Part shown: positions 1 to 49,298 of the stretch, piece by piece | How positions within the stretch are numbered: position 1 is the first letter of the stretch | Layout of the letters: each line of letters begins with the position of its first letter | NCBI GenBank assembly: GCA_013151865.1 | Contig: JAADHN010000081.1 | Span: 1-49,298 of the forward strand | Direction: 5' to 3' | Source: Kiritimatiellota bacterium | Lineage (GTDB): Bacteria > Verrucomicrobiota > Lentisphaeria > Oligosphaerales > JAADHN01 | DNA: 49,298 bases | The notes under the pieces: model-generated | Seen by the model: the letters and a program-made list of their open reading frames with translations, nothing else | Told to the model about the DNA's origin: nothing | The model's database searches: none | Translations under genes and position numbers: made by a program

Positions 1-459
1 GAGTCGAAACCAGTCCGGAAAAGAATGAAGACGGGCAGCTTCCCGGTTGGTGATGCAACGGGGATAGCGCCAATGGATGGGGCGTGGGGAGCATCTGCGG
101 CGTCCGCGCGGTGCGGCGGATAGCGTTATCGAGCCGTACCGGCGAACCTTTTTGCCTTGTTTGCGGATCCCGAAAAACAGGTGCGATCACCGGCGATTTG
201 GAGGTATGTCGGGCTGGCGCCATACCCCCCGTCCCTGCGAGAACGCCGAAGCAGGGGCAGTGTCTGAGTGAAAAGAAAGATAACCGCGTCGCAGTCTCAC
301 GTCAACGAACGATCTGCGATCTGCAATTTGCAGGCAATCAACACCCCCGAGGGGCTCGCATTATCGGGAATCCAGGGGACGCTCCGCGGCGGCGGGAGTA
401 ATGATTGGAGAGCGAAAGCCGGGAGACACTCCGTGGATTCGCCCGCGTTCCGGCAGTCT
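1..459. other. left edge, no gene recognised
   Basis: This stretch lies downstream of the minus-strand PglY/PglZ-like gene. Short open frames exist on both strands but none has a convincing ribosome binding site or recognisable protein, and the longer ones run into the neighbouring gene as shadows. A 13-bp palindrome (CTGCAATTTGCAG) sits at 321-333, with no evident role. Any further genes of the minus-strand operon would lie beyond the window edge. Confidence 0.5.
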
Positions 460-3400
460 TCAAAGGGCCGGTGTCCGGGAGCGAGGCTGGGGAGCTTCCC
501 AGACTGCTTGGAACAGCGCGGTTTCGAACACACCGCCAGCGCCGTGCGCGAGATCCCCGGCCCGGAAACTCAGGCCATGGTCGGTGGTCAGCAGCAGACC
601 GCGGCCCTGCTCCCGATGTGCGGCAAGCACCGGGGCGATTTCGCGGATACAGAATTCTTCGAGTAGCCCGGGCATTTCCTCGAGTGCGAGTGTACGGCGG
701 TGCGCGCCTTGGTCGAAGAGCGCGACTCGCACCACGGCCGCCCTGCCCGAAGGGGGTTCGGGCAGCATTTCGGCCAAGCCGTGCGCTTCCCGTCCGGAGA
801 CATGGGTGTAGGGCACGTCCCGGGCCGCCAGTGCGTCGACGGGGTCGGCGGAAAGGCCCAGCAATCGGGTCATTGCCTCCACGGTTTCCGGTGCGGCGTC
901 GAGACGTCGCCAGCGCGTTTCGGCGCGGGCGAAGAAGGTCTCTGGGAGGGCGCGGCGCGTTTGGATCCAGACATCCGGGGGCACGCCGTCCATGACGATC
1001 ACGGTCCAGGGCCGGTCCAGGTCGACCGATTCGAGGGCCGGGAGGGCCGCCAACCAGTCCGTTGCGTCTCGGGCCAAGCCTTCGATGCATTGTTGCGTTT
1101 GTTTCTTGAGCGGATCGGTGGCCCAGGAATCCCGCCATACGTCGGCGGCGGCGATCCGGGCTGCGAGTCGGGCGGGGTGGGCGGCATCGAGGCGGTCGGC
1201 GAGCTGCCGGAGGACGGTGAGGCGGCGTTCGACGGCCGCTGCCGTCTTCGGATCGAGGTGGCCGGCCTTTGTCCCGCTGATCGCGGTGGCGGGGGCCCGG
1301 CCTTCCAGGACGCGGCGGGCCAGGACGAGCCAGGCGGCCCGGACCGCCTGAGTGTGCAGGGGTTCCAGTCGGATGAAGCGAACCAGTTTTTCAGGGGCGC
1401 AGTCCTCGAAATGCGGCGCCAGGGCCGCCGCCGGGAAGTCGGTTTCGAGGGCCGCCGCCGCGGCAATGGGATCGGGAAGTCGGGTCGGGGCCGGCACGAG
1501 CCGGGGCAGGGCGTGGCGCCAAAGCAGGGGCCACCAGGACCAGTTCGCCCCGTCGCCCGTTTCAGCCCCGGCGGGATCGAGGACGATCAGGCCGTCTTCG
1601 TCGTCGAGATTCCCGAGCCATTTCTCGATTGCCGCGCGCAGTTGCGCGGGCCGCAGTCGGCGGCCGCCGAGTTCTTCGGCCAGATCGCCGAGGCGTCGGC
1701 GTTGCACGGGGACCGAGCCGTCCAGGGCGCGCGCGACCTGCTCCGCCGTGCCGCGGTCGAGCAGGGCGACCAAGCGCGCCGGCGCACCACCGTGCTGGGC
1801 GTGGAGTTCAGCAAGCAACAGATCGAGGTGTTGTGCGGCTTCGGGCTCCGCTTCCCGCAGGGCGTAAGCCCGGGCCTCGAGCGCCTCGAGTGTCTGCGGA
1901 CTCCGCAACGCGGCCAGGTATTCTTCGAGGGCGGTCTGGATGGTTGCTTCGGGATCGACCCGCTCCGGTTCGTCGGCCGGTTCGGCGCCGATGCGGAATC
2001 CGCAGTCGCACACCGGTCCCCGCAAGAGGGCTTCGGCGAGGTTGCGGCGACAGACTTGGCCGGCGGGCCGGTCCAGTTGCTCGAACAGGCGGTCCAGGCC
2101 CGGCGGCGGGGCGAGTTGGGGAATTCGGGCCAGGCGTCGCAGGACTTCGAGGGCGCGCCGGCCCGGCGCGCTCAGTCGCGGCGGTGCGCGCCGGGCGTAG
2201 AATTGCTTGTGCGCGTCGGCATACACTCGGGCGTATTCTTCCCGGAAGTGTTCGAACACGGCATTGAGTTGACGGCTGTCATCATCGGCCACGACTCGGT
2301 CGGGGTCCCGCAGCAGATTGAGGGCCGTTGCACGGCGTTGGGTCAGTTCGGGTTCCTGTCCGGCCGCGAACTCCACCGCAGGATGGTGCAGGTAATGGTG
2401 CACGAAGACAAAAGCGTCCGCACGGTCGACAAGAAACCGCCGCAGTTGTTTGAGATACGGCAGGACCGACGGCGCGAGCCGGGCGGTCTTCCATGCCCGG
2501 ATGAAACGCCCGAGGCCTTCCCGTGCCGAGTATGAGACCTTGATTTCGTCCGCCAGGGACCGCACGGCCTCGAGCTGTGCCCGAATTTCCCGGATGTCAA
2601 ACTCGGCAAAAGCGGAGAATTCAGCGATACGGTCGAGCTGTCTGTCGACTTCCTCGGTCAGTTCGCCGGCCTGCTTTTTGAAACGTTGGAGGGCCTGCCA
2701 CGTCTCGCGCTGCTGCTTGAGCCCGAAGGGCGCCGCGGCGTCAGTCTCGGTCGTTGCGGGCAACAGAAATGTGCATTCCCGGAGGAGTACATCCCGGTCC
2801 GCGGGGCCGATGATCTCGCCGGGCGTCACGGCGTCGACGGACTCGATGGCCGTGAGGCGGATGAAATCGAGGGGCACGGCACGGCTGCCGCGCAGCAGAG
2901 TCAGGGTCCCGGCGCAGGCCAGTGCGGCGAGGAGGAAATCGGCGGTTTCCCGAGGCAGGCCGAACGGTCCGGTCCGCAAAGCGTGCATTACTTCGGCGAG
3001 CGGCGTGGGGCCGGCGGGCCGGAGCAGGGCGTGGAGGAAGGCGGGCAGCGGATGTCCGACCGGATCGGCCGCGGCCACATAGGCGCCGGAGCGGACCTCG
3101 ACCAGGCCGAGGGGAGCGGCCAACCCTTCGATCAGGCCGGTGAGACCGCGGCGGCGAGCTTGCTGGAGGGAGATCGAGCCGGGCATAACAAATTGTTCGA
3201 GCAGGTTTTCGTACAGTCGTACCGAGGGCACGAGACCGCGCGGGGCCACGGAAGCGAACTTGGGATGGCGTTCTTCGAGGATCGCCGCGGCGGCGATTTC
3301 GACCAGGCGGTCGAAGCGGCGGACCGTACGCACGGCGTCTTCCACGTGGAGATGCGGGCGGCGGAAGTCCCCGGCGTACGCGGCCTGCAGAGCGGCTTCT

Positions 3401-5490
3401 CGTGCGGCGGGCGCCAGTCGCTGGAGCAGTTCGCCCAAGGGGGAGATCAAGGGACGGTCGGCGGGATTGGCGGGATTGAGTTCCTCGCGCAATTGCCGTG
3501 CCGCGAACCAGCGTCGCAACAGGCCGTCCGTGTCTTCCGGCGGAGGGATTTTCCACATTGCGACCGCCGGGTCGGTTGGTTCGAAAGAGGTGTTCCAAAG
3601 AGTCAGGACAAGAGCCAGCTCCACTTCATCGGCCGCAGTGGCGTTTTCGATCCTCCGGCGGACTTCGGGCTCGGCGCCGCGGGGACAGAAGAGCGTCAGG
3701 ACCTTGCGTTGCGAACTCCGCCACGAAACGGTTCGGGTTGCCCCGCAACTCGGTCGAACCAGTTCCGGACCGGGCCATGACAGGCCCGGCCTCAGCTCTT
3801 GGAACGCCGTGGTCAGGGGGCGCGAATCTCCGGGATCGATTTCATCGGCCATTCGCTGGATTCGCGCCTCGAGGGTGTGCCCAACGTCCGCCTGTGCCGC
3901 AACTTCGTACACCGCTTCGGCGGCGGGACCTCCGTGCCCGGATTTTTTGACCAGAAAGCGGCTGTTGGCGGCGATGGGCGCCAGCACGGCTTCGGCCACG
4001 AATTCCGCGTTGAGTTCCGGCTGTCCCGGTTCGAGCACGCATGAAACCATTTCGACCAGGGCCTGGACCGTCGGTGCAGGGGCGGTGGGATGGATACGGT
4101 AGAGGACCAGGATGCGGACCAGGCGTCGTGCCAGAGCGACGTCTTCGGGGTCCTCGAGTCGTTCCGCGGCGACTCGGTCCAGATGGGGGACCACGTGCCG
4201 GGGGAAGGCATTGAAATCCGAGAACTGCATGAGGCGGTGCTCGAAGTGGTCGTAGATACTGTCCGGCGCCAGCAGCACGGTGCAGGGACGGTCGAGGACG
4301 CCGGGGATGTTGCGCTCGGGGTCCCCGGCGATCTGGGCATGGACAAAGTCCACGATACCGCGATGTTCGGAGAAAAGGTCCCCAAGCCCTTCGAGCAGAT
4401 CCAGGGTGCGGGGGTGCATGGGGTAAATGTCTCGGAATCGAGCGAAATCGACCGAAAACGAAGGGAACTGTTCGCGGAAGTAGGCATGGATTTTCCGGAT
4501 GCTGCGGTCGGCGTCGGGCTTATGCTTCACCAGTCGTCGGGAGATCAGGTCGCGGATGTGGAGTGTCGAAAGGGTGAACCGGACCGGGAAGCGATCCTTG
4601 ATTTTGCGGAACGTGGCTTGGGCGATGTCGCCGGTTCGTTCAATGCTTTCCTGCACTGCGGCGACAATCCACAATGGGTGCGTGCCGGCCAGTTCCCCGA
4701 GGAATTGCAGGGTGCGGGCGTCCTCGTTCAATCGCCGGGCGGCGGGCTTGGCCCGGAAGAATTCCGAGAGTTCGTCGACGAGCAGGATGAGACCGTCGAA
4801 CCCGGCGTTTCGGATCGCCTCGAGGACACGCCGAAATGTTTCGTGTCGATCTTCGAGCAATGCGATTCCGGGTTCGGGCAGTCCCAGTTTTCGCAGAAAC
4901 GGCACGCCGGCGGTCCAGGCCTGCCGCGGATGGGCTTCGAGCCAATCGGGCAGGTCGCCCGGAGTGACGCCGATGTGTTTTGCGAACTCCGCGCACAGTT
5001 TGGGGTCCCGGCAGATTTCGCCGAGGTGGGCCACGAATCCGGTGAGGGGTGAAAGGTGGATCCGTGCGCCGTGGCGAGCCAGGGCCTGTTCGACTTCACC
5101 GATCACGATTTGTTCGAGCGGGGTCGATGCCCGGTAATTGACGAGGGAAACGGGCACGGGCAGGAAGCGTTTCCCGCTGTGCTCGAGGCGTGCGAGGCCC
5201 TCGTGCCGTGCGGTCATCCCGTCGCTGCCGGGCGCCCGGTCGGCCCAGGCGGCGAGTGCGGCCAGGAAATGCGACTTGCCCGAGCCGAAGTCGCCCTGGA
5301 GGAAACAGCCCTGCCCGGTGGTCCGGCTCAGGGCGGCGGTCAAGGCGTCCAAGTGGGCCGCGACTTCGCCGGTGAAAACGAATCCGGCGGTGATTTCCCG
5401 GGCGCGGACTCGGCCGTCTTCGAGCCGGATGACGGTTCGGACCGGCGCTAACTCGACCAGGTCGCCGATACGTATTCCGGCAAGTTTCAT
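460..5490 (-). CDS. PglY/DUF6079-type ATPase fused to PglZ-like phosphatase domain
   Basis: 1676 residues. The N-terminus looks like the PglY/DUF6079 ATPases of BREX/Pgl phage resistance: a VELAPVRTVI-type opening, Walker A GDFGSGKS at residues 66-73 and Walker B LILLVDE at 234-240. The middle (about 250-1450) is mostly helical and charged, with one CxC pair (PVCDCG) that may be a remnant zinc site. The last ~183 residues resemble the PglZ alkaline-phosphatase-like domain: IVMDGVPPDVW near 1498-1508 and LLLTTDHG near 1632-1639, supplying Asp and Asp-His metal ligands. In known systems PglY is about 1200-1300 residues and PglZ is a separate protein, so this is an unusual fusion. Its ATG overlaps the stop of the upstream TPR gene (ATGA), implying translational coupling. 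No PglX-type methylase or PglW-type kinase is visible nearby. The ATPase family call is fairly secure; a role in phage defence is inference. Confidence 0.75.
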   Translation of the reverse strand: MKLAGIRIGDLVELAPVRTVIRLEDGRVRAREITAGFVFTGEVAAHLDALTAALSRTTGQGCFLQGDFGSGKSHFLAALAAWADRAPGSDGMTARHEGLARLEHSGKRFLPVPVSLVNYRASTPLEQIVIGEVEQALARHGARIHLSPLTGFVAHLGEICRDPKLCAEFAKHIGVTPGDLPDWLEAHPRQAWTAGVPFLRKLGLPEPGIALLEDRHETFRRVLEAIRNAGFDGLILLVDELSEFFRAKPAARRLNEDARTLQFLGELAGTHPLWIVAAVQESIERTGDIAQATFRKIKDRFPVRFTLSTLHIRDLISRRLVKHKPDADRSIRKIHAYFREQFPSFSVDFARFRDIYPMHPRTLDLLEGLGDLFSEHRGIVDFVHAQIAGDPERNIPGVLDRPCTVLLAPDSIYDHFEHRLMQFSDFNAFPRHVVPHLDRVAAERLEDPEDVALARRLVRILVLYRIHPTAPAPTVQALVEMVSCVLEPGQPELNAEFVAEAVLAPIAANSRFLVKKSGHGGPAAEAVYEVAAQADVGHTLEARIQRMADEIDPGDSRPLTTAFQELRPGLSWPGPELVRPSCGATRTVSWRSSQRKVLTLFCPRGAEPEVRRRIENATAADEVELALVLTLWNTSFEPTDPAVAMWKIPPPEDTDGLLRRWFAARQLREELNPANPADRPLISPLGELLQRLAPAAREAALQAAYAGDFRRPHLHVEDAVRTVRRFDRLVEIAAAAILEERHPKFASVAPRGLVPSVRLYENLLEQFVMPGSISLQQARRRGLTGLIEGLAAPLGLVEVRSGAYVAAADPVGHPLPAFLHALLRPAGPTPLAEVMHALRTGPFGLPRETADFLLAALACAGTLTLLRGSRAVPLDFIRLTAIESVDAVTPGEIIGPADRDVLLRECTFLLPATTETDAAAPFGLKQQRETWQALQRFKKQAGELTEEVDRQLDRIAEFSAFAEFDIREIRAQLEAVRSLADEIKVSYSAREGLGRFIRAWKTARLAPSVLPYLKQLRRFLVDRADAFVFVHHYLHHPAVEFAAGQEPELTQRRATALNLLRDPDRVVADDDSRQLNAVFEHFREEYARVYADAHKQFYARRAPPRLSAPGRRALEVLRRLARIPQLAPPPGLDRLFEQLDRPAGQVCRRNLAEALLRGPVCDCGFRIGAEPADEPERVDPEATIQTALEEYLAALRSPQTLEALEARAYALREAEPEAAQHLDLLLAELHAQHGGAPARLVALLDRGTAEQVARALDGSVPVQRRRLGDLAEELGGRRLRPAQLRAAIEKWLGNLDDEDGLIVLDPAGAETGDGANWSWWPLLWRHALPRLVPAPTRLPDPIAAAAALETDFPAAALAPHFEDCAPEKLVRFIRLEPLHTQAVRAAWLVLARRVLEGRAPATAISGTKAGHLDPKTAAAVERRLTVLRQLADRLDAAHPARLAARIAAADVWRDSWATDPLKKQTQQCIEGLARDATDWLAALPALESVDLDRPWTVIVMDGVPPDVWIQTRRALPETFFARAETRWRRLDAAPETVEAMTRLLGLSADPVDALAARDVPYTHVSGREAHGLAEMLPEPPSGRAAVVRVALFDQGAHRRTLALEEMPGLLEEFCIREIAPVLAAHREQGRGLLLTTDHGLSFRAGDLAHGAGGVFETALFQAVWEAPQPRSRTPAL

Positions 5491-6488
5491 CGTGTTGAAT
5501 CCGGGTCGGCATCGGCGGCGTGCGTGGTTTCGAGGGTCCGCTCCACGCGCCGGATCCAGCCGTACAGGTTTTTTTGTTCCGGGCGTTCGGCCAGGAGCCG
5601 CTGATAGAACTCGAGGGCGCGTTCGAGCCGTCCGGCCCGGCGGCAGGCCGCGGTATAGGCCGAATGCACGTAATGGTCTTTGGGGTTCTGGCGCAGCAGT
5701 TCTTCCATGATCGGGACGGCCTCGAGTTCCCTGCCGTTCTTGGCCAAAGCAAAGGCCTGTCTTCTGCGGAGGCGGGGTGCGTCGGTCTCGTCGGCCACGG
5801 TGTTTTCATAGACTTCGATGGCGCGTTCGTCGCGTCCGGCCCGGCGGCAGAGGGACGCGTATATCTCGCGATAGACTGTGGGGCGACTGGGGATGCGGGC
5901 CAGTCGGCCCATGCGTTTCAATACGGACGGCAGTCCCTCTTGGGCGATTTCGAGGTCGGCGAGGAGCCAGAGTGCCCGGGGCTGGTCCGGGTCGAAGGCC
6001 AGCCAGCGTCGGCAGGCTTCGACGGCTGCTTCGGTCTGTTCGAGTCCGGCCAGGGCATACGCCCGCCACGCGGCCGACTCGCGGGGAGAGAGGTCCCGGC
6101 GCTCGAGGCAATCGAGGAGTTCCTGCCAGTGCCCGAGGCGGTTGAGGCAGCGCAGGACGCCGCGCCCGGCGTATTCGCGAAACCGGGAGTGGCGCTCGAG
6201 TTCGCGAAAATCCTGGAGGGCGGCTTCGTAGTCGTGGTTGGCGTACAAGGCCTGTGCGCGGGCCCGCAAGGCGAAGGTGTTGTCCGGCTCGATTTCGAGC
6301 GCAGTGTCGGCGGCTCGGACAGCTTCACCGGTGCGGTTTGCGCCGGCCAGGGCCAGGGAGAGCTGGGTTTGCCAAAAGGCGTTCGGTCCGGGTGACTCGA
6401 CAGTTTGCTGTTCCGCAAACGCTGCTGCTTCGGCGTAGGCTTTCCGGCGGAGCATTTCCCGGAACGCATTGTATTCCTGGCGGCTCAT
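5487..6488 (-). CDS. tetratricopeptide-repeat protein, partner of the ATPase-PglZ fusion
   Basis: 333 residues made almost wholly of helical pairs with TPR spacing. Clear repeats include ALEIEPDNTFALRARAQALY around residues 83-102, LAFDPDQPRALWLLADLEIA in the middle, and RQNPKDHYVHSAYTAACRRA near 265-284. There is no signal peptide or membrane segment, so it is probably a cytoplasmic scaffold. The gene follows hisG after 71 bp and its stop codon overlaps the start of the downstream ATPase gene by four bases, so the two are probably made in fixed ratio and may form a complex. The Shine-Dalgarno before the ATG is weak, suggesting it depends on transcription and perhaps translation from hisG. 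The exact partner is not known from sequence. Confidence 0.75.
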   Translation of the reverse strand: MSRQEYNAFREMLRRKAYAEAAAFAEQQTVESPGPNAFWQTQLSLALAGANRTGEAVRAADTALEIEPDNTFALRARAQALYANHDYEAALQDFRELERHSRFREYAGRGVLRCLNRLGHWQELLDCLERRDLSPRESAAWRAYALAGLEQTEAAVEACRRWLAFDPDQPRALWLLADLEIAQEGLPSVLKRMGRLARIPSRPTVYREIYASLCRRAGRDERAIEVYENTVADETDAPRLRRRQAFALAKNGRELEAVPIMEELLRQNPKDHYVHSAYTAACRRAGRLERALEFYQRLLAERPEQKNLYGWIRRVERTLETTHAADADPDSTR

Positions 6489-6559
6489 GACGGAAATCCA
6501 TGTTCCGGGCGGTGCGGCCTCCGTCCACTATCGAGTGCGGGCCCGCGCCCCCCGGGAGG

Positions 6560-7432
6560 TCACTCGACCAGTTTGTTGAGGGCGAATTCGACGATCCCAT
6601 GGGCGCCTGCCGCCAGCAAGTCGGGGATCATGTCCCGGGCCACGTGCTCGTCGATAACCGTGATGAGAGCGTACCAGCCGGTTTCAGCCAGTTGCGACAC
6701 CGTGGGGCGTTGCAGTGCGGGGAGCATGTCGAGGACGGCTTGGAGGTTTTCTTCGCGGACGTTCAGCATGATTCCCACGTTTCGCTCGGCCGCGAGCACC
6801 GATTTCAGGAGGAGTCCGATCCGTTCGAGCTTGTTTCGTTTGAAGGGATCCTCCCAGGCGTCGTGGTTGGCGATGAGGCGCGTGGTGGTGACGCAAACCG
6901 TGTCGACGATCCGTAGTTTGTTGGCGCGCAACGAGGACCCGGTTTCCGTTATTTCGATGATGGCGTCGGCGAGTTTTGGGGGCTTGACTTCCGTGGCGCC
7001 CCAACTGAACTCGACGGCGGCATTGACGCCGTGTTCGGCAAGGTAGCGTCGGGCCAGTCCCACCGCCTCGGTGGCAATCCGCTTGCCCTCGAGGTCCTCG
7101 GCTTTCCGGATCGGGGAGTCCTCGGGCACGGCCAGGACCCAGCGGACAGGGGCGCGCCCGACCTTGCCGTAGACCAGTTCGGCCACTTCTACGACGTCCG
7201 CGCCGCTCTCCAGGATCCAGTCATGTCCGGTGAGTCCGGCATCGAGCACCCCTTCGCCGACGTAGCGGGCCATTTCCTGGGCTCGAATCAGCAGGCACTC
7301 GATTTCCGGGTCGTCGATCGTCGGATAATAGGAGCGGGAACTCACCCGGATGCGCCAGCCGGCCTTGCGGAACATTTCGATGGTGGCGTCTTGCAGGCTG
7401 CCTTTGGGCAGTCCCAAACGAAGTGTGGACAT
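6560..7432 (-). CDS. hisG: ATP phosphoribosyltransferase, long form (HisG)
   Basis: 290 residues, the length of long-form HisG, which works without HisZ. It catalyses the first step of histidine synthesis, ATP plus PRPP to phosphoribosyl-ATP. Family features seen are the opening [14 protein letters not shown], the [10 protein letters not shown] segment, and the PRPP-binding [19 protein letters not shown] region near residues 157-175. The last ~75 residues ([17 protein letters not shown] onward) match the C-terminal ACT-like domain that binds histidine for feedback inhibition. It is preceded by hisI on the same strand, with an inverted repeat in the gap, and followed by the TPR gene. Confidence 0.95.
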
Positions 7433-7523
7433 GGGGGCACCTCACGATTCTCGAGTTGATCCGCTGTTCTGTTTCTCCGAAGGCGAGTCGACGTCGCCGG
7501 CGGTCCGACCCGACCTGTCCGCC

Positions 7524-7614
7524 ATAATCCCGCAGGCGCGGGACGAAGGCGGGAGGGTGCGGACGCTTTCGGACGATCTTTCGCCGCTTCCCGTCTCCCG
7601 GCGAGCGGGATTAT
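7524..7614. repeat. 91-bp inverted-repeat element between hisI and hisG
   Basis: A perfect 10-bp inverted repeat, ATAATCCCGC at 7524-7533 and GCGGGATTAT at 7605-7614, encloses a GC-rich core. A second small palindrome (TCCCGC-AGGC-GCGGGA) overlaps the left arm. The 318-bp gap between hisI and hisG holds no convincing gene. The element could be a dispersed palindromic repeat or an RNA structure in the operon leader of hisG. No terminator-like T-run follows it. Confidence 0.5.
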
Positions 7615-7750
7615 CGCCGAGGGCAGCATCTCCGAATTCCGCTCGGCGGGGACGAAATCTCACCCAAAATCGCTTTCGCGCGCAGCCACGCACCCTTCTT
7701 TGTGGCCGGGCTCTCGCCGTGAACTCCATGACTTCATCAGGCTGGGCGGT

Positions 7751-8131
7751 TCAGGCGCCGTAGACTTCTTCCGGGTCGAAAACGCGGGGCGCCACGATTT
7801 CGACACTGTTGTCGGCCACCCGGCGATAAAAACAGGTGCGATACCCGGTGTGACAGGCGGCCCCGCCGACTTGCTCGACCTTGTAGATCACAGCGTCCTC
7901 GTCGCAGTCCACCAGGATTTCCTTGATTCTCTGGACGTTTCCCGAGCTTTCGCCCTTTGTCCAGAGCTTTCGGCGCGAGCGGGACCAATAGGTGGCGTTG
8001 CCGGTTTCAAGGGTACGGCGCCAGGCTTGTTCGTTAATATAGGCGAGCATGAGCACCTCGCCGGTCTTCCAATCCTGGGCGATGGCCGGGATCAGGCCGT
8101 CTGCGGACTTCGCAAAATCAAGTTTCATCAT
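7751..8131 (-). CDS. hisI: phosphoribosyl-AMP cyclohydrolase (HisI)
   Basis: 126 residues from the ATG at 8131, which has an AGGAC motif about ten bases upstream; the open frame extends further but that part is not family-like. The enzyme opens the adenine ring of phosphoribosyl-AMP, the third step of histidine synthesis, and uses zinc. Seen are [33 protein letters not shown] and the cysteine-bearing LVDCDED and [14 protein letters not shown] segments with the metal ligands. The length fits stand-alone HisI without a fused HisE pyrophosphohydrolase. HisG lies 318 bp downstream on the same strand, so the two are plausibly one transcription unit. Confidence 0.95.
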
Positions 8132-8311
8132 GGCGGTCTTGTCCTGGTTTGCGCGAACGGTCTCAGACGCGTTTTTTTCTGTGGATCGGCCCAGAGGTAC
8201 GTGTCCCATGGGCGGGAGTAAGGCGCCGCAGCCGCAACGAGCACAGTCCGGCGGGACGTTGGTCGCTGGTGTGTGGGTTGCGTGCACTTGCTCCCGCAAG
8301 TCCGAGCGGAC

Positions 8312-9694
8312 TCACGCCGTCAGATACTTTTCCGCTTCGTGCGCGGTGATCACGCCGTAGTTGGCGGCTCCGAGCCAGCCGGACATGATGATGGCGGTGG
8401 AACCGGTGTGGAACAGGCCCGGGATCCGGCGGGCGAGATTCATGCTGAAAGGCAATGCATCGAATTTCGTCCCGAACGACGCGCCGTCGACGTGGTGCGT
8501 GTAGCGTTCGAAAGTGCGCGGAGTGGCGGCTTCGGTCCAGTCCATGATCCGGCGGATATGGGGCACGTACTTTTCGAAGGCATCCAGGGCTTGCTCGATC
8601 AGACGCTTTTTGGCCTGTTCGTAGGCCTGCGGGTCCAAGTTCTGCCAGTCTTGATACCGGGCATTCATGGAGGCGACCACGGCGCTCTGGTCCGAGCCGG
8701 GGCGGATGAACGGGTAATAGACCGAGAAGGATCGACTGGTCACCGCTGCACTGCAGATGGCTGCCGCGTCGAACTCGGGGTGCACGCTCGAGAAGATGAG
8801 TTCGCCGATGTCGGGCAGTTTTTCGCCCGGTTTAATGCCGATGTAGACCTGGCAACTGCTGTTGCTGACGCGAATGCGGTTGAATTGCTCCAGGAACTCC
8901 GGGTCGAAATGATCGTCTCCGACCAGTTCATGGACGGTCTTGACCAAGCTGCCGTTCGAGACCACGGCGCGTGCGGCCACGGTCCGGCCGTTGACAATCA
9001 CGGCCCGGACCTTTCCTTTTTCGACCAGGATGCGCTCGGCAAGGCAATGGGTCTCGACGTCGACGCCGACGCGTCGGAGTTCGCGGCGCATCATGCTCAT
9101 CAGGAGGTCCGTTCCGCCCTGGAACGTGTAGACGCCCCGACTCATGAAGTTGCCGAAGACGATGGCATAGCTGACGCCGGGGTCGTTCAGGGTGGAGCCG
9201 TTGGCGTAGGTGATCGGTTCCATGAGGAAGCGCCACACGTCCGAGCGGCCGGGAAAGAACCTTTCGAAAAGCCGGCGGGTGCTCAGGGCGTGGTCGTCGT
9301 AGAAATTGGTCTCGGCGACCCGTTGGAAGAAGGCGGCCACCGCAGCGGCGGGCACCTTGAACTTCTGGGTGAGGATCCGGGTGAAGTCCTGCCGGTCGAA
9401 TGTGGTCTCGAGCTGGAACTGCGGGTTGTCGAACCGGATGCTCCGGAGCTGGATGACCCGGTCCGCGAACGCTTTTCCCCAGTACTTCCGAAAGCTCTTC
9501 TTCATTCCCACGGGAAAGCCGTGGAGAGCGACGTCGAAGATGTGGTTTCGGCGGCGGAAGAACGCGGCCAGGCCGCCGATCTGCGAGTGCTGTTCGACCA
9601 AGAGCACGCTGAGGCCGGCTTCGCCGAGCCGCTTGGCCGCGGTGAGCCCGCCGAGACCGCCCCCGATAACGATGGCGTCGTACTTGTCGCGCAT
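8312..9694 (-). CDS. FAD-dependent oxidoreductase of the phytoene desaturase/CrtI-like family
   Basis: 460 residues. The N-terminus carries the dinucleotide-binding fold YDAIVIGGGLGGLTAAKRL followed by VLLVEQHSQIGG, the pattern of CrtI-type desaturases, carotenoid isomerases and retinol saturases. The end has a typical FAD-closing segment, GLFHTGSTAIIMSGWLGAAN, near residues 428-447. The ATG is preceded by AGGA at good distance. No other carotenoid gene (crtB, crtE) is seen nearby, so the substrate cannot be named; it may act on a polyisoprenoid or another lipid. The neighbours hisI and the EEP-family gene give no functional hint. Confidence 0.8.
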   Translation of the reverse strand: MRDKYDAIVIGGGLGGLTAAKRLGEAGLSVLLVEQHSQIGGLAAFFRRRNHIFDVALHGFPVGMKKSFRKYWGKAFADRVIQLRSIRFDNPQFQLETTFDRQDFTRILTQKFKVPAAAVAAFFQRVAETNFYDDHALSTRRLFERFFPGRSDVWRFLMEPITYANGSTLNDPGVSYAIVFGNFMSRGVYTFQGGTDLLMSMMRRELRRVGVDVETHCLAERILVEKGKVRAVIVNGRTVAARAVVSNGSLVKTVHELVGDDHFDPEFLEQFNRIRVSNSSCQVYIGIKPGEKLPDIGELIFSSVHPEFDAAAICSAAVTSRSFSVYYPFIRPGSDQSAVVASMNARYQDWQNLDPQAYEQAKKRLIEQALDAFEKYVPHIRRIMDWTEAATPRTFERYTHHVDGASFGTKFDALPFSMNLARRIPGLFHTGSTAIIMSGWLGAANYGVITAHEAEKYLTA

Positions 9695-9832
9695 GGAAAT
9701 CCTGTGTTGCAGTGGGAACCGGCTGCGCCGGAATCTTGAGATCCGTCCGCGGCGGTCGGGGTTTTCCGAGGCGGACCGAAAAGGCGATACTGTACAGCCC
9801 GGGGGGGCGGCTTTCCAGCGGGTCGTTCCGCG

Positions 9833-10597
9833 TCAGGCGCCGTGAGACGACGGGGCGAGAGTGAAGTCCAGGACCAGCGGCAGGTGGTCCGACAGACGGA
9901 CTTCGTTGAGGACATGGAACCGGCGGACGCGGATTTCCGGGGAATGCAGGATGAAGTCCAGTTCTCGCTTGGGTTTCCAGGACGGAAAGGTGGGGGTGTG
10001 GTCGATGTTGGCTGTTTTCAGACCGGTGGTCTGCATGAGTTCGTGCAGCTCGCGATGTCCGCCGAACACGTTGAAATCGCCGGCCAGGATCAAGGGGCCG
10101 GCCATGGCGGCGACCAAGTCGGCCAGGGCCGCGATCTGCACCTGTCGGGCCCGCTTGCGGAGTGGGAGGTGGACCAAGAGCACCGTCAGTCCGTTCACGC
10201 CGACTTCGAGCACCAGACGTTTGAAGCCGCGGGGCAGATAGTGGTGCGCGATGGTGCCGATCCCTTCCCGTGCCAGGATGGCGTTGGTCTGATGCCGGAG
10301 AATGGGGACGTACCGGGGATAGCGGCGGGTCCCGTACTTCGGTGCGTAGTGCGGCCGGGGCAGGTGCTCGAGGGCGCGGGCGATCTCCGCGGCCTGGTTC
10401 GTTCGGCGCGTCCGCACTGACCCCACGTCCACCTCGACCAGTCCGATGATATCCGGGGCTTGATCCTCGATGAAGCGGACGATCCGGGCAAAGTGTCGCT
10501 CCGAGCTGCGGAGGGTCCTCAGGGGGGTCAGCAGCATCCCCCGGGCACTCTTCGGGGGACGCGCCCCGTACGCAATGTTATAAATCAGCAAGCGCAT
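9833..10597 (-). CDS. endonuclease/exonuclease/phosphatase-family hydrolase
   Basis: 254 residues from the ATG at 10597, where the family fold begins at once with MRLLIYNIAYG; the longer frame upstream looks non-coding. Motifs in order are DIIGLVEVD (metal-binding Glu), VHLPLRKRARQVQI, ILAGDFNVFGG (GDFN) and RELDFIL followed by SDHLPLVLDF with the catalytic Asp-His. This is the Mg-dependent EEP fold shared by exonuclease III, DNase I, sphingomyelinases and inositol phosphatases. There is no signal peptide, so it probably acts in the cytoplasm. Substrate unknown: a phospholipid-like or nucleotide phosphodiester is possible. Confidence 0.8.
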   Translation of the reverse strand: MRLLIYNIAYGARPPKSARGMLLTPLRTLRSSERHFARIVRFIEDQAPDIIGLVEVDVGSVRTRRTNQAAEIARALEHLPRPHYAPKYGTRRYPRYVPILRHQTNAILAREGIGTIAHHYLPRGFKRLVLEVGVNGLTVLLVHLPLRKRARQVQIAALADLVAAMAGPLILAGDFNVFGGHRELHELMQTTGLKTANIDHTPTFPSWKPKRELDFILHSPEIRVRRFHVLNEVRLSDHLPLVLDFTLAPSSHGA

Positions 10598-10736
10598 TGC
10601 CGGTGGGGTGGATTTGTATTCGCCGCGTCCGCGGAGCGATTCCGGGCGAAGCACCGTATCGTTTCCCTTGCGGGTTTCCGCCCCGCGGGCGGTGGGGGAG
10701 GCACGCAAACCGGGCGGATCGCTCTTGGTCTCGGCG

Positions 10737-12281
10737 TTACTTGGCGTATTCGACGGCCCGTGTTTCACGAACCACCGTGACTTTGATTTGGCCGGGGTAA
10801 CGCATTTCTTTCTCGATTCGCGCGGCAATGTCCCGGGCGAGGACGGCCGCGGCGTTTTCGGTGATCTTCTCCGGTTCGATCAAGACGCGGAGTTCGCGTC
10901 CCGCCTGGATGGCATAGCACCCTTCGACTCCGTCGAATTCGCGGCCAATGGACTCGAGTTTTTCCAGGCGCCTGAGGTAAAGCTCGGTCGTCTCGGACCG
11001 GGCGCCGGGACGGCTGGCGCTGATGGTGTCGCAGATGGCGACCAAGTTGGCGAGCAGCGTGTTTTTCTCGGCCTCTTCGTGGTGTGCGGCCACGGCGTTG
11101 ACAATGTCCTCCCCCTCGCCGGCGCGCCGCAGAAGGTCTGCCCCGATGGCGGCATGGGACCCTTCGACTTCGTGGTCGACGGCTTTGCCGATGTCGTGAA
11201 AGAGACCGGCCCGCCGGGCCTTTTGTTCGTCCAGGTTGAGTTGAGCGGCGATGCTCCCCATCAGGTGGGCGACTTCGATGGAGTGTCGCAGCACGTTTTG
11301 CGAGTAGCTGTAGCGGTATTTGAGGCGTCCCAGGAGGTTGACGAGATTGGGACGGACCCCGGTGACGCCGGCCGCATCGACCGCTTCCTTTCCCACCTTG
11401 CGGATTTCCTCCTCGATTTCTTTGGTGGCCTTGGCCACCATATCTTCGATTCGCGTCGGATGAATGCGTCCGTCCGCCACCAGGCGCTCCATAGCGACTC
11501 GGGCGATTTCGCGGCGGACCGGGTCGAAGCAGGAAATGACCACGGCTTCGGGCGTGTCGTCGATGAGGACACTGACGCCGCAGGCCGCCTCGATGGTGCG
11601 GATGTTGCGTCCTTCGCGGCCGATGATGCGGCCTTTCATTTCTTCGTTGGGCAGGGGGATGGTTGCGGTGGTGCGTTCGTAAGCGCAATCGCCGGCGTAG
11701 CGTTCCATGGCATTGATCATGGTTTCCTGCGCTTTGCGCTCGAGTTCCTGGGCTGCGTCGTCCTGGAACCGCCGGATCAATGCGCCGCGTTCGGCCTCGA
11801 GTTCGTGGGCCAGGCGTTCGAGAAGGAGTTTGCGGGCTTCTTCCCGATCCATTCCCGCCACGCGTTCGAGTTCCTCGATTTCCCGGTGGATGAGTTCATC
11901 GAGGCGTTTTTTCTGCTCCGCCTGTTTCTCCTCGCCGTCCCGGAGGGCTTTTTCGCGCTTCTCGATTTCGGTCAGACGAGACTCGAGCAGGTCCGCCTTT
12001 CGCTCGATATTGGTTTCCTTGGCCGCGAGTCGTTCCTCGAGCTTCTGAAGTTCCTGCCGGCGCTCCCGTGTGCTCTTCTCGAATTCGTCCCGGGATCGCA
12101 GGAGTTCTTCTTTGGCCGCGATCCTCGCTTCCTTGATGATGTCTTCGGCTTCGTGCCGTGCCTTTTCGCTGAGGCGCTCCGCTTCCTGAAAGTCCTTGCG
12201 GGTCAGGGCGCCTTTCACGAGAAAGCCGACGGTAATTCCCATCACTCCTGCAACAATCGCGGCTACCACCAACGGTATCAT
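10737..12281 (-). CDS. rny: ribonuclease Y
   Basis: 514 residues from the ATG at 12281, preceded by AAAGGAAA. Domain order is that of RNase Y: one N-terminal transmembrane helix (IPLVVAAIVAGVMGITVGFL), a long charged coiled coil to about residue 190, a KH RNA-binding domain with GRIIGREGRNIRTIE, then an HD domain with RHSIEVAHL and the metal-binding LFHDIGKAVDHE. It is a membrane-anchored endoribonuclease that starts mRNA decay. It lies 207 bp downstream of the formyl-THF cyclo-ligase gene on the same strand, an arrangement I recall from several bacterial groups. All motifs are intact. Confidence 0.96.
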   Translation of the reverse strand: MIPLVVAAIVAGVMGITVGFLVKGALTRKDFQEAERLSEKARHEAEDIIKEARIAAKEELLRSRDEFEKSTRERRQELQKLEERLAAKETNIERKADLLESRLTEIEKREKALRDGEEKQAEQKKRLDELIHREIEELERVAGMDREEARKLLLERLAHELEAERGALIRRFQDDAAQELERKAQETMINAMERYAGDCAYERTTATIPLPNEEMKGRIIGREGRNIRTIEAACGVSVLIDDTPEAVVISCFDPVRREIARVAMERLVADGRIHPTRIEDMVAKATKEIEEEIRKVGKEAVDAAGVTGVRPNLVNLLGRLKYRYSYSQNVLRHSIEVAHLMGSIAAQLNLDEQKARRAGLFHDIGKAVDHEVEGSHAAIGADLLRRAGEGEDIVNAVAAHHEEAEKNTLLANLVAICDTISASRPGARSETTELYLRRLEKLESIGREFDGVEGCYAIQAGRELRVLIEPEKITENAAAVLARDIAARIEKEMRYPGQIKVTVVRETRAVEYAK

Positions 12282-12488
12282 GGTCCGTTTCCTTTCGTGT
12301 TCCGTGCCACGACAGCCGAGAAAGAGCGCAACATGTCCGGCGTTCGAAGTTCGGCCTGGAAGGCGAGTGAACGCCGGCAGGTCCTGCAAGGGGTCCACGC
12401 GATTGCGGGACACAGGACACAACCAAGTGTCGGGGATCGGGTCCGACGCGGTCCGCGGGGAGTTCGAGGTGGGCGTTCCGTGAACGGA

Positions 12489-13094
12489 TCAGGCGAACCG
12501 GGTCTCGGTGCGAGGCGAGAACCGCAGCACTCGGTTGCCGGTGACCAGAACGTCGAGGCGAACATCGTGACGGCAAGTGGGCACTGCGGGCAACAACTGC
12601 CACTGGAAAGCCACCCCGATCTTCGGCCCCTTCACACCGGCCAGGAGTCGGTCGTAGTATCCGCCGCCCTGGCCCAAACGGCCCCCGGCGCCGTCGAAGG
12701 CGAGTCCGGGTACGATCCATGCCGTCCGGCGGTCCCGGCAGAGGCCCGTCGGGGTCGCGGGAAGGTCGGGGCGTGGCTCACGAATGCCGTAAAAGCCGGG
12801 AACTGTCTCTGACTCGAACTCGTGGACCTGAACCATCTCATAGGTTCGGTCCACCGCGCGGAAGCGCGGAAACAACATGCTCTTTCCTTGTCGTTGACAT
12901 TCTTCGATAATCCTTTTCAGGTTGACTTCCCCCGAAAGTGCGGCGTACAGGGCCACAGCCCGTGCCGTTCGCACCTCGGGCAGTTCCAAGACACGGGCGC
13001 AAATCCTCTCGCTCTCCCGCGCCGTTTCATCCGAATCGAGGCGTCTGCGCACAGCTCGCAAGCGTGTTCTGAGTTCTGCCTTGGCCTGCCGCAC
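12489..13094 (-). CDS. 5-formyltetrahydrofolate cyclo-ligase
   Basis: 201 residues starting at GTG 13094. This start is chosen because GGAGG lies about ten bases upstream and gives the family's usual length; the open frame runs several hundred bases further without family character. The enzyme converts 5-formyl-THF with ATP to 5,10-methenyl-THF. Seen are the basic N-terminal helix RQAKAELRTRLRAVRRR, the Phe/Arg-rich MLFPRF strand, and the nucleotide-binding loop GGRLGQGGGYYDRLL near residues 142-156. Its upstream side is the long structured gap, where 6S RNA often sits next to this gene in other bacteria. RNase Y follows downstream. Confidence 0.92.
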   Translation of the reverse strand: MRQAKAELRTRLRAVRRRLDSDETARESERICARVLELPEVRTARAVALYAALSGEVNLKRIIEECQRQGKSMLFPRFRAVDRTYEMVQVHEFESETVPGFYGIREPRPDLPATPTGLCRDRRTAWIVPGLAFDGAGGRLGQGGGYYDRLLAGVKGPKIGVAFQWQLLPAVPTCRHDVRLDVLVTGNRVLRFSPRTETRFA

Positions 13095-13339
13095 GTCCGC
13101 CGCACTTTCCTCCGACTCGGCGGCGGACCGGTCGTCAGTCGCCGGTTGACGGTTGCCCGCCTCGGCACGGCAGAACGCCGCCCCCCGACCGCGCATGGAA
13201 TGGGGGGCCGGCCCTGCGCCCCGGCGTTCGATCCTAGCTCGCCCGTACCGTCGGCCGCACCCCGCCGGCACGGCGGGGGGCAAGGGGGATCGCCGGCGCA
13301 CACAAACGTCGGCCGGCGACGCCGCACGGTCCGTGCAAA

Positions 13340-13570
13340 AAAGAATGAACAAGACTGGGAGCATGGCCGTGTCCGATCCCCAAACAGCTCCGGACGCACG
13401 GCAGGGGCAATCAGGCGAGAAGGGACGATCCCGGAAGTCGCGGGCAGGAAGGAGCCGGTCGTAACGAGGCGGCCCGGGCCCTCTGCAAAGCCCTGAGGCA
13501 GGCGACCCCCCTCCATGAGGCGGGACGAATGCCCCCGGGGTGGGGAGGGCCCGAACGCTCCGACCCAAGA
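13340..13570 (-). ncRNA. possible structured RNA upstream of the cyclo-ligase gene (6S-like?)
   Basis: No gene is found in 13095-13955. On the minus strand this part can fold into a rod: GGAGC (near 13555) may close with GCTCC (near 13360), GGGGGCA with TGCCCCT further in, and GGAG..GGTCG with CGACC..CTCC near the tip. On the 3' side a separate hairpin CCGTG..TCCG/CGGA..CACGG could form. A run of six T follows at about 13337-13342. In proteobacteria and others 6S RNA is often encoded immediately before this cyclo-ligase gene, which is the main reason for the suggestion. The pairing is asymmetric and no 6S signature is certain. Confidence 0.2.
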
Positions 13571-13571
13571 A

Positions 13572-13640
13572 GGTCGGATTTCCGACCAAACAACCACTTG
13601 GAGAGAGCGGCGAACCTCCACAGCTTCGCCGATTCCAAGT
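13572..13640. other. two stable hairpins in the divergent gap
   Basis: A compound hairpin at 13596-13640 has outer arms ACTTGGA/TCCAAGT and inner arms CGGCGAA/TTCGCCG when read on the minus strand. Next to it, 13572-13587 forms GGTCGG-ATTT-CCGACC. Neither is followed by a T-run, so they are not simple terminators. They support the view that the gap encodes structured RNA or carries operator-like sites. Strand of action is unknown. Confidence 0.45.
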
Positions 13641-13824
13641 CTTGAGACAGCTTCTTCCCGGCTCAACGGCCTCCGCCCGGTGCACCGCGCCGGCGCCCTG
13701 GTACTCAGGTTGGCTTGGACGCCGAGCCCGCCGAAGTCCGGGTTCGGACCGACGACCTCCGGGGCCTGAGCCGCAAATTTCAGACCCGGGACCGAAAACC
13801 TGAGCGATTACCAGGCACTATTTG

Positions 13825-13853
13825 AAAAAACACTCCTGGAAAACCGGAGTGTT
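13825..13853 (-). terminator. rho-independent terminator, minus strand
   Basis: On the minus strand AACACTCC pairs with GGAGTGTT around a short loop (arms at 13846-13853 and 13829-13836) and runs directly into a T-run matching A's at 13825-13830. This is a textbook intrinsic terminator for leftward transcription. No minus-strand gene is known just to the right, where a plus-strand gene begins. Confidence 0.7.
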
Positions 13854-13901
13854 CCCATCAATACCATACCCCGCCGGCCGGGGATTGAAAGTGGACGCCC
13901 G

Positions 13902-13948
13902 AAAAAAGCGCGACGGCGCCCCTTGCCGGGCCGGGCAAATGCGCCGTC
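13902..13948 (-). terminator. second rho-independent terminator, minus strand
   Basis: Arms GACGGCGC (13912-13919) and GCGCCGTC (13941-13948) form an 8-bp stem, with an inner TTGCC/GGCAA stem. Leftward, the stem is followed by CGC and a six-T run (A's at 13902-13907). It stands about 60 bp before the terminator at 13825-13853, making a tandem pair facing away from the ftsQ-like gene. Confidence 0.65.
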
Positions 13949-13955
13949 GGTCCGG

Positions 13956-13984
13956 TTGACTTTTGTTCGGCGTCGCGGTATTAC
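13956..13984 (+). promoter_or_regulatory. sigma70-type promoter for the ftsQ-like gene
   Basis: TTGACT (13956-13961, five of six consensus bases) is separated by 17 bp from TATTAC (13979-13984, four of six). Transcription would start near 13991, about 90 bases before the chosen GTG start of the ftsQ-like gene. Spacing is ideal, in GC-rich surroundings where such matches are uncommon by chance. Confidence 0.6.
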
Positions 13985-14082
13985 TAATCGGCTCGTGACC
14001 GCTCGGGCGGGGAGAGCGCGGGTGGGGGAGAGCGGAGAGGCCGGGCGGGGTGGAGGGACAGACCGGAGAGAGGGAGAGATTG

Positions 14083-14940
14083 GTGACGCGATCCCGGAAA
14101 ACCCGCTTTGGCGCGCTGCCGTTCGGCCGGGGCCGGCCCCGAAAGCCGGGGCCGGTCATGCGCTTCGCGGTGCGTGTTCTTTTCTGGGGTTGTTTCATAC
14201 TTGCCGCGCTCGGGTTGATTTGGGGAGGGCTTTGGGGGGTGCGGCAGCTTCTGTTCGTTCGGAATCCGCACTTTACGATCCGGCTCCTGGACATTCGTCT
14301 GGGGGGAGGGCTGCAGCGATCGGAGATCGAGCGGCGCCTGCGGGGTGCGGGGATCAAGCTCGGCACGACCAATCTGTTCGCCGTGAGTCCGGCCGACATT
14401 CGGGAACGGCTCGAGGCCTATGTCTTGGTGGATCACGTACGGGTGACGCGGCGCCTGCCGGACACGTTGGTCATCGAGGTGTTCGAGCGTGAACCGGTGG
14501 CGCAACTCCTGCGTCCGGGCGGCAGGTTGACGGATCGGAACGGCTGGATCCTGCCCGAACGGCCGGACGAAGACCTTCTTACTCTGCCGGTGATCACGGG
14601 AATCCGCGACTTGGGACGCGTCCCCACCGGCGCCCGACTGCGCAACGAGTTGTTCCAGGCGGCCCTGCACTTTTTGACTCTGTGCAAGACCGAGAAATAC
14701 GCGCGTCCACTCGACCCCGTCACCATCCAACTGGACGCGCGTGACCGCACGCTGATTTGCTATCTGCGGGAGAAGGGAACGTTCCTGCCCAATGCAAAGG
14801 TGCGCGTGCCTGTGGCGGGAATGGAGGCCGCTCTCAAGCGCGTGGGGCGGATTGTTGCCGCACGAGAGCAGGCCGGGGTGCGGACGAGCTTCATCGACGC
14901 CACCTACGAGCGCAACGTCCCGGTTCGACCTCTGCATTGA
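14083..14940 (+). CDS. ftsQ: FtsQ/DivIB-like cell division protein
   Basis: 285 residues from the GTG at 14083, which has AGGGAGAG seven bases upstream; another GTG at 14050 in frame is possible. A basic cytoplasmic tail is followed by one transmembrane helix (VLFWGCFILAALGLIWGG) and a periplasmic POTRA domain: FTIRLLDIRLGGGLQRSEIE, then LEAYVLVDHVRVTRRLPDTL and IEVFEREPVAQL. The remainder matches the FtsQ beta domain in layout (PVITGIRDLG). FtsQ links FtsB/FtsL to the divisome. Unusually it is alone, not in a dcw cluster with murC, ddl, ftsA or ftsZ, and it has its own promoter. FtsQ sequences diverge strongly, so another POTRA-anchored protein is possible. Confidence 0.75.
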   Translation: MTRSRKTRFGALPFGRGRPRKPGPVMRFAVRVLFWGCFILAALGLIWGGLWGVRQLLFVRNPHFTIRLLDIRLGGGLQRSEIERRLRGAGIKLGTTNLFAVSPADIRERLEAYVLVDHVRVTRRLPDTLVIEVFEREPVAQLLRPGGRLTDRNGWILPERPDEDLLTLPVITGIRDLGRVPTGARLRNELFQAALHFLTLCKTEKYARPLDPVTIQLDARDRTLICYLREKGTFLPNAKVRVPVAGMEAALKRVGRIVAAREQAGVRTSFIDATYERNVPVRPLH

Positions 14941-14959
14941 GCCGCGACGGCCCAACACC

Positions 14960-15012
14960 TCGACGCGACGTTCCGGCGTCGACTGTATGAGGGGATTGTC
15001 CCGGAACCCCTC
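14960..15012. terminator. hairpins between convergent genes
   Basis: Between the ftsQ-like stop and the oppositely directed glycosyltransferase stop lie two hairpins: TCGACG/CGTCGA (14960-14965 with 14977-14982) and GAGGGG/CCCCTC (14989-14994 with 15007-15012). There is no T-run, so termination here would be weak or factor-assisted. Position in a 91-bp convergent gap is the main support. Confidence 0.35.
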
Positions 15013-15031
15013 TCGATGTGGCGGAGCGCGG

Positions 15032-16597
15032 CTACTGCGTCGAAATCGTCCGGCGGGGGGCCGGTCCCGTCGATTTGCGTTTCACCGGCGGCGGTTCGCC
15101 GCGGACGAAAAAACCGCGGTCCTCGGCGGTGAAGGCAAGAACGAACGGTCCGGGGCATTCGGCGGCGGCAAAGAGCCTCCCGGCTTCCTCCCAGTTGACG
15201 GCCACGGCACCGAGCCGCCAGTCCCTTCCCTTGAAACGTGCCTCCCACTGCGCTTCGGGGCGCAGATGTTCGGCCAGAACGCGCTCGGCCGGCTGTTTGA
15301 ATACGGTGGTCCAATAGAAACGAAAGCCCGGGAAATCGAAGAAATCCACGAGTACGACCGTCCGGCTCGCGGCGCCGGTGGCGGCAAGTCGACTGCAAAT
15401 CTGGGAGAGTGCCGTACTGCCCCGGTAGTACTGCTGCAACAGGTTTTGCGGGTGCCCCCCGGCCAGGACCTGTTTTCGGGTCAACGCGGCGGCGCCTCGT
15501 TCCCATCCTGCGCCCAACATCAGGATGACCATGGCCATGAGTCGGGTCTGGTACGCATTGTCGAACAGCGGCATGTTTCTCGCAACGCGGAACAGGGAGA
15601 AGGTGAACAGCGGGAAAAAGACAACGAAGACCCGGGGATACGGGGCAGGTCGCCGGACAGCCAGGACCATGGCGATGACCGCCAGCGCCGTCAGGGCCAG
15701 GTATCCCGGCGGGGCGCCCTCTGTCCACAGGGGATAGCGGCGGCGCAGGCGCGGAACCAGAAGCATGGCCGGGATGACGACCAGAAACGGTCCGGCGTGG
15801 GCGCCGATCGCCAGGAGCAGATTGCCCGCCGCCGCCCAGGTATTCGGCCAGCCTGTGGTTTGACTCAGGGCTCGGAAAAAGCGCTCGCCGAGGGTCAGCC
15901 AGTACGCGCAACCCAGCGCCGCGGCCAAGCCCGCAGGCCAATAGCGTCGCACCCGGTCCTTCAGACCCGGGCGCAGCGGGTCCGGGCACGTCAGCAGGAA
16001 GAGTAACAATGCCCCCACCACAAGTGCGTTTACGGGGATGACGACCGTCAGCAGGAAGAACGTCGGGACAGTCAAGCGCAGACCCCGATTGCGGCAGCCT
16101 TCGGTCAGTTCCATCACGCCGGCCACGGCGATGGTGCCGAGCAGGAGCGAGAGGCTGTAGCCGCGAAGCTGGAACGTAAAAGGCGCGACGACCGGACTCA
16201 CGGCGGTGAGCAGCGCGGCCAGAAACGCCTGCCGGCGCCCGATCCAGTCCTGCCAGAGGCGGGCCGTCAGGACGACCGTCAAGACCCCGCACGCGATCGA
16301 CGGCAGGCGCAAGACCCATTCGCTGGAAGAGAAACCGACCAGCCGCACCCACACCCAAAGAAGGGCCGAGAACAGGACGTGATTGTTGGCGACCGGATAC
16401 ACGCGGAACACCCGCCAGAGCGAGTTGGCGCCCTGGGGTCCGACCGCGTAATCGCTGAGGGTGATGACTTCATCGAACCACAGGTCGGCCACAGCCCAGG
16501 ACAGGATGCGGAGCAGGAAGACCGCGGCCAACCCGAACAGGATCGGCGCGTCTTTCCGCCAAGTCGGCTGCGGGACGGGGGGATCGTGTTCAGGCAT
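15032..16597 (-). CDS. GT-C fold membrane glycosyltransferase (GT39/ArnT-like)
   Basis: 521 residues with about ten to twelve hydrophobic segments between residues 18 and 375 and a soluble C-terminal ~140 residues. The first external loop has LWFDEVITLSDY; the acidic DE after the first helix is the hallmark of PMT/ArnT-type transferases using polyprenyl-phosphate sugars. It would transfer a sugar to a protein or lipid on the outer face of the membrane. The ATG has GAGGAC eight bases upstream. It is the last gene of a minus-strand run with the aldolase gene and folE (28 bp from folE), though no functional tie with those is evident. Acceptor unknown. Confidence 0.75.
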   Translation of the reverse strand: MPEHDPPVPQPTWRKDAPILFGLAAVFLLRILSWAVADLWFDEVITLSDYAVGPQGANSLWRVFRVYPVANNHVLFSALLWVWVRLVGFSSSEWVLRLPSIACGVLTVVLTARLWQDWIGRRQAFLAALLTAVSPVVAPFTFQLRGYSLSLLLGTIAVAGVMELTEGCRNRGLRLTVPTFFLLTVVIPVNALVVGALLLFLLTCPDPLRPGLKDRVRRYWPAGLAAALGCAYWLTLGERFFRALSQTTGWPNTWAAAGNLLLAIGAHAGPFLVVIPAMLLVPRLRRRYPLWTEGAPPGYLALTALAVIAMVLAVRRPAPYPRVFVVFFPLFTFSLFRVARNMPLFDNAYQTRLMAMVILMLGAGWERGAAALTRKQVLAGGHPQNLLQQYYRGSTALSQICSRLAATGAASRTVVLVDFFDFPGFRFYWTTVFKQPAERVLAEHLRPEAQWEARFKGRDWRLGAVAVNWEEAGRLFAAAECPGPFVLAFTAEDRGFFVRGEPPPVKRKSTGPAPRRTISTQ

Positions 16598-16625
16598 GGG
16601 GGCGTCCTCGTGCGGTGCTTCCGAA

Positions 16626-17180
16626 TCATGCCGGGCCCGGCATCCGGATCAGTTGGAGGAATTCGTCGCGTGTGGCGGCCGAGCTATGGAAACTGCCGAG
16701 AACCGCCGAAGTGACCATGAGCGAATTCTGCTTTTCGACCCCGCGCATCATCATGCAGAGGTGCCGGGCTTCCATGACGACGCCCACGCCCTCGGGGCCG
16801 ATGGCTTCACGGACCATTCCGGCGATTTGCTGCGTGAGGCGTTCCTGCAGTTGCAGTCGACGGGCGAAACAGTCCACCAGTCTCGCCAGTTTGCTGACGC
16901 CGAACACGCGCCCCCGGGGGATGTACCCGATGTGGCATCGTCCGAAAAAAGGGAGCATGTGGTGTTCGCACAGACTGTAGACCTCGATGTCTCGTACAAT
17001 GACCATGTGGTTACAATCCTCATTGAACACGGCGCTGCGGACGAGTTCCCGCGGGTCTTGCCGATAGCCGGATGTGAGGAATTCCAGGCTGCGGGTGACC
17101 CGGGTGGGTGTATCCCGCAGCCCCTCCCGGTTCGGGTCTTCCCCCAACCGGACCAACAGTTGACGAATGAGTTCTTCCAT
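16626..17180 (-). CDS. folE: GTP cyclohydrolase I
   Basis: 184 residues, a normal length. It converts GTP to 7,8-dihydroneopterin triphosphate, the first step to folate and pterins. Motifs seen are [12 protein letters not shown], the zinc-site [14 protein letters not shown] (Cys and His ligands), [20 protein letters not shown] and the later zinc Cys in [11 protein letters not shown]. The catalytic core is intact. AGGAGAG precedes the ATG. The class II aldolase gene ends 58 bp upstream. Confidence 0.96.
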
Positions 17181-17238
17181 GCCGAGGTCTCTCCTGTGCA
17201 GCCGGTCGCGCCGGGCGTCCCGGCCCGAACGTGCCGGT

Positions 17239-17880
17239 TCAAACGGGCCGGGGGCGTCCGAGCATTTCGTCGAGTTCCGTCAATTCAGCGGCGTTCAGCG
17301 CACGCGGGGCGCCGAGCAGTCGTGCGTACAGCGTAAGTCGGGCGGCCGCTTCGAGCACTTCGATTCGGTCGAACGCCTCCAGTAGAGTCGTGCCGAGGGT
17401 CAAGGCGCCGTGATTGGCCATGAGGATGCAAACACTCGAGTGGGCGCGGGTCGCCACGGCTTCGGCCAGGGCGCGGCTCCCCATCGGCAGGTAAGGAACG
17501 TACGCCGGATCTCCGAGAATGGCGTAGCTTTCGGCCACCAAGTGCGTGCTGATCCGTTCCGTGGAGGCGCAGAAGGCCGAGGTAAAAGGCGGGTGCGCAT
17601 GGACGACGGCTTTCGCGTCCGACCGGGCCCGATAGACGGCAAGATGCATGCCGATCTCGATGCTTGGGCGCAGGGTCGGGGTCAGGTTGCGCCCGTCCAT
17701 GTCGAGAACGCCCACGTCTTCGGCACGCAACCGACCTTTGTCGTGCTGGGAGGCCGTGAGCAGGATGTGCCCGTCGTCCAGGCGCAGTGAAATGTTGCCT
17801 CCGGACGTGGTCGTCAGTCCCTGCCGGTAAAGCCGGCGCATGAACCGCGCCACCTCGAAGCGTTCCTGCTGATAGCGCAT
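17239..17880 (-). CDS. class II aldolase/adducin-family protein (fuculose-phosphate aldolase-like)
   Basis: 213 residues from the ATG at 17880, preceded by GGGGAG. Family motifs are [12 protein letters not shown] (phosphate-binding GN.S), the catalytic Glu in SIEIGMH, the zinc pair in [12 protein letters not shown] and the third zinc His in [10 protein letters not shown]. Such enzymes cleave L-fuculose-1-phosphate, L-rhamnulose-1-phosphate or ribulose phosphates, or act as methylthioribulose-phosphate dehydratase. Nothing nearby fixes the substrate, although a fucose or rhamnose aldolase would suit a polysaccharide degrader. It heads the run with folE and the membrane glycosyltransferase. Confidence 0.85.
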
Positions 17881-18238
17881 GACTCTCCCCGTGGGTTCGG
17901 TTTGGATCGGACGCGGTCCCATGGCCGCCGGCGCTGTGGATCTGTCCGTGCCGCGGCCCGCCGCGGGGCCGGGCCGTGTTGCGTCGCCCACGACCCCGTC
18001 CACACGCGAGGGGCCGCAAGAGCCGGCTGGGTTCGGGACTGCCCCGCGAGTCTGCCGTTCGCCGCACCGTTCCCGGCGGTCCCAAGCGGGCATATCCTCA
18101 GGGCATGCCTCGGGACGACGGCGTCAGACGGAGCATCCGGTCGCCGCGGAGGTTCCGGAAACAGGCGCGCTTCCGCCCGATCCCGCCGCCGACCGTGGCA
18201 CCGGCGGGGGCGTCCGACTCGATCCAGAAGTATCGGAT

Positions 18239-18457
18239 TCAAGTCTGTCCGAAGGTGTTACCCGCGGCAAGTCCTTCGTTGAAACCCCGGGTTTCGTCAC
18301 AGAGGCCCCTGGCGTGCCCGATCAATGCCAAGCGGCCGGTATAGAATAACAGGGCTTCCGTCCCCTGCCAGTAGTCGCACTCGGGATCGTTCCAGGGCCG
18401 GTCCGCGGCGTGAGCGAAGCCGGCCGTGCCGTTCGGTCGGGACCGCTCGGACTGCAC
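18239..18457 (-). CDS. possible small protein downstream of the 5'-nucleotidase
   Basis: A 72-codon frame starting at GTG six bases after the stop of the 5'-nucleotidase gene. Roughly four fifths of its third codon positions are G or C, as in neighbouring genes, and the close spacing suggests co-transcription. Its sequence, including NDPECDYWQGTEALLFYTG, is not recognised and has no signal peptide or membrane segment. It could be chance. The rest of the 583-bp gap (17881-18463) shows nothing else. Confidence 0.25.
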   Translation of the reverse strand: MQSERSRPNGTAGFAHAADRPWNDPECDYWQGTEALLFYTGRLALIGHARGLCDETRGFNEGLAAGNTFGQT

Positions 18458-18463
18458 AGCGGA

Positions 18464-20008
18464 TCACCGCCGCCGGACCCGGCGCACCCAGCGGCGCGGG
18501 GTCAGGCGCAAGGGGCGATGGCGCTTCAGGTAGGTCCGTACGGCATCGCGGCTGTTGATGCCGGTATCGCGCAATTCTGCCTGCGGAGTTCGCAAGAGTG
18601 CGCGAAGGACCGGAAACCGTCGTCCGGCGCCGGCGACCGTGTAGCTGTTGAATGCCACCGCCAAGCGTTTCTTTTCGTCCAGGGGTTTGCCGAAAGCGTT
18701 TCGGATTTCGCGAAGTCGGCCTTCGCTCGAAAAAACGGCTTCGATGCCCCATGCCCCACTGTACGCTCCGGACCCGCGCCAAGCCCATTGCTCTTCGAGC
18801 ACCTTCCGGAGTTCCGCGGATGTCAGTTGGGCCACGGCCAGACTGTTCTCGTAGGGAACAAGGTCGAACAGATCCTGTTCGGTCACCGGTCCGGCGGGCA
18901 GACTCTTCTGGGAGAGTTTCCCGTGGAAAACGATTCTGGCGCCCGTGGCCTCGGCAACGGCACGGCAGATCAGTTCGCTCGTGGCGCAAGTCTCGCCGGG
19001 CGTTCCACGGGCGGGCACGGGCGCCGGGAGGCGCACGATCACCGTCCGCGCTGTCTTGCGGGTCCGATCAAGACAATCCTGGACGGCGGCTTTGGCCTGC
19101 GGATCCTCCGGTACGTCCGGCCCGGCCTCGATCAGACCCGAGGCGACGTTGACCACACGGTGTTCACGTGTGTCCGCGGTTACCTGCACGGCCCCGAGCC
19201 AGGCGCCGTGACAGCCGGATTGCACGTACCACGTTTTGGCTCCCAGCTTCATGCCTTGAAATGTGCGGTGTGTGTGGCCGCCCAGGATCACGTCGATTTC
19301 AGGGAACTGCCGCACGATTTCCGCGACTTCATTGATCCTTCGGGGGTCTTTGGAGAGCCAGCCTTGGTGGATTGCCAGCACGATCACGTCCGGATGTTGA
19401 TCGAGGATGCCGGGCATCACGCGTTTCAGCGCGGTCACGGCCGATTCCACGCGAAAACCGAGGAGGGTCCGGCCCCAGAGCCAGTCGTCCAGGCGCCGGG
19501 CCGTGGCGCCGATCACGGCGACCTTCGCACCGGCGGGGGTGAACATGCGCCATGCGGCGAATCGGACCCGGTCCGCATCGACTTGGAGGGTCAGGTTGGC
19601 GCACAACACTCGGTCGCGAACGTTCTGGGTCAGTTCGTAGAAACGCCACACACCGAAATCCAGGTCGTGATTGCCGGGAGCCCAGACTTGGTAATTGAGG
19701 GTGTGAATCAGGTCGACCCCGACGCGTCCGCGGGTAACGACTCCGGCCAGTGTCCCCTGGCAAGTGTCGCCGCTGTCGATGAGCAGGACCCGGTCCGCTC
19801 CCCATTTGCGCCGTTCGCGCCGGATGAGCGTGGCCAAGCGGAGCCAGCCGCCCCCGCCCCCGTCGAGTTGGTCGGTGGAGTCCAGGAAGGTGTGGACGTC
19901 CGTGGTGTGCAGCAGCTCGAACGTCACGGTCCGCCCCCGGACCGTTCCCGCTGCGAAGACCGCAAACAGCAGGAGCGTGCGGAGTCGTGCTGCGGCGGGG
20001 CGCTTCAT
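18464..20008 (-). CDS. secreted 5'-nucleotidase/UDP-sugar hydrolase family enzyme
   Basis: 514 residues. The signal peptide is RLRTLLLFAVFAAGTVRG. The metallophosphoesterase domain has all metal motifs: LLHTTDVH, LIDSGDTCQG, APGNHDLDFG, VLAIHQG and ILGGHTHRTF (the last near residues 245-254). A C-terminal 5'-nucleotidase domain follows from about 320, with DLFDLVPYENSLAVAQL, used for substrate binding. The enzyme would strip phosphate from nucleotides or UDP-sugars outside the cytoplasm. GGGAG precedes the ATG. A basic tail (about 20 residues rich in Arg) closes the protein. Confidence 0.9.
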   Translation of the reverse strand: MKRPAAARLRTLLLFAVFAAGTVRGRTVTFELLHTTDVHTFLDSTDQLDGGGGGWLRLATLIRRERRKWGADRVLLIDSGDTCQGTLAGVVTRGRVGVDLIHTLNYQVWAPGNHDLDFGVWRFYELTQNVRDRVLCANLTLQVDADRVRFAAWRMFTPAGAKVAVIGATARRLDDWLWGRTLLGFRVESAVTALKRVMPGILDQHPDVIVLAIHQGWLSKDPRRINEVAEIVRQFPEIDVILGGHTHRTFQGMKLGAKTWYVQSGCHGAWLGAVQVTADTREHRVVNVASGLIEAGPDVPEDPQAKAAVQDCLDRTRKTARTVIVRLPAPVPARGTPGETCATSELICRAVAEATGARIVFHGKLSQKSLPAGPVTEQDLFDLVPYENSLAVAQLTSAELRKVLEEQWAWRGSGAYSGAWGIEAVFSSEGRLREIRNAFGKPLDEKKRLAVAFNSYTVAGAGRRFPVLRALLRTPQAELRDTGINSRDAVRTYLKRHRPLRLTPRRWVRRVRRR

Positions 20009-20168
20009 AGCCGTACTCCCTGTTCATCGCCTTCTTGGCGTGCCGGTCGTCTGCGGTGTCGGATAAAGCGCCGGGACCGTGTCGGTCCGCGACGGAAGCG
20101 AGTCCCGTCTGCGGGCAAGGCCCGGGCAGGGGCTCCCGGTCCTTTCTCTTCAAGCGATGCGCTTCATC

Positions 20169-20819
20169 TCAATCCCGACAGAATCGGCAGAATCCTTTGA
20201 CCGGGCATCGTTCGCACCCGGGTTTCCGGGCTTTGCACAGGTAGCGCCCGTGAAAGACGAGCGTATGGCTGAGCCGCACCCACTCTTTGGCGGGGAAAAG
20301 CTGCATCAAGTCCTGCTCGATACGCGCCGGGTCCGATTCCCCAGTGAGGCCGAGGCGTTGCGAGACCCGGATGACATGCGTATCCACGACGATCCCGGGA
20401 ATTCCGAATGCGTTGCCAAGGACGACGTTGGCCGTTTTGCGGCCCACCCCGGGCAAGGAAGTCAATGCCTCGAGGTCGGCGGGGACGCGGTCGTCGAATC
20501 GTTCGTGAAGGGCTTGTGCAATGCGTCGGATGCTCTCAGCCTTGCGCCGGAAGAACCCGGTTGAACGGATGTCCTCTTCCAATTCCGACTTTGGCACGGC
20601 CAGGTAGTCGTCCGGAGTGCGGTACTTGCGGAAAAGACGGGCGGTCACTCGGTTCACCCGGGCATCGGTGCATTGGGCCGAGAGCACCGTGGCCACGAGC
20701 AGTTCAAACGGATTCGAGAAATCGAGTTCGATCCGGGCCGCGGGGTGCTCGGCCCGGAGTCGTGTGTAGATTTCGTGGGCCCTCTGCGGGTCGCGGGTCG
20801 TGGCCTCGAGTGCGCTCAT
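20169..20819 (-). CDS. nth: endonuclease III
   Basis: 216 residues from the ATG at 20819, which overlaps the stop of the upstream PolX-PHP gene (ATGA); the longer frame is not family-like. It removes oxidised pyrimidines and nicks at abasic sites. Seen are the helix-hairpin-helix with catalytic Lys (LTSLPGVGRKTANVV), the catalytic Asp (VVDTHVIRV) and the [4Fe-4S] ligands C-x6-C-x2-C-x5-C in CKARKPGCERCPVKGFC at the C-terminus. Coupling to a PolX-like gene suggests joint use in base-excision repair. Confidence 0.96.
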   Translation of the reverse strand: MSALEATTRDPQRAHEIYTRLRAEHPAARIELDFSNPFELLVATVLSAQCTDARVNRVTARLFRKYRTPDDYLAVPKSELEEDIRSTGFFRRKAESIRRIAQALHERFDDRVPADLEALTSLPGVGRKTANVVLGNAFGIPGIVVDTHVIRVSQRLGLTGESDPARIEQDLMQLFPAKEWVRLSHTLVFHGRYLCKARKPGCERCPVKGFCRFCRD

Positions 20820-22534
20820 CGGCGTTTTCTCCGGAAAAAGGCGGCCACCTCGTCCGTCGGCAGACAATTGAGAACGTCCGCGGGCGTGAGTCCGCCTTTT
20901 CGGGCTGTCTTGACCCCGAAAAAGACATCTCCGAGGCCGTTTGGGGAATGCGCATCCGGACAGATCGGGACAGGCACGCCCAGTTCGCGTGCCCGCGCCA
21001 GGAGTCGCCAATCGAGATCGAGCCGGTGCGGATTGGCGTTCAGCTCGATGGCGGTCCCCGTTTCCGCGGCGGCCTCCAGCACCCGTTTCATGTCCACGGC
21101 GTAGGGTTCCCGGGCCAGAAGAAGTCGGCCGGTGGGATGTCCCAGGATCGTGGTAAACCGATTGCGTACCGCACGCAGGATCCGTTCGGTCATTCGGTCC
21201 GCGGGTTGTCCGAAGCTCGAATGGACCGAGGCGATGACGAAGTCGAACCGGGCCAGAAGTTCGTCGTCGTAGTCCAGGCTGCCGTCGGGGAGGATGTCGG
21301 ATTCGATGCCTTTGAAGATACGGAACGGCGCCAGTTCCCGGTTCAGTGCGTCGATTTCCTCGTGTTGCCGGAGCACGTCATCCGGCTGGAGTCCGTGGGC
21401 GTAAAAGGCGTTGCGTGAGTGATCGGTTACGCCGAGATACTTCATCCCGGCGCGCTGGGCCGTTGCGGCCATTTCCGCCAGAGACCCTGCGCCGTCGGAC
21501 CAGGTGGTGTGCAAATGCAAGACGCCGAGCAGGTCTTTCCGCTGGACGAGATTGTCGAACCGGCGTCCGTGCTCGGCAGCTTCGATCTCGCCCCGGCCTT
21601 CCCGGAGTTCGGGGGGGATCGGGGGTAGTCCCAGGGCTGTGTAGACCTCGGCCTCGTTCGGCGTCTCGACTGGGGTGTCGTCCCGTATGAGGCCATCGGG
21701 GCCAAGGCGCAATCCCCGGGTCTGCGCGCGCCGGCGGAGCCCCTCGACGTGGGCCTTGCTGCCGGTGCAGAGCACCAGGGCGGCTCCCGCCCGGGCCCGG
21801 TCCGCGAAGTGAAGCCGGACCGGTATCCCGGCAAAACGGAACGTGGCCCCGTCCGGGGTGTGTCGAACCGGGCCGATGTCCTTTCGGCTCTCGAGGTGTT
21901 CCGTCACCTTGGACGTCGAGGCGCCGGTCGCCAGAACATCCAGACCATTCACTGTTTCGAGAAAGCGTCGGAGTTCCCCGGCCGTTTCGAACCGGGCGTC
22001 GCCGTTCCCGACGGACTTCAGCAGGGCGAGCGCACCGTCGGCGGCTTCGAGTGCTTCCGGGAGGCGAAACCGATTTTGGTATCGGCGGCGGGCCCGAATG
22101 CCGGCAAGGACTTTGGATTGGAGCTTGTTGCCGAACCCCTTCAGAGCGACAAGTCGATTCTCGATACAAGCGTACTCGAGTTCTCCGAGGGAATGAACGC
22201 CCAGGTCTTCGATCAGGGCACGGACCTTGGCCGCGCCGAGGCCGGGGATCAGCAGGAGTTCCCGCACGCTTTCGGGGAACGCGGCCCGGAGTTCGTCCAG
22301 GTACGGCAGGCTGCCGGTTTGAAGGAGCGTTTCGAGCTTTCCGGAAATGGCTTTGCCGATGCCCCTGATCTTGCCTGCGCCCGCCTGTTCCACGAATTCG
22401 GGCAGGTCCAGTTTTGTGGCCCGGAGTGTGCGGGCCGCCCCGGTGTACGCCCGCACCTTGAACGGGTTCTCGCCTTTCAGCTCCAGCAGTCGGGCGATCT
22501 CTTCCAGGCGGACGGCGGCTTCTTTCACGTTCAT
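20816..22534 (-). CDS. polX: PolX-PHP protein with degenerate polymerase active site
   Basis: 572 residues, the usual length of bacterial DNA polymerase X. Domains: N-terminal 8-kDa-like helix-hairpin-helix part (residues 1-110, GIGKAISGKLETL and IPGLGAAKVRAL), a nucleotidyltransferase core (about 160-320), and a C-terminal PHP domain (from 338) with all metal motifs: LHLHTTWSDG, GVTDHS, KGIESDIL, IASVHSS, ILGHPTGRL and ICPDAHS. In the core, the usual GSxRR reads AGELRR (185-190), the catalytic DxD pair reads NGLD (196-199), and the third Asp (VDL) reads VRL (239-241). Polymerase activity is probably lost while the PHP 3'-5' exonuclease/phosphatase survives. Translationally coupled to nth. 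Confidence 0.88.
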   Translation of the reverse strand: MNVKEAAVRLEEIARLLELKGENPFKVRAYTGAARTLRATKLDLPEFVEQAGAGKIRGIGKAISGKLETLLQTGSLPYLDELRAAFPESVRELLLIPGLGAAKVRALIEDLGVHSLGELEYACIENRLVALKGFGNKLQSKVLAGIRARRRYQNRFRLPEALEAADGALALLKSVGNGDARFETAGELRRFLETVNGLDVLATGASTSKVTEHLESRKDIGPVRHTPDGATFRFAGIPVRLHFADRARAGAALVLCTGSKAHVEGLRRRAQTRGLRLGPDGLIRDDTPVETPNEAEVYTALGLPPIPPELREGRGEIEAAEHGRRFDNLVQRKDLLGVLHLHTTWSDGAGSLAEMAATAQRAGMKYLGVTDHSRNAFYAHGLQPDDVLRQHEEIDALNRELAPFRIFKGIESDILPDGSLDYDDELLARFDFVIASVHSSFGQPADRMTERILRAVRNRFTTILGHPTGRLLLAREPYAVDMKRVLEAAAETGTAIELNANPHRLDLDWRLLARARELGVPVPICPDAHSPNGLGDVFFGVKTARKGGLTPADVLNCLPTDEVAAFFRRKRR

Positions 22535-22597
22535 GGGGATGGTCTCCGCCGAAGTCGGGGACGCACGGTCCCGGCGCCGTGTCGGGGGGTGTCCGGG

Positions 22598-24649
22598 TCA
22601 CGCCACGCCGAAAAGGCGTTTGGCGATCTCGGGCGGGAGTGCCTGGTAGCCGCAGGGGACCATGGTGAACACGCCGCGACCGCCGGTGAGTTTGGGGAGC
22701 GCCTTGCTGAACCCGAACATTTCCGCCAACGGCACTTCGCAGGCGATCCTCTTGCCGGCGCCGGCCGCGGCCATCTCGTGAATCACGGCCCGACGCGGTT
22801 GGAGATAGCCCGTCACTTCACCCACAGCCTCAAGCGGTACGAATACTTCAAGTCGCATCAACGGTTCGAGCACCACGGTCCCGGCCTGAGTGATTGCCTG
22901 GTCCACCGCCGCCAGCGCCGCGCCGATCACGGCCGGTTCGGTGGTCTTGTCGGGCGACACGGCCATGTTCGTGATTTCGGCGGCCACATAAATCAGGGGA
23001 TAGCCGTGCGCGCCACCGGTGCGCAGGCCGTCGGCGAGCGCTTTCTCGGCCGCGGCAATGAATGTTTTGGGGACCGCGAGCTTGCCGGGCAGACATTCGC
23101 TGACCTGGAACGTCTGATCGCCCCGCGGCAGCGGCTGGAACGCGACCGAGAGTTCGGCAAACAGCTCGGTGTCCCCGAAAAGCTTGTGAAATGTTCCGGT
23201 CACGTGGACCGGGCCGCCGAACGTCTCGCGGTAAGCGACCCGCGGTTCACCCGTCCGGGTCTCGACCTTGAGCTTGTTCAGGTTGATCTCGAGGTGCAGC
23301 TCGCCCATGCCGGCCAGCAGGCGCTGACCGGTCTCGGAATCGAACCCGAGTTCCAGGGTCGGATCTTCCCGGCAGAGGAGCTTGAGGGCCTCGTCGAGTC
23401 GTTCTTTGTCTCGACTGTAGCGGGGTTCCACGGCCATGGAGATCACCGGGTCGGGGAAGACGATACGCTCGAACTCCACCCGTCGCGCTCTTTCGCAGAG
23501 CGTATCTCCGGTTTCGCATCCCCGCGGACCGATTACGCCCACGATGTCGCCGGGCCCGACCTTGGGCAGCGGCTGCGTATTCTTGGCGTAAAGGCGCAGG
23601 ATTTGTTTTGCCCGGACTTTTTGCCGGGTCCGGGCATTGACGAGGGTAGCCCCCTCTTTCAGCGTACCGGCATAGGTCCGCACATACAGCAGGTCCGCAC
23701 TGCCCCCGGCGACGAGCTTGAAAATCAGTCCGCCGAAGGGGGCGGACGGGTCCGGGGCGATCATGATCGCGTCCCCGTTGTCGCCGGAGTGGGCCCGCAC
23801 TGCGCCCACGTCGCCGGGCGACGGCAGGTAGTCGATCACCGCGTCCATCAACGGCTGAATACCGATCCGTTTCTTGGCGGTCCCGACCAGGATCGGGACC
23901 AGGCGGCCGGCCCGCGTCTGCTCGCGAATGACGCGCACCAGGAGGGCGGGGGCGATTTCCTCACCTTCGAGAAAGGCCGCGGCAATTTCGTCGGACTCGT
24001 CGGCGAGGCGCTCGATCATCTGTTCTCGCAAGTGGTTCGCCGCGTCTTCGATTTCGGACGGGACCGGTTCGGAAAGCACCTCTTCCCGGTGCTCGCCGGC
24101 AAACGCCAGCACTCGCCAGTGCACCAAGTCCACCAGGCGCTCGAACTCCTGTTCGGCGCCGATGGGCATCTGCACGGGCAGGCCGCAGTCGCCGAACTTC
24201 TCGTTGATCTCGTTCAACACGCGCTCGAACGACGCGCCGATCCGATCCAGTTTGTTGATAAAGGCGATCTTGGCCACATTGTATTTCTCGGCCTGACGCC
24301 AGACTTTTTCACTTTGAGCTTCGACCCCTTCCACCGCACTGAAGATCACTACGGCGCCGTCGATGACCCGGAGCGAGCGCTCGACTTCCGCAGTGAAATC
24401 GATGTGCCCCGGCGTATCGATCAGGTGGATGAGATGGTCGGCCCAGGGGAATGTGGCGGCGGCTGCCGTGATGGTGATCCCGCGCTCGCGTTCTTCCGGC
24501 AGGTAGTCCATGACCGTGGTGCCGTCGTCGATGTTGCCGAACCGATGCGTGCGTCCCGAGTAGAAAAGCATGCCTTCGGTCGTGGTGGTCTTGCCGGCGT
24601 CGATGTGGGCGATGATTCCCACGTTGCGAATGGCGTCGAGTTCCTGCAT
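22598..24649 (-). CDS. elongation factor G-like translational GTPase (EF-G paralogue)
   Basis: 683 residues from the ATG at 24649; the Shine-Dalgarno is weak. GTPase motifs are AHIDAGKTTTTE, RGITITAAA, DTPGHIDF and NKLDR (G1-G4), followed by domains II-V as in EF-G. Domain IV differs from canonical EF-G: the tip region that normally carries HDVDSSE reads NMAVSPDKTTEPAVIG. No rpsL, rpsG or tuf lies beside it. This suits an EF-G2-type paralogue used in ribosome recycling, stress or an unknown role, rather than the main fusA gene, though a main EF-G cannot be ruled out. Confidence 0.85.
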   Translation of the reverse strand: MQELDAIRNVGIIAHIDAGKTTTTEGMLFYSGRTHRFGNIDDGTTVMDYLPEERERGITITAAAATFPWADHLIHLIDTPGHIDFTAEVERSLRVIDGAVVIFSAVEGVEAQSEKVWRQAEKYNVAKIAFINKLDRIGASFERVLNEINEKFGDCGLPVQMPIGAEQEFERLVDLVHWRVLAFAGEHREEVLSEPVPSEIEDAANHLREQMIERLADESDEIAAAFLEGEEIAPALLVRVIREQTRAGRLVPILVGTAKKRIGIQPLMDAVIDYLPSPGDVGAVRAHSGDNGDAIMIAPDPSAPFGGLIFKLVAGGSADLLYVRTYAGTLKEGATLVNARTRQKVRAKQILRLYAKNTQPLPKVGPGDIVGVIGPRGCETGDTLCERARRVEFERIVFPDPVISMAVEPRYSRDKERLDEALKLLCREDPTLELGFDSETGQRLLAGMGELHLEINLNKLKVETRTGEPRVAYRETFGGPVHVTGTFHKLFGDTELFAELSVAFQPLPRGDQTFQVSECLPGKLAVPKTFIAAAEKALADGLRTGGAHGYPLIYVAAEITNMAVSPDKTTEPAVIGAALAAVDQAITQAGTVVLEPLMRLEVFVPLEAVGEVTGYLQPRRAVIHEMAAAGAGKRIACEVPLAEMFGFSKALPKLTGGRGVFTMVPCGYQALPPEIAKRLFGVA

Positions 24650-24851
24650 GGGCCGAGCTTTCGTGTCATTTGGCCGGTGGGACGTTGCCCGCAACACTCG
24701 GAAACACAGAGGCAACGGGCTCTCGGTCGAGTGAGAGTGAGTGTGTACCGTATCCTCACCGGCGGTCGGACACAAGTACGCGGGCGGGAGATCGGCTGGC
24801 GGAGTCGGCGCAGGCCCGGCCGGATCGCGTGCGGGGTGTTGGTCGGGACGT

Positions 24852-24857
24852 TATAGT
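24852..24857 (+). promoter_or_regulatory. candidate -10 box upstream of acylphosphatase
   Basis: TATAGT at 24852-24857 stands in the 309-bp divergent gap between the EF-G paralogue and the acylphosphatase gene, about 100 bases before the latter. It matches five of six -10 consensus positions. No good -35 is seen at the right spacing, so the call is tentative. Nothing else is recognised in this gap. Confidence 0.25.
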
Positions 24858-24958
24858 GGGACAAGTCCCGGCGCGGCGGACGCACGCTTCCAGCGGCCCT
24901 GCCGGGGCAGGAGGTTTCGGTGTGGAGGTCGGGTTCGGTGACGGGAGTGCTGTCGGCA

Positions 24959-25240
24959 ATGGAAATCTCGGCTTGCCGCGTTCGGGTCCAAGGGCGTGTG
25001 ACGGGCGTGGGATTCCGCTTTTCCGCGCTTCGTGAGGCGGGTCGGATCGGGGGGCTGGCCGGGTACGTGCGCAATGTCGATCCTCGTACCGTGGAATGTG
25101 TGGTCCAGGGAGACCCGGAACGGGTGGCGGCCATGGCGGCCTGGCTCCACCGGGGGCCGCCGAGCGCCGTGGTTCTGAACGTCCAGGTGAACGACCTGCC
25201 GGTGTCGCCCGACCTGCCGCCGTTTCGTATCGTGTATTGA
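24959..25240 (+). CDS. acyP: acylphosphatase
   Basis: 93 residues, standard length. It hydrolyses acyl phosphates such as 1,3-bisphosphoglycerate, acetyl phosphate and carbamoyl phosphate. The catalytic Arg is in VQGRVTGVGFRFS and the catalytic Asn in LAGYVRNVD. The ATG at 24959 is used because the family fold begins with CRVRVQG directly after it; GGGAG lies a little far upstream, and an in-frame GTG at 24920 is also open. The gene is divergent from the EF-G paralogue and followed by a 438-bp gap. Confidence 0.93.
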   Translation: MEISACRVRVQGRVTGVGFRFSALREAGRIGGLAGYVRNVDPRTVECVVQGDPERVAAMAAWLHRGPPSAVVLNVQVNDLPVSPDLPPFRIVY

Positions 25241-25678
25241 GCCTGGAGATTGCGATCCGCGGCCGGCGTCTGCTCGACCTCTTTCAACGGGGAGGTGCGC
25301 TGCGACTGCAATACCCCGGGATGCAGACGAATTCTCCGGCCCTGCAAAACATTCCCCGGGTCATCCCGGGACGCCCTGCATGAAGCGGCAGTGGGCGGAT
25401 TCGTGATGCAATCGTGCCGGAGATGTGGTATTGTTCGACCGCGTTGCGCGTCGGGTCGGCGTCGTCCGGAGTACGATCTTGCTGTCAGGCGAGCAAGCTG
25501 TATCCGCTGGTTTGCCTGGGGCAATCCCCGGACAAGATGGACCTCGAAGTGCTGTTCATCGTGATTGGCCGTCACCGTCGAGGGGGCCCATTCTCCAATC
25601 GGTTCGAGTACCACCGTGAGGACGGTCGTTGCTGCTGCGATTCCCGTTCCTCCCGCACGAATTCGGGGCGCGCTGATC
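25241..25678. other. gap before the flippase gene
   Basis: No convincing gene or RNA is seen between the acylphosphatase stop and the chosen flippase start. Part of the right end may code if the flippase begins at an upstream TTG (25565). No terminator hairpin with a T-run was noticed. Confidence 0.4.
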
Positions 25679-27493
25679 GTGTTTTCAAGTCTCCCGCAGA
25701 ACCGGGATCGGACCGGAAAGGCGGCCTCTCGAAGGAGGGTTGCCGCGGCCTTCGAGGTCGGTCGGGCCGAAGTGCAGGCCCTGTTCCGGGAACGCGGCGG
25801 ACGTCGTGCCTGGGGCGCGTTCGTAGTGGGGTCGCCCGTCTTCAATGTTGGGGCGGGCTTGATCTTGGGCGTGGTGCTGTTTGCGGTCTCGGCCAGAGTC
25901 ACCGTGCCCGGGTTCGTCCGGCTTCTGAACGGGTTGGAGGCCTGGCGCCGGCATGTGCCCCCTGCGCTGGCCCCGCTCAGCGCCGCCTTGCGCCGTCTGG
26001 ACGCCGGCCCCGGCGTGTTCCAGGATCACCCGGTCGAGTTTCTGCTCTGCGCCACCGTCATGTTGGCGGCGGGCCTGTTGTTGGCGATCCTGTTCCGTGC
26101 CGCCTTGGTCCGGTGTTTCGGACTCTCCGACCGGTCGGGGACGCTGTGGCGACCCGTCGCCTGGTGTCGGGATGCCGGCCGTCTCTTCGGGCTTTGGGAG
26201 CACTGGGCCGGGGGCCGTGGTTCCCTGCGGCGCAAGACGGTCACCGGGAGTCAGCTCCTGTTGCTTCGCGCCGCGGTCAAGACGGTGTGCGATGCCATCC
26301 GACTCACTGTGTTCGGCTGGGTACTGGTCGCCACGGACTACGGACTTCATGCCCTGGTCATGCTCGTGGTCATGTTGCTGGACAGTTTTTCGGGGCTCGG
26401 GCTCGAGATCATGATCCAACGCGACGGCGACGATGTGATCGAGCGGTTGCCCACTTACTGGAGCATTCAGTTGTTGCGCGGCTGCGCGCTGTTCGGCCTC
26501 GCGTGGGTCGCCGCTCCGCTGGTGGCCGGCTTTTATGCCGCGGAACTGGCCGAAACACGGTATTCGGCGGAATACTTCATTTGGCTGACCCGGGGCGTGG
26601 CCGTGGTCTTCTTGCTGCGGGGCGCCGCCGGGTTCGGACGGGAACTTCGGCAGCGGGAGATGGATTTCCGCGCCGTGATACAGTGGGACATTCTGGCCCA
26701 TGTCCTCTCCCTGGCCGTCGGCTTGGTCGTCCTGTTCTGGATGCGCAACGTGCTCGCACTCGCCGCGTTTTTCGTGGCGAGCGCGCTCGGCCGGTTCGTG
26801 GTGTCTTATACGCTGCATCCGTGGCGGCCGCAGCCGGCGTGGAACGGCTCGGTGGCGCGCCAAGTCTTCATCTTCGCCTCGAGCATCGTGGGGATTACCG
26901 TGCTGAATTCCGTGGCCGGGCGGGTCGATCACGCCACGGTGGGCAAACTGTTGGGCATGGCTGCACTGGGTTTCTACGGCAGGGCCTACGCGCTGGCCGC
27001 CATGCCCAGTCACAACTTTACCAACATCATTGCGCCGATCATGCTGCCCGCTTTGCGGACCGTGCGCGGGGACCTTGGACGCTTCAGGAGAGCGTTTCTC
27101 AAGGCCCTGGCGGTCTACGCGGTCGGCGCCGTGGTCATGGCGGCGGTCTTCGCAGTGGCGGCGCAGCCTTTGGTCAAGTATGTTTTCGGTCAGAATGGAT
27201 ATTGGCTGCCACTGCTGCCGCCCCTGTATATCCTGCTGTTTTTCGGCATATCGAGGGCGGTTGGGTCTTTGACCCCGGCGGCGCTGTTTGTCCTGAACAG
27301 GCCTTGGCTCGTGACCCTTTGCACCGCGGTTTGGGCCGTGGGGGTTTGCGCCGGCGTGGTTCCGTTGACCCGGCGCTTCGGGCTGCCGGGCACGGCCTGG
27401 ACAGTGGTCGTTTCCTCGTTCCTCTCGAACGGCTTGGCCGTGTTTTTCGTCATGCGCCTCACACGGCCCGTCCCGGGCAAGAAGACGGATTGA
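25679..27493 (+). CDS. polysaccharide/lipid-linked oligosaccharide flippase-like membrane protein (MOP family)
   Basis: About 604 residues if GTG 25679 is used; the start is uncertain and a TTG at 25565 would add 38 residues. The protein has about twelve to fourteen hydrophobic segments. The second half has the layout of Wzx/O-antigen flippases: IRLTVFGWVLVATDYGLHAL with DSFSGLGLEIMIQ, then LGMAALGFYGRAYALAAMP followed by NIIAPIMLPAL, the typical 'GxYxxA..l' region, and YILLFFGISRAVGSL near the end. Such proteins flip undecaprenyl-linked sugars across the inner membrane. The N-terminal ~200 residues with two extra helices are longer than usual. No wza/wzc or glycosyltransferase cluster adjoins it. 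Confidence 0.75.
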   Translation: MFSSLPQNRDRTGKAASRRRVAAAFEVGRAEVQALFRERGGRRAWGAFVVGSPVFNVGAGLILGVVLFAVSARVTVPGFVRLLNGLEAWRRHVPPALAPLSAALRRLDAGPGVFQDHPVEFLLCATVMLAAGLLLAILFRAALVRCFGLSDRSGTLWRPVAWCRDAGRLFGLWEHWAGGRGSLRRKTVTGSQLLLLRAAVKTVCDAIRLTVFGWVLVATDYGLHALVMLVVMLLDSFSGLGLEIMIQRDGDDVIERLPTYWSIQLLRGCALFGLAWVAAPLVAGFYAAELAETRYSAEYFIWLTRGVAVVFLLRGAAGFGRELRQREMDFRAVIQWDILAHVLSLAVGLVVLFWMRNVLALAAFFVASALGRFVVSYTLHPWRPQPAWNGSVARQVFIFASSIVGITVLNSVAGRVDHATVGKLLGMAALGFYGRAYALAAMPSHNFTNIIAPIMLPALRTVRGDLGRFRRAFLKALAVYAVGAVVMAAVFAVAAQPLVKYVFGQNGYWLPLLPPLYILLFFGISRAVGSLTPAALFVLNRPWLVTLCTAVWAVGVCAGVVPLTRRFGLPGTAWTVVVSSFLSNGLAVFFVMRLTRPVPGKKTD

Positions 27494-27683
27494 GGCTGTC
27501 GGTGGCTTGAAACTTTTTCGAGAATGTGCGGTCGAATTCGGTGGCCCGGCCGAGAGCCGAGGAGAGGGCCGTGGAGGCGCCGCCGGAGATACCCAGATGT
27601 TTCGCGGAGAGGCCGGATAGTCCGTGACCGGGCGTCCTCTTGCTCCGTGACAGTCCGAGGATCGGGATGACGGAGGGAGTCGA

Positions 27684-28172
27684 ATGAAGAATTTCGAGTG
27701 GCACGACGATCTGGACACCGGCATCGAACTCATCGATGACCAGCACAAGCAGTACGGGCGATTTGCAAACGCATTCTTCAAGCTCTGCTACAATGACCGG
27801 GACCCGCGGCCGGAACTGCGGAAGGCCTTCGACTTCCTCCACGCCTACGCGCGGGAGCATCTGACCACCGAAGAAGCCTTGATGGAGGAATACGACTACC
27901 CACAGCGCGCCGCCCACTTGGAACGACACGATTATCTGCGGAAATGGATCGACGACACCCACGAACGGCTCAAAGAGACGAAACAGCTCTCGGGCGATTT
28001 TCTCATGAAAATCAATTACGTGCTCGTCGAGTGGTTTCAGGAGCACATCCGCGGCATGGATCATCGCCTGACCAGGTACCTCCGCCAGGTTGCCGCGGAA
28101 CGCAACGACTCGAAGTTGCTCCGCATGATCAAGGGTATTTTCTCTGTCGGCGACGACGTTCGGAAAAAGTGA
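27684..28172 (+). CDS. bacteriohemerythrin
   Basis: 162 residues. All seven diiron ligands of hemerythrin are present: His in LIDDQHKQYG, His and Glu in EHLTTEEAL, two His in AHLERHDYL, and His plus Asp in EHIRGMDHRL. It binds O2 reversibly, for oxygen storage, delivery or sensing in a microaerobic cell. There is no fused signalling domain; the C-terminal ~30 residues after the fold are basic. GGAGGG sits just before the ATG. A small hairpin (CCGCA/TGCGG) at 28173-28187 directly follows the stop. Confidence 0.95.
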   Translation: MKNFEWHDDLDTGIELIDDQHKQYGRFANAFFKLCYNDRDPRPELRKAFDFLHAYAREHLTTEEALMEEYDYPQRAAHLERHDYLRKWIDDTHERLKETKQLSGDFLMKINYVLVEWFQEHIRGMDHRLTRYLRQVAAERNDSKLLRMIKGIFSVGDDVRKK

Positions 28173-28208
28173 CCGCATTCTCTGCGGCCTTGTGGATGCA
28201 CCTTGCTG

Positions 28209-28475
28209 GGCCTGTCGCTTTATTCGAGAATTGCGTGAAAAACGCCCCAACAGGGCAATGCCACCGTAGTCTGGGGCGACGCCCCAGGCCGTGTTGGGTT
28301 TCCGGAACATGCACCCTGAAGGGATGCTTCAACGTATTCCTTACGTGTAGGTTGAAGTACGCCTTCAGCGTACATCGGTACGGCGCCGGCCAACCTTGGG
28401 CGTTGCCCAAGGCTACGGTAAAGTCGGCCCTTCAGGGGCCGTCTGAGGACACGCACAATAATAAAGCGACAGGCC
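28209..28475. mobile_element. MITE-like element with 16-bp terminal inverted repeats
   Basis: A perfect 16-bp inverted repeat bounds 267 bp: GGCCTGTCGCTTTATT at 28209-28224 and AATAAAGCGACAGGCC at 28460-28475. The interior is a row of compact palindromes: GCCC/GGGC (28244-28256), CTGGGGC-GAC-GCCCCAG (28271-28287), ACGTA-TTCCT-TACGT (28332-28346), GTACGC-CTTCA-GCGTAC (28357-28373), CCTTGGGC-GTT-GCCCAAGG (28394-28412) and GGCCC-TTCAG-GGGCC (28426-28440). There is no coding frame of note and no obvious target-site duplication. It looks like a non-autonomous element mobilised in trans, or a REP-type dispersed repeat. Confidence 0.6.
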
Positions 28476-28788
28476 TTTCTGTCGGTACTGCGGTGTCGTG
28501 CTGACGGGTTTCTCGAGTGGGGCCGGTCTCGAATTGAAGGCGACCTCCGGTGGTTACGCCTTCGTGATTGTTTTTGCCCGTGCCGCTTTTGGACTTCGCG
28601 CCTGCCGTGGCCTCCCCTTCTTTCGATCCCGGGCGCGGACCGGAGGCCGTACGTCCCGACTTGCTTTGCCGACCCGGGTCGCTTCTCGCGCGCCGTCCGA
28701 CCCGAGACGCCGTCCGATCCAAGCGCCCCAATCGCGATGGAGCGCCTGCCGGGGGCCGCGTCGTGAGACTCTGCGTGCGCTCGAGCAC

Positions 28789-28817
28789 TTGACACGTCTG
28801 GGGGGCACGGATAAATT
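28789..28817 (+). promoter_or_regulatory. sigma70-type promoter upstream of tRNA-Glu
   Basis: A full consensus TTGACA (28789-28794) is followed after 17 bp by TAAATT (28812-28817, four of six). Transcription would begin near 28824, about 105 bases before the mature tRNA, leaving a leader to be trimmed by RNase P. This is the strongest -35 seen in the window. Confidence 0.65.
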
Positions 28818-28928
28818 ATGGTCCGTTTTGGATCGGGAGTGTCCGGAAACGGGTCATCAATCCCGACGGCTTTGCGTTTTTCCGCTCTGCGGAGTTTGCG
28901 CGATCTCTCCGAGCAGACTTGTCCTTGC

Positions 28929-29004
28929 GTCCCCATCGTCTAGAGGCCTAGGACACCGGGTTCTCATCCCGGCAACAGGGGTTCGAATCCCCTTGGGGAT
29001 GCCA
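28929..29004 (+). tRNA. tRNA-Glu (anticodon CTC)
   Basis: 76 nt including an encoded CCA. The acceptor arm GTCCCCA pairs with TGGGGAT (one G-T pair); the D arm is GTCTAGAGGCCTAGGAC; the anticodon stem CCGGG/CCCGG holds loop TTCTCAT with anticodon CTC reading GAG; the T arm is AGGGGTTCGAATCCCCT. Discriminator G then CCA. It closely matches the bacterial tRNA-Glu pattern. A T-rich stretch (TTTTCTTTT) follows directly. Confidence 0.97.
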
Positions 29005-29201
29005 TTTTCTTTTCCGAGTCGCGGCGGTTTGGGGTTGTCTTCCGGGCGTCGGGGGGCGTGGAAGCCATTGAGCGGAGGTCGATCGGCATCGGACCGGTGA
29101 CCAATCGGGCGCTCCGGGAACGCGGTATCGAGTCCGGGGTCGAGGCCGAGCCGCGTACGGCGGGGGCCCCTGCCCGAACCCGTTCGGGAGTGGGGAGTGC
29201 G

Positions 29202-30032
29202 TCAGACGTCGTCCGCGCTCCAGCGGAAACCGTCGCAACCGGCGATCACCTCGGCCCCGGTGAGCCTGCGAACGCTCTCGGCCATGGCCTCCGCCGCACC
29301 CTCTCCGCCGGGGAAGTCTTCGACCACGAAATGCTTGAGCACCACCTCTCGTACGGCGGCGTCGTTCACCAGTGCGGCCACGCGCTCGGGCGTCATGTGC
29401 CACCCGCCCCACGGCTTGTCCCCGAGGAACGCAGACGTACCGGAGCACTCGCAGACCAGGAGGTCGGCGTTCCGGTAGAACTCGGCGAAACGCGGGTCCG
29501 GCTCCGTATCGCTGGTGATCCCGATGCGTCGTCCGGGCAGATCGATTCGGTAGTTGAGATTGTGGAGGCCGGCGTGCGAACTCCGCAAGACGGAGATTTC
29601 GACATTGCCCCACGCGGCAATCGTCCCCTCCGCGGCGAGGGTCCGGACAGTCCATTCAAGCCCGTCGAGGCTCTTGCCGTGCGCGACTCGGCTGCCGATG
29701 TCCCGTGCATACGCCGCGCGAACCGCGTGTTCGAGGAATTCACCGGTCCCCGGCGGGCCGTACACCGGCAGCGGCCCGGCCCGGCCGTTGTTCCAGGAGA
29801 GCAGCACCAGGTAGGGTAGGTCGCAGACGTGGTCGAAGTGCAAGTGCGTGAGGAATACGTGTGAGACCGATTCGGCGGCAAAGCCGAGCCGGGCGAGATT
29901 GCCTACCGTGCACCGCCCGCAATCGAACAGCAGCCGTCGGCCGTCGGGTAGTTCGAGAAGCTGTCCCGGCCCGCCCCGCGCCGGGTTTGCGCGGACCGCC
30001 CCGGTACCGATCAAGGTCAGGCTGAGCGACAT
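29202..30032 (-). CDS. MBL-fold metallo-hydrolase (RNase Z/lactonase-like)
   Basis: 276 residues from an ATG preceded by AGGAAAG. The metallo-beta-lactamase core has LIGTGAVRANPARGG at the N-terminus, the zinc motif LTHLHFDHVCDL near residues 61-72, SSHAGLHNLNY, ITSDTEPD and the final His in VLKHFV. The N-terminal pattern and GTG motif resemble RNase Z-type and related phosphodiesterase/arylsulfatase MBL proteins, but the RNase Z exosite arm is not evident. It closes the minus-strand operon nadB-ispD-metallophosphoesterase-MBL. Substrate unknown. Confidence 0.8.
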   Translation of the reverse strand: MSLSLTLIGTGAVRANPARGGPGQLLELPDGRRLLFDCGRCTVGNLARLGFAAESVSHVFLTHLHFDHVCDLPYLVLLSWNNGRAGPLPVYGPPGTGEFLEHAVRAAYARDIGSRVAHGKSLDGLEWTVRTLAAEGTIAAWGNVEISVLRSSHAGLHNLNYRIDLPGRRIGITSDTEPDPRFAEFYRNADLLVCECSGTSAFLGDKPWGGWHMTPERVAALVNDAAVREVVLKHFVVEDFPGGEGAAEAMAESVRRLTGAEVIAGCDGFRWSADDV

Positions 30033-30064
30033 AGCATTCTTTCCTGTTGCGGTTCGCGAGTCGG

Positions 30065-31051
30065 CTATCCGGAGGGCGCGACGGCGTCTCGGCGCTGCGA
30101 TCCCGCCCTTGCACCGACGACTTTCCGATACTCGGTCGTTACGAGTGCATGGCCCGGATGTACGTCCACGGTCGTGTACGAACCCTCCTCCGGGTCGCTG
30201 CCCTCGACCATGGCCCTCATGGTGTAGTAATGGATCCCGTTGACGGCATGATAACCGCCCGGATGATGATGCCCCTGGAACACGGCCGACACGCGCTTAG
30301 AGGCTTCCAGGACCTTGCGGAGTTCCGGGGCGTTCGTGACGTAAACGTCCCCTTCCCCGTCGTAGAGTTGGTGGCTGAAAACGATAACCGGCGCGTGGCC
30401 GGCGGCCAAGTCCGCAGCGAGCCATTCGAGTTCGGCTGCGGGTATGTTGGCGTCTGTCCAATCGAACCCGCCGTGGTCGTAGTGGGCGCCGTCGGCGTGG
30501 TAGTTGTTGTCGAGCACCACGAAATGGAGACCGCCCATGTCGAACGAATAGAACGTGCGGTCTGCCGGGATGCCGGAGTTGCGGATCGCCGCCAGGTACT
30601 GTTGCTTGGAAATGCTGTCGAAATCGTGATTGCCGGGCACATGGTAGCGCGGTCCGGGGAACCTGCGGAATTCGTGTTCGATTGTTTCCAGGAAGGTCAG
30701 GGTCTGTTTTTCCTGGGGCGGTTTGCCCTGGTCCTTGAAGTCCCCCAATTCGATCAGGAATTGGACCTTGTGCTCTGCCATGCGTTCCACGCACTCGGCC
30801 AGTTTTGCCTTGGATCTGCGGCCGACCCGGGTATCGAGTGGTCCGGCGTCGGCGTAATGGAGGTCGGTCACCATGCCGAACCGGAATGAGGCCGGCGTCT
30901 GCGACGCGGCCGGCGGCCCGGGGGGCGGCATTGCGGCAGTGTGCCGGGTGAAGGCGCCGCCGGCCTCGAGGACATCGCGGTGGTGCACTTGCCATCGGTT
31001 CGAGGCGGTTGTTTCCGGGGCAGGGCCGTTTTTGCTCGAGGGCTCGGTCAT
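30065..31051 (-). CDS. calcineurin-like metallophosphoesterase
   Basis: 328 residues from the ATG at 31051, chosen because GGAG lies upstream; a TTG at 31084 would overlap ispD. Metal motifs are all present: FGMVTDLHYAD, LIELGDFKDQ, VPGNHDFDS, VIVFSHQ and FQGHHHPGGY. The first ~55 residues are Pro/Ala-rich and not clearly a signal peptide. The family includes phosphodiesterases and alkaline-phosphatase-like enzymes often linked to cell-surface or lipid turnover. It is sandwiched between ispD (20 bp upstream) and the MBL hydrolase (32 bp downstream), so the four genes are likely one operon. Confidence 0.85.
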   Translation of the reverse strand: MTEPSSKNGPAPETTASNRWQVHHRDVLEAGGAFTRHTAAMPPPGPPAASQTPASFRFGMVTDLHYADAGPLDTRVGRRSKAKLAECVERMAEHKVQFLIELGDFKDQGKPPQEKQTLTFLETIEHEFRRFPGPRYHVPGNHDFDSISKQQYLAAIRNSGIPADRTFYSFDMGGLHFVVLDNNYHADGAHYDHGGFDWTDANIPAAELEWLAADLAAGHAPVIVFSHQLYDGEGDVYVTNAPELRKVLEASKRVSAVFQGHHHPGGYHAVNGIHYYTMRAMVEGSDPEEGSYTTVDVHPGHALVTTEYRKVVGARAGSQRRDAVAPSG

Positions 31052-31071
31052 GGTCGCGGTCTCCGTGGCAT

Positions 31072-31752
31072 TCACCGACGGCAAGGAAGGTCGTGGGGGA
31101 AGGTTATTTTCGGGTTGGGTGCGCAGTGTTCGACCAAGTAGACGGATTCGCCCATCAGCTCGACGGCCCGCGCGTCGTCCGTGACGCCCACTGCCTCGGT
31201 CGCAAGGCGGCGGTAGGCCGTTTCGATCAATTCCCGGCGGAACACCTGCGGTGTCTCCGCGGCCCAGAGCATGGTGCGGTCCGGCGTATCGAGGACTCGG
31301 CCCCGAGGGTCGGCGACCTTGATGGTGTCGGTGACGCGCCGGGCGGCCACGCCGCTACCCCGCCTGCGGGCCGACTCGATGCACCTGACCAGGAGTTCGA
31401 GCGGGGTGTACGGGCGGGCGGCGTCTTGGATGGCGGCGATTTCCACGGCCTCCGGCAGGGCCGCCAATCCGCGTGCGACGCTCTGCGGTCGGGTGTCTCC
31501 ACCCAAAACGATCCGGACCGCCGGCGGCAGGTCGAACCGGGTCATTTCCCGGCGAAAAGCGGGTTCGAATTCGGCACGGACCACCAGCACCACATTTTCC
31601 GGCGGGAGTATGGGGAGCAGGTTTCGCAGGCAATGGCAGAAGACCGGGAGGCCGTCCAGATCGGCGAGCAGTTTGTTGCGGCGATCGCCGAACCGGCGCC
31701 CGCATCCCGCGGCCGCGACCACCAGGCCGGTATCGGGGATTACTCGGACCAT
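31072..31752 (-). CDS. ispD: 2-C-methyl-D-erythritol 4-phosphate cytidylyltransferase
   Basis: 226 residues from the ATG at 31752, with GAGGG upstream. It makes CDP-methylerythritol, the third step of the MEP isoprenoid pathway. Seen are the nucleotide-binding loop VVAAAGCGRRFGDRRNKLLA, the DAARPYTP motif (near residue 102), VTDTIKVADP and the AETPQVFRRELI signature. The usual partner ispF is not adjacent. Its first 13 bases overlap the 3' end of nadB, implying coupled translation. Confidence 0.95.
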   Translation of the reverse strand: MVRVIPDTGLVVAAAGCGRRFGDRRNKLLADLDGLPVFCHCLRNLLPILPPENVVLVVRAEFEPAFRREMTRFDLPPAVRIVLGGDTRPQSVARGLAALPEAVEIAAIQDAARPYTPLELLVRCIESARRRGSGVAARRVTDTIKVADPRGRVLDTPDRTMLWAAETPQVFRRELIETAYRRLATEAVGVTDDARAVELMGESVYLVEHCAPNPKITFPHDLPCRR

Positions 31753-33407
31753 ATTACGGCCCTCGTCGGTCGCCGGAGAATCGTGTTTTTTCCCGGCGGC
31801 TCGTTGTTTACGGGGTAGTCGGCATTGAAGTGTAATCCGCGACTTTCCCGGCGCGCCATGGCGGAATCGATGATCATTTCGGCCACCGATGCCAAGTTGC
31901 GCAGCTCGATGAGGTCGGCGGTCACGAGGAAATCCCAGTAGTATTTCTCGATTTCTTTCCGGATCAGGCGGATCCGGTTTTTGGCGCGTTCGAGGCGTTT
32001 GTTGGTCCGCACAATGCCCACATAATCCCACATGAACCGGCGGATTTCATCCCAGTTGTGGGTGATGACGATCTGCTCGTCGGAGTCCACAGCGTCGCCG
32101 GAGTGCCAGTCGGGGATATCGTCCGGGGCCACGGGCGGCGGGGTATGCCGGTGGGTGGCGCTGTGTTCGACAGCGTTATGGGCGGTGACCATGGCTTCGA
32201 GCAGGCTGTTGCTTGCCAGGCGGTTGGCCCCATGCAGACCCGTGCACGCGACTTCGCCGAGCGCGTAGAGGTTCCGGACCGTGGTGGCGCCGTCCACGCC
32301 GGTGCGTACGCCGCCGCAGCAATAGTGCGCGGCCGGCACCACGGGAATCAGGTCCCGGGCCATGTCGATCCCGAACCCGGCCAGACGGGCGAAGATATTC
32401 GGGAAACGTCGTTCGAGAAAACTGCGATCCTGATGCCGAATGTCCAGCCAAGCGCATGGTTGTCCGGTTCGTTTGAGTTCGTGGTCGATGGCGCGGGCCA
32501 CCACGTCCCGCGGCGCCAGGGCGCCGAGTTCGTGGTATTGGTCCATGAACTCGACATACTCGCCGCGGCGGCGGACTTTGAGCTTGGCGCCTTCGCCGCG
32601 CACGGCTTCGCTGATGAGGAAGTTTTTGGCTCCGGGGTGATAAAGGCAAGTGGGATGGAACTGGAAGAATTCCATGTCGGCGATTTCGGCGTAGGCGCGA
32701 AAGGCCATGGCGACGCCGTCGCCCGTGGCCACATCCGGATTGCTCGTGAAGAAATAGACCTTTCCGGTCCCGCCGGTAGCCAGGAACGTGAACCGGCTGA
32801 TGAACGTTCTGATCCGGTCCGTGCGACGGTTGAGCACGTAGGCGCCGAGGCAATGGTTTTCTCCCTGCCACGCCACGTGCCGGGTCGAGATCAGGTCCAC
32901 GGCGATGTGGTCCTCGTAGAGCGTGATGTTGGGATCTTGTCGGCAACGATCGAGCAGCACACGGATGATTTCTTCGCCGGTGATGTCCCCCGCATGGAGG
33001 ACCCGGCGTCGACTGTGTCCGCCCTCTCGCCCGAGGTGGAACCCGTCCGCGTCGGGTCCGGGGACGCCGCCTTCCACTTCACGACGAGTGGTGAAATGGA
33101 TTCCCCACTCCATGAGGTCGCGGGCGCGGGCCGGTCCCGCCTGGACGATGGTCCGGACCACGTCCGGGTCGCAGAGCCCGGCGCCGGCCCGGAGCGTATC
33201 CTGGACGTGGGACTCGAATGTGTCGCCCTCGGCAATCACGCAGGCAATCCCGCCCTGGGCATTGGCCGTGTTGCACTCGTCCGCCTTCCGCTTGGTCACA
33301 ATGATGACCTTGCCGAATCGCGCCGCCTTGAGTGCCGCGAAGAGTCCGGCCAGACCGGAACCGATCACCAGATAGTCGCACGTCGTTCTGACATTGGGAG
33401 CCTTCAC
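31740..33407 (-). CDS. nadB: L-aspartate oxidase
   Basis: 555 residues from GTG 33407, chosen for the AAAGG about ten bases upstream and the family length. It oxidises L-aspartate to iminoaspartate for NAD synthesis, using FAD. Seen are the FAD fold CDYLVIGSGLAGLFAALKAA, NTANAQGGIACVIAE, FFQFHPTCLYHPG, and the C-terminal GEVACTGLHGANRLASNSLL. The C-terminal helical domain (DEIRRFMWDYVGIVR) is complete. Partner genes nadA and nadC are not in the window. The family overlaps SdhA/FrdA, but the motif set and absence of sdhBC favour NadB. Confidence 0.93.
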   Translation of the reverse strand: MKAPNVRTTCDYLVIGSGLAGLFAALKAARFGKVIIVTKRKADECNTANAQGGIACVIAEGDTFESHVQDTLRAGAGLCDPDVVRTIVQAGPARARDLMEWGIHFTTRREVEGGVPGPDADGFHLGREGGHSRRRVLHAGDITGEEIIRVLLDRCRQDPNITLYEDHIAVDLISTRHVAWQGENHCLGAYVLNRRTDRIRTFISRFTFLATGGTGKVYFFTSNPDVATGDGVAMAFRAYAEIADMEFFQFHPTCLYHPGAKNFLISEAVRGEGAKLKVRRRGEYVEFMDQYHELGALAPRDVVARAIDHELKRTGQPCAWLDIRHQDRSFLERRFPNIFARLAGFGIDMARDLIPVVPAAHYCCGGVRTGVDGATTVRNLYALGEVACTGLHGANRLASNSLLEAMVTAHNAVEHSATHRHTPPPVAPDDIPDWHSGDAVDSDEQIVITHNWDEIRRFMWDYVGIVRTNKRLERAKNRIRLIRKEIEKYYWDFLVTADLIELRNLASVAEMIIDSAMARRESRGLHFNADYPVNNEPPGKNTILRRPTRAVIWSE

Positions 33408-33866
33408 CGGAATGCCTTTCTCATCGACACCCGAAAGGGGGGCGGCCGTGCCGTTGTCGGTCGGCCCCGGCGGCCCCTCCGGCCGCAATTCGTCCGACTT
33501 TCGGGAATGCCCGGCGCAACAAAGAGCCCTGACGATGCATTGAAAAGGTATCCCGGCAACCGGACGGCGACAACCTTGCCCCGCCGGACTCTCCGGAGTG
33601 GGCAAATGGGCCGCTGCGGCGCCGGTTTTCGGAAATGAACCGTCTCTGCAGGAGCGGCATGGAAAACGGATTCGCCCCGGGCGACGAACCGGTGTATACT
33701 GCGGGTCTCGAAAGAAACCGGAGCACAGCCGAACTCGCGGGCCTCGACGTTGTCGTCCGGACTGCTCCGGGCGAGGTCCGCCGCACGAGGTGTCCTCTAC
33801 TTACGGCGTCCCGCATCGAACGGCGTCCTGTTCGGTGGGGGCGCGCGGCGCATCGGAGAGAGTACC
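33408..33866. other. divergent gap between nadB and pgsA
   Basis: No gene recognised. The gap separates the leftward nadB operon from the rightward pgsA remnant and contains the candidate promoter at 33671-33700. The rest is GC-rich without clear repeats. Confidence 0.4.
33671..33700 (+). promoter_or_regulatory. candidate promoter for pgsA
   Basis: TATACT (33695-33700, five of six consensus) lies 18 bp after TTCGCC (33671-33676, three of six). Transcription would start about 160 bases before the pgsA GTG. The -10 is good and the -35 poor. Confidence 0.4.
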
Positions 33867-34432
33867 GTGATTCCGAACCTGCTGACTGCGTCGCGGTTGG
33901 TTCTGCTGGCGCCCATCATGCTCCTGCTGGCCTACGGCGGTCCGGCGGCGCGGCGTGTCGCCTTCGGTCTCTTCGTTCTGGCGGGCGTCACGGACTTCCT
34001 CGACGGCTGGGCGGCGCGCCGGTTCGGGTGTGTGAGCAACGTGGCGATCCGTTGGCGGACAAGGTGTTCGCCAATGTTCTCTTGGTCTTTCTGGCGCTGC
34101 ATTTTCCCCACTGGACGCCGCCGACGGTCGTCCTTCTTCTCTTGGCGCGGGAGTTCGCGGTGCAGGGGTTTCGGAGCATGGCCCCGTGCAAAGGCGTGGT
34201 GCTGCGAACCCGGATGGTGAGCAAGCTGAAGTTTGTCTTCCAGACCCTCAGCGTGGGAGCGGTGCTGCTCGGGGTCGGTACAGGTTCGGACGGGCCCCGC
34301 GCTTTCTGTCAGTGGCTGGCCTGGACCGCTCTGGGCTTGGCGCTGATCGCCGGATATGCTTCCATGACGATGCTCTTCTGGAAGAATCGCGACCTGTGGG
34401 CCCGGAAGCCGGTGCGGATGGAGTTGCGGTGA
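33867..34432 (+). pseudogene. pgsA: phosphatidylglycerophosphate synthase with out-of-frame deletion
   Basis: Reads as PgsA in two frames. The first begins at GTG 33867 (GGAGAGAG upstream) with IPNLLTASRLVLLAPIMLLL and reaches the CDP-alcohol transferase signature DFLDGWAARRFGCVSNV. The second frame continues DPLADKVFANVLLVFLALHF, then LLLAREFAVQGFRSMA, to the stop at 34432. The signature is D-x2-DG-x2-AR-x8-G-x3-D-x3-D; here only two bases lie between the eighth x codon and the first Asp codon instead of twelve, so ten bases around 34044-34056 appear missing, including the conserved Gly. PgsA makes PG phosphate for an essential phospholipid, so this is either an assembly error, a spare copy, or a real recent loss. 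Confidence 0.8.
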
Positions 34433-34568
34433 ATCGAGGCCGGGTTTCCGGACCGGTCGTCCGAACCGCGGCGGCCTTCTCCGGCGGCGGGACAGGGAAG
34501 ACTCCCCATGTTTCGGCCCCCGGGATGCGATGGGACAGGTACGCGCGAAACGCACGCCGCGGGTCGGG

Positions 34569-35354
34569 TCATTCCAGGACGTTGGAGTACTTGGTGCGTT
34601 TCGCCTGGAAGCGGCGCGCTTCTTCCGGGGTGATCTTGCGCATACTCACGTTATCGAAGTAATAATCGCCCGGGGGCCAGTAGGCATAGAGTTCGAGAAG
34701 TACGGTCTGTACATGAGCGCGCTTGGGCAGGTGCACCACGCCCCAGACGCGGTGCCATTTGCCTTTGGCGCGCGGTGCGAACTTCGCAACGAACCGGCGA
34801 CGAAAAACCTGCGCGTAATCCCCGGGGCGCGTCTGGTGTTTTTCCTGACCCACGCCGCCCATGACCAGGAGGGAATACCAGGGGCCGCCCGGCTTCGGTT
34901 TGAAAAAAATCCTGGTCCCGGCCCGCTTGGCGTCTTCCGGGGTGACTTTGCGATACCCCTTGAGATACAGGAAGGGCTCGCCCTGGCCGCGCACGTCGTA
35001 TTCGACCAGGTACCAGGCGTCTCCGTCCACCGGGATCGGATAACTGTAGAGGGCCACGCCCACGCTGCCGCCGACCGTGTTGTATTTCGTGCCGCTGGTG
35101 GGGCTTTTCTTGCGGACCGAGCCCGGCTGCCGGCGGTTCTTCTCCCACTCTTTCCGGTAGACGTCCGTATCCATCCGGATGCAGCGCCTGCCTGGGCCGT
35201 TCTTTTCCCAGAACAGGGTGAGGTTGTCGAGCGGCCCCCAGTTGTCCGGGCCCCTGTCCCCTTTCTCGAACCCCCCGTTGGGAACGATATTCGGTCCGAT
35301 CGCTTCGGCCCCGGCCGCGGCGATCAGCAGAAGTGCACTCAGAAAGCGACGCAT
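34569..35354 (-). CDS. secreted carbohydrate-binding-like (jelly-roll) protein
   Basis: 261 residues from the ATG at 35354, with AGGGG upstream. The signal peptide is RRFLSALLLIAAAGAEA. The mature protein opens with IVPNGGFEKGDRGPDNW, typical of CBM4/9 and other galactose-binding-like beta sandwiches, and ends with YAYWPPGDYYFDNVSMRKIT, the usual closing strands of such modules. No catalytic domain is attached. It lies at the downstream end of the group with the sulfatase and the large glycosidase-like genes, which suggests polysaccharide binding outside the cell. Family-level identity uncertain. Confidence 0.65.
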   Translation of the reverse strand: MRRFLSALLLIAAAGAEAIGPNIVPNGGFEKGDRGPDNWGPLDNLTLFWEKNGPGRRCIRMDTDVYRKEWEKNRRQPGSVRKKSPTSGTKYNTVGGSVGVALYSYPIPVDGDAWYLVEYDVRGQGEPFLYLKGYRKVTPEDAKRAGTRIFFKPKPGGPWYSLLVMGGVGQEKHQTRPGDYAQVFRRRFVAKFAPRAKGKWHRVWGVVHLPKRAHVQTVLLELYAYWPPGDYYFDNVSMRKITPEEARRFQAKRTKYSNVLE

Positions 35355-35618
35355 GTCTTCATTCCCCTGCTGGCCCGACAGCGGCCCGGGAGGGACCTGC
35401 GGGCGTCTCGCGCGAACCTGCCTGGCATTCGCCCGGCCCGCGAGACTTGCGAGATCGTTACGGAAGCCGACAGGCGTTTCCGCGCCGGCCACTGCCGCAC
35501 GCCTCAGAGTACTCCTCCGGGCGGAGCCGCCGTCCCGGTCACGAGGAAGAGACGGGGCCGTTTCGCCGCGAAGGCGGCATTCCGTCCGGCGCCGGGACCG
35601 GTCGCGTTGCTGCGGCCG

Positions 35619-36323
35619 TCATTCTCCGCCCGGCGTCGGGGCGGGGCCCTTTTGGGTGGGGCGCAAGCGAGTTTGGGTTTGAGTACTGGTCCCGGCGCCG
35701 CGTTGCTGCGGCAACGGTTTGTCTTTGAGCTGACGTGCTTTTTCCGTCCGCGACCGGCGTCGTAGGACCGCTGTGGTGTCGGTCTTGCTTTTCGGCGGGA
35801 CCGAGGCCCCTGCGGTCTTGAGCGGCGGGAGCGATTTCGCAGTGACCTCTTCGGTCGCCTCGAGGGGTTCGACCCGGTCCACGGGGGTTTCCCAATGGCC
35901 GTCTCCGTCCCACAGAACGGCTTTGAATCCGTGGACGTCTTCGAGCAAGAGTTCGCGTCCCAGGAGTTCGCGGACGCTGGTCCGCACGACACGGACTTTC
36001 TCGCCTTTCTGCGACGTGAGGCGACTCAGGTATTCCTGCCGCCGGCTTTGTTCCTCGGCGTCTTTGCCGCCCATGACGTAAAGGATGCCTGCCAAGGCGA
36101 AGCACGTGCTCATGCCTTGCTCCAGGATTTCGCCCGCCTCCTGCACTTCGCGGGCCAGGGCGTCGACCTCTTCGGTCGGGAGCGGATCCGAACTTTGAAC
36201 CCGGGCCTGGACCGTCTTGAGCAGCTCCACGAGGTTGCTTTGGTAGGTTCGGACCAGATGATCGCGCTCGTTCCGTCCCCAGCTCCAGAGGATTTGAAGG
36301 TCTTTCTCACGAAGGATTCGCAT
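35619..36323 (-). CDS. hypothetical protein with helical N-terminus and basic Pro/Gln tail
   Basis: 234 residues from the ATG at 36323, with AGGAG eight bases before. Residues 1-110 are mostly helical (REKDLQILWSWGRNERDHLV and the Glu-rich TEEVDALAREVQEAGEILEQ), with a short hydrophobic run STCFALAGILYVMGG that may touch the membrane. A small beta-rich piece follows (VRVVRTSVRELLGRELLLED, HGFKAVLWDGDGHWETPVDR), and the last ~55 residues are Arg/Lys/Pro/Gln/Thr-rich and probably disordered. No signal peptide. Not recognised; it might be a regulator or an RNA/DNA-binding protein. The gene stands apart, with gaps of 264 and 463 bp either side. Confidence 0.6.
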   Translation of the reverse strand: MRILREKDLQILWSWGRNERDHLVRTYQSNLVELLKTVQARVQSSDPLPTEEVDALAREVQEAGEILEQGMSTCFALAGILYVMGGKDAEEQSRRQEYLSRLTSQKGEKVRVVRTSVRELLGRELLLEDVHGFKAVLWDGDGHWETPVDRVEPLEATEEVTAKSLPPLKTAGASVPPKSKTDTTAVLRRRSRTEKARQLKDKPLPQQRGAGTSTQTQTRLRPTQKGPAPTPGGE

Positions 36324-36786
36324 AAGGTCCACTCCTGGGTTGCATTGAAGACCGTTCTCTGTTCAGCCGTCCGGTGGAGGCGTTGTCCACGAATTCTCCG
36401 ATCTCCTCTGAAGTGACTCCGGCGCCCGTCTTCCTCACATTCAGCCATTCGCACGGCTCGGCACGCCGCCCCGGGTCCCGCTGTGTCGCTCCTTTTCCAC
36501 GTGCCCGCGTTGCCGCTTTTCCCCTTTTTTGGCCCCGGGTCTCCCCGGCAGACGTCCGGCGCCCGTGTCGAACTATACACGCCCCTGCTGCGGGCGGCAA
36601 CGCCGAGTTTTGGGTCCGCCGCCGCAATCCTGCCCCCGCTTGATGCCCGTCTCAGGCGGAGTGCCTTGTTCCGGAATCCGCGAAGGGGAACAGGCTGGAA
36701 CTGCCCGAGGACTGTCTCGGCGTCATCTTGCCCTCGAGGCACGGCTTTGCCGCTCGCCGAGACCGCCGTGCCGTCGGGCTCGCCGC
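36324..36786. other. gap between hypothetical gene and sulfatase
   Basis: No gene or RNA recognised in 463 bp. It contains the region where the promoter of the 234-residue protein should be (minus strand), but no confident -10/-35 pair was seen. Confidence 0.4.
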
Positions 36787-38289
36787 TCAATGCCGGGCGG
36801 CGGGATGCCGGCAGCGCAGCGGCAGGGGAGCGTAGCGCCGGGTCATGCAATCGAGCATGGCGGCGCGCAGGGCGTGCTTCCACTGCCGGGCCTCTTTCCG
36901 GCAAGCCAAATTGACGCATTCGTCAGGGTCGGCCCCGAGGTCGAAGAGGAGTTCGTCGCCGTTTCCAAACCGGGTGTAGGCGTGTTGCACGGTCACGACC
37001 GAGCGGGCTGTAAGTTCCAGATCGGTGTTTCCGTAACTGCCGTACGACTCGACGAGCACGGCCTTGGGGCGGTCCGGATCGGTCCCACCCTCCAGGAGCG
37101 GCCGCAAGCTGCGGCCCTCGATGGGCGGGAATGCCGACGGCCGGTCGCAGGCATAGTCGGCAATCGTGGGGAAGAGATCCAGCAGCGAGACGACCCCCGG
37201 GAATGTTCTCGGGTGCACTTGCGGTCCGGCGACGATCAGGGGGACGCGTCGGCAGGCGTCGAAATGCCAGGCTCCCTTGGTGGGAAAGCCGTGGTCCCCG
37301 AGCATGTCGCCATGGTCGGCGGTGAAGAGCACGAGCGTGTTCCGGGCCAGGCCCGTGTGCTCGAGGAAGTCCAGGAGTCGCCCGACCTGTTCGTCGATGA
37401 ACGCCAGCGAAGCGAGGTAGTACCGACGCATGGTCGCCCAGGCATCTTCCCCGCAGTCGGCGAAACGATGGACGAACGGGAGTCGCGAGAAGCGGGCGGA
37501 CAGTTCGGCCAGGGCCGGGTCGTCTGAGCGGACCCGCCGCGGCACGAGTTCCGGATCGATGAGTTCGAGGAAGCGGGCCGGCGGGTCGTACGGGTCGTGG
37601 GGGTCGACATACGAGACGTTCAGGAAGAAGGGTCGGTCCGAGTCGCGTTCTTCCAGGAACCGGATTGCCCGGTCCGTAATCCAACGGGTTTGGCAAACTT
37701 CTTCGGGAACGACCGAAGGCCAGGTCATGGGCGCGACCGGTCGGGACGGATGTCGTTGTTTGGCCGCAGCCAGGGCCGGACGCAGGTCGATCCCGTCGGG
37801 TCCATATCGGGCGAGGTGGGGCTCGGGCCAGACTGTGGCCAGGGCCTGTTCGTAAGAGTCCGGGTGGCGGACGCGGACCCAATCCAGCCAGTGCCCACAG
37901 CGGATGTCTTCGGTGGTCTCGGCCCGCTCGAAACCATACTTTTCCACGTCGTTGCAGGCGCTCCGGCCATGACACTCGAGATGGAACTTGCCGACTCCCA
38001 GCGTCTGGACTCTGTTTTCGCGCAGGAGGCGGGGAAACGTCGGCATGGCCGGGTCCAATTCGTAGCCGTTGTAAAAGACCCCATGGAGGGGGGCGCTGCG
38101 GCCGGTGAAGATCGTGGCGCGGGCCGGCATACAGACGGGGTGGTTCGAAAAGCACCTCTCGAAACGCACGCCTCGGGCCGCCAGCGCGTCCAGGTTCGGG
38201 GTGTGCGCCGCAAAGGTCCCGTAGCAGCCCAGCCACCGGGCGCTGAGTTGGTCGGCCAGGATCAGGACGATATTATGAGGGGGCGCCAT
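36787..38289 (-). CDS. type I sulfatase (formylglycine-dependent)
   Basis: 500 residues from the ATG at 38289. It begins directly with the sulfatase core IVLILADQLSARWLGCYG, has the modification motif CMPARATIFTGR near residues 53-64 (C-x-P-x-R, Cys converted to formylglycine), metal ligands in LFTADHGDMLGDHG, and TKGAWHFDACRRVPLIVAGP. A signal peptide is not evident, so it may act in the cytoplasm. No anaerobic sulfatase-maturating enzyme gene is in the window. It is the fourth gene of the polysaccharide-directed group and probably removes sulfate esters from glycans or their fragments. Exact sulfatase subfamily unknown. Confidence 0.93.
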   Translation of the reverse strand: MAPPHNIVLILADQLSARWLGCYGTFAAHTPNLDALAARGVRFERCFSNHPVCMPARATIFTGRSAPLHGVFYNGYELDPAMPTFPRLLRENRVQTLGVGKFHLECHGRSACNDVEKYGFERAETTEDIRCGHWLDWVRVRHPDSYEQALATVWPEPHLARYGPDGIDLRPALAAAKQRHPSRPVAPMTWPSVVPEEVCQTRWITDRAIRFLEERDSDRPFFLNVSYVDPHDPYDPPARFLELIDPELVPRRVRSDDPALAELSARFSRLPFVHRFADCGEDAWATMRRYYLASLAFIDEQVGRLLDFLEHTGLARNTLVLFTADHGDMLGDHGFPTKGAWHFDACRRVPLIVAGPQVHPRTFPGVVSLLDLFPTIADYACDRPSAFPPIEGRSLRPLLEGGTDPDRPKAVLVESYGSYGNTDLELTARSVVTVQHAYTRFGNGDELLFDLGADPDECVNLACRKEARQWKHALRAAMLDCMTRRYAPLPLRCRHPAARH

Positions 38290-38330
38290 GTTTCGTTTCG
38301 GGGCCCTTTTCTTTGCCGGGACACGGACCT

Positions 38331-40484
38331 TCAGAAGATGCCTTTTACCACGCGTACCAGGGTAACGGTGAGGTCCCCCGGGCCTGCGGTTTCGACGCGG
38401 AAGTCCATTTCGCGACCGCGGAGGACGGCGTTGCGCGGGAGTTGGCGGACCTCGATGTTGCGAAAGTACGACTTCCCGGCGAGGCCGGGTGCATAATTGC
38501 CCCGGCCCTGACCGAAGAGTTGGAGTCTGACCATGCCGTCTTTTTCCGGCGTGAAGATGCCGGAGAGGGTTTCCCATTTGCCGTGCGTTCGCGCTTTCAG
38601 GTAAAGCATCGTGGACCAGTCCATGCGCGCAATACGTGCGGCGGGGCGGAGTTTCACGCCGTCGTTGCGGATTTGAACCTTCAATTGGTACGGGATTCCG
38701 CCCTGCAGCCGCAGCAGTTGGTCCATATGCACGGTGTCGTCGAATCGTTTGTACGTGAACTCGACCCTGCGCCGATCGGTTTGTTCCGGATCGGGGATGA
38801 TGCGGTAAATCGCGGGAAGTTGCCACGGTCCTGCGTCACCGGCCAGTTGCGCGTTTTTCACCAGATTCGGCGGGTCTTCCGGCAGTGCATTCGCCCATTT
38901 ACGGAATGCGGGGTCGTTTGGAAAGCGGCCGAGTGCGGCGAGAGAATCGATGTGAAACGTGGCCGTCTTCCGTTGGCCGTCGCCGGTATTCTGTACGGAG
39001 GCGGTGTTGGTGAGCCGGCCCTGTCGGTCGGTATAACGAATCCACCAGCGGACCGCGGCGCGGTCGGTGTATGTGACTTTGACGGTAGCGGGGCCCGGTC
39101 GACTCCAAAAGACCCGGTCGAGTCGGAACAGGATACCGGTCTGGCCGTCGGCGGCGTCCGTTCGTCGGGCGTCGAAGTCGTAGTGCCGGGTCTTGGGATC
39201 GGCGGGAATGGGGTATCGGTCGATCCGTTCGGCGGGAATCGTTCGACTCCCCGGCTGATCGCGTTGTACAAGCCAGCGTTCGATGTTGCGGACGATGTGA
39301 CGCCGGACGGCGCATTCCCGCAGGTAGGCCCAGGCGTCGGGCGAATCGTCGCGCCGGTATCCCTGGGCGACGCGTGCATACTCGTTGAGTGCGGGGTTGA
39401 GCTTGAGCGTGGCGGGGCTGACGTACTGGAAGTTTTGCCGCATCTGCAATCCCCGAAGCGTGGAGATTCGATGTCGGTAAGGGTAGCCCTCGACGGGGCC
39501 GAAACGCCACACCCAATACTTTCCGTATTCCTCGTTTTCATCGCCGCGGAACCGCCGCTCGCGGATCACGGGGTGGTCGTCGTCCACAATGCAATAGCCG
39601 TCGGGGGTGAGGCGGGACGCCCAACCGGGGCTGTCGAAGAGGCCGTGCATGAAGTCGATGCCGCCGCCCCGGATGCCCGTTCCTTTGGAAAAGGCATAGT
39701 CGACGAGTCCCGCAGTGGCCTCTCGGAATTCGACGGTCGGGCCGATGGGGCCTGCGAACATGAGAGCCAGTTTGTACTCGACGCCCTTGAAGGCCTCGCA
39801 CATGGCGTCAATGCGGTGCTTGAGCCAGTCTGCGAATTGCTTGGCCGTCAGGCCCGTCGTTTCCTGCCACATCTTCAAATCCACGCGCCGAATGAACATC
39901 TCCTCACCGCGCGAGGCGCTGATGCCGTGAATGTAACCGTAGACGACGTCCTTACGCCGCGCAATGCCGCGCCGGCCGAACTCGCGGAGGAATTCGTGGA
40001 AGGCGCGGTCCACGTTGGGCTGCCAGGGCAAGACGTTCCGAATGCGCCAGGGCTGATTCTCCTGTAGCGGCGGCACGTCGACCACCACGGGTCGAAACCT
40101 GTCGATCACCCAGTCCGGCACGGCCGTGCGTTCCACACCCTTGAGATGAATGCCGGACCGCACGCCCATCGCGGCGTTCTTGCTCAATTGCCTCTCGATC
40201 CACTCCCAGTTGTAGACCCCCGGCGCAGGATTGAGGCGTTTCCACGTGGCCTGGATACCGCATACGGAGATGGCCGGATCGAACCGACGTCCCCAACTGA
40301 CGAAGCCCGAGTAGGGGGCCGGTTTCAGGCCGGCCGGCAGCGTCCAGTCCCAGCCCGGGCGGACGACAGGCTGCCGCTCCCCCGCCCGGGGAACGAGAGG
40401 CACGGCGGAGACGCCGGCCAGGGCTGCCGCGAGAACCCAGTTCCCGGCTTTGTTTCCGAGGTCCCGCCGACCGACATTTTTCAC
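38331..40484 (-). CDS. secreted glycoside hydrolase-like (beta-alpha barrel) protein
   Basis: 717 residues from GTG 40484, with AAGGAAA seven bases upstream. A signal-like segment (NWVLAAALAGVSAVPLVP) follows a short basic tail. The next part resembles the GH42-type barrel opening: ATWKRLNPAPGVYNWEWIER and a beta strand per repeat (GVRSGIHLKGV, VVYGYIHGISASRGEE, YKLALMFAGPIGP). The last ~200 residues (VKNAQLAGDAGPWQLPAIYR onward to FRVETAGPGDLTVTLV) look like a carbohydrate-binding beta sandwich. Catalytic glutamates could not be assigned with confidence. It stops 41 bp before the sulfatase start, so the two are probably co-transcribed. Confidence 0.65.
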   Translation of the reverse strand: MKNVGRRDLGNKAGNWVLAAALAGVSAVPLVPRAGERQPVVRPGWDWTLPAGLKPAPYSGFVSWGRRFDPAISVCGIQATWKRLNPAPGVYNWEWIERQLSKNAAMGVRSGIHLKGVERTAVPDWVIDRFRPVVVDVPPLQENQPWRIRNVLPWQPNVDRAFHEFLREFGRRGIARRKDVVYGYIHGISASRGEEMFIRRVDLKMWQETTGLTAKQFADWLKHRIDAMCEAFKGVEYKLALMFAGPIGPTVEFREATAGLVDYAFSKGTGIRGGGIDFMHGLFDSPGWASRLTPDGYCIVDDDHPVIRERRFRGDENEEYGKYWVWRFGPVEGYPYRHRISTLRGLQMRQNFQYVSPATLKLNPALNEYARVAQGYRRDDSPDAWAYLRECAVRRHIVRNIERWLVQRDQPGSRTIPAERIDRYPIPADPKTRHYDFDARRTDAADGQTGILFRLDRVFWSRPGPATVKVTYTDRAAVRWWIRYTDRQGRLTNTASVQNTGDGQRKTATFHIDSLAALGRFPNDPAFRKWANALPEDPPNLVKNAQLAGDAGPWQLPAIYRIIPDPEQTDRRRVEFTYKRFDDTVHMDQLLRLQGGIPYQLKVQIRNDGVKLRPAARIARMDWSTMLYLKARTHGKWETLSGIFTPEKDGMVRLQLFGQGRGNYAPGLAGKSYFRNIEVRQLPRNAVLRGREMDFRVETAGPGDLTVTLVRVVKGIF

Positions 40485-40760
40485 TTTGGTTTCCTTGCTG
40501 TGGGCCGTCCGGGGTGCGCACGGCGATCCGTGGGCTCGTGATCCTGAACCGGGCCGACATCGGCGACTCCCGGCGGAATGGGCCCGCGGCCGTCCGCTCC
40601 CGCACCGCCTCAAGACCGGCCCCGATTTCAGACTTCCTTACCCGGTGGGCTCAAATCGAGTTTTCGAGACGTCGCCGCAATTCTCGCCGGGCGAGGAAGT
40701 CTGATTTGGGCGTTTTCGAATTGTTGAGGGCGCGCGTGCAGCAGCTCGTCGGCCCCAGAC

Positions 40761-43700
40761 TCACCATGCCCAGAAAAAGTACGGCGTGTACTTGCTGCGC
40801 ACAAACTCATAGGGAAAGGGCATGCCGGGATTTCGACCTTCGACCTCGAACCGCACGGGACTGCGGTGGATGCCGCCTGCGCCGATGTCGTTGTACACGC
40901 GAACGGCGACAAAGTTTGTTTTGCCGAACCGGACGTTTTTCGGGTCCACTCGCCAAAGCCGGGCGCCGCGGCCGCCTTCCTTGGCGTTGTATACGCCCAC
41001 CGGCGGGGCCTGTTTGACCCCATTGATCCAGAGGTCGGACCGGTTGTCGAGGCGGTTGAAGGTGCTGACGTCCCGTATACCGTCCACATGCAGGTAAAGC
41101 GGCTTCTCCCGAAATGCTTCCGGGACCGTTGCCCGGCAGAAATACCAGGCAAAGCCGTCGTAGGCGGAGTCGGGTGGGGAAGGAATGTTCGGATTGCGCT
41201 CGGTAACCCCCTGTTCCTCCCACACGCGTCCGATCCGGATCGGTCGTGGCGTGCGTCCGCCGAAGCGCCCCACGGGGAACCCGGTTTTCTCGCCCGTGCC
41301 GTCGGGGTCGGTCAGAAAGGTCCAATTGCCTTCCGACAGGTCCGATGGGGGCGGACTGAGCCTCAATCGAGAGCGATTCCGGACGCCGAGATTCGAGAAG
41401 ATGACCGACCACAGACGCCAGGCTTTCCGTCGGCATTCGCCGTGTTGCATCGTTTCGGGGTCCGCCGAGCACAAGATCAGCCGAGTCGCTCCGAGCTTGC
41501 CTTCCAACATCGTACCGTGTTCACTGCGCCACACAACGACGACCGGCAAGGGTCCCGGCCCAAGCGCGAACGAAGTGAGTTCGGGGGACTCGAAAAAGTA
41601 TGCATCGTTGTCCACGAGGCCGCGGAACGCCGGGCCGACGGCCCCGGCGAACCGGTCGGGTGCGGGGCGTGGGGAGGTCATCAGGCCGAACTGGTAGTAG
41701 GTGGTGTTCCAGTAGTGCGGAAAGTCGTCTTTTTGGATCCGGATGCGACGGGTCGTCACCCCAGGGGGGAGGTAATCGGCGAAGGGCAGAATCACAAGGG
41801 CGCGTAGCTGCTGCAACCGCTGCGTGCCCGGACGGGCATCGTCGCCGACAATCAGCAGCGGGGCCGCGGGGCGCTGTGAGGCCTCATCCGTGTAAACGAC
41901 GCCCAGACGGTCGAGGAATGCTTTGCCCTTCGGCCCGCCTGTATACGCCGCCCGCAGGATCCGGGGTGAAGGTTTGGCGGCAAGCGCGTATCGCAGCAGG
42001 TTGTCGACGAGCAAAGTCGCCGCCGGATCGACGCCGTAGCGGTCGGTCACATCGACTTGGCATAGCCACATCGCGCCTTTGCCCGAGCGCAATTCGATGA
42101 GGGCGCTTTCCTCGAGATCGTATCCCGCCACGAGGATGGGGTGGAAGTCGCCGTAGGCAGGCTTTTGCATCACATAACTCGCCACGAGTCCTTCGTTGGT
42201 GAGGTGCGGGGTTTCGAGGGCCGCCGACTGGCCGTGGCGGTAGAAGCGCGACGGTTTCTTTTCCCGGGGAACGATGCGTGTCGGTCCTCGGAAGAACGCC
42301 AGGTCCGCGTCGTCGAGTCCAGCCACGACAGGGTGCTGTCGGTCTGCGATGAACGCGGCTTCGAGGCGACGTTCCCGGAGTCGCCAATCGAACAGGCTGC
42401 GCTCGGTCTGCTCGAACACGACCACGCGCCCGCCGGCGTCGACGAAGCGTTCGAGTTCGCCGCGGCGGATCTCCTTGCCGAGAGCGCTGCGCTCGACGAT
42501 GAGCACGTCGAGGTCGTTCGGCAACGGACCGTCGAGGGACACCGGGCGAGCCCGCAGCGCGACTTTGGCGACAAGCCTCGACCCGTCAGGCGACGGGACA
42601 AACCCCACGGACACACCGCGCGCCAGTGTCGGCCATGCCGGAGGTTCGTGCTTGGGGAAGACCGTTACCGCGAAGGCGTCCCGCTTCGAGGCGCCGGCAG
42701 GGTCCGTGTAGGCCAGCGACAGCGTGCCGCGGGTTTTTCGGGAAACCTGCGGCGCGGTAAATACGAACGGGGCTTGGATGATTTCACCCTGTCGTGCGTG
42801 GAGTTCGAAATCCCGGCGTTCGCGTTTGCCGGCAATTGCGAACGTGATGGTCATCGACACGTCCACATCCGCCTCGGTATCGTTGACCGCCACGATCCGG
42901 CGCTCGATGCGCTCGCCCGCGTAATAACTGTGCTCTTGGGCGAAGACATTCCGAGACGGTCCGGCGATATAGGCGAAGAAGGGCTGCATTTCGTTTTCGT
43001 AAATCGAGGTGAACATGGAGCGTTTTGGCGCGAGCCTGCCTTGCCCGTACTTCCCGGGCCATTGCCACCGGGCTTGTGCTCGCAGCCGGTAATACCAGGA
43101 GTTCATCCGCATCCAACTGTCTTCAAACACGTCTCCGAAGGGGGCCAGGAAATAGCGGTAGGATAAATTCCGTTTGTCCTCGATGTCCTGGGCCCGGCTG
43201 GTGTTGCAGGGGGCGAGGAAGACGTCGTCCTCGGTCCAAGGCGTGAATCCGTCGATGCCGCAGGTGCGGAACCCACGCACCGAGTCGCGCATCATCAGTG
43301 CCTCCCAGTCGCGCCAGCGGTCGAACGCCTGCGTCCCCAAGTAGCGCGACGCGCACTCGTAAGTGGTCAGCCGTTTGACCCTGCGAAAATCGGTCTCTAC
43401 CGGAAACCGGTATTCTGGGTGCGTGACGTCAGGGGGCAGGGCGAACACGCCGCACTCGTAGAGGTGATACGGCAGGAGCGGATCGCCGCGTTTGGCCCAG
43501 GGCGCGAAGTAGGTCATGTGATCCTGGAGGTTCAGGTCGTAAGTCGGATAGTGATTGACGCTGCGGAATGCGCCCTCGAAATTGCCTGTGGCCTGCGGAA
43601 AATAGGGGCGAGTGGGATCGAGCGAACGGAAGAACTCGCGGCGCTTGCGCAGGAACCGGTAGAGTTTCACCGCTGCGGCGCTTTCGGGGTAATACGTGTC

Positions 43701-46196
43701 ACTGACCGAAAACGGGTTGTGGATAAAACCGTTCAGGTCGAGTTGTCCGAACTGATCGCTGACGTACCCCAGGATACAGGGATGGTTTCGATAACGCCGG
43801 AGGGCCGCTGCGGTTTTCTCATTGGACCAGGCCCGGTCCGTCGGTGCGAACCCCACGAGTCCCACCTCGTCCATCTTGTCGAACAGCGGCGTGTTGTATC
43901 CGGAGTGACCGGCGTGCAGGAAGATGCTGTTGTGGCCGTAGCGCTTGAGCATTTGCAGCCGGCCCGGCTCCATGACCTGCCCGGGGTTTGTCGCGTGCGC
44001 CGCGCGCAGCCGCAGCACGTGGCCGTTGAGCATGAATCGTGCGTTCTTGATTTCGAATGTGCGGAAGCCGAATCTCTCGATGCGCTCGTCGACAACCCGT
44101 CCGTCGCGTTCGAACCTCAGTCGCAGCGTGAACAGGTTCGGGTGCTCCGGCGACCAGGGCCGAAACCGCCGGCACACTCCTTTAAGCGTGACCGTGTCCG
44201 CAAGCGTTGCGGATTCCGCATGAGCGACGTTTGCGAAGTCCGCGTCAAGAATGTCCAGGGACAGTCGGGCGTTGCGGAGGTCCGCCGGGGCCAGCTCGGT
44301 CACGATCTCGAAACTCCCGTCCAGCCCGCTCGCCTTTTTGACCCAGATGTCGCGGACCACCGGGGGGTGCGCGTGGCGCTCGAGGTAGATGTCGCCGGTG
44401 ATACCCCAGCCGTTGCGTACCGAGTAGCCGGGCCGCACCGGACAATAGAGGAGCACGTCCAAGCGATTCGGTCGCCCGGTTTCCAAGCGGTCGGTCACAT
44501 CGAGTGTGGTGTTTGCACAATCGATGCGCCCCAGAATGCGGCCGTTGAGGTAGACCGTGGCTTCCTCGACGACGTACTCGAAGACGAGGAAGAGTTTTCC
44601 GTTCCGGAATTCGGTCGGCGTCGTGAAAAGACGCTCGAACCAGAAGAAAGAGCCCTTGCGACCGCCGAGCACCTTGTAGTTCTGTTCGCGGCCGAGGATT
44701 TCGCTGCCGGGCTCCGTCGGTTTGTAGATCGGCGCTCCCCAGCCGATTCCCATGGGCAGAGGCATATACGCCCAGGCATCGGGCCTCGGACCCGTGTCGC
44801 CGCTTTCGGCGCGTTGCACGGCCCAAAAGGTGTTCAGGTAAAGTCGTTCTATGGTGCGACTCGCCGCTTTGCGAACGGCGCGATCCACGTCCCAAACGCG
44901 GTTGCGGCCCGCGTCTTTCGTGTATTGCCGAGGCCAGAATACATTCGGCGCCGGCGGTCCGAACGTGACGGTGTTTTTCTCCACAAGCGGGACGTACACG
45001 TACGCACGCCGATACTCTTTGGTGCTCGCGTGCGGCTTGGGGTTGGCCGAAGTGGCGGTGAGGCTCACTCCCGACGAGTCGTTCAGTCTGATGCTGTAGC
45101 CGATGAGCATGCCCCTCTCGGGCTCGCCCAAGCGGAGGTTCGCCAGCGGAACGGCGGCTTCAAGGGCGTAGCCTTTCGCCTGTCGCCCCTGCACAAGCCA
45201 GGACCGTGACGCTGTTTTTCGCCGGACCGCCACGTCGACGGGTTTGCCGTCTGCGAAACAGCGTGTCCGCGTCGAATCTTTGCCGCAATCGAAGACGATT
45301 TGAAGGTCCGGCCGGGCGCCGCCGAGGCGGAGTTTCTCCGGAGACGGCCGGAAGGCAAGAAAGAGTTCGACCGAATCGTTCTTCCAGATTTCTTCCGCCT
45401 GCGCGCCTCGGAACGGGGTCGCGTCGGCCACAAGGGCGAGGAAATAGAAGTTCCGGTCATCGACCATGAAGGCGAACCGCCCGGACAACTGCACCGGTCC
45501 TTGCCAGGCGTCTCGTCCGGCGATCACTTGACTCACGTCGTTCAGCACCACATAATCCGGCGGCGTCCAGTTGTATAGGTTGTCCTCGTAGCCCCAGTCC
45601 TTGAACTCGGCGTCCACGGCAACGCCCCGTTTGGGCTTGGGAATCACGTAGAGGTCCTCGGTGCCTTCGTAGCGGAACTTCGCCAGTGTGATGCTGAAGC
45701 CGTGCTTCCGGGTATCGGTGTTCCAAAGTCCGAATCCAATGTTGACCGCTCGAACTTGTGTCGGATTTGGCGTCCCCCGGGGTTTGAGGTCGGCGCGCCG
45801 GAACAGGTACTTTTTGACCGATCCGCTGAGCGCGGCACGTGAGAAGTTGGCGCTCAGGTTTCCGCCGTCGCACTCGAGGGTCAGTTTTGGGAAAGCCGGT
45901 ACGTCACCTTGGGCATAGAAGACGATCGAAGTGAGACCGCTCAAGTTCACCGGCCGAGCGAACCCGAAGCGCACACTCGCGTACTTGGTCTGTTTCGGGG
46001 TGGGTCGAGCGATGAGACGAGTCCCCGGCGCGTCGCCCACCGCACGGTCGACTTTCTCGACCGTCATCTCGCCGTTCGGGAAATACGTGGTGGGGACTGC
46101 CGACCGGACGAGGTCGTCGAGGTCCACCGCGTCCGCCGTCAGGCTCCAGGCGGGAACCAATGCAAGAACGAGCAAGGCAAGGCGGAGGGATGACAT
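40761..46196 (-). CDS. giant multidomain secreted glycosidase-like protein (GH2-related)
   Basis: 1811 residues, well above the ~600-1100 of common GH2 enzymes. The signal peptide is RLALLVLALVPAWSLTADA. Next come an N-terminal sandwich, a CBM9/DOMON-like module (about 192-390; EEIWKNDSVELFLAFRP), a GH2 sugar-binding sandwich (about 510-650; FFWFERLFTTPTEFRNGKLF), an Ig-like part, a TIM barrel (about 740-1010), GATase-like segments near 1215-1290 (PNDLDVLIVERSALGKE), and a second jelly-roll at 1677-1790. In the barrel, where GH2 enzymes carry Trp-Ser-x-Gly-Asn-Glu, this reads NHPCILGYVSDQFGQ (about 802-816), so the acid/base Glu seems absent; a candidate nucleophile is in HLYECGVF. It may act on an unusual substrate or only bind. 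ATG has GAGG upstream. Confidence 0.7.
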   Translation of the reverse strand: MSSLRLALLVLALVPAWSLTADAVDLDDLVRSAVPTTYFPNGEMTVEKVDRAVGDAPGTRLIARPTPKQTKYASVRFGFARPVNLSGLTSIVFYAQGDVPAFPKLTLECDGGNLSANFSRAALSGSVKKYLFRRADLKPRGTPNPTQVRAVNIGFGLWNTDTRKHGFSITLAKFRYEGTEDLYVIPKPKRGVAVDAEFKDWGYEDNLYNWTPPDYVVLNDVSQVIAGRDAWQGPVQLSGRFAFMVDDRNFYFLALVADATPFRGAQAEEIWKNDSVELFLAFRPSPEKLRLGGARPDLQIVFDCGKDSTRTRCFADGKPVDVAVRRKTASRSWLVQGRQAKGYALEAAVPLANLRLGEPERGMLIGYSIRLNDSSGVSLTATSANPKPHASTKEYRRAYVYVPLVEKNTVTFGPPAPNVFWPRQYTKDAGRNRVWDVDRAVRKAASRTIERLYLNTFWAVQRAESGDTGPRPDAWAYMPLPMGIGWGAPIYKPTEPGSEILGREQNYKVLGGRKGSFFWFERLFTTPTEFRNGKLFLVFEYVVEEATVYLNGRILGRIDCANTTLDVTDRLETGRPNRLDVLLYCPVRPGYSVRNGWGITGDIYLERHAHPPVVRDIWVKKASGLDGSFEIVTELAPADLRNARLSLDILDADFANVAHAESATLADTVTLKGVCRRFRPWSPEHPNLFTLRLRFERDGRVVDERIERFGFRTFEIKNARFMLNGHVLRLRAAHATNPGQVMEPGRLQMLKRYGHNSIFLHAGHSGYNTPLFDKMDEVGLVGFAPTDRAWSNEKTAAALRRYRNHPCILGYVSDQFGQLDLNGFIHNPFSVSDTYYPESAAAVKLYRFLRKRREFFRSLDPTRPYFPQATGNFEGAFRSVNHYPTYDLNLQDHMTYFAPWAKRGDPLLPYHLYECGVFALPPDVTHPEYRFPVETDFRRVKRLTTYECASRYLGTQAFDRWRDWEALMMRDSVRGFRTCGIDGFTPWTEDDVFLAPCNTSRAQDIEDKRNLSYRYFLAPFGDVFEDSWMRMNSWYYRLRAQARWQWPGKYGQGRLAPKRSMFTSIYENEMQPFFAYIAGPSRNVFAQEHSYYAGERIERRIVAVNDTEADVDVSMTITFAIAGKRERRDFELHARQGEIIQAPFVFTAPQVSRKTRGTLSLAYTDPAGASKRDAFAVTVFPKHEPPAWPTLARGVSVGFVPSPDGSRLVAKVALRARPVSLDGPLPNDLDVLIVERSALGKEIRRGELERFVDAGGRVVVFEQTERSLFDWRLRERRLEAAFIADRQHPVVAGLDDADLAFFRGPTRIVPREKKPSRFYRHGQSAALETPHLTNEGLVASYVMQKPAYGDFHPILVAGYDLEESALIELRSGKGAMWLCQVDVTDRYGVDPAATLLVDNLLRYALAAKPSPRILRAAYTGGPKGKAFLDRLGVVYTDEASQRPAAPLLIVGDDARPGTQRLQQLRALVILPFADYLPPGVTTRRIRIQKDDFPHYWNTTYYQFGLMTSPRPAPDRFAGAVGPAFRGLVDNDAYFFESPELTSFALGPGPLPVVVVWRSEHGTMLEGKLGATRLILCSADPETMQHGECRRKAWRLWSVIFSNLGVRNRSRLRLSPPPSDLSEGNWTFLTDPDGTGEKTGFPVGRFGGRTPRPIRIGRVWEEQGVTERNPNIPSPPDSAYDGFAWYFCRATVPEAFREKPLYLHVDGIRDVSTFNRLDNRSDLWINGVKQAPPVGVYNAKEGGRGARLWRVDPKNVRFGKTNFVAVRVYNDIGAGGIHRSPVRFEVEGRNPGMPFPYEFVRSKYTPYFFWAW

Positions 46197-46269
46197 TGAG
46201 TGTGCCTCAGCATTCTCGGCCCGAAGGCAGGTGCGAACATTCGCGTTGCGTCTCGGGCCCGGTTCGGGG

Positions 46270-47550
46270 TCAAGTTCGAGGGCGGACCCGGCGGAAACGC
46301 AGGCGTGCGACGCGTCGGCCCTCGATTTTGAGCACTTCGACTTCGTACCCGTTCAGGCGGAACGTCTCTCCGACCCGCGGGATGCGGCCGGCCAGCTTGA
46401 GCACCAGACCGGCCGTTGTCTGGAAGTCACCGGCCTCGATCTCGATGCCGAGTCGCTCCCGCAGTTCGCGCAGTTCGGTACGGCCGTCGCACTCGTAGGC
46501 GGTTTCTCCCACCTGGGTAATCCCCTTTTCCGGCCGGTCTCGTTCATCGTGGATTTCCCCAACGATTTCCTCGATCAGGTCCTCCGCGGTAACAATTCCC
46601 ACGACGCCGCCGTGTTCGTCGACCACAATGGCCATGGGTAAGTCCTGGTATTGGAGTTCATGCAGGAGCGACCCGGCGCTTTTGTTCTCGGGCACGAAAG
46701 CCACGTCCGTGCGGACGAACGGCCTCAAAGGGCGGTCGGCCCCGGAGTCGGACGGGTTCCGATTCCGGCACAAGACGGCCCGGAGATCCACGACGCCCAC
46801 AATGTTGTCCACACGATCCCGGAATATGGGGAAGCGCGACAAACCGGTCCGGACGGAAAGTCGCTCCACCTCCTGGATCGTGGCGGTCACGGGCAGAGAG
46901 CGGACTTCGACGAGGGGCGTCATCACAGAGGAGACCGGGCGACGGTCCAGGTCGAACAGCGCCTGGAGCATGGCTCCCGCCGTTTTGTCGACCACTCCGT
47001 CCTCGGCGGCGATCTCGGCCATGGTCCGGAGGTCGTCTCGGGTCACGAATCCCGAGCGGTGCGCCGGGTCCGGGCTGCCGAGGCGGTCGGCGATCAGGCC
47101 GGCAAGGCGACCGGCCATCCAAACCAAGGGCATCAGCACCCACTGAGCCAAGCGGAGCGGGCGCGCGAGGGCCGGCGCAATCCGGTCCGCATAGGCTCGG
47201 GCGACGGACTTGGGGAGCATTTCGCCGGCCAGCAGGATGAGCGGGGTCATGACGAGCGTATTCGTCACGCTTTCCCAGCCCGGCCGGGTCCAACGCGAGA
47301 TCAGCAGTTCCGCCAGCGTCGTGGAAGTGACAACGGCCAAGTTTGTGCCCACCAGCGTCGTCCCCAGAAAACGCTCGGTGCGCTGAAACAGGCGTACGAT
47401 AAGTCGCGCGCGCCGGTCGCCTTGCTCGGCCCGGTCCCGCAGCAGTACTTTGTTCATCGAGGTGATGGCGGTTTCCGAGCCGGAAAAAAACGCCTCGACC
47501 AGCACGAAAAACAGAACAGCGGGAACAATGAAAAGGGCGGAAGTCGTCAC
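46270..47550 (-). CDS. CNNM/CorC-type membrane protein with CBS domains (second copy)
   Basis: 426 residues from GTG 47550, which overlaps the stop of the upstream paralogue (GTGA) and has GGGGAGG upstream. Domains are the CNNM transmembrane region (SALFIVPAVLFFVLVEAFFS, GSETAITSMNKV), a CBS pair (VSSVMTPLVEVRSLPVTATI, LPMAIVVDEHGGVVGIVTAE) and a C-terminal CorC_HlyC domain (GYEVEVLKIEGRRVARLRFR). Such proteins act in Mg2+ or Co2+ transport or its regulation, with CBS domains sensing adenine nucleotides. The pair is likely to work together, perhaps as a heterodimer. Confidence 0.9.
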   Translation of the reverse strand: MTTSALFIVPAVLFFVLVEAFFSGSETAITSMNKVLLRDRAEQGDRRARLIVRLFQRTERFLGTTLVGTNLAVVTSTTLAELLISRWTRPGWESVTNTLVMTPLILLAGEMLPKSVARAYADRIAPALARPLRLAQWVLMPLVWMAGRLAGLIADRLGSPDPAHRSGFVTRDDLRTMAEIAAEDGVVDKTAGAMLQALFDLDRRPVSSVMTPLVEVRSLPVTATIQEVERLSVRTGLSRFPIFRDRVDNIVGVVDLRAVLCRNRNPSDSGADRPLRPFVRTDVAFVPENKSAGSLLHELQYQDLPMAIVVDEHGGVVGIVTAEDLIEEIVGEIHDERDRPEKGITQVGETAYECDGRTELRELRERLGIEIEAGDFQTTAGLVLKLAGRIPRVGETFRLNGYEVEVLKIEGRRVARLRFRRVRPRT

Positions 47551-48887
47551 GATTGCCCCTCCCCGTTGTTCGCGCCGTCCGGCGACAGTGCCTCGATGCG
47601 CAGGCCCCCCACGCGTCGTCCCGCCATCCGCAACACCGTGAACCGGTACCCGGCATCCGTCACTCGGTCGCCCGCCACGGGGACTCGCCCCAGTTTTTCC
47701 ATAACATATCCGCCCACGGTATCCGCCCCGCGCTGAGGCAGGGGCCGGGGCAGACGGCGGTTCAGGGAGCGCAGAGACGTCCGGCCGTCGACTAATAAGG
47801 TTCCGCCGGCGGGATCGAGTCGGTGTTCCGAGCGGGCGGCGTCCCCGTTGTCCCCGGGCACCCGTCCCATCAGTTCCGCCAGGATGTCGTCCACGGTCAG
47901 TATGCCGGCAGTCCCCCCATACTCGTCCACGAGTACGGCGAACTGGGCCTTCCGGCGCCGCATTTCCACCAGCAGCGACTCGATTCGGGCCGTCTCGGGA
48001 AACACGTGGACCGGATACACGGGGGAGCGGTCGGGGTCGGAGCCTCCGTTGCCCTGGGAGGCGCGAAATCCGGCAAGAGGCCGGTCGAACTCGGGTCGGT
48101 CGCGCCAGCGCGGCAAATCCACGACGGTTATGAAGCCCCAGATATCGTCCAAGTCCTCGTGAAAGACCGGTACTCGGGTCGCACCCAGCTCGCAGGCGGC
48201 CGCAAACGCCTGCTCCACGCTCAGGCAATCTTCGACCCCACGAACCTCGGTGCGCGGCAACATGAGTTCGTGGGCGTCCAGCGCCGACAGAGCCAGGATC
48301 TGCTCCGCAATCCGGCGTTCGCGCACGTTGGTTGCCCCATGGCTTTCGCCGAGGGCGAGCGCGGCCCGCAACTCGTCGCGGGTCAACGCACCCCAGCCCT
48401 GCACGTCCCGCAATCCGATGAACCGCAACAGGAGCGTGGTGAGTCCGCCGATGGCGAGGCGCACCGGGGCCACCACGCGGCTGAAGAACCACAGGGGGCC
48501 GGAGACGGCCCGGGCGAAAGCGGCGGCCTGACGTACGGCCAGGGTCTTGGGCGTCACCTCCCCGAATACCAACAGCAGCGTCGCGCTGACGGCGATGGCG
48601 ATCCCCACGCCCCGGTCGCCGAAAAAGCGACGAGCCAAGCTCGCCACCAAGCTGGCCGCCATAATGTTGACCAACATGTTTCCGAGCAACAGGCTGCTCA
48701 ACAATTGTTGCGGCCGCCGGAGCAGGCGCGTGGCGAAACGTTCCCCCACGCTACCGTTGCGCATCCGGCGTACTTGCGTGCGGCTCAGGGAGAAGAGGGC
48801 CGTTTCCGAGCCGGAGAAGAACCCGGAAAGGAAGAGCAGGACGGCGAGACCGCCCAAATATGAGACGGCAACCAGCAATTCCGTCAT
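47547..48887 (-). CDS. CNNM/CorC-type membrane protein with CBS domains (first copy)
   Basis: 446 residues. The N-terminal CNNM region starts VAVSYLGGLAVLLFLSGFFS and GSETALFSLSRTQVRRM, then LLLGNMLVNIMAASLVASLA and a conserved LLLVFGEVTPKTLAVRQA. A CBS pair follows (HELMLPRTEVRGVEDCLSVE; AQFAVLVDEYGGTAGILTVD), then a CorC_HlyC domain (AGYRFTVLRMAGRRVGGLRI). GGAGGGGAGG precedes the ATG. The paralogue downstream has the same layout but is only distantly similar, pointing to an old duplication. Likely ion (Mg2+) homeostasis at the inner membrane. Confidence 0.92.
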   Translation of the reverse strand: MTELLVAVSYLGGLAVLLFLSGFFSGSETALFSLSRTQVRRMRNGSVGERFATRLLRRPQQLLSSLLLGNMLVNIMAASLVASLARRFFGDRGVGIAIAVSATLLLVFGEVTPKTLAVRQAAAFARAVSGPLWFFSRVVAPVRLAIGGLTTLLLRFIGLRDVQGWGALTRDELRAALALGESHGATNVRERRIAEQILALSALDAHELMLPRTEVRGVEDCLSVEQAFAAACELGATRVPVFHEDLDDIWGFITVVDLPRWRDRPEFDRPLAGFRASQGNGGSDPDRSPVYPVHVFPETARIESLLVEMRRRKAQFAVLVDEYGGTAGILTVDDILAELMGRVPGDNGDAARSEHRLDPAGGTLLVDGRTSLRSLNRRLPRPLPQRGADTVGGYVMEKLGRVPVAGDRVTDAGYRFTVLRMAGRRVGGLRIEALSPDGANNGEGQS

Positions 48888-49045
48888 GACCCGACCCTCC
48901 CCTCCGGGTGAAGGTCGGTCCAGTCAAAACCTGTCCCGCCCGTCGCTTCGATGCGTGCGAACGGACGGGCCGCGGTATCCGCGCGCCGCGGTAGAACTGT
49001 GGGTTCGGCAGACGGCGGTTCGTCTGCGGATTCGTTTTCTTCCAT
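48884..49045 (-). CDS. possible short leader protein coupled to the CNNM gene
   Basis: A 53-codon frame starting ATG 49045, rich in Glu, Ser, Pro and Arg (EENESADEPPSAEPTVLPRR), ends in a stop overlapping the CNNM start (TCATGA). Such an ATGA overlap suggests translational coupling, and the acidic start then mixed-charge tail could be a real small peptide or chance. No ribosome site is clear before it. Nothing else is recognised to the window end at 49298, apart from an A/T-rich spot near 49180 that could be a promoter on the minus strand. Confidence 0.3.
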   Translation of the reverse strand: MEENESADEPPSAEPTVLPRRADTAARPFARIEATGGTGFDWTDLHPEGRVGS

Positions 49046-49298
49046 GGGTTGTCTGTGCGAGTTGTTCCGAATGACCGGGGCCGAAACCCCAGGCCTGCAG
49101 GCCACGAGATCTCCCCTGCAATCGCCTTCGCGGGCGGTCGTGACACCTGTACCCAATTCGACTGGGGCCAAACCGAACTATAGAATGAAAGGGGCGGGGC
49201 GTCAAACCTCCGCACAGAGGTTTTGGCAACCGGTCAGGCTGGCGGAGCAAACATCGGCCGAGACGGTCCGCCCCGGGGTGCATTGTTCCGCATCGAGC

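What the first reader, a model, noticed from the sequence alone, without database searches (positions are those of the whole stretch)
460..6488. Two-gene module: TPR protein coupled to a PglY/DUF6079 ATPase fused to a PglZ-like domain
Seen: one 1676-residue frame carries Walker A (GDFGSGKS, 66-73), Walker B (LILLVDE, 234-240) and, in the last 183 residues, IVMDGVPPDVW and LLLTTDHG, the metal-ligand pattern of PglZ-type alkaline-phosphatase folds. Known: BREX/Pgl systems use separate PglY (or BrxC) and PglZ proteins with PglX methylase. Here they are fused, coupled by ATGA to a TPR protein, and no methylase, kinase or helicase is next to them. The module follows hisG by 71 bp, not in a defence island. 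Inference: a reduced BREX-like defence unit, or a domesticated ATPase-phosphatase machine with a housekeeping role.
Basis: partly seen in the sequence, partly recalled or inferred. Interest (0 to 1): 0.85.

Follow-up and report, generated by a model that had tools for sequence, protein, structure and literature searches.

The report
Fused BrxC–PglZ machine with TPR partner
Two neighbouring genes encode a helper protein and a giant enzyme that joins, in one chain, two parts which in a known virus-defence system (BREX) are separate proteins; the pair occurs in a small fraction of genomes in at least five bacterial phyla, appears to be inherited rather than traded between species, and did not turn up in the papers searched.

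Summary
The 1676-residue frame is real. Its N-terminus folds like the BREX ATPase BrxC and its last ~185 residues like the PglZ phosphodiesterase domain, with every metal ligand and the catalytic threonine conserved. The upstream TPR gene is an obligate partner: adjacent in 34 of 36 testable loci, and present in all 27 genomes searched, including two where it is unlinked. I found 38 related loci in Desulfobacterota, Spirochaetota, Fibrobacterota, Lentisphaerae/Verrucomicrobia and Planctomycetota, plus four deeper relatives with canonical PglZ motifs, each with a TPR gene in the operon. A C-x13-C-x-C motif marks the family and is absent from canonical BrxCs of the same genomes. No methyltransferase, BrxA or BrxB was found beside the pair. 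The pair is rare (0.5–5% of genomes), yet its tree follows phylum boundaries, while canonical BrxC from the same genomes is mixed across phyla. It lies among ordinary genes, sometimes with DNA helicases, not in defence islands. Likeliest: an ATP-gated, DNA-bound phosphodiesterase/nuclease machine, stably inherited and perhaps serving genome maintenance; a methylation-free defence role is the main rival. It is a new variant of the BREX BrxC/PglZ core, not a BREX system.

The parts
460..5490 (-). Fused BrxC-like AAA+ ATPase / PglZ-domain protein, 1676 aa
5487..6488 (-). TPR partner protein, 333 aa, translationally coupled by ATGA overlap; carries the strongly conserved stretch RxGRLARIPSRPxVYREIYASLCRR
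   Evidence: adjacent in 34 of 36 testable loci, 4-nt overlap in 17 of the 27 loci where resolved both frames
4231..5490 (-). N-terminal ORC/Cdc6-type AAA+ ATPase domain (residues 1-420; boundary approximate)
   Evidence: DUF6079 E=6e-32; model hits BrxC 9zll/9zdx E=1e-10 to 3e-9, TMt 0.60-0.67, then ORC/Cdc6
5272..5295 (-). Walker A GDFGSGKS (residues 66-73)
   Evidence: K72/S73 in 26 of 26 rows with sequence there
4771..4791 (-). Walker B LILLVDE (residues 234-240)
   Evidence: D239/E240 in 27 of 27
2002..2052 (-). C-x13-C-x-C motif (C1147, C1161, C1163), family signature, possible metal site
   Evidence: 27 of 27 main-clade proteins and all 4 deep relatives with the same spacing; absent from the canonical BrxCs of the same genomes
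463..1020 (-). PglZ-type alkaline-phosphatase-superfamily domain (residues 1491-1676; ligands D1501, T1536, D1593, H1597, D1637, H1638, H1649)

Best explanation
The pair is a compact, methylation-free relative of the BREX core. One chain carries a BrxC-like AAA+ domain that binds ATP and probably DNA, a long middle region with a three-cysteine motif, and a C-terminal PglZ metal-dependent phosphodiesterase. ATP binding and hydrolysis by the dimer or ring would place or license the PglZ active site on a DNA (or oligonucleotide) substrate. The coupled TPR protein acts as adaptor or sensor, in place of BrxB, which bridges BrxC and PglZ in BREX. Because it is inherited within phyla and sits among housekeeping and helicase genes, its most likely role is a stable chromosomal DNA-processing or genome-surveillance machine rather than a mobile phage-defence system. 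Shown here by computation: both folds, intact active-site residues, the obligate pair, and the inheritance pattern. Inferred: DNA as substrate, ATP gating, the TPR function, and the cellular role.
For: Folds: C-terminal model pLDDT 87, top 17 PDB hits PorX PglZ (best E=3.4e-6, prob 1.0), no. 18 the BREX BrxC-BrxB:PglZ complex. N-terminal model's top four hits are BrxC (E 1e-10 to 3e-9). Active sites invariant; T1536 and H1649 are the likely counterparts of E. fergusonii PglZ T538/H741 and PorX T272/H500 (correspondence between those two: PMC12205998; to the window protein: my inference from motif order). [quoted passage not shown] Partner; TPR and ATPase distances correlate, Mantel r=0.88, 0 of 2000 permutations. 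Inheritance: tree phylum-congruent, 6 changes with 6 the minimum, versus canonical BrxC from the same genomes phylum-mixed. Neighbours: RecD2 in 4 loci, SNF2 in 3 (a fourth weak), RecQ beside the fusion in 2 deep relatives, RNase D/HRDC in 4; PADLOC scan of 116 neighbours gives recurrent hits only to RecD and SNF2 helicases among the 25 families shown. No match in 50,697 phage records; plasmid hits cover at most 24% of the protein.
Against: Patchy presence (2 of 388, 3 of 247, 10 of 194 genomes) is what an accessory defence system shows. Phylum congruence could also follow one old transfer into each phylum. Substrate and DNA binding are untested. Helicase neighbours occur in a minority of loci and partly reflect shared descent. 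The control tree has only 16 rows.
Confidence: 0.48

Rival explanations
1. A minimal BREX-like anti-phage or anti-plasmid system that works without a methyltransferase: the TPR protein senses the invader, the AAA+ part assembles on its DNA, and the fused PglZ nicks it or blocks its replication.
For: Both conserved BREX core domains are present and intact; ATPase groups with the Type-3 BREX BrxC lineage; patchy distribution; [quoted passage not shown]
Against: Phylum-congruent tree while canonical BrxC from the same genomes is mixed; among 116 neighbours no recurrent defence family other than helicases in the families shown; no phage copy and no full-length plasmid copy; no self/non-self marking enzyme found beside it.
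Confidence: 0.34
2. A nucleotide-signalling device: the PglZ domain hydrolyses cyclic or linear oligonucleotides, as PorX does, under control of the ATPase and the TPR protein.
For: [quoted passage not shown]
Against: No cyclase recurs beside it and no receiver domain is present; the ATPase half is most like a DNA-associated BrxC/ORC protein.
Confidence: 0.1
3. A DUF6079 ATPase with an unrelated C-terminal domain next to an arbitrary TPR gene, the motifs being coincidental.
For: No Pfam PglZ (PF08665) hit in the window protein or genome.
Against: Structure comparison, in-register profile alignment to PglZ proteins, deep relatives with textbook PglZ motifs, and the TPR gene present in 27 of 27 genomes.
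Confidence: 0.02

Closest known systems
Type-3 BREX BrxC (DUF6079 ATPase)
   Same: Homologous AAA+ ATPase; the nearest sampled group to the fusion clade includes BrxCs encoded beside BrxF and PglXI; the best PADLOC model for P0001 is PDLC02482, the one that also fits that BrxC best.
   Different: Fused to PglZ, about 1650-1780 aa against about 1250; carries C-x13-C-x-C; no BrxF, PglXI, BrxHII or BrxA recognised beside it; far below NCBIfam's BrxC cut-off (67 of 400 bits).
BREX PglZ / PorX PglZ domain
   Same: Same fold and the same set of active-site residues.
   Different: Only the compact phosphatase core plus a helical lead-in; diverged below Pfam PF08665; covalently joined to the ATPase.
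BREX-Related Capture system (BRC; PMC12839542)
   Same: Combines a DUF6079 ATPase and PglZ without a BREX methyltransferase.
   Different: BRC keeps separate proteins and universally carries a HerA/FtsK translocase, with STAND and DUF4007 proteins; none recurs here, and that survey's main text mentions no TPR protein; none of the passages on fusions that I saw describes a BrxC-PglZ fusion.

Membership tests
BREX system | BrxC-type ATPase | tested here: met
   DUF6079 E=6e-32; fold match to BrxC 9zll/9zdx
BREX system | PglZ | tested here: met
   As a fused C-terminal domain
BREX system | BREX methyltransferase (PglX/BrxX) in the locus | tested here: not met
   None among the scanned neighbours of the window or among recurrent or Pfam-scanned neighbours of relatives; window genome has only a 63-bit match to the PglX model, on another contig
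BREX system | BrxA- and BrxB-like components (said to be universal in PMC12839542) | tested here: inconclusive
   No gene other than the TPR partner recurs throughout beside the fusion and neighbour scans show none, but remote BrxA/BrxB folds were not searched by structure
BREX system | Phage restriction | not testable with these tools
   Needs an infection assay
BrxC (NCBIfam BREX_BrxC) | Score above the curated cut-off of 400 bits | tested here: not met
   66.6 bits
DUF6079 (Pfam PF19557) | Score above the curated cut-off of 23 bits | tested here: met
   110.5 bits
PglZ domain (Pfam PF08665) | Match to the Pfam model | tested here: not met
   No hit in the protein or the genome
PglZ domain (fold) | Alkaline-phosphatase fold closest to known PglZ domains, with all metal ligands and the catalytic Thr | tested here: met
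PorX-type response regulator | N-terminal receiver domain | tested here: not met
   No such domain in the Pfam scan
BREX-Related Capture system | HerA/FtsK translocase in the locus | tested here: not met
   No recurrent HerA/FtsK neighbour and none in the Pfam-scanned neighbours

The most novel reading that the evidence does not exclude
An old, vertically inherited TPR plus BrxC-PglZ machine, present in several phyla before or beside the radiation of mobile BREX, does genome maintenance with helicases. BREX would then share its core with a housekeeping machine (or the core was domesticated from defence), giving a two-protein system in which the unresolved mechanism of BrxC and PglZ could be studied directly.
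Probability: 0.35. Interest if true: 0.85.

Novelty: new variant of a known kind. Interest (0 to 1): 0.68.

Why it matters
How BREX turns ATPase and PglZ activity into phage exclusion is still unresolved. Here the two core activities are locked into one chain with a single partner and no methylation arm. That would be a much simpler machine in which to test ATP gating of PglZ. If it is a maintenance machine, it also bears on where BREX came from.

Tried and rejected
A genome-contig scan with P0001 alone found nothing; the three-sequence alignment worked. Sequence search of the C-terminus against PDB found no PglZ, so structure prediction was needed. The idea that the TPR is an arbitrary neighbour was rejected. 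The idea that the two loci without an adjacent TPR (L042, L045) lack a partner was rejected: their genomes carry it on other contigs. The idea that the pair is a remnant needing BREX in trans was rejected: canonical BrxC is found in only 9 of 31 carrier genomes, and PglZ by PF08665 in 17 of 28. A defence-island setting was looked for and not found. Presence on phages or plasmids was looked for: no phage match, only partial BrxC-like plasmid matches. The G377 copy appears to break inside the PglZ domain, but the rest lies at the end of another contig, and a near-identical strain (L037) runs off its contig at about the same place, so I did not treat it as a truncated form.

Full report
What is there. 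The frame 460-5490 on the minus strand encodes 1676 residues, and 5487-6488 on the same strand encodes a 333-residue TPR protein. The TPR stop and the ATPase start share ATGA, and hisG ends upstream with a 71-bp gap. Annotated neighbours in the window are ordinary: hisG, an amine oxidase, RNase Y, 5-FTHF cyclo-ligase, an aldolase, a 5'-nucleotidase, a PHP/polymerase-X protein, EF-G, a fumarate-reductase-type flavoprotein and a CNNM/CorC transporter. Several window ORFs had no Pfam hit or were not scanned.

What the ATPase is. Pfam gives DUF6079 (E=6e-32), the family that a January 2026 survey assigns to BrxC (PMC12839542). PADLOC gives BrxC (7e-25). A profile of 25 relatives finds the solved BrxC 9zdx at 1.6e-14. 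An AlphaFold2 model of residues 1-950 (pLDDT 85) has BrxC chains as its four best PDB matches (E 1e-10 to 3e-9, TM-score on the target 0.60-0.67), followed by ORC/Cdc6. On an AAA+ tree the fusion proteins form one clade (support 86/90, not decisive), separated from the 15 canonical BrxCs of carrier genomes by a 99/99 branch; the neighbouring group includes BrxCs of Type-3 loci with BrxF and PglXI.

What the C-terminus is. Pfam PglZ does not match, and a sequence profile finds no PglZ in PDB. The model of residues 1180-1676 is confident (pLDDT 87, mostly above 90 over the last 190 residues), and its 17 best PDB matches are all PorX, the PglZ-domain response regulator, with the BREX BrxC-BrxB:PglZ entry next. 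TM-scores over the whole multi-domain chain are low (0.24-0.29), so the assignment rests on the E-values, the probability of 1.0 and the fact that PglZ proteins outrank all other alkaline-phosphatase-superfamily folds in the list. Profile alignment to twelve PglZ proteins taken from carrier genomes is in register at the D, T, D..H and TDHG motifs (a two-profile comparison, so its E-value of 2e-10 is not a database E-value). The seven active-site positions D1501, T1536, D1593, H1597, D1637, H1638 and H1649 are invariant in all 26 rows with an intact C-terminus. By motif order T1536 and H1649 should correspond to T538/H741 of E. fergusonii PglZ and T272/H500 of PorX; in E. fergusonii PglZ the T538A change abolishes nuclease and oligonucleotide cleavage and H741A alters it (PMC12205998). 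I did not superpose coordinates.

The family. An alignment-driven scan found 38 relatives (L032-L069; L053/L057 and L049/L069 share a genome each) in Desulfobacterota, Spirochaetota, Fibrobacterota, Lentisphaerae/Verrucomicrobia and Planctomycetota. The scan used two exact peptide patterns, so the count is a lower bound. The TPR gene lies directly upstream on the same strand in 34; two others begin at a contig edge, and in the last two (L042, L045) it lies on another contig of the same genome. All 27 genomes searched have the TPR gene, usually in a single copy. TPR and ATPase distances correlate across 24 pairs (Mantel r=0.88). Deeper relatives in G565, G815, G853 and G719 are 1714-1766-residue fusions with canonical motifs such as VDAMRWD...TSDHGFVE...HGG, and each has a TPR gene upstream on the same strand, with a RecQ helicase between TPR and fusion in G853 and a homologous-length frame in the same place in G719. 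A C-x13-C-x-C motif is present with identical spacing in all 27 main-clade proteins and all four deep relatives, and in none of the canonical BrxC frames examined. I know of no description of it.

How it is inherited. It is rare: 2 of 388 genomes of the window's phylum carry it (the window's own and G377; the other 17 genomes with hits have weak matches to the ATPase region), 3 of 60 near relatives have it, the window's genome included, 3 of 247 Spirochaetota (one a deep relative) and 10 of 194 Desulfobacterales (three of the deep type). Yet the gene tree needs only the minimum number of phylum changes (6 of 6; the Desulfobacterota group itself is weakly supported, 62/65). The canonical BrxCs of the same genomes mix phyla with full support, for example a Fibrobacterota protein sister to a Desulfobacterota one. 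That control has 16 rows only. No phage record matches, and plasmids hold only partial, 24-28% identical matches to BrxC-like proteins.

Surroundings. Most neighbours are unrelated metabolic genes. The recurrent ones are RecD2 directly downstream (4 Spirochaetota loci), an SNF2 helicase upstream (L036, L054, L069, with a weak fourth in L044) and RNase D/HRDC (4 Desulfobacterota loci). The RecD2 and RNase D cases each lie within one phylum and probably reflect shared descent; the SNF2 case spans two phyla. In a PADLOC scan of 116 neighbours, the 25 families listed are ones that fit such RecD and SNF2 helicases; 33 further families matched by two or fewer members were not shown.

Mechanism and role. 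[quoted passage not shown]). A covalent BrxC-PglZ fusion would need no bridge, and the TPR protein is the natural candidate for regulator or sensor. I therefore propose an ATP-gated, DNA-bound phosphodiesterase. The role is less certain: stable inheritance, ordinary neighbourhoods and helicase associations favour a genome-maintenance or surveillance function (about 0.5), while rarity and ancestry keep a methylation-free defence role open (about 0.35).

Relation to known systems. It is not a BREX system by membership: no methyltransferase was found in the locus and no BrxA- or BrxB-like gene was recognised. It shares the two conserved BREX core domains. Searches of the open-access library for PglZ with DUF6079, with TPR and with fusion found no description of this architecture, and the main text of the 2026 survey does not mention TPR; its supplements, most subscription papers and preprints were not searchable.

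Noticed in passing
L030:1464-1540 and L031:3320-3781 (G377): The G377 copy diverges inside the PglZ domain just after DGVSPDVWLAA and the remaining domain starts at the very end of another contig; a near-identical strain (L037) runs off its contig at about the same place. Misassembly or a real rearrangement.
   Followed up: partly
L072 (G565:C85:1-14000): The deep spirochaete fusion and its TPR gene lie close to a fliG gene.
   Followed up: no
L077 and L078 (G853, G719): TPR, RecQ helicase and BrxC-PglZ fusion form a same-strand three-gene cluster in two Desulfobacterales genomes (RecQ confirmed by Pfam in G853).
   Followed up: partly
G425:C145 and G425:C102 (L057, L053): One Spirochaetales genome carries two copies of the TPR-fusion pair.
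   Followed up: no
G419 and G421 genomes (L042/L074, L045/L073): The TPR gene is separated from the fusion gene, on a different contig, beside unrelated genes, yet retained.
   Followed up: partly
window 40761-46196 (-): An 1811-aa open frame on the minus strand that was not annotated.
   Followed up: no
window 24421-27781 (-) and 36923-40613 (-): Large frames without a Pfam match at 1e-5.
   Followed up: no
G000:C31:61256-62620: A 1361-residue frame in the window's genome gives a weak (63-bit) match to the BREX methyltransferase model; likely another restriction-type methyltransferase, not examined.
   Followed up: no
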